From assembly GCA_027025615.1 (NCBI GenBank), contig JALVQM010000067.1, positions 1 to 37,893 on the forward strand: 37,893 bases of DNA, in the 5' to 3' direction. Below are positions 1-37,893 of the stretch, piece by piece. The position numbers were made by a program, and so were the translations under genes. Below the pieces are notes generated by a model, which was not told where the DNA came from, did no database searches, and saw nothing but the letters and a program-made list of their open reading frames with translations. Each line of letters starts with the position of its first letter. Position 1 is the first letter of the stretch. The stretch is from Desulfobacteraceae bacterium. GTDB taxonomy: Bacteria > Desulfobacterota > Desulfobacteria > Desulfobacterales > Desulfosarcinaceae.

Positions 1-2
1 AT

Positions 3-653
3 GCCGCCGGACAAAACCTGGCCCAGTTGCTGTTTGGCTCCGGGGGCTTTGCCACCAAGTTTCTAAAGACCACTGCCGCTCCTTTTATTTCCCGCAGTCT
101 CAGCAAGGGTTTTTATCCAAAGAAAAAAATGGGGCGCCAGATTCCTTTTGAAAAGGGGTTTTTCAGCTTCCTGTCCCGGGGGGTCCGGGCGGCCCGTCCC
201 GTGCAGGGAAGCTACTCGGTAACAATCCGGACCTACCCGACGGATGCCAACGCCGGGGCCAGGATTCAACCCCATGCCACGGTGTTGGAACTTCAATGCG
301 CCAACGGAACCAGGCGGCTTGAGAACCTGAACTACCCGAAAAGCAAGACCTTCAAATGGTCTCCCCAGAATTGCGGAGATGTTACTTTTCAAATCATGGT
401 TGGCAACCTGGTACTGATCAAGCAGTATACCGGTTCCATGGGCTTTGCCCGTTTCCTTAACGATTTCAAATCGGGCCAAAGGATATTCAGACCATCTGAC
501 TTTCCCAACGAGGCCCCGGCCATGAAAAGAATGGGCATAACGTCAATCAAAGCCCGCTATAGGTTCCAGGGACACAAGCCGGTCATCCGCTTGTTGGCCC
601 GCAGCCTTGGCCGGGTGCCGCTGGGGATAGCAAAATGCTGGCAGCAAAAATGA
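3..653 (+). CDS. tssM: TssM (IcmF/VasK-like) C-terminal fragment, truncated by left window edge
   Basis: Frame is open from base 3 (AAGQNLAQLLFGSGG...) so it continues upstream; C-terminal signature 'HATVLELQCANGTRRLENLNYPKSKTFKWSPQNCGDVTFQIMVGN' resembles TssM C-terminal domain; followed by tagF/tssA. Confidence 0.85.
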   Translation, partial: AAGQNLAQLLFGSGGFATKFLKTTAAPFISRSLSKGFYPKKKMGRQIPFEKGFFSFLSRGVRAARPVQGSYSVTIRTYPTDANAGARIQPHATVLELQCANGTRRLENLNYPKSKTFKWSPQNCGDVTFQIMVGNLVLIKQYTGSMGFARFLNDFKSGQRIFRPSDFPNEAPAMKRMGITSIKARYRFQGHKPVIRLLARSLGRVPLGIAKCWQQK

Positions 654-1429
654 ACGCAATTGGCAGCTGGAATTGGGGTGCTGTCGGCAAACTGCCGGCA
701 GCCGGGGATTTTTTTCAGAAAGGCGACCAGGTCCCCATGCTTGACGCTTTCGCCCATTGGATCCAGACAGGTTTTGGCCAAGTCGCACTGATGAAGAAAA
801 ATAAACCGGAAACCGTCGGACAGCACCGATCATGGAGGTTTTGGGCCGCCGGCATCCGTAAGCATGAACTGGTCTGCGGTTTGAGCCGGGACAGCAGCGA
901 CAGCCTCGGACGCCCTTATCCATTGCTCATGCTGGGACAGGGAGTTTGCAAAGGCTGGCAGCAACACTGGGAACAAATACCGTTGATCCTGGGAAAAGCC
1001 TGGTCGAAAATGGAATACATCGCCGCTCAGGATTACCAGAATCTGGACGAATTCTGGAATGCGCTCAAAACAATTGGTAACGAGGCTTTAGAAAGCCCGA
1101 ACTTCCAGGGAAAAAACGATTTTTTCGGCCCTGTGCTGGAGCTGCGTTTGCAAAAACACCTGAAAGACCTCCAGCAAAACGGCCGCACGGTGATACCCAT
1201 GGATACGGCCGAATCCGGCAACCCGGAGTCCGCAGCTTTCACGTGGCACCAATTGCTGGCCAACCGGCTTCGCAAGCTGCCCCGCGCTGTTTTCATGGGC
1301 GGCACCCTGGAACAATCTTTCATTGTAATATGCCTGGAGCCGCTGACCATTGAAGATTTCATCGAACTGTGGACCGGGCCAAAATTTGAACTGGACCTAT
1401 CAAACCGGATGAGAAACCATGGATCCTGA
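650..1429 (+). CDS. tagF: TagF-like T6SS-associated protein (DUF2094)
   Basis: N-terminal 'WNWGAVGKLPAAGDFFQKG' typical of TagF; ATG at 650 overlaps tssM stop (ATGA); context in T6SS cluster. Confidence 0.85.
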   Translation: MNAIGSWNWGAVGKLPAAGDFFQKGDQVPMLDAFAHWIQTGFGQVALMKKNKPETVGQHRSWRFWAAGIRKHELVCGLSRDSSDSLGRPYPLLMLGQGVCKGWQQHWEQIPLILGKAWSKMEYIAAQDYQNLDEFWNALKTIGNEALESPNFQGKNDFFGPVLELRLQKHLKDLQQNGRTVIPMDTAESGNPESAAFTWHQLLANRLRKLPRAVFMGGTLEQSFIVICLEPLTIEDFIELWTGPKFELDLSNRMRNHGS

Positions 1430-2975
1430 AAAACTCGGCAAGGAACCCATCCCGGGGGACAACCCTGCGGGAAGTGACATTCGCTACGAGCCTGAATTTG
1501 AACAAATCCAGGCTGAAATCGACAAGCTTTCATCGCCCACGGCCAGCGGACAAGTTGACTGGCAACAGGTTGTAAATCTGGCCAGCGGCCTGCTGGCTGA
1601 AAAATCCAAGGACCTCAAGGTTGCAGGATACCTTGCCGTGGGATTGATTCATACCCGCAAAATAGAAGGCCTGGCTGATGGCCTGACAATCCTGCGGACC
1701 ATGCTGGAAGAATACTGGGACAATCTCTATCCCAAGAAAAAAAGAATGCGCGGACGTGTCGGGGCTCTTACCTGGTGGATGGATAAAACCGAGGCCCTGC
1801 TTGAAAAACTGGCTAACACAACCATTGAGGCCGAACTTGCCGCCAGCATTAAGGAAAACCTCCGGCAAATCGATGAAATACTGGCTGAAAAAATGCCTGA
1901 ACCACCACTGTTGATGCCCCTGATCCGCAAGGCAGAAGCGCTGCCGATCAAAGAGGTTAAAAAACAGGAAAGCGGACAGCCAAAGCCTGCCGCCGTTCAA
2001 AAAACGGATAAACCGGCACCTGCCGGGGCCGTTGCGCCTGCAGCCGAGTCTGAGGTCATTTCAACCGAGAAAGACGCCCTCAAGACGGTTTCAGCGGCCC
2101 TCCAAAAAATTCAACAAGCCTCAGGTTTTCTGCTTGAACACAACCTGTCAGATCCAACTGCCTTTGCCCTGCGACGCATCGCCTGTTGGAGTCGGGTAAT
2201 CGATCTGCCTCCGGCCAGCGAGGGACGCACCCAGATCCCGCCACCACCGCCCCAGGTTCTCGAGGAACTGGAACAATTACAGGCCAATTCCCAGTGGGAA
2301 GCCCTGGTTATCGCCGCTGAAAAACGTCTCTCCCAGTATATTTTCTGGTTCGACCTCAATCGCTTGTCAGCCGAGGCCCTGTCATCGATGGGAGACCGCC
2401 ACCTGCCGGCTGTCGAGACCATCTGCCAGCAAACCGCTTTTACAACGGCCCGGCTCGACGGTGTCCAGAACCTTGCTTTTTCAGACGGCACTCCATTTGC
2501 CGACCAGCAAACCAAGGCCTGGCTGCAATCCATAGCTTTCGGCAACCCACAAACAGTCGCACCTGCGGCAAATGTGCCAGGTACTGGTGCAGACAGCGAC
2601 GAAATGGACCAGGTACTGGCTGAAGCCAGAAAACTTGCCAAGAAACGCAAGCTGGCCCAAGCGGTCAAACTGGTCCAGGATAAAATGCTTAAAAGTACAG
2701 GATTGCGCCGGCAATTTAAATGGCGGATGGCCATAGCCAAACTGCTGCTGGAAGCCAAAAAAGCAGACCTTGCCCGTCCCCAGCTGGAGCAGCTCCTTGA
2801 AACCATTGAACGTTTCGACCTGGAAAATTGGGAACCAGCCCTGGCCCTTGAAGGCCTGACCACAGCCCTGTCGGGTTTCAGGCTCGCCGCCGACAAGCAA
2901 GTGCGGGCCCGCTGCGACACGCTCTTGATGCGGATAGCCGCCATCGACCCGGCAGCGGCCATTGGTGCGGGCTGA
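1419..2975 (+). CDS. tssA: TssA (ImpA N-terminal domain) T6SS protein
   Basis: N-terminal 'PIPGDNPAGSDIRYEPEFEQIQAEIDKL...DWQQVVNLASGLLAEKSKDLKVAGYLAVGLIHTRKIEGLADGLTILRTMLEEYWDNLYPKKKRMRGRVGALTWW' is a classic ImpA/TssA signature. Confidence 0.95.
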   Translation: MDPEKLGKEPIPGDNPAGSDIRYEPEFEQIQAEIDKLSSPTASGQVDWQQVVNLASGLLAEKSKDLKVAGYLAVGLIHTRKIEGLADGLTILRTMLEEYWDNLYPKKKRMRGRVGALTWWMDKTEALLEKLANTTIEAELAASIKENLRQIDEILAEKMPEPPLLMPLIRKAEALPIKEVKKQESGQPKPAAVQKTDKPAPAGAVAPAAESEVISTEKDALKTVSAALQKIQQASGFLLEHNLSDPTAFALRRIACWSRVIDLPPASEGRTQIPPPPPQVLEELEQLQANSQWEALVIAAEKRLSQYIFWFDLNRLSAEALSSMGDRHLPAVETICQQTAFTTARLDGVQNLAFSDGTPFADQQTKAWLQSIAFGNPQTVAPAANVPGTGADSDEMDQVLAEARKLAKKRKLAQAVKLVQDKMLKSTGLRRQFKWRMAIAKLLLEAKKADLARPQLEQLLETIERFDLENWEPALALEGLTTALSGFRLAADKQVRARCDTLLMRIAAIDPAAAIGAG

Positions 2976-3037
2976 TTTTTGATAAACAAGCAATTGCTTA
3001 AACCTTTTTAAACACAAACACAGTAAAGGGGGTCCCC

Positions 3038-3535
3038 ATGGCAAAAGAAGGAACCGTTGCCCCGAAAGAAAGAGTCAACATCGTCTACCGACCGGCGACC
3101 GGTGACGCCAAAGAAGAGGTGGAATTGCCGTTGAAGCTGCTGGTACTTGGAGATTTCACTCTCCAGGAAGACGAGCGCATGCTTGAAGAGCGCGAGCCGG
3201 TCAACGTGGACAAGGACAACTTCGACGAGGTGCTCAAAGCCCAAAACCTCAATCTGGACATCACGGTGGCCAACAAGCTGTCGGAAGATCCGGATGAGGA
3301 GATGAGTGTTTCGCTGAAGTTCGAGTCTCTGAAGGATTTCAACCCGGAGGCCGTTGCCCAGAACACCCCGGAACTCAAAAAGTTATTGGAGCTGCGGGAA
3401 GCCTTGAACGCTCTCAAGGGTCCCATGAGCAACCGCCCCGAGTTCCGTAAAAAGATCCAGCAAATCATCCAGGACGAAGCAGCCCGCGAAGAACTGCTCA
3501 AGGAGCTGAAGCTGGACGAGGACAAAGACAAATAA
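3038..3535 (+). CDS. tssB: TssB contractile sheath small subunit (VipA)
   Basis: 'RVNIVYRPATGDAKEEVELPLKLLVLGDFT' plus C-terminal 'LREALNALKGPMSNRPEFRKKIQQII' typical of TssB; followed by tssC. Confidence 0.96.
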   Translation: MAKEGTVAPKERVNIVYRPATGDAKEEVELPLKLLVLGDFTLQEDERMLEEREPVNVDKDNFDEVLKAQNLNLDITVANKLSEDPDEEMSVSLKFESLKDFNPEAVAQNTPELKKLLELREALNALKGPMSNRPEFRKKIQQIIQDEAAREELLKELKLDEDKDK

Positions 3536-3561
3536 CTAGCAAATAAAAGGAGGTACAGGGT

Positions 3562-5049
3562 ATGGCTGAAGAACGCCAAGAGCAACAGCAGGCAGCCGAG
3601 CAAACCGGTGAGGCGGCGCCATCGTTGCTGGATGACATTGTTACCGCCACGCGTCTCAAGCCGGCCGATGAAGGCTACTCCATAGCCAGGCGCGGCGTCC
3701 AGGCTTTCATTGCCAACCTGGTTGAACCAGGTCGCAAGGTAGATAAAATTTCAAATGCCCTGGTCGATGAGATGATTGCTGAAATCGACCGCAAGTTAAG
3801 TACCCAACTGGACGAAATCCTGCATAACCCTGATTTTCAGAAATTGGAATCGGCCTGGCGTTCATTGAAATTTTTAGTGGATCGCACTGACTTCAGGGAA
3901 AACATCAAGATTGAAATTCTCAATGTCAGCAAGGAAGACCTGCTGGAAGATTTCGAAGACGCTCCTGAAATTCCCCAATCAGGTCTTTACAAGACGGTTT
4001 ACACGGCAGAATACGGACAATTTGGGGGCCAACCTTACGGCAACATAATCGCCAATTACGAATTCGGCCCCGGCCCCCAGGACATAAAACTGCTCCAGAA
4101 CGTGGCAGCGGTTGCCGCCATGGCTCATGCCCCGTTCATTGCCGCTGCAGGGCCCCAGTTCTTTGGAGTTGAAAATTTCAACGAGCTTCCCAACCTTAAG
4201 GACCTGCGGTCGATTTTCGAAGGCCCCCAGTATGCCAAGTGGCAATCTTTCCGTGAATCGGAAGATGCCCGTTACGTTGGGCTTACTTTGCCTCGCTTTT
4301 TGTTGCGCCTTCCCTATGGCCCGGACACCCAGCCGGTCAAGGCTTTCAATTACCATGAAGATGTTTCAGATTCTCATGAGCGTTACCTGTGGGGCAACGC
4401 CGCTTTTGCCTTTGCCACCCGTTTAACCGACAGCTTTGCCAAGTACCGCTGGTGCACCAACATCATCGGCCCAATGGGCGGAGGTACCGTAGAAGATCTG
4501 CCTCTGCATCAGTTCGAAGCCATGGGCGCGGTTCAGACCAAGATTCCCACCGAAGTCCTGATATCCGAACGACGCGAGTTTGAATTGTCCGAAGAAGGTT
4601 TCATCGCCCTGACCATGCGCAAGGGCAGCGATAACGCCTGCTTTTTCTCGGCAAACTCGGTCCAGAAGCCCAAATTTTTCGGAAACAGCAAAGAGGGCAA
4701 AGAAGCAGAACTCAATTACAAGCTCGGTACCCAGCTACCGTACATGTATGTTGCCAACCGCCTGGCTCACTATCTGAAAGTAATTCAGCGGGAAAACATC
4801 GGCAGCTGGAAAGAACGCGGGGACCTTGAAAGGGAGCTGAATTCCTGGATCAGGCAGTACGTAGCCGACCAGGACAATCCACCGGCTTCGGTGCGCAGCC
4901 GCAAGCCACTGCGCAGGGCACTGATAACAGTTGAAGACGTGGAAGGCGAACCCGGATGGTACAAGGTAGGCATGAAGGTTCGTCCGCACTTCAAGTACAT
5001 GGGCGCCTTTTTTACCCTGTCTCTGGTAGGCAAACTGGACAAGGAGTAA
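3562..5049 (+). CDS. tssC: TssC contractile sheath large subunit (VipB)
   Basis: 495 aa; 'LDEILHNPDFQKLESAWRSLKFLVDRTDFRENIKIEILN', 'CTNIIGPMGGGTVEDLP' and 'KVGMKVRPHFKYMGAFFTLSLVGKLDKE' are TssC hallmarks; RBS aaaggagg upstream. Confidence 0.97.
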   Translation: MAEERQEQQQAAEQTGEAAPSLLDDIVTATRLKPADEGYSIARRGVQAFIANLVEPGRKVDKISNALVDEMIAEIDRKLSTQLDEILHNPDFQKLESAWRSLKFLVDRTDFRENIKIEILNVSKEDLLEDFEDAPEIPQSGLYKTVYTAEYGQFGGQPYGNIIANYEFGPGPQDIKLLQNVAAVAAMAHAPFIAAAGPQFFGVENFNELPNLKDLRSIFEGPQYAKWQSFRESEDARYVGLTLPRFLLRLPYGPDTQPVKAFNYHEDVSDSHERYLWGNAAFAFATRLTDSFAKYRWCTNIIGPMGGGTVEDLPLHQFEAMGAVQTKIPTEVLISERREFELSEEGFIALTMRKGSDNACFFSANSVQKPKFFGNSKEGKEAELNYKLGTQLPYMYVANRLAHYLKVIQRENIGSWKERGDLERELNSWIRQYVADQDNPPASVRSRKPLRRALITVEDVEGEPGWYKVGMKVRPHFKYMGAFFTLSLVGKLDKE

Positions 5050-5108
5050 TCCAATAACTCAGATTAATTGAAACAAACATTCTTACTATTTAAAGAAGGA
5101 GGATTGTC

Positions 5109-5624
5109 ATGCCAACCCCTGCTTACATGTCGATTGAAGGCCAAAACCAGGGAAATATTACTGAAAATGCATTTACCGCTGAAAGTGTGGGCAACATCTA
5201 CCAGGAAGGCCACGAAAACGAGATCATGGTATATGCTTTCAACCACGAACTGTCGGTACCCACCAGCACCCAGAGCGGTCAGCCCACGGGTCAAAGGACA
5301 CACAAGCCCATGACCATAACCAAAATCTTCGACAAGTCTTCACCCCTGCTTTACACTGCCCTTACCACAGGAGAAGTGCTCACCAAGTGTGAAATCAAGT
5401 GGTACCGTACCAGCATAGACGGCAGGCAGGAACATTACTTTACCATTGCACTGGAAGACGCCATCGTCACCAACATACGGGCCTACATGCCCAACTGCCA
5501 GGATCCGAGCCAAGCCCATTTCACTCACCTGGAAGATGTATCTTTTACCTATCGCAAGATAAAGTGGACTCATGAAACTGCCAGCACAGCAGGTGAAGAC
5601 GACTGGCGTACACCGGTAACCTAG
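5109..5624 (+). CDS. hcp: Hcp (TssD) T6SS tube protein
   Basis: 171 aa; 'MPTPAYMSIEGQNQGNITENAFTAESVGNIYQEGHENEIMVYAFNHELSVPTSTQSGQPTGQRTHKPMTITKIFDKSSPLLYTALTTGE' is Hcp; strong RBS gaaggagg. Confidence 0.97.
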   Translation: MPTPAYMSIEGQNQGNITENAFTAESVGNIYQEGHENEIMVYAFNHELSVPTSTQSGQPTGQRTHKPMTITKIFDKSSPLLYTALTTGEVLTKCEIKWYRTSIDGRQEHYFTIALEDAIVTNIRAYMPNCQDPSQAHFTHLEDVSFTYRKIKWTHETASTAGEDDWRTPVT

Positions 5625-5674
5625 GCCTTGGCACCAAGGGCCAATGTTAATAGGCAGGCGGCCGTCAGGCCGCC
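5624..5674 (+). promoter_or_regulatory. Two consecutive predicted RNA hairpins directly after the hcp stop codon
   Basis: Seen by eye: GGCCTTGG-ca-CCAAGGgCC (5624-5642, one bulge) and perfect GGCGGCC-gtca-GGCCGCC (5657-5674); no U-tract follows. Confidence 0.6.
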
Positions 5675-5693
5675 CGGCCTGAAATGAACAGCG

Positions 5694-6107
5694 ATGAAAG
5701 AACACCGCTTGATGGATCGCATCAGATTGCTGGCCAAAAACCCAAACCGGAGGTTCAGCGACGACCCCCGGGAGATGATCCGTTCCATCCAGATGCATCT
5801 GCAGCGAATATTAAATACGCGCCGTGGCAGTGTACCGATTGCCGCCGACTACGGGGTGCCGGATTTTACCGATTACATGAGTACTTATCCCGAGTCCCAG
5901 CGAGATATCGAAAAAGCATTAAAGCAGACTATCCAGAGGTTCGAGCCGCGTCTGAAATCTGTTCGGGTTACATTTTTACCCCAGGAAGAAAATTTTTTAA
6001 CCCTTAATTTTGAAATAAAGGCCAAGTTAGCCCTAGGCAACGGGCGGGAACCCATTATTTTTGAAAGCATGATTGACTCTGACGGGCATATAAAGATCAA
6101 AACATGA
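5694..6107 (+). CDS. tssE: TssE (gp25-like baseplate protein)
   Basis: 'MDRIRLL...MIRSIQMHLQRILNTRRGSVPIAADYGVPDF' gp25/TssE signature; located between hcp and tssF. Confidence 0.94.
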   Translation: MKEHRLMDRIRLLAKNPNRRFSDDPREMIRSIQMHLQRILNTRRGSVPIAADYGVPDFTDYMSTYPESQRDIEKALKQTIQRFEPRLKSVRVTFLPQEENFLTLNFEIKAKLALGNGREPIIFESMIDSDGHIKIKT

Positions 6108-6186
6108 TTGTTCAGCGGACCTGGAAAAAAGTTTTACAAGATTTTCACTTTTCGGCAATACCACTAAACATGAGAAAAGGTTTTTG

Positions 6187-7917
6187 ATGTTCAACCGATA
6201 TTTCCAGCAGGAACTTGCCAACCTTAAAGAGCTGGGGGCCGAATTTTCACGTAAGCACCCGGCCGTTGCCCCCATGCTGAGCGGGCTTTCCGCCGATCCT
6301 GACGTGGAACGGCTGCTTGAGGGGGTGGCCTTCCTGACGGCCATGCTGCGGCAGAAACTTGACGACGATTTTCCTGAAATTATTCACGAACTCTTCCAGC
6401 TGATCTGGCCCCATTTTTTAAGACCCATTCCGGCGACCTCCATTGTGGCTTTCACACCTAAGGCGGCATTAAAACAGGCGGTCAGGGTTAAACGGGGCAC
6501 CCTTTTGGCTTCGGTGCCGGTGGAAGGAACATCCTGTCTTTTCAAAACCTGTTATGACGTGGAGGTTCAACCCTTGGGCCTGGAAGCGGCCAATGTGGAA
6601 GACAAACCAGGACATCCTCCCCGGATTACCCTGCACCTGAAGCTCCAGGGCCTGGAGCTTCAAAAGTGGCAAACCGACAGGATTCGTTTCCATGTAAGCG
6701 GAGATTATCCCAGGGCGGCCGACACCTTTTTCCTGTTGTTACGCCACCTGCAACGGATCGTGCTTCGTAATGAAAATGGTTCGGCTTGCATCCTGCCCCC
6801 GGAAGCTCTCCAGGCGGTAGGAATGGGACCAGAACAAAGCCTGCTGCCCTATCCGCCCCAGTCCTTCCCGTCCTACAGGATTTTACAGGAATATTTTGTT
6901 TTACCTGAAAAATATCTTTTCCTGGAATTAAAAGGTTTTGATCGATGGCAAAAGCGGGGACCGGGAGACCGTTTTGAAATCATCTTCGAACTGAAAAAAC
7001 CTCCCTTTGGACTGCCTCCTTTAAGGAGACAAGACATTGTGCTTTTTGCCACACCGGTTGTAAACATCTTTGAGCACGAGGCCGAACCGGTCAGGCTTGA
7101 TCATCGCCGCCATGAATACCTGGTGCAACCCAGTGGCGGCCACAAGGACCAATACCAGGTATATGCGGTTGATGCTGTTACCGGTTTCAGCCAGGGGACA
7201 GCACGGGAACGTACCTTTGTGCCTTTTGAAGTGTTCGCTCCCAGGCAACAGGGGCATCCCGTCTTCCATACCCGTATTCAGCGTTCACCGGTAAGGCCAG
7301 GTTTTGATTTTTATATTTCAGTGGTTTACCCGCAAAACCAGGTCCCTCCACGGCCGGAAACCCTTTCGATGCACCTGCGCTGCACCAACGGGTTTCTTCC
7401 CGAAGCCCTGCAAACAGGCGACATTTGCCGTCCTACCAGCAGCTGTCCGGAGCTGGTGGATTTTACCAACATCCGCCCTCCAACGGCCAATATACTGCCA
7501 CCTCTGGGCCAAAACCTTCTTTGGCGCCTGGTTTCCCACCTTTGCCTTAACTACCGTTCCCTGGCATCGGCAGAAAACCTCAAGGCTCTGCTGGCGTTGT
7601 ATAATTTCGAGGAAAATCGCGACCGCCCAGCATTTCTGGCCAACCAGAAACGGATAGATGGAATCCAGACCGTGGAAAGCCTGCCGGCCGACAGGCTGGT
7701 CGACGGGATAATAATGCGTGGTCGGGATATAAAGCTGGGGTTACGCCAGGATCATTATGCCGGTCCCGGCGATCTGTTTCTCTTTGGAACAGTCCTGGAC
7801 GCTTTTTTTGGCGCTTATGCCGCAATCAACAGTTTTACCCGGCTGGTAATCAGAGAATCTCTGAAAGGCGAGCAATACCAATGGCCTGCACGGATAGGAG
7901 ATCACCTGCTGATATGA
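6187..7917 (+). CDS. tssF: TssF baseplate protein (VasA/ImpG)
   Basis: 'MFNRYFQQELANLKELGAEFSRKHPAVAPMLSGLSADPDVERLLEGVAFLTAMLRQKLDDDFPEIIHELFQLIWPHFLRPIPATSIV' is TssF; ATG at 6187 preferred over the TTG at 6184. Confidence 0.96.
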   Translation: MFNRYFQQELANLKELGAEFSRKHPAVAPMLSGLSADPDVERLLEGVAFLTAMLRQKLDDDFPEIIHELFQLIWPHFLRPIPATSIVAFTPKAALKQAVRVKRGTLLASVPVEGTSCLFKTCYDVEVQPLGLEAANVEDKPGHPPRITLHLKLQGLELQKWQTDRIRFHVSGDYPRAADTFFLLLRHLQRIVLRNENGSACILPPEALQAVGMGPEQSLLPYPPQSFPSYRILQEYFVLPEKYLFLELKGFDRWQKRGPGDRFEIIFELKKPPFGLPPLRRQDIVLFATPVVNIFEHEAEPVRLDHRRHEYLVQPSGGHKDQYQVYAVDAVTGFSQGTARERTFVPFEVFAPRQQGHPVFHTRIQRSPVRPGFDFYISVVYPQNQVPPRPETLSMHLRCTNGFLPEALQTGDICRPTSSCPELVDFTNIRPPTANILPPLGQNLLWRLVSHLCLNYRSLASAENLKALLALYNFEENRDRPAFLANQKRIDGIQTVESLPADRLVDGIIMRGRDIKLGLRQDHYAGPGDLFLFGTVLDAFFGAYAAINSFTRLVIRESLKGEQYQWPARIGDHLLI

Positions 7918-8963
7918 AAAAGAAAACCAGCAAAGTTCAGGTGGATCAGCTGTTACAACAAGCCTACGAATTCTCCTTTTTCCAGGCGATCCGCCTTCTC
8001 CGCCAGGCCTGCCGGCAAGAGCCAAAGCAGGCGGATATCAGGGTGCGCCCCAAGCTGTTCCTCGGTTTTCCGGCTGCTGATATAGACCGCGTAACAGTGG
8101 AAAAAAACAACGACCGCAAGCTTTATTGCATGACAGCCAATTTTCTTGGGCTTTACGGGGTTTCCTCCCCCCTGCCCATATTTTATACTGAAGACCTGAT
8201 TGAAGAGCGGGCCCAGGACGAATCGGTCAGCCGGGATTTCCTGGACATCTTCAATCACCGGCTTTACGACCTGCTTTTCGAATGCTGGCGCAAGTACCGT
8301 CTTTTTTTCCAGGTCAACGAGTACAATGACCAAACGGTAAAAGAACGGCTGTACTGCCTTTTAGGCCTTGGCTCCGGCACGGCGCGCAAGGAAATGGACA
8401 ATTCCCGGCGACTTTTGCGCTACCTGGGATTATTTACCCAGTTTCCCCGCAGCGCCACCGGCTTGTCCACCCTGCTTTCCGATGCCCTTAAAAATGTTCC
8501 TATAACCATCATTCCCTGCATTGCCCGCAAGGCGAGGATTGCCGAGGATCAACGTTTTTCCCTTGGCCGGGCCAACTGCCGCCTGGGCGGAAACTCATAC
8601 CTTGGAAACCAGGTCCGGGACCGGATGGGTAAATTTCGCATAAGGATCGGTCCCCTGGATCAGGAAAAGTTTCTGTTTTTCACCCCCGGAAACCCGGGAT
8701 ACAGCGAGCTTGCCGAGCTGACCTCGTTGTATCTCAACCAGCCCCTTGAATGCGAGGCCGAGCTGGTAATGGCACCCGGCCAAGCCCAAACTACCTGCCT
8801 GGGTAAAAAACCGCGGGCCTGTCTGGGGGTAAACACCTGGGTTTTCGGCGGACATACTATCGATCGCCAGATGGAAATCCGCTTTGCCGTCAGACAACCT
8901 CAAACCACCCCGGCCCCAGGAACCGCAAATGGTCCGGCCGAAGAGGAAAGGATAGCATCATGA
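7914..8963 (+). CDS. tssG: TssG baseplate protein (VasB/ImpH)
   Basis: 'QAYEFSFFQAIRLLRQ' plus 'LGLYGVSSPLPIFYTEDLI' TssG signatures; ATG at 7914 overlaps tssF stop. Confidence 0.93.
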   Translation: MKKKTSKVQVDQLLQQAYEFSFFQAIRLLRQACRQEPKQADIRVRPKLFLGFPAADIDRVTVEKNNDRKLYCMTANFLGLYGVSSPLPIFYTEDLIEERAQDESVSRDFLDIFNHRLYDLLFECWRKYRLFFQVNEYNDQTVKERLYCLLGLGSGTARKEMDNSRRLLRYLGLFTQFPRSATGLSTLLSDALKNVPITIIPCIARKARIAEDQRFSLGRANCRLGGNSYLGNQVRDRMGKFRIRIGPLDQEKFLFFTPGNPGYSELAELTSLYLNQPLECEAELVMAPGQAQTTCLGKKPRACLGVNTWVFGGHTIDRQMEIRFAVRQPQTTPAPGTANGPAEEERIAS

Positions 8964-11578
8964 TTCGTGTGGACATCAAGGCTCTGATCGAACGCCTCAA
9001 CCCTTATTGTGTCAACTGCCTGGAAGCAGCCGCAGGCATGTGCGTCGCCCGTACCCATTACGAGGTTACCGTGGAGCACATGCTTTCCAAGCTGATCGAT
9101 TCCCCCCAAACCGATATTCCCTTGATTCTCAAGCAGTTCGACATCGACCCGGGTCGGTTCCAAAAAGCCCTGGACCAGACCTTGGAAGGGTTTTCCACCG
9201 GCAATGCAGCCAAGCCGGTCTTTTCGCCTATTTTACTCGACTGGCTCCAGGACGCCTGGCTGGTCGCCTCGGTGGACATGGGAGAAGCCCGTCTGCGTTC
9301 CGGTGCCCTGCTGCTTTCACTGCTTAACCGCCCCCTGCAATTGGCCGCCGGTGACTGGATTGACCTGCTGGCCGATCTTAACAGGGACACTATCTCCAAG
9401 CAGTTCTGGGAACTTGTCAAGGGATCCAGCGAAAAGGCGGTCCGCCCCGAAGTGGTGGAAACCGAAGCCGGCCGACCCACAGGTGAAACCGCCCTGGAGC
9501 GTTTCTGTGTCGATTTTACCGCCAGGGCCGCAGCAGGAGAAATCGATCCTGTATTCGGGCGCGATGGTGAAATCCGACAAATGGTCGACATTCTAGCCCG
9601 ACGTCGCAAAAACAACCCCATCGTGGTGGGTGAAGCCGGGGTTGGCAAAACCGCTGTCGTCGAAGGACTGGCCCTGCGGGTGGTAGAAGGAGATGTGCCC
9701 GAAATTTTGCGTGAAGTTTCCATCATGGGACTGGACATGGGACTGCTGCAGGCCGGGGCAGGGATGAAAGGCGAATTTGAAAACCGACTGAAATCGGTAA
9801 TTAACGAAATCAAGGCTTCAGAAAAGCCGATCATCATGTTTATCGACGAGGCCCACACCCTTATAGGGGCTGGTGGCGCTGCCGGTATGAGCGATGCCGC
9901 CAACCTGCTGAAACCGGCCCTGGCCAGGGGTGAACTGCGGACCATCGCAGCCACCACCTGGTCGGAGTACAAGAAATACTTTGAAAAAGATGCAGCTCTG
10001 GCACGACGTTTCCAGCCCGTAAAACTGGACGAACCTGACGTTGAAACGGCCAAGCTGATTTTACGCGGGCTCAAGACCAAGTACGAAAGCGCCCACAAAG
10101 TGGTGGTCCGGGATGATGCCATTGAAACTGCTGCAGAGCTTGCCAGTCGTTATATTTCAGGCCGCCAGCTTCCCGACAAGGCCGTCGACCTGCTCGACAC
10201 CAGCGCAGCCAGGGTGAAAATTTTACTGACCGCCACCCCGGATATAATCGAGGACAAGCAGCGCCGCATCCAGGCCATCGACCGGGAACTGGATGCCATG
10301 GCCCGTGACCGGCTCCACGGAGTACAAATAGATATTGAGCACCAAAAAGAACTGGAAAACGAACGCCGGGATCTCAATCAACAAATGGAACAGCTCAAAG
10401 AGCGCTGGCTCAAGGAGCAGGAGCTGGCCCACCAAGTTATCGATCTGCAGAGCGAGTTGGAAGAAATGCAGGAAGATGGCGATCAAAGACAAGTCATCGA
10501 AAATCAGCTTTCCGACCTGCGGGCCAGGCTCGCCGAGATCCAGGGTGAAGAGCCCCTGGTACGCACAGAAGTCGACCCTGACGTGGTCTCCAAAGTGGTT
10601 TCGGACTGGACAGGAGTGCCCCTGGGCAAGGTTATGCGGGACGAAGCAGCCAACGTAGTCAACCTGGAAGAAAACCTGAAGCAAAGAATAAAAGGCCAGG
10701 ATCAGGCCTTGACGACCATCTGCAAGGTAATCCAATCGGCAAAAGCCGGTATCAAGGATCCCAATCAGCCCATGGGTGTATTTCTGCTTGTGGGACCCAG
10801 CGGTGTAGGCAAAACCGAGACAGGCCTGGCCATTGCCGACCTGCTCTTTGGTGGTGAAAACTTCATGGTAACCATCAACATGAGTGAATTTCAGGAAAAA
10901 CACACTGTCAGTCGCCTGATTGGATCACCGCCTGGTTATGTGGGCTACGGCGAAGGGGGTGTGCTGACCGAGGCCGTACGCCAGCGACCTTACTCTGTAG
11001 TCCTGCTGGACGAAGTGGAAAAGGGTCACCTGGAGGTAATGAACTTATTTTACCAGGTATTCGACAAGGGAATGCTGTCCGACGGCGAAGGACGACTGAT
11101 CGATTTTAAAAATACAGTAATATTTCTTACCAGCAACCTTGCCACCGATGTAATCACCGAGATGTGTGCCGACGGAAGACCGGACCTGGAAACCATTGAA
11201 GCCGCGGTCAGGCCGATTCTGTCCAGCCATTTCAAGCCGGCCCTGCTAGCCAGAATGACAGTGGTGCCCTATCTTACCCTGGATAGCGACATCCTGAAAC
11301 AGATTGTTGCTCTCAAAATGGAAAAACTGGTGCGCCGCTTAGCCGAGACCCATAAAATGGAACTGGTTTATACTCCGGCTGTGGCCGATCAGATTGCTGC
11401 CCGTTGCACCGAAGTTGAAACCGGGGCCCGCAATATCGACGCTATTATGAACGGATCCATCATGCCGCGCATGTCACATGAGATCCTGGCCCGTATGAGC
11501 CAGGCCGAACTGCCTTCAAGGGTAGTGCTGGATCTGGACGATGAAGGTGGCTTTGTTGTCAAGTTTGACCAAGCTTAA
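8960..11578 (+). CDS. clpV: TssH / ClpV AAA+ ATPase
   Basis: 872 aa; two Walker A motifs (GEAGVGKTAVVEG, GPSGVGKTETGLA), 'IGSPPGYVGYGEGGVLTEAVRQRPYSVVLLDEVEKGH'; ATGA overlap with tssG. Confidence 0.97.
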   Translation: MIRVDIKALIERLNPYCVNCLEAAAGMCVARTHYEVTVEHMLSKLIDSPQTDIPLILKQFDIDPGRFQKALDQTLEGFSTGNAAKPVFSPILLDWLQDAWLVASVDMGEARLRSGALLLSLLNRPLQLAAGDWIDLLADLNRDTISKQFWELVKGSSEKAVRPEVVETEAGRPTGETALERFCVDFTARAAAGEIDPVFGRDGEIRQMVDILARRRKNNPIVVGEAGVGKTAVVEGLALRVVEGDVPEILREVSIMGLDMGLLQAGAGMKGEFENRLKSVINEIKASEKPIIMFIDEAHTLIGAGGAAGMSDAANLLKPALARGELRTIAATTWSEYKKYFEKDAALARRFQPVKLDEPDVETAKLILRGLKTKYESAHKVVVRDDAIETAAELASRYISGRQLPDKAVDLLDTSAARVKILLTATPDIIEDKQRRIQAIDRELDAMARDRLHGVQIDIEHQKELENERRDLNQQMEQLKERWLKEQELAHQVIDLQSELEEMQEDGDQRQVIENQLSDLRARLAEIQGEEPLVRTEVDPDVVSKVVSDWTGVPLGKVMRDEAANVVNLEENLKQRIKGQDQALTTICKVIQSAKAGIKDPNQPMGVFLLVGPSGVGKTETGLAIADLLFGGENFMVTINMSEFQEKHTVSRLIGSPPGYVGYGEGGVLTEAVRQRPYSVVLLDEVEKGHLEVMNLFYQVFDKGMLSDGEGRLIDFKNTVIFLTSNLATDVITEMCADGRPDLETIEAAVRPILSSHFKPALLARMTVVPYLTLDSDILKQIVALKMEKLVRRLAETHKMELVYTPAVADQIAARCTEVETGARNIDAIMNGSIMPRMSHEILARMSQAELPSRVVLDLDDEGGFVVKFDQA

Positions 11579-11601
11579 CCAGGAAAAAGGGAGTATTAGC
11601 C

Positions 11602-13773
11602 ATGCCTGCCAATGAGCCCGAGTTTACTTTCGAAATTGCCGGAAACCATTTCCACGTGGTTGCCTTTAAAGCCCGCGAAAAGATTTCAGATCTTTTTCAA
11701 ATTGATCTCCAGCTGGCAACCGAAGAAGAAGTGGATTTTCCCGATGTAATCGGCCAGGCTGCAATTTTTACCATTGAAGGAATCGAATCCGAGCGCCGGT
11801 TTCACGGTATTGTCAACCGTTTTGCCCAAACCGGCTCCTCAGGTCGCTTTTTTCTGTACACGGCCCAAGTAGTCCCGTCGGCCTGGTTGCTGAACCTGGA
11901 GCAGGATTGCCGGATCTTCCAGAACAAGACCGTACAGGAAATCATTCAACAGATAATGGAAGAATCGTCCATTGCCTCGGACGCTTTCGACTTCAGGCTC
12001 CATGAAAATTATACCGCCAGGCCCTATTGTGTCCAGTACGATGAAACCGACCTGAATTTCCTCAACCGACTCTGTGAACAGGATGGAATTTTCTACTTTT
12101 TCGAGCACTCCCAGGAAGGGCACGTTATGGTCTTCGGCGACGGCCAGGTCAATTACCAGCCAATCGAGGGTGAAGCTCAGATAGAATACAACCCAGACAG
12201 CAGTATGGTGGCTGAAGAAGAAGCTGTCGTAAGTTTCAGATTCGATCGCCAGTTGACCCCCGGCAAATTCAGCACGCGGGACTACAATTTCACCCGGCCG
12301 TCTCTGGATCTTACCTCCGAACAGACAGCCGAAGACAACACCGAGAGGGAAATTTTTGAATTTCCAGGCCTCTACGAAGAACAGAGCGACGGCGACCGTC
12401 TGGCCCAGGTGAGGCTGCAGCAAACGGTGATGTTCAGGGATCTTGCCAGCGGCACCGGTGTCTGCCCCCGGTTTGTTCCCGGTTTTACCTTCACCCTGAG
12501 CGGCCACAGCCTGGATTCACTAAACCAGGAGTACTTGCTGACAGAAGTAATCCACGAGGGTAGCCAGCCCCAGGTACTGGCCGAAAGAAGTCGCACCGAC
12601 GAGCCCAGCAATTACATCAACAGTTTCAAGGCCGTGCCTTCATCGATAACCATCCGGCCGGAGAGGCGCACGCAACGGCCCAGAATCCGCGGAGTACACA
12701 CCGCCGTGGTGGTTGGGCCCTCGGGTGAAGAAATCTACACCGATGACATGGGGCGGATCAAGGTCCAGTTTTTTTGGGATCGCAATGGACAGAGCGATGA
12801 AAACAGTTCCTGCTGGATCAGGGTCAGCCAGGCCTGGGCCGGATCCGGTTGGGGAGCGCTTTTTATCCCCAGGATCGGCCAGGAGGTGGTGGTCGATTTT
12901 ATCGAGGGAGATCCCGACAGGCCGCTTGTTACCGGGACCGTTTACCACGGTACAAACACCCCGCCCTGGGACCTGCCGGATGAAAAAACCAAAAGCGGAA
13001 TCAAAAGCGAAAGTTCCACCGGCGGCGGGGGCAACAATGAAATCCGTTTCGAAGACAAGGCCGACAATGAAGAGCTCTATATGCACGCCCAAAAGGATAT
13101 GAACATCGAGGTCAACAATAATCACAGCCGCACTGTGGGCGCCAATGACAGTTTAAGCATCAAGAAAAACCGCAATATCCATGTAAAGCAAAACTGCGAA
13201 GAAAAAATCGATCAGCAGCGCAAGCTAACCATCAAGGGCAAACATGAACGCACGGCTGAAAACGACGAAACCATCAACATCACCGGCAAACGCAAACTAA
13301 CTGCCGGTACCGAAGAGCACAAGGTAAATGGAAACCGCAAGCTGGATGTTACCGGCAACGAAAATTACACTGTAACCGGCTCGCGCACCTTCAGGGCCCG
13401 CTCGGAAACCCATACCATAGGTACAACCAGACAAGTAAGCTCCCAATCAGAAACCAAAAGAGTATCTTCCTCCCGAACATTTACCGCTGGTGTTGAAACT
13501 TACACCGTAACCGGTGCCCGCACTCTCACAGTAGGTTCCGAAAACCGGACGGTCACCAACCAACAGACCTTTCTGGGCATGGATGTGACCACCGATTCAG
13601 GGGCCAAGTTCGAAAACTTCGCCGGGATGAAATGCTCAAACCATTTGGCCCTGTTGATGGAGCTGAAACAGCTCACCAACAGCGTAACTAATATAAAGCT
13701 GGAATACACAAATGTGTCATGTACTCAGAATGGAATCGAACTCGATCCAGCCACTTTACACATAATGACCTGA
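11602..13773 (+). CDS. vgrG: VgrG (TssI) spike protein with repetitive beta-helix C-terminus
   Basis: 'FRFDRQLTPGKFSTRDYNFTRPS', 'TAVVVGPSGEEIYTDDMGRIKVQFFWDRNGQSDENSSCWIRVSQAWAGSGWGALFIPRIGQEVVVDFIEGDPDRPLVTGTVYHGTNTPPWDLP' are VgrG hallmarks. Confidence 0.97.
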   Translation: MPANEPEFTFEIAGNHFHVVAFKAREKISDLFQIDLQLATEEEVDFPDVIGQAAIFTIEGIESERRFHGIVNRFAQTGSSGRFFLYTAQVVPSAWLLNLEQDCRIFQNKTVQEIIQQIMEESSIASDAFDFRLHENYTARPYCVQYDETDLNFLNRLCEQDGIFYFFEHSQEGHVMVFGDGQVNYQPIEGEAQIEYNPDSSMVAEEEAVVSFRFDRQLTPGKFSTRDYNFTRPSLDLTSEQTAEDNTEREIFEFPGLYEEQSDGDRLAQVRLQQTVMFRDLASGTGVCPRFVPGFTFTLSGHSLDSLNQEYLLTEVIHEGSQPQVLAERSRTDEPSNYINSFKAVPSSITIRPERRTQRPRIRGVHTAVVVGPSGEEIYTDDMGRIKVQFFWDRNGQSDENSSCWIRVSQAWAGSGWGALFIPRIGQEVVVDFIEGDPDRPLVTGTVYHGTNTPPWDLPDEKTKSGIKSESSTGGGGNNEIRFEDKADNEELYMHAQKDMNIEVNNNHSRTVGANDSLSIKKNRNIHVKQNCEEKIDQQRKLTIKGKHERTAENDETINITGKRKLTAGTEEHKVNGNRKLDVTGNENYTVTGSRTFRARSETHTIGTTRQVSSQSETKRVSSSRTFTAGVETYTVTGARTLTVGSENRTVTNQQTFLGMDVTTDSGAKFENFAGMKCSNHLALLMELKQLTNSVTNIKLEYTNVSCTQNGIELDPATLHIMT

Positions 13774-13788
13774 AGCGGCATTTTAGCC

Positions 13789-16359
13789 ATGAAAATAATC
13801 AAACCCTTGAAACTGGGCTTGCTGTTTAAGACCTTTGAATACCGGGGGCGCTGTTTCTGGTCTCCGGCCTTACTGATCTTTTTCGACTTCCAAGACAGGC
13901 CTCAGCTGGAAACAGAGGTTGACCTCTGGAAGCTGGTGCCCCAGCGCTTGGGACAACAGATCCTGGACGAGGCCATGCCCAAAAGCCGGGCCGAAATCCT
14001 GGTAAACGGTTCCTTTTTCGCCCCCGGACACAAGCCTGTAACTGCCGGCCAGATAAAGATAAAAATAGGGCCGGTGGACAAGACCCTGTACATCTATGGC
14101 AACCGCTACTGGAAACGGTCGCCCTCCCTGGCCTGGATTATTTCCGATCCAGAACCGATGCTGGAAATGCCTATAGACTGGGGTCATTCTTTCGGGGGTC
14201 CCGACTACAAGCCCAACCCCCTGGGCAGGGGAACCCAGGCAACCAAAATGCCAGGACACGGAAAGGTTGTTGCCCTGCCCAATGTCGAGCTTCCCGGACA
14301 ACTCATAGGTTCACCCAAGGATCGGCCCCCACCGGCCGGCTTGGGTCCCATCGACCTGACCTGGCCCCAGCGTTTTTCGAAATGTGGTACCTATGGCAAG
14401 CAATGGTTTGAAGAACGCTTTCCAGGCCTGCCGGATGATATCGACTGGACTTTTTTCAACACAGCACCTACAGACCAGCAGATAGACGGTTTTTTCAGCG
14501 GAAACGAGACTTTCGTAGTGGAAGGGATGCATCCTGACCACAAACGCCTGGAAGGCAGACTGCCTGCTGTCAGGCCGCGCTGTTTTATCTGCCGCCAAAG
14601 TTCAGATCAAGCCCGGGACCTTGAAGAGCTGGAACTCAACCTGGATACCGTCTGGCTTTTTCCCGACGTGCTCAAAGGCCTTCTGATTTATCGTGGACTT
14701 ACCGAGGTTTCTGATAGCATGGCCAAGGAAATCACCAAAGTATTAATGGCCTATGAAAAGCTGGACTCTCCTGCCCGGAACCTCGAACACTACCGCCAAG
14801 CGCTTGAAAAACGATCCGATCCTCAAAAGGCGGGCCTGACTCTTCTGGACGAAACCGACCTGATCGCAGAAGGCGAACGTTCCGGTATTGCTGAGCTGAT
14901 GGCCGCCGACGATGGCCAGCAGCAACAATGGGAACAGTTGCTCCAGAAAAAGCTACGCCTGCGCATGGAAAACGACCTCAAACAGGTAAGGGCATCACTG
15001 GCTTCCCAGGGGCTTGATCCAGATAAGATCCTGCCTCTGCCTGAACCTGTAGAATACGACCCCACCGACATCGACAAGCTGCTAGCAGAGGCAAAGGATG
15101 CACGCCGCAAGTCTGAACAAGTACTTGCCGGGCATTTGAAACAGCTGGGATTGACCAAACAGCAACTGGTGGAACAAGCCGAAACCAAGCCTGCACCTCG
15201 ACCGGTTTTTTCAGCAGCCCGGGCAGTTGAGACCTTCCGGTCCATTGGCATTGAAAGTAATGAGCTGACAAAAAAGATGCTGGCAATTGAAGAAACCTTT
15301 TTTCAAAGCTATCGCCAGTTCGGTCACAAGTTGCCGCCGGTTATACCTCCGGGACCGGAGACCGACGAAGAAAGGATCCAAATCTTGATCAGGGCCTGTA
15401 AAGAAGGCACCAGCCTGGCAGATATGGATCTTGCCGGGCTCGACCTTTCCGGGATGGAGCTTTCCGGAGCCAACTTGGCCGGAGCTTTCCTGGAAGGCGT
15501 AAGTCTTGCTGGAGCAGATCTTTGCGGGGCGGATCTTTCCAACTGCGCCCTGATGCGGGCCGATCTTTCAGGAGCAATGTTGAAAGGCGCCAAAATCCGT
15601 GGCGCCGGCCTTGGCCGCAGCAAGCTGACCGGGGCAAATTTTACCGGAGCAGATCTTGACGGAGCCTATCTGGTTGAAGCAGATCTTTGCGGGACGATAT
15701 TTGTCGAAGCAAGCCTTGCAAAAGCCGACCTGAGTCAGGTCAAGGCCCTCAAAGCCGATTTCAGGCGGGCTACGATCACTAACGTACGTTTTATCGAGGC
15801 TGATTTTAGCGGCGCAAATTTCAGCCAGGCCGATCTTGGAGAAGGAATTTTTATTCAAACCGTTTTGAAAAAAGCCGATTTTAACGGCTGTAAGCTGGTC
15901 AAAGCAACTTTAGTCAAAACGGACGCAACCGAAGCCGACTTCAGCAATGTGCGCTTTGACAATCTCAGGGCCGCTGCGGACTGCATCTGCGAAAAGACCA
16001 GCTTCCGACACGCATGGATGGAAGGGGCCAACCTCAGAGGGGCCAGATTGAAAGGGGCCAACTTCGATCAGGCCAACCTCGACTCCGCCGACCTGAGCGA
16101 AGCCGATTTACGCCAAACCTCCTTTCGCTATGCAACAGCCAAAAAGGCCCTGTTCATGGAGTCAGACATGACCGCAGCCAAAATGACAGGTGCCAATCTT
16201 TTTGAAAGCCTTCTGCATAAGGCCAACCTCGAACAGACCGATCTGCAGGGTACCAATCTGTTCGGGGTCGATTTCATGAAGGCCAGGTTCCGGAACACCG
16301 ATGTTCGTCAAGCCCTCACGGCAAAGTCAACCCTACTGCGCTGGATGCCGAAAAAATGA
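13789..16359 (+). CDS. DUF2169-like T6SS adaptor domain fused to C-terminal pentapeptide repeats
   Basis: N-terminus 'PLKLGLLFKTFEYRGRCFWSPALLIFFDFQ...FAPGHKPVTAGQIKIKIGPVDKTLYIYGNRYWKR' resembles DUF2169; C-terminal ~300 aa is A(D/N)LxxA pentapeptide repeats (ADLSGAMLKGAKIRGAGL...). Confidence 0.85.
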   Translation: MKIIKPLKLGLLFKTFEYRGRCFWSPALLIFFDFQDRPQLETEVDLWKLVPQRLGQQILDEAMPKSRAEILVNGSFFAPGHKPVTAGQIKIKIGPVDKTLYIYGNRYWKRSPSLAWIISDPEPMLEMPIDWGHSFGGPDYKPNPLGRGTQATKMPGHGKVVALPNVELPGQLIGSPKDRPPPAGLGPIDLTWPQRFSKCGTYGKQWFEERFPGLPDDIDWTFFNTAPTDQQIDGFFSGNETFVVEGMHPDHKRLEGRLPAVRPRCFICRQSSDQARDLEELELNLDTVWLFPDVLKGLLIYRGLTEVSDSMAKEITKVLMAYEKLDSPARNLEHYRQALEKRSDPQKAGLTLLDETDLIAEGERSGIAELMAADDGQQQQWEQLLQKKLRLRMENDLKQVRASLASQGLDPDKILPLPEPVEYDPTDIDKLLAEAKDARRKSEQVLAGHLKQLGLTKQQLVEQAETKPAPRPVFSAARAVETFRSIGIESNELTKKMLAIEETFFQSYRQFGHKLPPVIPPGPETDEERIQILIRACKEGTSLADMDLAGLDLSGMELSGANLAGAFLEGVSLAGADLCGADLSNCALMRADLSGAMLKGAKIRGAGLGRSKLTGANFTGADLDGAYLVEADLCGTIFVEASLAKADLSQVKALKADFRRATITNVRFIEADFSGANFSQADLGEGIFIQTVLKKADFNGCKLVKATLVKTDATEADFSNVRFDNLRAAADCICEKTSFRHAWMEGANLRGARLKGANFDQANLDSADLSEADLRQTSFRYATAKKALFMESDMTAAKMTGANLFESLLHKANLEQTDLQGTNLFGVDFMKARFRNTDVRQALTAKSTLLRWMPKK

Positions 16360-17483
16360 ACGATCTGGAAAAAAAGCTGGAGCAACAGATCAAGCAAGAA
16401 CTGGCTTACTTCGGTCCACCCCAACGCCTGGATCGGCAGGAGCTTGAAAAGCGCGCTGCCGGCGGAGAGTTCCTGGCCAATTTCAATTGCAGCGGCCTGG
16501 ATCTTTCCGGAATCGATCTGTCTGGATGTATAATGGAAAGGGTTGATTTCAGGGGAGCCAATCTGGAAGGCGCCCGTTTCAAAGAGGCGGTGCTCAACCA
16601 ATGCAGCCTGGACCATACCAGGCTGGCCGGAGCCAATTTATTCATGACTTTGATTACCCAGACCGGACTGGAAAAGGCAAGCGCACCGCAGTCCTGCTGG
16701 ACAATGGCCAAGATCGTGGAAAGTCCGGCCGATGGCCTGGACCTCAGCGGCTGCCAGCTTTCCAAGGCTTTCTTTTATCAGGTAAACCTCAGCCGGGCGG
16801 TGCTGGCTTCTTCCGACCTGGAACAGGCAGCTTTCATCGAAACCGTTCTAGAAGGCTGCGATTTTTCCGGTGCCTTGCTCCCCCAGGCGGTTTTGGTGAA
16901 AGTCGATTTCAGGCAGATCAATATTTCCAAAGCCGACCTGTCCCGGGCCATCCTGATGGAATCAAACTTCAGCGGCCTTGACCTCTCCGGTATAAACCTG
17001 GTTCAAGCCCAGTTGAAAGGAAGCAACTTTTTCCAAACCGACCTCTCCGGCGCCGATCTGACCCAGGCAGGGTTTGTCAAGGCTAACCTGGAAGGCGCCA
17101 ACCTGGACCGGGTCAAGGCAAAAATGGCTCTTTTCGCGGAGTCTAACCTGAGAGGAGTTTCCATGCGCATGGCCGACCTGTGCCAAGCCGTGCTCCAAAA
17201 GGCAGATCTTACAAAGGCCGACCTGCGGGCTAGCGACCTGACCGCCGCCGTGCTATCCGAAAGCAAATTCCTGGCGGCCCGGCTGGAAAAGGCCAATTTC
17301 ACTGACGCCGACATGGCCCATGCCGATCTTTCCGGGGCCGACTTGAGCGGAGCCAACCTTTTCCGGGCCAGGTTGCATCGAATCATCGACAAGGCAACCA
17401 TCTGGAAGGGCTCCAATCGGGAATCGGCCAGCGGGGACGACAAACTAAGGGTCATGGGCGAAGAATGGCAGCCGCCTCTTTGA
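16356..17483 (+). CDS. Pentapeptide-repeat protein
   Basis: Nearly whole protein is pentapeptide repeats (FNCSGLDLSGIDLSGCIMERVDFRGANLEGA...); ATG overlaps stop of previous gene (ATGA). Confidence 0.9.
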   Translation: MNDLEKKLEQQIKQELAYFGPPQRLDRQELEKRAAGGEFLANFNCSGLDLSGIDLSGCIMERVDFRGANLEGARFKEAVLNQCSLDHTRLAGANLFMTLITQTGLEKASAPQSCWTMAKIVESPADGLDLSGCQLSKAFFYQVNLSRAVLASSDLEQAAFIETVLEGCDFSGALLPQAVLVKVDFRQINISKADLSRAILMESNFSGLDLSGINLVQAQLKGSNFFQTDLSGADLTQAGFVKANLEGANLDRVKAKMALFAESNLRGVSMRMADLCQAVLQKADLTKADLRASDLTAAVLSESKFLAARLEKANFTDADMAHADLSGADLSGANLFRARLHRIIDKATIWKGSNRESASGDDKLRVMGEEWQPPL

Positions 17484-17509
17484 AAAGCTAAAACAACAGG
17501 AGATAGCAA

Positions 17510-18160
17510 ATGGACAATCTGGTACGGATAAGAAAAGAAAATCCTGTCTATCAGCAGTACGCTGTTGTAACGGAATGCCATGGTGACGAATTTTGCGTCA
17601 GAACTCAGGAGCAGTTGTATTGCGCCCGCCGGGCAGCAAGCTGTCTTGTTCACCCTCAACCCGGAGACCGGGTTCTGGTCTGCTGCCAAGACAGCGGCGA
17701 TTGTTTTATCCTGGCAGTGCTGGAAGCAGCCAGCCCCGGCACCACCCGGATTGCACTGGACGGCGATCTGCGCCTGGAACTTGACTCTGGCGAACTCCAG
17801 GTGGCAGCTCAGGACGGAATCGGGCTGGCCACTGCAGGACGCTTCCAGTCCACCTCCGGCCAAGTGCAGCTAAATGCTGTTTCCGGTAAATTCAACATTA
17901 ATCAAACCGTTTTCAACGGAGCCTGTCTCCAGGCCACCGTAGAGCGTATCCGGCTGCTGGCAGCTTCCACCGAAACCCTGGTTCAGCGCCTTGTACAAAG
18001 GGCCAAGCGTGTTTTTCGCAGCGTTGAGCAAGACGAAGTGGTCAAAGTCGGCCATATTGACGTATCCGCTTCCAAACTGATGACCTTGAGCGGTAAATAT
18101 ACAATCATGACCGCTAAGGAAGATGTTAAAATAGATGCAGAGAGAATCCATATAGGATAA
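17510..18160 (+). CDS. DUF3540-like T6SS-associated protein (spike-like repetitive C-terminus)
   Basis: 216 aa; position between pentapeptide protein and DUF4150 matches known DUF2169/DUF3540/DUF4150 gene sets; 'PGDRVLVCCQDSGDCFILAVLE' and repetitive beta-type C-terminus. Confidence 0.75.
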   Translation: MDNLVRIRKENPVYQQYAVVTECHGDEFCVRTQEQLYCARRAASCLVHPQPGDRVLVCCQDSGDCFILAVLEAASPGTTRIALDGDLRLELDSGELQVAAQDGIGLATAGRFQSTSGQVQLNAVSGKFNINQTVFNGACLQATVERIRLLAASTETLVQRLVQRAKRVFRSVEQDEVVKVGHIDVSASKLMTLSGKYTIMTAKEDVKIDAERIHIG

Positions 18161-18176
18161 GTAAAGGAGAAGAAAA

Positions 18177-18578
18177 GTGTTTGCAAATTGTCAATTGATG
18201 GGGACCGATACCGGCTTCCCCGATGTCTGCCTGACACCGGCGCCGCCTTCACCATCGCCGGTGCCGTTACCTTATCCCAACATAGCCATGGGGCCCATGG
18301 GGGTACCGGCGGCTTACAATATCCTTTTCATGGGTGCCCCGGCCCACAACATGTCCACCAGCATCCCGCTGACCAACGGCGACAACGCGGGTCTGGCCAC
18401 CGGGGTTGCCAGCGCCACTGTAATGGGGCCCTCGCGTCATCTCAACGGGGCTTTCACAGTACTTGTGGGAGGAATGCCGGCTACCAGGCTGACCAGTATG
18501 AGCTTGCAGAATTCGACCAATGCACCGGGAACGAGGCTGGCTCCCAGCCAGGTTAAGATTCTGATCCTGTCACCCTGA
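18177..18578 (+). CDS. DUF4150 / PAAR-like tip protein (no toxin extension)
   Basis: GTG start; 'FPDVCLTPAPPSPSPVPLPYPNIAMGP...NGDNAGLATGVASATVMGPSRHLNGAFTVLVGGMPATRLTSMSLQNSTNAPGTRLAPSQVKILILSP' typical of DUF4150. Confidence 0.88.
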   Translation: MFANCQLMGTDTGFPDVCLTPAPPSPSPVPLPYPNIAMGPMGVPAAYNILFMGAPAHNMSTSIPLTNGDNAGLATGVASATVMGPSRHLNGAFTVLVGGMPATRLTSMSLQNSTNAPGTRLAPSQVKILILSP

Positions 18579-18589
18579 GAAACGAGCAG

Positions 18590-18811
18590 TCAGACCTTTT
18601 CCCATTTGAAAGCAATTTTGTCGAGAATCTTTTTATCCGCGAGGTAATTTTCAAAATACCCGCAGGACGTACATACATAGGTTGTTTTTTCAGAACGGGG
18701 GATCGTAAAGCCAAGACCTTTGACATAGGTATGTTTAACACCCGAAACTATGCCGTTTTTACAGCGATAGACAGACCTGCTTTTGCAGCGTGGACACTGA
18801 CCGTTGAGCAT
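18590..18811 (-). CDS. Small zinc-ribbon-like protein (73 aa)
   Basis: Two Cys pairs (CPRC ... CTSC) with 'MLNGQCPRCKSRSVYRCKNG'; RBS-like AAGGAG upstream on - strand. Confidence 0.65.
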   Translation of the reverse strand: MLNGQCPRCKSRSVYRCKNGIVSGVKHTYVKGLGFTIPRSEKTTYVCTSCGYFENYLADKKILDKIAFKWEKV

Positions 18812-18947
18812 TGCACATCATCTCCTTATCCGGGGGTTGTTAATAACACATTAGCTCATATCCTGGAACGATTGCAAGCCGTTGCTTTCAACCAGACCAC
18901 GCCGATCGCTGTGTTTGCATACAGCCGGGCGGGAAAGGATAATCATT

Positions 18948-19721
18948 ATGAAAAAGAAAATTCTGGCAAGCCTGCTGGGAGAAGATGACACAACCAAGGC
19001 CTTCCTGGCCAAGCTAACAACTTACGGCCTCGAACCTGCGATGCACCTCTGGCAAAATGACAACCAGAAAATGGCCTGGCTCGGTGTCAAAGAAGTTCTG
19101 CTGGAGCCTTCCACAGCAGCCTGGATAATTGCAGGATCCGCGGCCCAGCTTGCCGATGGCGATACACGCTACGGTCTTTCCATGATAGCCCTGAGCCTGC
19201 TGGCAGGTCCACGGGCCAATACACCGATTTTGATTCTTCAGTCCGGCAAGGGTCAGGTGGGGCCTGAATCCCTGCCCACCGCCTTGCAACACGCTATTAT
19301 CATCCCGGTTCAGGAGGCAACCCCGGCAAAGATAGTGGCCAAGGTACACAGCCCGGCAACTCCGCCCCGAACCGACTGGTTCATGGAAATGGTGGGCGAT
19401 GACAAGCTGGGTCAATGGTTTTCTGTCCGCCCGGCGCAAGAAACCTGGGATGGCATGATCTTCGGTGTATGCGGGGCCGAAATCAATTTCCAGGCCGTGG
19501 GCCAAGCCGGCAATCTCCCTGACAAAGCGACACTAAACTATCCCATGCAGGGATTAAAGCTGGATCTGGGCAATAAAGAGTACACCGCCTGGGCCCTGCG
19601 CAACCGGATCAGCCCCAAGGAGGCCTATTATGTCAAGGTGACGGGCTTTCCCGAGACAGTACTTTTCGGCCCCTACGCCGAAGGTGAAGCAGCCGAGCTT
19701 TTCGTGGTTGATCTCAAATAA
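18948..19721 (+). CDS. Conserved-looking protein of unknown function linked to T6SS cassette
   Basis: 257 aa from ATG at 18948 (ggaaagg RBS-like upstream); good coding character; family not recognised. Confidence 0.75.
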   Translation: MKKKILASLLGEDDTTKAFLAKLTTYGLEPAMHLWQNDNQKMAWLGVKEVLLEPSTAAWIIAGSAAQLADGDTRYGLSMIALSLLAGPRANTPILILQSGKGQVGPESLPTALQHAIIIPVQEATPAKIVAKVHSPATPPRTDWFMEMVGDDKLGQWFSVRPAQETWDGMIFGVCGAEINFQAVGQAGNLPDKATLNYPMQGLKLDLGNKEYTAWALRNRISPKEAYYVKVTGFPETVLFGPYAEGEAAELFVVDLK

Positions 19722-19760
19722 TTTGAGGAAACCGCGAAACATCAAGTGCCTGGAAAATCA

Positions 19761-20702
19761 TTAAGAAAAAAACTTCTTAAACAAAGAAGATGTTTTTTTT
19801 CGTTCGCCTTGGGTCGTTTTTGCATCCGGCTGCTGACGTTCGAATCCAGGTCCCTGGGGTGGCAATTGCCCGCTTTGCGTCTGAACTGCGGGTTTTTCTT
19901 CTTCGACCAACCTGCCCCCACCCAGAAATTTGAAAACCGGACCGTCGGCTCCCAGCCTGATATTAACCTCCGGTTTCAGGGGCGCTTGGCCTTCAAGGGG
20001 CTGACCATTGATCAAGACCCTGCCCCTTCCTGTCAAGTCCTTGATCCAGTAACTTTCCCCGGAAAAAAAGACCTGAACATGACGCAATTCAAGGGCCGGA
20101 TGCTCGATTACAAAATCACAGCCCGGATCCTTCCCAATAATAAGCGGAAGACTCTTAAAAGATTTCAGGGTCGGCCCATATTGAATGGCAAAAGGAACAC
20201 TTACCTGTTCAGCCTGAGGATCGGAACTCCCGGGGGCAATAACTGCACCTGCAGTAGGACCAGTGGCTTGGTCTGGGGGGGTGGTTGGGGAAGGCGGCGG
20301 AGTGGCCGGGGCCGGTCCGGGAGGCGGACCGGCCTGGGGCGCCGAAATTTCTTTTCCCTGGACCGGGCCGGGGGTTGCCTGGGTAACCTGGGTTAGAAAA
20401 CTTACCTTGGGCCCGCCCTCGGCAAAGGTTATCACGTCTCCGTCTTTAAGGTAAACTTCGCTGATCTGCTTGCCGTTTACATAAGTACCATTGGTGCTTT
20501 GGTCTACCAGCTTGAATCGATTACCCTCACGGATAATCATTGCGTGACGCCGGGAGATGACAACCAGATCCTTGGGAAACTGCAGGTCACAGTCCGGATG
20601 GCGCCCAATGAGAATCTGGTCCCGGCTGAAATCCTGAATTTCTCCTTTTAGAGGTCCCTGGATATGGATTAGCTGAACATTTATAGCAGGAATCTGGCTC
20701 AT
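19761..20702 (-). CDS. FHA-domain protein with two FHA-like domains and Pro-rich linker
   Basis: N-terminal 'ILIGRHPDCDLQFPKDLVVISRRHAMIIREGNRFKLVDQSTNGTYVNGKQI'; second 'LPLIIGKDPGCDFVIEHPALELRHVQVFFSGESYWIKDLTGRGRVLINGQPL'; linker PPPGPAPATPPPSPTTPP; RBS aaggaagg. Confidence 0.9.
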   Translation of the reverse strand: MSQIPAINVQLIHIQGPLKGEIQDFSRDQILIGRHPDCDLQFPKDLVVISRRHAMIIREGNRFKLVDQSTNGTYVNGKQISEVYLKDGDVITFAEGGPKVSFLTQVTQATPGPVQGKEISAPQAGPPPGPAPATPPPSPTTPPDQATGPTAGAVIAPGSSDPQAEQVSVPFAIQYGPTLKSFKSLPLIIGKDPGCDFVIEHPALELRHVQVFFSGESYWIKDLTGRGRVLINGQPLEGQAPLKPEVNIRLGADGPVFKFLGGGRLVEEEKPAVQTQSGQLPPQGPGFERQQPDAKTTQGERKKTSSLFKKFFS

Positions 20703-20917
20703 GACAGCCTTCCTTAAATGATGACAACCTCATTAATAAAAACAAAAAGTTAGATTGCTAATATACCATAACTACCAACGCTTATCAAGGATGCTGGGGC
20801 ACATCTCAAAATAATCAAAGCCGAATTTTAGACAACCAGGAAGGATGCCCCTATGGTTTGCCTGCAAGAAATAAGGGTCTGCTCAAACCCTATACTGGTT
20901 CGCTCTTATCTATATTG

Positions 20918-20946
20918 TTGACCAAAACAACCTCTTATATTAGATT
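20918..20946 (+). promoter_or_regulatory. Possible sigma70-type promoter upstream of the PP2C operon
   Basis: TTGACC - 17 nt - TAGATT in the divergent AT-rich intergenic region between FHA gene and PP2C gene. Confidence 0.3.
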
Positions 20947-21005
20947 TAGAGCTTAGTGGCATTATATGGGCAATCTTTTTCACACTAGGTTGCTATTCTT
21001 TTTCA

Positions 21006-21758
21006 ATGATTGCAACGGTACGTGGTTTCATGCATCAACTGGAAATATTTGGCCGCACCGATACCGGCCTTGTCAGACCGAACAACGAAGACACCTTCGC
21101 GCTGAACCCTGGTGCAGGTTACTGCCTGGTAGCAGACGGAATGGGCGGAGCTGCCGCCGGAGAGACTGCCAGCAGGCTTTTTGCCGAAGCTTCTGCTGAA
21201 ATCCTGGGTACCAGTCAAATAGCCGATGAAGAGGAAGCGGCAGGCAAAGTTCAAAAAGCTTTTCAACGCGCCAATGAACTCATCCTGGCCCATGTCCAGG
21301 AAAACCCGAACCATAAAGGAATGGGCTGCACGGCCGAACTTCTGGTCGTACATACCAGCGGTTATGTCATAGGGCACATGGGAGACAGTCGCACCTACCG
21401 CTTTCGTAACAGTGCTTTAAAACAACTCACCCGTGATCATTCCCTGGTGCAAGATCAGTTGGATCGCGGCTTGATCAGCGCCGAAGAAGCTCGCAATCAT
21501 TCCATGCGCAACGTCGTTTTGCGAGCCGTAGGTGTAGACCCGGCTCCAGCCCTGGACACTCTACGCGGCCCGGTGCATAAGGGTGACCTGTTTCTGCTGT
21601 GCTCCGACGGCCTGACCGACATGGTAACAGACGAGTCGATTGAAGAGGTTTTAAAGGCCAATCATCCTTTAGAAACCCTGGCTGACCAACTGATTGAAAT
21701 CGCCAAACAGGCTGGAGGCAGGGATAATATCACCGTAGTGCTGGCAAAAATTTTATGA
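21006..21758 (+). CDS. PP2C-family Ser/Thr protein phosphatase (PppA/Stp-like)
   Basis: 'GRTDTGLVRPNNEDTF...YCLVADGMGGAAAGE', 'GHMGDSRTYRFRN..LKQLTRDHSLVQDQLDRGLIS', 'LLCSDGLTDMVTD', 'GGRDNITVVLAKI'. True start may be the ATG at 21030. Confidence 0.95.
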   Translation: MIATVRGFMHQLEIFGRTDTGLVRPNNEDTFALNPGAGYCLVADGMGGAAAGETASRLFAEASAEILGTSQIADEEEAAGKVQKAFQRANELILAHVQENPNHKGMGCTAELLVVHTSGYVIGHMGDSRTYRFRNSALKQLTRDHSLVQDQLDRGLISAEEARNHSMRNVVLRAVGVDPAPALDTLRGPVHKGDLFLLCSDGLTDMVTDESIEEVLKANHPLETLADQLIEIAKQAGGRDNITVVLAKIL

Positions 21759-22690
21759 AAAAGAAAATTTACTTAATAGTTTCCGTAATTTTATTAGCAC
21801 TGTTGCCGCCAAACGCCATGGCCCGACAGGCGGACTCAACCAGAACCCTGCAAATGCCCGTGGCAGAAGCACGCCAGGCGGCTACCGAGTTTTTCGTGGA
21901 ACGCGGCTACAGTGTCTCTCCGAGTAACACCAGCCAAGGTGGCGCAATACTTTACGCGGACCGTAAAGACAGCCGGATTGAGATTCACCTTAAGCCATAC
22001 TCGGCTCTGGCCACCAGGATCAGCCTCCTGGACAAGGCCCACAAAGGACAGGTAGATATGGTAATGTTCTGGTCGGCCATGGAAAAAGCTGCTTCCGGAA
22101 CCCGGGCCATTGGCGGCCATGCCGCTGCACCTGCACCAATCGGAGTTGTGGACCTGGCCCCGGCGGTAGTTTGCCTCTATTCTAACCAGGATTCGGTTGA
22201 TTTCCAGGCCAGCGGCTTCCTCTTTGATCGTCGTGGATTGATCATAACAACGGCCCACAAAATGGTACCCGGCCACAATATCAAAATCCTTTTCAACAAC
22301 GGGGAGCGGGCTGAAGGCCGGGTGCTGAAGATAGACAAAGAGATGGACTTGGCCCTGGTGCAGGCAACCGGAGGGGTTGATGGTCCCCTGGTGAACCTGG
22401 CTGCCGGACGCTTTTACCTGGAAAACGGTGAAAAGGTGGTCAGCATTACCTGCCCTCAACCACTGACCCCCCAGTTTCACAATGGAAAGGTAGACGGTCC
22501 GCCCCGCAAGGCCGGAGGTCAGTTGCTCTGGCAGGTCAAGCTCAACGTGGAACCAGGCACCAGCGGAAGCCCTGTGTTCGACAGCCAGGCGCGCCTGGTA
22601 GGGGTGATTAAGGGCCGTTTCCGGGGCACCGACTCCATCGGGTACATTATCCCTTTTGAAACCGTTCTCCGCTTTCTGGAAATATACTGA
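21755..22690 (+). CDS. Exported trypsin-like (HtrA-type) serine protease
   Basis: Signal peptide MKKKIYLIVSVILLALLPPNAMA; His in 'IITTAHKM', Asp in 'EMDLALVQ', Ser in 'EPGTSGSPVFDSQARLVGVIKG'; ATGA overlap with PP2C gene. Confidence 0.88.
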   Translation: MKKKIYLIVSVILLALLPPNAMARQADSTRTLQMPVAEARQAATEFFVERGYSVSPSNTSQGGAILYADRKDSRIEIHLKPYSALATRISLLDKAHKGQVDMVMFWSAMEKAASGTRAIGGHAAAPAPIGVVDLAPAVVCLYSNQDSVDFQASGFLFDRRGLIITTAHKMVPGHNIKILFNNGERAEGRVLKIDKEMDLALVQATGGVDGPLVNLAAGRFYLENGEKVVSITCPQPLTPQFHNGKVDGPPRKAGGQLLWQVKLNVEPGTSGSPVFDSQARLVGVIKGRFRGTDSIGYIIPFETVLRFLEIY

Positions 22691-22694
22691 ACCC

Positions 22695-23867
22695 ATGCGC
22701 TATGGAAGATACGAAATTATTAAGGAGTTGGGCAAAGGCAACATGGGTGTTGTTTACCAGGCCCATGACCCCAGTATAGACCGGCTGGTGGCCCTCAAAG
22801 TACTGCGGCCGGATCGGGTTACCGACCAGGCTTTTGTGGCCCGTTTTCTAAAGGAGGCCATGGCAATTGGCCGGTTATCCCATCCCGGAATAGTTACCGT
22901 TCACGATGTCGGTGAGGACAAGGGAACGGTTTACATTGCCATGGAATACGTAACCGGCAGCCCCCTGGACGAAGTAATTCGCGCAGGCAAGTTGTCCGTC
23001 GAACAAAGCGTGGAAATAGCCTGCAAAGTCGCCGAGGCACTCCACTATGCCCATGAAAGGGGCATAGTCCACAGGGATATCAAGCCATCTAATATCCTTC
23101 TGAATGACAACAACGAGACCAAGATTACCGATTTCGGTATCGCCCGGATTGAAGATCCTGACAGTGGTACCATGACCCAGGCCGGGGAAATACTTGGAAC
23201 ACCGGTGTACATGTCTCCTGAACAGGTAAAGGGACAGAAGGTGGACGGCCGTTCCGACCTGTTTTCCCTGGCGGTAATTCTTTACGAGCTTGTTGTCGGC
23301 AAACGGCCGTTTGGCGGTAACAACCTGGCGGCAATTTTTCACTCCATAGCCAATGATAATCCCGACCCTCCTGCTGAAGCTGATCCTTTCATCAGTAAGC
23401 GTCTAAGTGACACAATTATAAAAGCCCTGGCAAAAAAACCCGATCAACGTTTCCAAAGTGGACGGGAAATGGCCAAAGCGCTGAAAACGGCAGTCCAGCG
23501 ACGCCAAAGCTCAAATGTTGATACCGGCAAGGTTTCATCCCGCAGGGGTATACTGGTAGGACTTGGGGCTGCCGCACTGGTCGTGTTGCTGGCAGCAGCA
23601 TGGCTGGTATTTAAACCCGCTCCTGAGCCAATACCCCATGAACCAGATGTACAAAAAGCCATCTTGAATGTCACCAGCGAACCGGATGGAGCCGATATCT
23701 TTGTAAATGGAACTTTCAGGGGCAAAACTCCCCTTGAACTGCAACTGCCCCTGGGAAAATACGAGATAGCCCTCAACCTGGATAATTATTATGAATGGGA
23801 AGCCCAGTTAGAATTTGACCAGGCCGGGCCCACCCCTTTGCATGTGCGCCTGGTACCGATCCAGTGA
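22695..23867 (+). CDS. Transmembrane Ser/Thr protein kinase with C-terminal PEGA domain
   Basis: 'YEIIKELGKGNMGVVYQAHDPSIDRLVALKVL', HRDIKPSN, DFG; TM 'GILVGLGAAALVVLLAAAWLVF'; PEGA 'LNVTSEPDGADIFVNGTFRGKTPLELQLPLGKYEIALNLDNYYEW'. Confidence 0.95.
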   Translation: MRYGRYEIIKELGKGNMGVVYQAHDPSIDRLVALKVLRPDRVTDQAFVARFLKEAMAIGRLSHPGIVTVHDVGEDKGTVYIAMEYVTGSPLDEVIRAGKLSVEQSVEIACKVAEALHYAHERGIVHRDIKPSNILLNDNNETKITDFGIARIEDPDSGTMTQAGEILGTPVYMSPEQVKGQKVDGRSDLFSLAVILYELVVGKRPFGGNNLAAIFHSIANDNPDPPAEADPFISKRLSDTIIKALAKKPDQRFQSGREMAKALKTAVQRRQSSNVDTGKVSSRRGILVGLGAAALVVLLAAAWLVFKPAPEPIPHEPDVQKAILNVTSEPDGADIFVNGTFRGKTPLELQLPLGKYEIALNLDNYYEWEAQLEFDQAGPTPLHVRLVPIQ

Positions 23868-23909
23868 AAACCAGTCGCCTTACGTAAATTCAACAAGGAG
23901 GAGCAAACG

Positions 23910-25886
23910 ATGAAGGCTGTTAAACCGTGGATAACTTGCTGGATTATGGTGGCCCTTGTAATCGCTGCAACCGCCGCCCCCGGCTTTTGCCAATTGAAAA
24001 CGGGCACCGCCGTTCCCTTGTTCAGCCTCAAGGATCTTAACGGCAAGATTTATGACCTGGCAAATATGAAAAACCAGCCCATGGTTATCCTTTACTTTTT
24101 CGATGCTGCCTCCCGCGCCAGCCAGGAAGGCCTGGTAAGCCTGGATGACCTGGCAAAAAAATATAAAGACGCCGACCTGGTTGTTTGGGGGGTTACCCGT
24201 TCACCCAAATCCAGGGTCAAGCAATTTGTAAAGAGGGTCAAACCCGGCTTTCCTATTTTGCTTGACACTTCCAAGGTTTCTGACATTTACCAGGCAAAAC
24301 TGGTGCTGCCCACCATTTGCATTCTGGGTCCGGACCTGAAATTAATGGATTTCTTTCAGGGCGGCGGCAAAACCACTGAAATAATGCTCGTCAAGCTGGC
24401 CCAGCGTCAATTGCAACGTCATCGGCCGGATCTTGCCAAAGCTATTTCTGAAAAAGTGGTCCGCAAAGATCCTAAGAACGTCGAAGCCAAAACGATCAAG
24501 GGTTATGCTGAGCTGAAAACCGGCAACATCAAGGGCGCTGAAAAAACATTTTACGATCTTTCAAGGTCGAAAGGAAAAGGCGAAATCCTTGGCAAAGAGG
24601 GCCTGTCACAAGTTTATGCCCGCAAAGGTGAAGCTGTCAAGGCTCGCCAGTTGGCACAGGAAGTAGAAAAGAAATCCGGCCAGCGGGCCCTGGTAAACGT
24701 GGTCAAGGGCGACCTGTTTTACAGCGAAAACAAGGTAAAGGATGCTGAAAAAGAATACCTGAAAGCCATATCCAAAAAATCGGCCTCACCGTACCACAGG
24801 GCAATCGCTTACAACCAGTTGGGGCGAATATACGCCACCAAAGGTGATTGGGCAAAGTCACGCAAGATGTACAAACAGGCCGTGGCTCTTGATCCTTACT
24901 ACATTGAAGCTACTTCCAATCAGGGGTTTACCTTTGAACGCCAAGGCAAGTGGACCGAGGCTTTAGCCTACTATAAGCGGGCTCTGGCGATCAACCCCAA
25001 TGATCTTTTTGCTTCCACTTTGGCAGCCGCAGCCCGTAAAATGGTAATTCTGCAACAGGACAAAGACCGCCAAAAAGAACTGGCCCGGCAGGTGGACGAA
25101 GTAGTCAAACGATTTAAAAAGAATGCTCCGGCAGCCAAGCCCCCTGCCCAGGACCCCTGGACAACCCGGGAAGCAATGGTAATAACCCTGCTGGAACCGG
25201 TTGAATCCGGAGGGCTCTCGGTTCGAGACGGTTTTGCCCGGGTCCTGGCCATGAATCTATCCCGGCAGATAAACTCTAGTGGACGGGTAAAAGCTGTCGA
25301 TCCCCTGGTTTTGGACAAGGTTTTGAACAAGCTGGGACTTAAGCAAAAGGACCTGGCCAAAGCCGAGACCCAGCTCAAGCTAGGCCGGGCTTTCAAAGCC
25401 AGGCTGATAATAAAAGGCCGCCTGTTTCACCTGGTGGACGGTACCCTGTTGAATTTCAAGCTTGTGGATACCAAAAACGGCCGGGAGGCTGCTACCGTTG
25501 AGCGGGAATTTGCCTCTACAGCCACTTTGCGCCAGGATATGCGCTTGCTTAACCGGGAAGTATTGACCACCATAATGAAAAAATACCCTCTCAAGGCCTA
25601 CGTTGTGGATGTCAGTGGCGGGCAAGTCCTGATCAACCTGGGCAAAAAACAGGGGGTTATCAACGGCACCCGTTTCGACGTGGTCGAAACCAAAGCCCCC
25701 ATAACCTACAAGGGGAAAACCTTTGCCCCGGAACCAACGGTGGTGGCAACCTTGGAAGTCTTCCGGGTAGAAGATGAATTCAGCTACGCCCACATTCTCA
25801 AGGATCAACGCCGTCCGGTTTACAAAGATGACAGGCTGATTGAGGCCGTGGCCCAGTTGGGAGAAGATGAGACCAAGCTCTGGTAA
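23910..25886 (+). CDS. Exported fusion: thioredoxin-fold (redoxin-like) domain lacking CxxC + TPR repeats + CsgG/FlgT-like C-terminal region
   Basis: Signal peptide; 'GTAVPLFSLKDLNGKIYDLANMKNQPMVILYFFDAASRAS...FPILLDTSKVSDIYQAKLVLPTICILGPD' redoxin-like; TPR units (AIAYNQLGRIYATKGDWAKSRKMYKQAVALDP, EALAYYKRALAINPND); C-term 'YVVDVSGGQVLINLGKKQGVINGTRFDVV' FlgT-like. Confidence 0.8.
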   Translation: MKAVKPWITCWIMVALVIAATAAPGFCQLKTGTAVPLFSLKDLNGKIYDLANMKNQPMVILYFFDAASRASQEGLVSLDDLAKKYKDADLVVWGVTRSPKSRVKQFVKRVKPGFPILLDTSKVSDIYQAKLVLPTICILGPDLKLMDFFQGGGKTTEIMLVKLAQRQLQRHRPDLAKAISEKVVRKDPKNVEAKTIKGYAELKTGNIKGAEKTFYDLSRSKGKGEILGKEGLSQVYARKGEAVKARQLAQEVEKKSGQRALVNVVKGDLFYSENKVKDAEKEYLKAISKKSASPYHRAIAYNQLGRIYATKGDWAKSRKMYKQAVALDPYYIEATSNQGFTFERQGKWTEALAYYKRALAINPNDLFASTLAAAARKMVILQQDKDRQKELARQVDEVVKRFKKNAPAAKPPAQDPWTTREAMVITLLEPVESGGLSVRDGFARVLAMNLSRQINSSGRVKAVDPLVLDKVLNKLGLKQKDLAKAETQLKLGRAFKARLIIKGRLFHLVDGTLLNFKLVDTKNGREAATVEREFASTATLRQDMRLLNREVLTTIMKKYPLKAYVVDVSGGQVLINLGKKQGVINGTRFDVVETKAPITYKGKTFAPEPTVVATLEVFRVEDEFSYAHILKDQRRPVYKDDRLIEAVAQLGEDETKLW

Positions 25887-25956
25887 GGATCAACCGATTG
25901 CCCGGTATGAAACCAGAAAGGCATGCCACTATGTGTTGATGCTTTTATAACCATAG

Positions 25957-26751
25957 GTGGTTCCTTTGCACCAAAAAAAGACAGCTTGTATCTTGATTGT
26001 GATCCTGTTTTTCTCTGCGGGCTGCGCATCGGTCCCGCTAAAGGTGAAAAATCCATACCGGTCTCATGATTTCAACTCCATTCAACTCTCAAAAGGAAAG
26101 GTTGGGATACTGGGGGTTTTTACGCATGACAAGAAAGCAGGGTTGCTAAAAAGCGACAGGCTCAACGCCCAGCTTTATTCCGTTTTCAAGGAAAAACGGC
26201 CTGAACTCCCCATTTTTTCAAGCAATGTTACTGGTGCATTTCTGGCCAAATATGATCCGGAGATCCTGGTCAGGGCCTGCCGTAGGGATGATTCTACTTT
26301 GCTTGGATTTCCGGGAAAAAATGATGTCGAGAACATTCCTTTCAGATTTTTGCTTTTAGGCATTGTTGAAAAAAACCTGATCAGCAAATCAAGACATGAG
26401 GAGTTGAAGAGGGAACCCGACACAAAGATACCAGAACCGGGATACAAAAACAAAAAGCCAAAGGAAGAAGTCTGGATCTGCAGAACGACCACGCGTACAC
26501 TAAAGATAACCATAGCTGTTTTAGATATTAACTCCTGGAAGGTGGTATGGAAGGGCACACTTCAGGATACTGGTTCAAACAGCAGGTCTTATAAGGGGGT
26601 AGCTGGAGAAGATCTTTTTCAACAGCCCATCGCCTTTTTCGGAAATACACTGTTTGATGCCGCTGCAGGGCCTTTTCTTCAGCCCAAGGCCCCCTCTGAA
26701 GAAAAAATGGCGCGAAAAATATTTCTCTCCTTTGCGCTTCAAATAAGGTGA
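25957..26751 (+). CDS. Putative lipoprotein of unknown function
   Basis: N-terminus 'HQKKTACILIVILFFSAGCASVPLK' with lipobox-like FSAGC; GTG or TTG start. Confidence 0.7.
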   Translation: MVPLHQKKTACILIVILFFSAGCASVPLKVKNPYRSHDFNSIQLSKGKVGILGVFTHDKKAGLLKSDRLNAQLYSVFKEKRPELPIFSSNVTGAFLAKYDPEILVRACRRDDSTLLGFPGKNDVENIPFRFLLLGIVEKNLISKSRHEELKREPDTKIPEPGYKNKKPKEEVWICRTTTRTLKITIAVLDINSWKVVWKGTLQDTGSNSRSYKGVAGEDLFQQPIAFFGNTLFDAAAGPFLQPKAPSEEKMARKIFLSFALQIR

Positions 26752-26922
26752 AATAGCCCTGTTGTCCGGAACAGGGCTATTGGGTTTCCCTGCTGAAAGC
26801 CTTGTCATCAGGAGGGGCAGGCCTATGGCTGCAAGGAAGAAATACTTGAAGGCCTGCATCCACAGAAAAACAAGGGGCATGATGAATGTCAATGGTAAAA
26901 CCGAGCTTTGGTTTGTCTTCAT
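26575..26922 (-). CDS. Possible small membrane protein (115 aa)
   Basis: Strong RBS AAGGAG at good spacing before ATG; hydrophobic N-terminus 'SSVLPLTFIMPLVFLWMQAFKYFFLAAIGLPLLM'; but runs through the hairpin and overlaps the lipoprotein gene antisense. Confidence 0.35.
   Translation of the reverse strand: MKTNQSSVLPLTFIMPLVFLWMQAFKYFFLAAIGLPLLMTRLSAGKPNSPVPDNRAISPYLKRKGEKYFSRHFFFRGGLGLKKRPCSGIKQCISEKGDGLLKKIFSSYPLIRPAV
26752..26781. terminator. Hairpin between convergent genes, possible bidirectional terminator
   Basis: Perfect 12-bp inverted repeat AATAGCCCTGTT-gtccgg-AACAGGGCTATT immediately after the lipoprotein stop; U-tract weak. Confidence 0.55.
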
Positions 26923-26959
26923 CTTTGCTCCTTATTATTCCTGATTAAAAGCAGTCTTC

Positions 26960-28366
26960 TCACGTTTTACTATCCTCAGGATGGGCAGCGCCCTTTTCCG
27001 TTATGGGTGAAATGCGGTCCACCACAAGGCCGACCAGGTCCTTGTACGTATGCCCATAAAGGAAGCGGAGCTCTTCATCCCTTCCTGGGTAGCACACGGC
27101 AACAGGTGAGTCCTGCGGTTGATTAGGATGAAGGAAAACAGGCTCGCCGCTGCCACCCATGCTTTTTCGGAGCTTACGAAAAGGGACATCCAGCCTCCGA
27201 GAATCAAACTTCAAGATAAGCATCCCGTCCGCAGCAGCTGAGGAACGTGCCGGCAAGCGCAATTCTGCGCTTATGAGACCCGGAAATCCCCTTACGGATT
27301 TGGTCACGGTCCCATGATACACGTCCAAAGGTCCGGGACCAAAGGGACCTGCTGGTTCCTTGCTCCAGGAGACTCCCAGCAAACCGGCAGTTGCCGTTCT
27401 GGTAAACGGCCTGATCCCGTGGAGACGATCCAGGAAATCTAAAAGTTCAACCACATGCGACCGTTTCAGCATATTTTCAAATGGAAAAAGATCGATAAGG
27501 TTACCATAAAAAACTCGATAATATAATTTGATTGAGTCAATTGTTTTCTTGATTTCTGAGTCCACCCATTCAGATAATTTATCTTCTTCCTGCGGAGTCA
27601 GATCGACAGGCCAATTTTCCGGAGGAATGCCGCCTCCTTTATATTTGCCGAAAACGATCTTCCTGATTTTGTGATCCAAGATATTCTGGTGCAGCTGTTT
27701 TTTTAGCTCACTGTATTGTTTAATACCCCGTTTTTTCAATGAATCAGGAGAGTTGATCAATAATTGTAGTTCTTCTAGATGGGTATTGCCGGTTTTAAGC
27801 AAAAACTGTCTTGATCTATAAGAATTTGATAGAATGTAGTTTGATGGCAATGTCACATAGTATTTAATAAATGAAATTTTAAACGACTCCCTGCCATCCC
27901 GAAAAAAAGGAAAATCAAGGCTACAAGAATCCCCTAAGAGCTTTTTTCCTCCCTTGGCATAATAAAACCTCACTCCCCAGCCATCTTTTTCAGGATTAAA
28001 CCCCGCCAGGAAGTTAACCCCAAACACATGGGGCAGCCTGTAATGGAATGTTGCAAGTTCATACCATCTGTTACCAGGTTGGCTCATAAACCAAGACGAT
28101 ATTATGCTCGACGGGTTGTGCCCCTGATACCACGTTTCCACCAAAGAACTGCCCACTTTTCCCAGGGGATCATGCCGCCACGCAGCACCTTTTACCTTGG
28201 CTAATATTTGTTCATGAATATCTTCATATAGTCTTTTTTCTGATTGATCCAAAAAATTAAACTTAGTCCGGTCTATTGGTCGTTCATAACTATCACCTGA
28301 ACTGGCATTTAATAATAAAAACAGGATAATCATCATTAAGATACAATAGACCTCAAATCGACTCAT
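26960..28366 (-). CDS. Exported protein of unknown function
   Basis: From ATG at 28366 (RBS agggggttata): signal peptide MSRFEVYCILMMIILFLLLNASSGDSYE; ~468 aa; no family recognised. Confidence 0.75.
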   Translation of the reverse strand: MSRFEVYCILMMIILFLLLNASSGDSYERPIDRTKFNFLDQSEKRLYEDIHEQILAKVKGAAWRHDPLGKVGSSLVETWYQGHNPSSIISSWFMSQPGNRWYELATFHYRLPHVFGVNFLAGFNPEKDGWGVRFYYAKGGKKLLGDSCSLDFPFFRDGRESFKISFIKYYVTLPSNYILSNSYRSRQFLLKTGNTHLEELQLLINSPDSLKKRGIKQYSELKKQLHQNILDHKIRKIVFGKYKGGGIPPENWPVDLTPQEEDKLSEWVDSEIKKTIDSIKLYYRVFYGNLIDLFPFENMLKRSHVVELLDFLDRLHGIRPFTRTATAGLLGVSWSKEPAGPFGPGPLDVYHGTVTKSVRGFPGLISAELRLPARSSAAADGMLILKFDSRRLDVPFRKLRKSMGGSGEPVFLHPNQPQDSPVAVCYPGRDEELRFLYGHTYKDLVGLVVDRISPITEKGAAHPEDSKT

Positions 28367-28556
28367 TATAACCCCCTGGGCACTCTGCCAGGCTATAATC
28401 TTCAGCCTGCCTATTTCACACCTGTTCATCAGGAAAGATCATTCCGTTTTAGCCCGGTTTTTAAACTTCACCGTTCATAAGCGGCTTTCAATAGTACAAG
28501 TGTCTGCAAATTGACCAAGGTTACTGAGCGCGTCCCGGGCAAGAAAGACTCCTATC

Positions 28557-29507
28557 TTAAAGTCCGTGCTCTTTAAAAAGTTCTCGCAGGATGGGTGTGT
28601 TCTTTTTATCGATCTTCTCAATCTCATCCCAATCTAGGCTTCCCAATCCCATTTGTGATACCCCGCTCCTAAGTTCTGGATGCCTCAAAGCAGAACGGAC
28701 AAAAATAGCTTTGGACACCTGAGTAAAAAGGTCGGCCAGGACAGGCGTGATCTTGATTTCCTGCACCTTAAGACCTGAGTCCCGGATACCTTTCAGGGGA
28801 AACTCGAAGTTCTTCCGGTTGATGTACAGCCCCGCAGCAATCCTGCTAAACGAGAATAAGGGGGAGCTCTCTCCTTTCGGGTACATATCCATCCTTTTTA
28901 TAGCCGGACATGATAGGGGGTCCACAAGTATTTGGCAGAAACTTCCCTTCGGTGTATAGCCCGAAAGCAGATATCCTCCTTTTGCTTTCCGGGACTTTAA
29001 ACCGACTGTGACACGCTTGACAATAGATGGCAAATCAAGAACCACAGTGTTTCTTAATTCCGGTCCTGACGATGTTTCCCTGTAACGAGCGGCGGCTATC
29101 AAGATAAACTCATTGTCCTTAAGGCCCACCTTGAAAAGTGTTCCAATATTGTACAGCAAATTAACGCGATCTTCCAACGGGTTATACAGCAGGCCATTTC
29201 CCTGGGCTATCATGAACAATGGGGTTCCATCCACATGGTCTTGCATGCATAGAGCAACCTTTCCGGGCCTCTCATAAAAAAGTGTTAAATCAAGAACTGC
29301 GTCAACACCTGCAAAATAGGAGGCCTGGACAATCAAGGATGAATAGGGGGCTTTTTCAAGGGAAATGATCTTTACACTTTTCTTGAGACTCTCAGGTGTG
29401 GGTACGACTTTTGGCTGTGCAGCTGCGGTAGCAAACAAAAGGCAACACGTAAATAGGGTAAATAAAAAAAAGACCGCGCCCTGTCTAATTTCTGCCAATA
29501 TCTTCAT
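28557..29507 (-). CDS. Exported protein of unknown function
   Basis: Signal peptide 'GAVFFLFTLFTCCLLFATAAAQPK'; 316 aa; no family recognised with confidence. Confidence 0.75.
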   Translation of the reverse strand: MKILAEIRQGAVFFLFTLFTCCLLFATAAAQPKVVPTPESLKKSVKIISLEKAPYSSLIVQASYFAGVDAVLDLTLFYERPGKVALCMQDHVDGTPLFMIAQGNGLLYNPLEDRVNLLYNIGTLFKVGLKDNEFILIAAARYRETSSGPELRNTVVLDLPSIVKRVTVGLKSRKAKGGYLLSGYTPKGSFCQILVDPLSCPAIKRMDMYPKGESSPLFSFSRIAAGLYINRKNFEFPLKGIRDSGLKVQEIKITPVLADLFTQVSKAIFVRSALRHPELRSGVSQMGLGSLDWDEIEKIDKKNTPILRELFKEHGL

Positions 29508-29685
29508 TGAGCGCTCCGTTTCTTTCCGGGCTGATGGATCCCTGCTTCAACAGGGATTCTCCTTTTCACCATGAAAATGATCAGCTCTGTACGGTTTTCC
29601 CTGACCACGAGCTAAAGGGATGTTCGGCCCGGAAAATAAGGTTTCCCGAACCTGGTTTGCGCTCCAAATCCCATAAAAGTGGTTG

Positions 29686-30336
29686 TTACTTCCTTGCAAC
29701 TGATTCTAATGTTTCGGCAATTTTGAGACGCAGTTTTCTCTGAGCCCTGGCGCTTCGACCTGATGAGCTGCGGTACGCAGTTGCCAAATTCTGAGCCATT
29801 TTGCAGGTCAGCCGCCAGTCCAATGCAATTTTGCCGGCAGTGGTAACCTGGTAAACCCAGGCCATAAGACCATATTCTGCATAATTGGCCTCTTGCGTCA
29901 AAGCAAAGCTGCTCCATACGATAAGTTCAGGTCTGCCGTTACCGTCAAGGTCATTCATCCATGGCAACGGAAGCCTTTTGTACTGTCGCAAAGTTCTCCA
30001 TCCAACTGTGCTTGTCGTAAAACAAAATCCGTGAAAAGGCATTGAGTCGTTCCTGTTACCGAGGCCAACTGTAACCGTCCAGTAGCGACCACTGCCGCTT
30101 GGACCTTCTGCATGTACAAACAAGGCAAAGGTTTCTGCCTGTGATCGCATCCAGCCATGGAAAGAAACCGTTTCACAGGGCCCATGAAATTCTTCGCCAT
30201 TCATCCACAAAAAGCCCTTATCCGGCAGTGTAACGGTCATCCAGGGGGGGTTAATCAGCCCCTCTGAACATAGAGCGTCAGCTCCAAAAAAAAGCAGCGC
30301 TGAGGCCAGGACCAACATCATTGTTCTTTTGAACAT
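29686..30336 (-). CDS. Exported protein of unknown function with FG-GAP/VCBS-like acidic motif
   Basis: From ATG at 30336: signal peptide MFKRTMMLVLASALLFFGADALC; motif 'DLDGNGRPELIVWSSF'. Confidence 0.7.
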   Translation of the reverse strand: MFKRTMMLVLASALLFFGADALCSEGLINPPWMTVTLPDKGFLWMNGEEFHGPCETVSFHGWMRSQAETFALFVHAEGPSGSGRYWTVTVGLGNRNDSMPFHGFCFTTSTVGWRTLRQYKRLPLPWMNDLDGNGRPELIVWSSFALTQEANYAEYGLMAWVYQVTTAGKIALDWRLTCKMAQNLATAYRSSSGRSARAQRKLRLKIAETLESVARK

Positions 30337-30391
30337 TTGCGACTTACCTGTCTTTTTATATTTTTCTTTTAGATTTTTGGCGAAGAGAGAT

Positions 30392-30435
30392 AGAAGCGAC
30401 AATCTGTGAAAGGTCTTCCAGACTTTGTCGCTTCT
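30392..30435. promoter_or_regulatory. Long hairpin upstream of the - strand exported-protein operon
   Basis: AGAAGCGACAA-TCTG ... CAGACTTTGTCGCTTCT: 15 pairs with a 2-nt bulge, read directly from the sequence. Confidence 0.5.
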
Positions 30436-31310
30436 GTAATGATTTCAATAAGAAAAGTCAATCCAACTACAGCCGGTGCGATTCAACCTGGTCAGGACAA
30501 AAGAAAGTGTCATCTAAAAGAATCCATCAAGGGCTCATCTGGGGACATATCAATCTTGTTGTTGCCCAAAGAGGCAGGCCCCGTTCTGCTAAAATACCGA
30601 GTCCTTGCGGAGGTGTTTTTAATCTAGACCGGTTCGTCGATCAATTCCCATGGCCCGGATTATCAGATTTTACGCATGTTCACAGGAAGACATTGAGCCG
30701 CTTGTCTTTATCAGTTGTCGTAGGTCTCATCTGGGCTCCGGCCTTTGCCAAAGCTTTCCGGTACCTGTTTTTAAAGGCTACCACCGCACTCCGGTAGTGT
30801 CAATTCTCGAGTAACCTTAAATATTTATTTCCTTTATCAGGGTCCAATCGCCAAAGCAACCCAGGTCCTGACAGTTAAAAGCAAAAAAGTGCAGTCGGCG
30901 TTTTTGTCTGCAACCATCTGCGGATACTTTGCTTTGCAGATGAATTTTTTGTTAAAACGTTCAACCTAAAAGATGGTAAAAGATAGCGAAGATATAAAAT
31001 CCTGGTTTGTGTTATATCCTCTTCTGTACTTATCCAGAGTTAAACCTGCCAGCAGGTGAATCAAGGACAGCTATACCCTGTTTAAGGAAGGCCGATCCTG
31101 CCGGGGTCATTCATTGGATAAGCGTTACTTGCACGCCGGGTTTTCAACAACTATCATCAACGATCAGATTGCCTCGGTTCACAAGTCCCGCAGTGCACAA
31201 TTTGTTGCCCATACAACACCACTTTCCTGCAGCATCCGTCCAAACCCCGTCAGCGCCTGAGCTTGTTAAAACATATGAATTACAAGTGAAGTGGTTACCA
31301 CCTCGTTTAT

Positions 31311-31338
31311 ACTTCCGGAAGGAACAGGTCCCGGAAGT
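31311..31338. repeat. Small inverted repeat
   Basis: ACTTCCGG-N12-CCGGAAGT, perfect 8-bp arms, in the otherwise unassigned 30.4-31.87 kb region. Confidence 0.4.
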
Positions 31339-31554
31339 TTCCCAAAGAAGCTCTGTCGTAATAAGGCTCCGTTGTATTTCAGAAAGGAGGGGCGTGTGCG
31401 GTAAGACATGTGCCATAGCCTGTTTCTTGACAGCCAGAGGTTGGTGTCCAAGATGCGGACCGGATTCTCCACGGGAAAAGATGGCTGGCAGGTCGGCTGC
31501 AGAAAAGGTAACTGACCGGCACCGGAGGTGTCTCGAAAACAGCGGTCGAATATA

Positions 31555-31758
31555 TCAGCTATGGCAGGGTTTGACTGATTGCGGTTTTATCTGTGCATTG
31601 ACGGGCCTGTGTGCAGAGCCACGGCATACCCGGCAACGCTCCGCACTACATCCCTGACAGGCGTAGCAATCGGCACAAGGGTGTTTTTTATGCCTGCATT
31701 TGTCTTGTTCAGGTACAAAAACCTTGCCCGGCAAGCCAGGTACTTTCTCCCATGCCAT
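31555..31758 (-). CDS. Possible small cysteine-rich protein (67 aa)
   Basis: 'DKCRHKKHPCADCYACQGCSAERCRVCRG' regularly spaced CxxC motifs; AAGGA upstream of ATG on - strand. Confidence 0.5.
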   Translation of the reverse strand: MAWEKVPGLPGKVFVPEQDKCRHKKHPCADCYACQGCSAERCRVCRGSAHRPVNAQIKPQSVKPCHS

Positions 31759-31872
31759 GGCTTTGTCATCCTTGTATGGGTTAGCCTATCTGCTGCATCA
31801 AAATCCCTTCAACTTAACCTGGCATGAATTTTCAGTTTGTCAAGCCGCTCAAACAGATTATATTCTTAGGAC

Positions 31873-33849
31873 ATGAAAGATCTGAGCCTTCATTTGAAGC
31901 AACTGCGTCAGCAATTGCCGGAACTGCTCGACTGCCTTCACCCCGGTGCAAGCCGGCAACTGGATACCTGGTGCAGGGTGCTGGATGTCAAGCTTCTATC
32001 ACGCTTCGGGCCTGAATTTCCACTGGTAGCGGCTGTTTGTGGTGGAGGATCATCCGGTAAATCCACCCTGGTAAACAGCCTGGCCGGAAGGCGGATCTCA
32101 CCGGTGGGTGGAACGGCCGGCTTGAACCGGCGGGTATTGCTGTTATTTAATCCACGCTGGCTTGAATCCGGGTTTTTTCTGCCGGCCCTTGAAGAAACCC
32201 TGGATGTCAAAACAGCTCCCCTGCAGACCACTGACCAGCTTGAAACTCCGGGCGAGCCACTTTACGCGGCATTGAGCTCCATGCCCGAAAACCTGGTGTT
32301 GCTGGATACACCCGATTTCGACACCGGTGCCCGCGGGCTTTACACAAACCGCCAGTCTGCAAAAAAATGGCTCGAAACCGCCGATCTGCTGATCTACCTG
32401 TTTACCAATTCAAATTACGCCAATTGCGACAACACCGATTTTCTGCGCCAGGTCCTGACCGGAATAGGCAACCGGCCTTGTTTGCTGGTTTACCGTTCAT
32501 ATCCCGGAATGGACAGCAAACTTGTACAGGAGCACGCCGGCCTGGTGGCAAAAAATATTTACGGCCGGAACCACAAGCAGATGGTTCTTGGCGTTTTCCG
32601 GGCCGATGAAGACAACGCCGTGGCCGAAGGAGGCCTGCCGCTTACCATACGGCCGGCAGACGGTGGCTCAAGCTTCATGAACCGCCTGGCAGGGGTGGAT
32701 GCCGCTGTATGGCGCAGAAGGATCGCCGCATCAGCACTGGAAGACATAGTCCATCAGAGCCGACAGGCAGCTGAAACGGCCGCCCGGTATCTTGCCCACC
32801 TGGATTTGTACCGGGCTGCACTGAAAACCATAGAAGCACGTTGTGTTACCGAGGCCCTGGCCCACTTTCCTTCCGAACGGGTTTTAAATCTGTTTACCAG
32901 GATCTGGCTCCAAACAGATCCGACCCACGTCCGCCTGATGCGCAAAACCGGCAACCTGGTGGAATGGCCCCTGGCAAAACTTTCCCGAGCCGTCAAGTAC
33001 CTCAAGGGGCAAAAACAAACCAGGGCTGAAAGCCCAGACCTTGAATCACAGCGCCGCACAGTTGAAATAGATCTGCTCCAGGCTGCCGATCACCTTTTAA
33101 GGGCTGCCACGGCAGACTCATTAAGTATTGAACTGCCTGAAGAATCTGATTTAGGGAAAATGGCAAGCACTTTTGACACCATGACTGCTGTTGGAACTGC
33201 CACTGGAAACCTCGGCACCACCTGTCCGGTTGCCCTTGCCAAAAATAAAAACAACAGTGGTCAAAACCTGCTGACCATCAGGGTTGATCTACCTGCCTGC
33301 CTTAAGCAAGCCCAAACCAGCGTACGGCGGATTGACCAGGGCCGGCTCAATTTGCGCCTGGCCGGCTGCAAGGATCAAATCCTGCAGCCGTCAAGCAAGC
33401 TGGAGTCGGATCTTCAACAGCTTGCATCCGGTTTGCGTGAAGAAATGGGCCTGCTGGATCAGCTGCGCCAGACAGCCGCGGCCATGCTCAATGTACTGCC
33501 AGCCACCGCTGCGGTAACCTATATTATTTCCACCGGCGATCCGGTGGGAGCAGCAGCCATAAAGATAAAACTGGGCGGGCTTTTCGGTCTCAAGGATCTT
33601 TATGCCCTGATCGCGATTCCGGCTACCAGCAGTTTGAAAAAGGCCGACCGCCAACAACTGCAAAAAGTGCTCGGTCCGGTTGCCCGCAGCTGGCTGGACA
33701 GTAAGCTGTCCCTTGTGCAAAATCTGTTTGCAGAGCATATTACCGGACAACTTGTCGTTGCCGCCGATCAAATTCACACCACCGCAAGCGGCCTGCTTGA
33801 GCAGGTTGAAGCCCTGACAGACCGGATTCAGAAGAAAGGAACCCAATGA
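31873..33849 (+). CDS. Dynamin-like/YfjP-type P-loop GTPase (first of pair)
   Basis: P-loop 'AAVCGGGSSGKSTLVNSLAGRRIS', G3-like 'LVLLDTPDFDT'; hydrophobic C-terminal patch; no clear NKxD. Confidence 0.8.
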   Translation: MKDLSLHLKQLRQQLPELLDCLHPGASRQLDTWCRVLDVKLLSRFGPEFPLVAAVCGGGSSGKSTLVNSLAGRRISPVGGTAGLNRRVLLLFNPRWLESGFFLPALEETLDVKTAPLQTTDQLETPGEPLYAALSSMPENLVLLDTPDFDTGARGLYTNRQSAKKWLETADLLIYLFTNSNYANCDNTDFLRQVLTGIGNRPCLLVYRSYPGMDSKLVQEHAGLVAKNIYGRNHKQMVLGVFRADEDNAVAEGGLPLTIRPADGGSSFMNRLAGVDAAVWRRRIAASALEDIVHQSRQAAETAARYLAHLDLYRAALKTIEARCVTEALAHFPSERVLNLFTRIWLQTDPTHVRLMRKTGNLVEWPLAKLSRAVKYLKGQKQTRAESPDLESQRRTVEIDLLQAADHLLRAATADSLSIELPEESDLGKMASTFDTMTAVGTATGNLGTTCPVALAKNKNNSGQNLLTIRVDLPACLKQAQTSVRRIDQGRLNLRLAGCKDQILQPSSKLESDLQQLASGLREEMGLLDQLRQTAAAMLNVLPATAAVTYIISTGDPVGAAAIKIKLGGLFGLKDLYALIAIPATSSLKKADRQQLQKVLGPVARSWLDSKLSLVQNLFAEHITGQLVVAADQIHTTASGLLEQVEALTDRIQKKGTQ

Positions 33850-35648
33850 TACCTGCCAGCAAGCAGTTGAAAGCCGCAGGCAAACTAGCCCGCGTGGAAA
33901 ACGAAATTCGCAGGCTTGAGCAACAATTGGATCAACTCGACCTGTGGCTGCCTTCTGCCGACCTGCGCCACCAGGCAGAGAAGGCCTTGGAATTGCTTGG
34001 TAAAATTCGCCAGCGGATAAACCGTCAACTGGTAGTCACCCTGGTGGGGCCTTCCGGAGCCGGCAAATCCACCATCTTCAACGCCCTGGCCGGCCGGGAC
34101 GAAATATCATCCACAGGACCCAATCGCCCTACTACCCGCGGCCTGCAGGTATTGTGCTCCGATGGTGTTAATGCCGCCAACATTCTCGGTATTGAAGATT
34201 CAACGGACGTGGATATTCATATTTTCAGCCAACCGGCTTTTCCTGAACAGATTATCCTGGTAGACACCCCGGACACCGATTCGGTAGCAGCCCCAATCCA
34301 CAGGATTCTAGTCAAACAGGCCATTGCTATCTCCGATGTGCTGATCTGTGTTTTTGATACTGAAAATCCAAAACGCAGGGATCATGCTGATTTTCTGGCA
34401 CCACTGATAAGTCTCTTTGCCGGTCACAACCTGGTGGTTGTGCTCAACAAGTGTGACCGCCAGGACCGGGAGGAACTGCATCAGAACATCATTCCCGACT
34501 TTCGCAAATACCTGGCTGTGGCCTGGCAAATGCCGGTTGATCAGGTACTGGCGGTAAGTGCCCGCAGCCATTTGCAAAACCCGGACTGGGACCCGCAGAT
34601 CAAGCCTCGTCACAACTGGGACCAGTTCGACAAATTAGGTGAACTTATCCACGGTGAGCTGGCCAGGCCCGAGGCAGTGATCAACATACGCCTGGAAAAC
34701 GCCAGACACCTTCACAGCTACCTGATGGAAGCGCTCCGGAACCAGGTGGCAAAAGACCTCCCATGGCTGCAAAAAGCCCTTGAATCAGTTGCTAAACTGG
34801 AAACAACGGCCCTGGAACATTCCCTCCAGGCCCTGGAGACTGATTCTGAAACATTGACCCAGGGAACCGGAATCCGTTTATATCAATTGCTGGCCCGCGG
34901 GTGGATGGGACCTGTAGGCTGGATCCTGGCACTATGGTCCCGGCTGCTGATTTTTGGTGCCGGAGCCATTTCGATCCTACGTCCCGGTCGACCACTGAGC
35001 CAAGCCGCAGGGCTTGTCTCGGCCTTGCGCCACAGATCCGCCAGCAAGGCCAAACTGTCCCGTCTTTCTGATGCCGGGGCTGCGACCGCTGCCGCCCAGG
35101 CTTTCCAGATGACAGTGTTGCAAAACTGGCCACATACGGCAGACCTGCTGTGCAAAGCCCATTTCGACCACAAGGTACGCGACCCTCAGTCAACCATGTC
35201 GGCTGCCATCGAGCTTGCCGACACCATCTCTGAAACTTGGGCAGTAGCCCTGGATAAAAAGCTTCAAAAGGCAGCCGGACGACTGCAAAACGGACTGTTG
35301 CAATTGATTCTCAACCTGCCGGCCCTTGCAGCACTGGTTTATGCAGGTTGGCTTACCCTGAAAAATTTTTTCCGGGGTTCATACCTGCCGGCCGACTTCT
35401 TTATTCATTTCCTGGCAGCTGAAATCATCCTGGTACTGGCCGGTTTTTTCATTGTTCAACTAGCTGTCCAGTTCACCGTCCGCAAAGGCCGTCTCCAGCG
35501 CCAGGCTTTCTCCCAACTTCAAGGTTTGTCAAGGTCCGGCAGGGCCTTTGAAAAGCTACCGGCCATTAAACAGGCCTCGCTAATTCTTTCACTGGCAAGT
35601 GTCGAAAATGATATTGAACACCCTGGACTCAAGGATTCAACAGGATGA
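33846..35648 (+). CDS. Dynamin-like/YfjP-type P-loop GTPase (second of pair), membrane-associated
   Basis: P-loop 'VGPSGAGKSTIFNALAG', G3 'IILVDTPDTDS', G4 'VVLNKCDRQD'; two C-terminal hydrophobic segments; ATGA overlap with previous gene. Confidence 0.85.
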   Translation: MIPASKQLKAAGKLARVENEIRRLEQQLDQLDLWLPSADLRHQAEKALELLGKIRQRINRQLVVTLVGPSGAGKSTIFNALAGRDEISSTGPNRPTTRGLQVLCSDGVNAANILGIEDSTDVDIHIFSQPAFPEQIILVDTPDTDSVAAPIHRILVKQAIAISDVLICVFDTENPKRRDHADFLAPLISLFAGHNLVVVLNKCDRQDREELHQNIIPDFRKYLAVAWQMPVDQVLAVSARSHLQNPDWDPQIKPRHNWDQFDKLGELIHGELARPEAVINIRLENARHLHSYLMEALRNQVAKDLPWLQKALESVAKLETTALEHSLQALETDSETLTQGTGIRLYQLLARGWMGPVGWILALWSRLLIFGAGAISILRPGRPLSQAAGLVSALRHRSASKAKLSRLSDAGAATAAAQAFQMTVLQNWPHTADLLCKAHFDHKVRDPQSTMSAAIELADTISETWAVALDKKLQKAAGRLQNGLLQLILNLPALAALVYAGWLTLKNFFRGSYLPADFFIHFLAAEIILVLAGFFIVQLAVQFTVRKGRLQRQAFSQLQGLSRSGRAFEKLPAIKQASLILSLASVENDIEHPGLKDSTG

Positions 35649-36211
35649 CTGTCGGGGAAAAAGTATGTCCGGTACAAAAGGCTGGGCACTTGGACAGCCG
35701 TGTCAGAAGCTGGCTGCAGCAACCTGCCAGGATTCTGGCGCCTTACCTGAAAGAAGGTATGCTTGCCGTCGACTTCGGATGCGGGCCGGGTTTTTTCACC
35801 CTTGAAATGGCTCGCAGGGTCGGTTCGTCGGGCCGGGTCATAGCAGTCGATCTGCAGGAAGGAATGCTGGAAAAACTGGCAAAAAAGGTAAAGGCATCCG
35901 GGCTTGCAGATAGGATCGACCTGCACCTTTGTGAAAAAAAATCAATCGGAATTAAATCAGAGGCAGACTTTATCCTGGCCTTTTACGTTGTCCACGAGGT
36001 GCCGGACCAGGATCGGCTTTTCCGGCAACTGGCCGCCATCCTCAAGCCCGGCGGGCACCTGCTGCTGGCAGAACCCCTTTTCCACGTTTCCAAAAAAGCT
36101 TTCGCCCAAAGCCTGGCCCTTGCACAACTGGCCGGTTTTAAACTGCTTTCCAGGCCGCCGCTTTTATTCAGCAAAACAGCCCTGTTGACCAGGCCGGTAG
36201 CGTCTGGTTAA
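35645..36211 (+). CDS. Class I SAM-dependent methyltransferase
   Basis: Motif I 'LAVDFGCGPGFFTLEMARRVGSSGRVIAVDLQEGMLEKLAKKVKASGL'; ATGA overlap with GTPase gene. Confidence 0.9.
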   Translation: MTVGEKVCPVQKAGHLDSRVRSWLQQPARILAPYLKEGMLAVDFGCGPGFFTLEMARRVGSSGRVIAVDLQEGMLEKLAKKVKASGLADRIDLHLCEKKSIGIKSEADFILAFYVVHEVPDQDRLFRQLAAILKPGGHLLLAEPLFHVSKKAFAQSLALAQLAGFKLLSRPPLLFSKTALLTRPVASG

Positions 36212-36249
36212 AAACTTTAAATTTTCTACAAGGGATTACATGCCAAAAA

Positions 36250-37092
36250 TCATGTCTCAGTTTGAGCTTTCGTTTTGTTGCACAGTGCCAAAGCCTGCAT
36301 CAAGCGTCCGGTGCGATTTCCCGGCCTGCCGCTGCCTATGGTTGTATCATCCACCTGGACCACCGGTACCAGGCCCTTGTTGGTGCCGGTTATGAAAACT
36401 TCGTCGGCCGTCAGAAGCTGTTTGCGTGAAATATCGCGCACCTGTACATTGAAAAACTTCCTGGCCAGTTCCAGGACCACTTTGCGGGTTATCCCGGATA
36501 AAATACCCTTTCCCGGAGTTGCCAGGGTATCGCCAAAAAATGCGAACAGGTTACTGGTAGCCCCTTCCAGCACATTGTCCCGGTCATCAACGTAAATTGC
36601 TTCAATGGCTCCATTGGCCCTGGCCTGCGAAAGGGCCATGGCTGCCGGCAGATAGTCAATGCTTTTGGCATCGGGAACATGACGGGTAGAAGCCATGGTA
36701 ATTACCTTGACTCCCTTTTCGTACCACCAAGCGGGCAGCTTGGGCAGGGGGGTGACAAGTATTATCAGCCGCGGCCTGCCCTGGGGAGTCATAAAATCCG
36801 GGCTGGATCCGCCGGTTATAACCATCCTGATGTTTGCCTCGTCAAGCTGGTTGCGGGCCAGGGTTTCGGTGACAATCCGCCGGATCTCATCCTGGCTCCA
36901 TGGCGGCTGGAGGTTGATCTTGCGGGCAGAATTCAACAGCCTGGCTATATGTTCCTCAAGAAACAGGGGTTTGCCATTGTAAGTGCGCAAAAGGTCAAAT
37001 ACCCCTATACCCCTGAGCAGGGCCAGGTCGTCCACCGGAACAACAGCCTTTTCAGCCGGTACGAATTCACCGTCAACATAGTATATGGGCAC
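36250..37092 (-). CDS. Class IV PLP aminotransferase (branched-chain / D-amino-acid aminotransferase family)
   Basis: 'YYVDGEFVPAEKAVVPVDDLALLRGIGVFDLLRTYNGKPLFLEEHIARLLNSA', 'IYVDDRDNVLEGATSNLFAFFGDTLATPGKGILSGITRKVVLELA'. Confidence 0.93.
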   Translation of the reverse strand: MPIYYVDGEFVPAEKAVVPVDDLALLRGIGVFDLLRTYNGKPLFLEEHIARLLNSARKINLQPPWSQDEIRRIVTETLARNQLDEANIRMVITGGSSPDFMTPQGRPRLIILVTPLPKLPAWWYEKGVKVITMASTRHVPDAKSIDYLPAAMALSQARANGAIEAIYVDDRDNVLEGATSNLFAFFGDTLATPGKGILSGITRKVVLELARKFFNVQVRDISRKQLLTADEVFITGTNKGLVPVVQVDDTTIGSGRPGNRTGRLMQALALCNKTKAQTET

Positions 37093-37893
37093 AATGCCTC
37101 CTCAAAGAAGCAGTTCGCAAGCGGGATTGGCGGACTGGACTCTTAATTGGGCTGTCGCCTGCAAGTTGACCGCAAGCGGCCAGAATGCCGCACCCCTTGG
37201 AAGATCTGATTCGGACAAAGACTTTCCTGGTGACCAGCCGGTCACGAAAAGCTTCCAGGCGGGCCTCCGATGGTCTCTTGAAACAATCATTTGCCCCTGG
37301 GTTGTAAGCAATCAGGTTGACTTTTACCGGCAAACTGGAAACCAGCAAAGACAGGGCGTCTGCATGTGCATCAGAATCATTGATCCCGGAGATCAACACG
37401 TATTCCAGTAAAATACGGCCTTTGGGCGGCAAGGGATAGTTCCCCAGGCAGGCTATCAGTGATTTCAATGGATATCGACGGTTGACAGGCATAAGAAACG
37501 ACCGCAACCGGTCATCTGGCGCATTGAGGGAAACGGCCAGTTTCAACCCTGTCCATCCCAGTCGGGCAAGGGCATTGATCCTTTCCACCAGCCCGGCGGT
37601 GGATACGGTCATTCGTTTTTTGGCAATGTTCAGTCCGCGCTGGTCTTCCAGAACCCTAACCGCCTGGATGAAATTGGCATAGTTGTCCAGGGGCTCGCCC
37701 ATGCCCATGAAAACCAAATTGCGGATATCAAAGCCTTCAATCCTGGCTGCAAGCACCTGGCCGACAATCTCGGCCACAGTCAGATTGCGCAACAAACCCA
37801 TTTGCCCGGTACGACAGAAACGGCATCCCATCCGGCATCCCGCCTGAGTGGAAAGGCATAAGGTATAATGGGTAGCCATGGGTAAAACTACAC
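37073..37893 (-). CDS. rlmN: RlmN, dual-specificity 23S rRNA/tRNA adenine C2 methyltransferase; N-terminus truncated by right window edge
   Basis: 'LCLSTQAGCRMGCRFCRTGQMGLLRNLTVAEIVGQVLAAR', 'NLVFMGMGEPLDNY', 'VSTAGL', 'LAVSLNAPDDRLRSFLMPVNRRYP', 'EYVLISGINDS', C-terminal 'CGILAACGQL'. Frame remains open (VVLP) upstream of the listed ATG. Confidence 0.93.
   Translation of the reverse strand, partial: VVLPMATHYTLCLSTQAGCRMGCRFCRTGQMGLLRNLTVAEIVGQVLAARIEGFDIRNLVFMGMGEPLDNYANFIQAVRVLEDQRGLNIAKKRMTVSTAGLVERINALARLGWTGLKLAVSLNAPDDRLRSFLMPVNRRYPLKSLIACLGNYPLPPKGRILLEYVLISGINDSDAHADALSLLVSSLPVKVNLIAYNPGANDCFKRPSEARLEAFRDRLVTRKVFVRIRSSKGCGILAACGQLAGDSPIKSPVRQSRLRTASLRRHCAHILC

Follow-up and report, generated by a model that had tools for sequence, protein, structure and literature searches.

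The locus and its features

The window analysed here is the whole 37,893-nucleotide stretch of contig JALVQM010000067.1 from a Desulfobacteraceae bacterium. On its forward strand, two genes for dynamin-like GTPases, which we call A and B, are followed by a class I SAM methyltransferase gene, the open reading frames giving products of 658, 600 and 188 amino acids, respectively. A sequence-only reading of this DNA had joined the three frames by ATGA overlaps, and both the list of open reading frames and the DNA itself agree. A promoter scan returned 6 matches against 4.3 ± 2.2 in shuffles, with no clear excess. The features are listed below; residue numbers are those of the respective protein and fractions give the orthologues that carry the residue.

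31873..33849, +, GTPase A, dynamin-like, first of the pair, with altered G4 and switch I (ORF, Pfam Dynamin_N, 71 orthologues)
32041..32067, +, A G1/P-loop GGGSSGKST, residues 57-65 (GKS 71/71)
32119..32133, +, A switch I GLNRR, residues 83-87 (N 69/71, first R 71/71)
32299..32328, +, A G3 LLDTPDFDTG, residues 143-152 (D, P, D, D, T and G each 71/71)
32482..32514, +, A G4-equivalent LLVYRSYPGMD, residues 204-214, without NKxD (Y 71/71, R 69/71, NKxD 0/71)
33472..33627, +, A C-terminal weakly hydrophobic segment, residues 534-585 (conserved columns; hydropathy 1.54)
33846..35648, +, GTPase B, dynamin-like, second of the pair, with canonical G motifs and a transmembrane-type C-terminus
34047..34073, +, B G1/P-loop GPSGAGKST, residues 68-76 (GKST 70/70)
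34125..34136, +, B switch I RPTT, residues 94-97 (70/70)
34257..34283, +, B G3 LVDTPDTDS, residues 138-146 (D, P, D and D 70/70)
34446..34457, +, B G4 NKCD, residues 201-204 (Asp 70/70, Asn 69/70)
34923..34979, +, B hydrophobic segment, residues 360-378 (Kyte-Doolittle mean 1.97)
35304..35456, +, B predicted membrane hairpin, residues 487-505 and 519-537 (Kyte-Doolittle means 1.79 and 2.49)
35645..36211, +, class I SAM methyltransferase, in ATGA overlap with B, not conserved with the pair
36250..37092, -, class IV aminotransferase, a convergent neighbour outside the unit (downstream of the pair in 17/34 loci)

Conservation of the pair and of its G motifs

In a neighbourhood survey, B followed A immediately on the same strand in 70 of the 71 loci read in the order, with A always first; this recurrence is far beyond chance and upholds the side-by-side GTPase pair proposed from the single sequence. 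Genome G053 has A and B on different contigs. The two genes overlap in 53 of the order-level loci, by exactly 4 nt in 21. Of the 291 genomes of the class, 76 carry A and 81 carry B, with nearly the same genomes in both sets, and profile-profile alignment indicates that the two G domains are paralogous. The neighbours of the pair in relatives are recurrent and housekeeping-like, with htpX upstream and the class IV aminotransferase downstream.

The two G domains differ consistently at G4 and switch I. The G4 Asp and the RPTT motif are kept in all 70 B orthologues. All 71 A orthologues have the P-loop Lys and the DxPD of G3, yet none carries NKxD at the G4 position; the N-K positions are occupied by Y-R in 69 of the 71, and no conserved acidic residue follows. 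The switch-I Thr, which in B is the second Thr of RPTT, is replaced by Asn in the same number of A orthologues (69/71). These comparisons bear out the earlier description of A as having a good P-loop and a DTPD G3 with LVYRSYPGMD at the NKxD site, and the profile-profile alignment places the LVYR of A directly opposite the VVLNKCD of B, with no gap.

An intact G4 elsewhere in A, named beforehand as a finding that would count against a specialised subunit, was looked for and not found. The motif [NT]KxD is absent from the 200 residues after G3 in all 71 orthologues, and a displaced NKxD in A was rejected. As [N/T]KxD is found at G4 in 0/71, we describe A as a non-canonical, divergent paralogue of a dynamin-like protein. 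Many residues of A after G3 are invariant or nearly so rather than decaying, with N159, R160, N179, Y182, N184, N187, Y207, H221 and R243 each present in 71/71. Judged on the alignments, A and B do differ at G4 and switch I, the difference is fixed, and it extends further than the sequence-only reading saw. The order-wide loss of NKxD in A and its strict retention in B suggest subunits of one machine that are permanently unequal.

The C-terminal halves also differ in hydropathy, measured as Kyte-Doolittle means of 19-mers: B has two transmembrane-grade segments there, whereas A has only a weak one. The clear NKCD and two transmembrane-like segments first read in B are present, and a third hydrophobic segment lies at residues 360-378. 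The C-terminal hydrophobic pair of B is predicted to form a membrane hairpin, and segment 534-585 of A is a candidate lipid-contact tip.

Other classes of the phylum have a second, diverged pair family (loci L102-L131). Like A-B, it consists of adjacent dynamin-like genes, the first with a degraded G4 and the second canonical, with a comparable hydropathy split. NKxD is intact in all 23 of its second genes, whereas 24 of the 26 first genes keep NK but have lost the Asp and only 2 have NKxD; often, an acidic residue appears two residues later (NKxxx[E/D], 16/26). Unlike A, the first gene of this family retains N-K and the switch-I Thr. In its motifs the second family shows a milder form of the same asymmetry, with the same polarity. 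A single clade of A and the sister first-gene family was neither supported nor rejected by the tree (AU p = 0.47); such a clade, if true, would trace the asymmetry back to a single duplication.

Relation to known dynamin-like proteins

A dynamin-type G domain with P-loop and G3 is present in both A (71 orthologues) and B (70). Pfam Dynamin_N, with a cut-off of 27 bits, matches A at 37.3 bits (3.7e-9) over 27 residues and B at 29.5 bits. Homology of B to characterised members is direct. Its profile matches 5owv_A best in the PDB (E=1.5e-7) and also 5owv_C (E=2.2e-5), the two halves of the Campylobacter dynamin-like pair, and PADLOC models for LeoA (residues 42-336, E=4.5e-11) and LeoBC (7.7e-6) match it as well. 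The best PDB matches of the A profile are the P-loops of Der and Era. The place of A in the family follows from the Dynamin_N match and from paralogy to B, through which its homology to a characterised member runs. Matches to solved dynamin-like proteins are mainly confined to the G domain; the C-terminal halves are mostly helical in crude, low-confidence single-sequence AlphaFold models of A and B (mean pLDDT 40.7 and 39.2, respectively).

Cj-DLP1 and Cj-DLP2 (PDB 5owv/5oxf) form a 2:2 tetramer in which GTP turnover is negligible once either P-loop is mutated (PMC6104087). They resemble A-B as an operon pair lying side by side with P-loops in both proteins. However, Cj-DLP1 keeps the Asp of G4, which aligns as TKAD, whereas A has Tyr-Arg and no Asp, and B has a transmembrane-type hairpin unlike the Cj-DLP pair. 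LeoA/LeoBC of enterotoxigenic E. coli are likewise tandem dynamin-like genes, and the LeoA profile matches B, but in Leo one partner is split into two genes, LeoB and LeoC, and LeoA, unlike A, conserves most hydrolysis residues (PMC4159319). LeoA alone bound no nucleotide (PMC4159319), which suggests dependence on its partner. The mycobacterial IniA and IniC genes, both dynamin-like, also lie together in an operon; IniA has been characterised as a GTPase of membrane fission, and IniC could not be studied (PMC6715688). The G4 of IniA uses K200 and D202, and the IniA/IniC pair was not among our profile-search matches.

In the GBP/atlastin branch of the dynamin superfamily, G4 is replaced by an RD motif. 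This is, as in A, a changed G4 in dynamin relatives, but these proteins retain the base-reading Asp, whereas in A the Arg is followed by no conserved acid. That dynamin-like proteins occur in pairs is already known; neither a bacterial dynamin with a degenerate G4 or a pseudo-GTPase character nor a conserved one-sided loss of NKxD was found in the open-access literature searched.

A model for the unequal pair

We consider it reasonably probable that A and B form a hetero-oligomeric, membrane-remodelling dynamin-like machine with non-equivalent subunits, B being the anchored GTPase and A acting in trans. B would be a canonical GTP hydrolase, held at the membrane through its C-terminal hydrophobic hairpin. 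A would serve as the regulator, with the phosphate-binding half of its pocket (P-loop and G3) retained, the switch-I Thr changed to Asn and the guanine-reading NKxD to Tyr-Arg. Most likely, these replacements leave a triphosphate that is held with relaxed or altered base choice and hydrolysed slowly or not at all. The trans action of A on B would run across a contact between their unlike G domains, which is how the Campylobacter DLP1/2 tetramer has been proposed to work. To the pairing, gene order, fixed asymmetry and hydropathy difference seen in the sequences, this model would add assembly into a complex, trans-activation, remodelling of membranes and the way A handles nucleotides.

The nucleotide pocket of A can be read in other ways. 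A much less probable reading is that both proteins are ordinary GTPases, the Arg of A reading guanine by cation-pi interaction and its Tyr by stacking, and that the asymmetry is mechanistically mild. NKxD is missing from 43.3% of the guanine-binding complexes in the PDB, and cation-pi interactions of Lys/Arg together with stacking of aromatic residues help to bind guanine (PMC11594714); A may therefore still favour GTP. The near-invariance of the Y-R pair and the conservation of other post-G3 residues fit this reading, as does the displaced acidic residue of the sister family. However, A has neither a conserved acid after Y-R nor the switch-I Thr, and at both sites its operon partner B shows no drift. 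It is doubtful, though conceivable, that A has been re-tooled for another nucleotide, ATP or a signalling nucleotide, giving a mixed-nucleotide machine in which A would gate the GTP-driven B by cell state. We think it unlikely that A is a nucleotide-free pseudo-GTPase, a pure scaffold for assembling or targeting B; such a role would agree with the missing G4 and switch-I Thr, but the invariant GKS and DxPD (71/71) would be difficult to account for if A bound neither phosphate nor magnesium.

Readings that give the pair another role fare worse. Ribosome GTPases of the Era/Der kind are very improbable: the top family model on B is NCBIfam Era, at 46 bits far under its cut-off of 237, and Der and Era P-loops head the PDB matches of A, but these are short stretches of the common G domain, and B has transmembrane-grade segments and its closest PDB profile match in the Campylobacter dynamin-like protein. 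An anti-phage defence system of LeoABC type is suggested by the PADLOC matches to B, and we give it equally little credence, as the neighbours in relatives are housekeeping-like and recurrent, and A and B are each one intact frame, in the window and in relatives, with no LeoBC-type split.

That the methyltransferase belongs to a three-gene unit, modifying the GTPases or a lipid, is hardly credible: its ATGA overlap with B is found in the present genome only, and it is absent beside B in all other loci whose downstream side is visible, which contradicts a conserved unit. No homologue was found in the two same-genus genomes, one of which (G002) has the aminotransferase gene directly after B, and homologues 39-54% identical lie at unrelated loci. 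The methyltransferase is a chance neighbour outside the machine. Of the heteromeric GTPase with a specialised subunit first proposed, the conserved dynamin-like pair and the fixed G4 loss in A therefore stand, and the methyltransferase link does not.

Most bacterial dynamin-like proteins are paired. Through ~70 genomes of a single order, the guanine motif and the switch-I Thr are missing from the first subunit and the second is frozen, and a looser form of the same split is present in other classes. From this split one can predict the GTP-hydrolysing subunit, and trans-activation across an interface of unlike G domains becomes open to direct test.

Three overlapping genes and the paralogous GTPases

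The sequence-only reading had described two large GTPases and a methyltransferase joined by ATGA overlaps, and ORF calls and reading of the DNA bore out the positions of all three ORFs and both overlaps.

31873-33849, forward strand: GTPase A, dynamin-like
33846-35648, forward strand: GTPase B, dynamin-like
35645-36211, forward strand: class I SAM methyltransferase
36250-37092, convergent with the pair: class IV aminotransferase

GTPase A matches Pfam Dynamin_N (3.7e-9) in the P-loop region only, and GTPase B matches both MMR_HSR1 and Dynamin_N. The top PDB match of the B profile is Campylobacter Cj-DLP1, with Cj-DLP2 also among the matches, and B matches the LeoA model as well. Alignment of an A profile (26 orthologues) with a B profile (24 orthologues) spans 192 G-domain columns (hhalign probability 99.1), identifying A and B as paralogues. 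The C-terminal hydrophobic segments of B are membrane-grade, with a median best segment of 2.48 (Kyte-Doolittle 19-mer mean) across 70 B proteins; most A proteins fall below 1.6. Further Dynamin_N proteins are encoded on contigs C330, C444 and C205 of the window's genome (loci L031-L033, L036, L037), where several dynamin-like systems may coexist.

Conservation and neighbourhood of the pair

The searches covered 60 relatives as well as larger sets of 291 class genomes and 395 phylum genomes. Within the class, A occurs in 76 genomes and B in 81, in nearly identical sets all belonging to one order; outside the class there were weak G-domain matches only. At 70 of the 71 non-redundant A loci read, B is the next gene downstream and shares the strand of A; the sole exception, genome G053, carries A on contig C89 and B on C268. 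The ORFs overlap at 53 loci, by exactly 4 nt at 21, as counted from mechanically assigned start codons.

The proposed link to the methyltransferase did not extend beyond this locus. The gene beside the pair is private to the window's genome, B being followed directly by the aminotransferase in same-genus genome G002 and followed by it in G001, and homologues 39-54% identical lie at unrelated loci. The aminotransferase is a recurrent neighbour (17/34 loci). An HtpX-type M48 membrane protease gene lies upstream of A on the same strand at 20/71 loci (L042, L047, L050-L052, L055, L058-L064, L067, L068, L071, L072, L152, L159, L167), a lower bound as many contigs end early; 17 are in the window's family and three in another family of the order (gaps 42-64 nt). 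The window locus lacks this gene, although M48 genes occur elsewhere in the genome. This neighbour hints at a link to membrane quality control.

Elsewhere, the region 635-17480 of the window carries a type VI secretion cluster (TagF, VasJ/ImpA, VipB sheath, TssF, TssG, ClpV-like ATPase, VgrG); behind it come a DUF2169-pentapeptide protein and another pentapeptide-repeat protein. At 22656-25886 are a Ser/Thr kinase with a PEGA domain and, after it, a protein combining AhpC/TSA, TPR and FlgT_C-like regions.

Asymmetry of the nucleotide pockets

The asymmetry between A and B is real, and the sequence-only reading, right to call the pair unequal, had understated it. All 71 A proteins keep the P-loop G-K-S and the G3 D-x-P-D with its following D-T-G. 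At G4, NKxD occurs in none (0/71); Tyr occupies the Asn position in 71/71 and Arg the Lys position in 69/71, and LLVYRSYPGMD of A aligns gap-free opposite VVLNKCDRQD of B in the profile-profile alignment. Asn replaces the switch-I Thr of B in 69/71. B retains RPTT in switch I (70/70) and the G4 Asp (70/70) and Asn (69/70). The intact G4 elsewhere in A that would have refuted the sequence-only reading was also looked for, and no [NT]KxD lies within 200 residues after G3 in any of the 71 orthologues. Invariant residues after G3 (N159, R160, N179, Y182, N184, N187, Y207, H221, R243) suggest that the altered site of A is kept by selection rather than decaying.

Following the weak matches into other classes uncovered a further pair family, here called the sister family. 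Its second gene keeps NKxD (23/23) and lies within 300 nt after the first at 19/27 loci, some others being at contig ends. The first gene keeps N-K/R in 26/26 and has lost the Asp in 24/26; since 16/26 carry NKxxx[E/D], with the acidic residue two positions further on, base reading there may be shifted rather than lost. First-gene-type proteins of this family at L102, L104, L105/L111 and L106 have no adjacent partner; at L104 and L106 an ORF of 850-890 aa separates them from a nearby HflX-like GTPase. The G-domain tree, which carries a long-branch warning, resolves four separate groups, pairing A with B and one sister group with the other. A tree uniting both first genes was not rejected (AU p 0.47), so the asymmetry reflects a single ancient unequal pair or else two that arose in parallel.

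A proposed division of labour

Bacterial dynamin-like genes are mostly paired (PMC6104087). The Cj-DLP pair forms a 2:2 tetramer in which mutation of either P-loop leaves negligible turnover (PMC6104087); the G4 of Cj-DLP1 reads TKAD. LeoA on its own did not bind nucleotide (PMC4159319), and IniC, the partner of IniA, could not be studied (PMC6715688). The present pair is nearly always together in fixed order, with one canonical and one altered pocket and membrane-type segments in B. By precedent, A and B would make a heterotypic G-domain contact. Because its P-loop and G3 are invariant, A would bind a triphosphate but read the base differently and hydrolyse poorly. It may still accept GTP, as NKxD is missing in 43% of guanine-binding complexes and guanine binding can be helped by a cation-pi contact from Arg and by stacking of Tyr (PMC11594714). 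Docking of A would lead B to hydrolyse GTP, which the predicted hairpin of B would turn into membrane tethering or remodelling.
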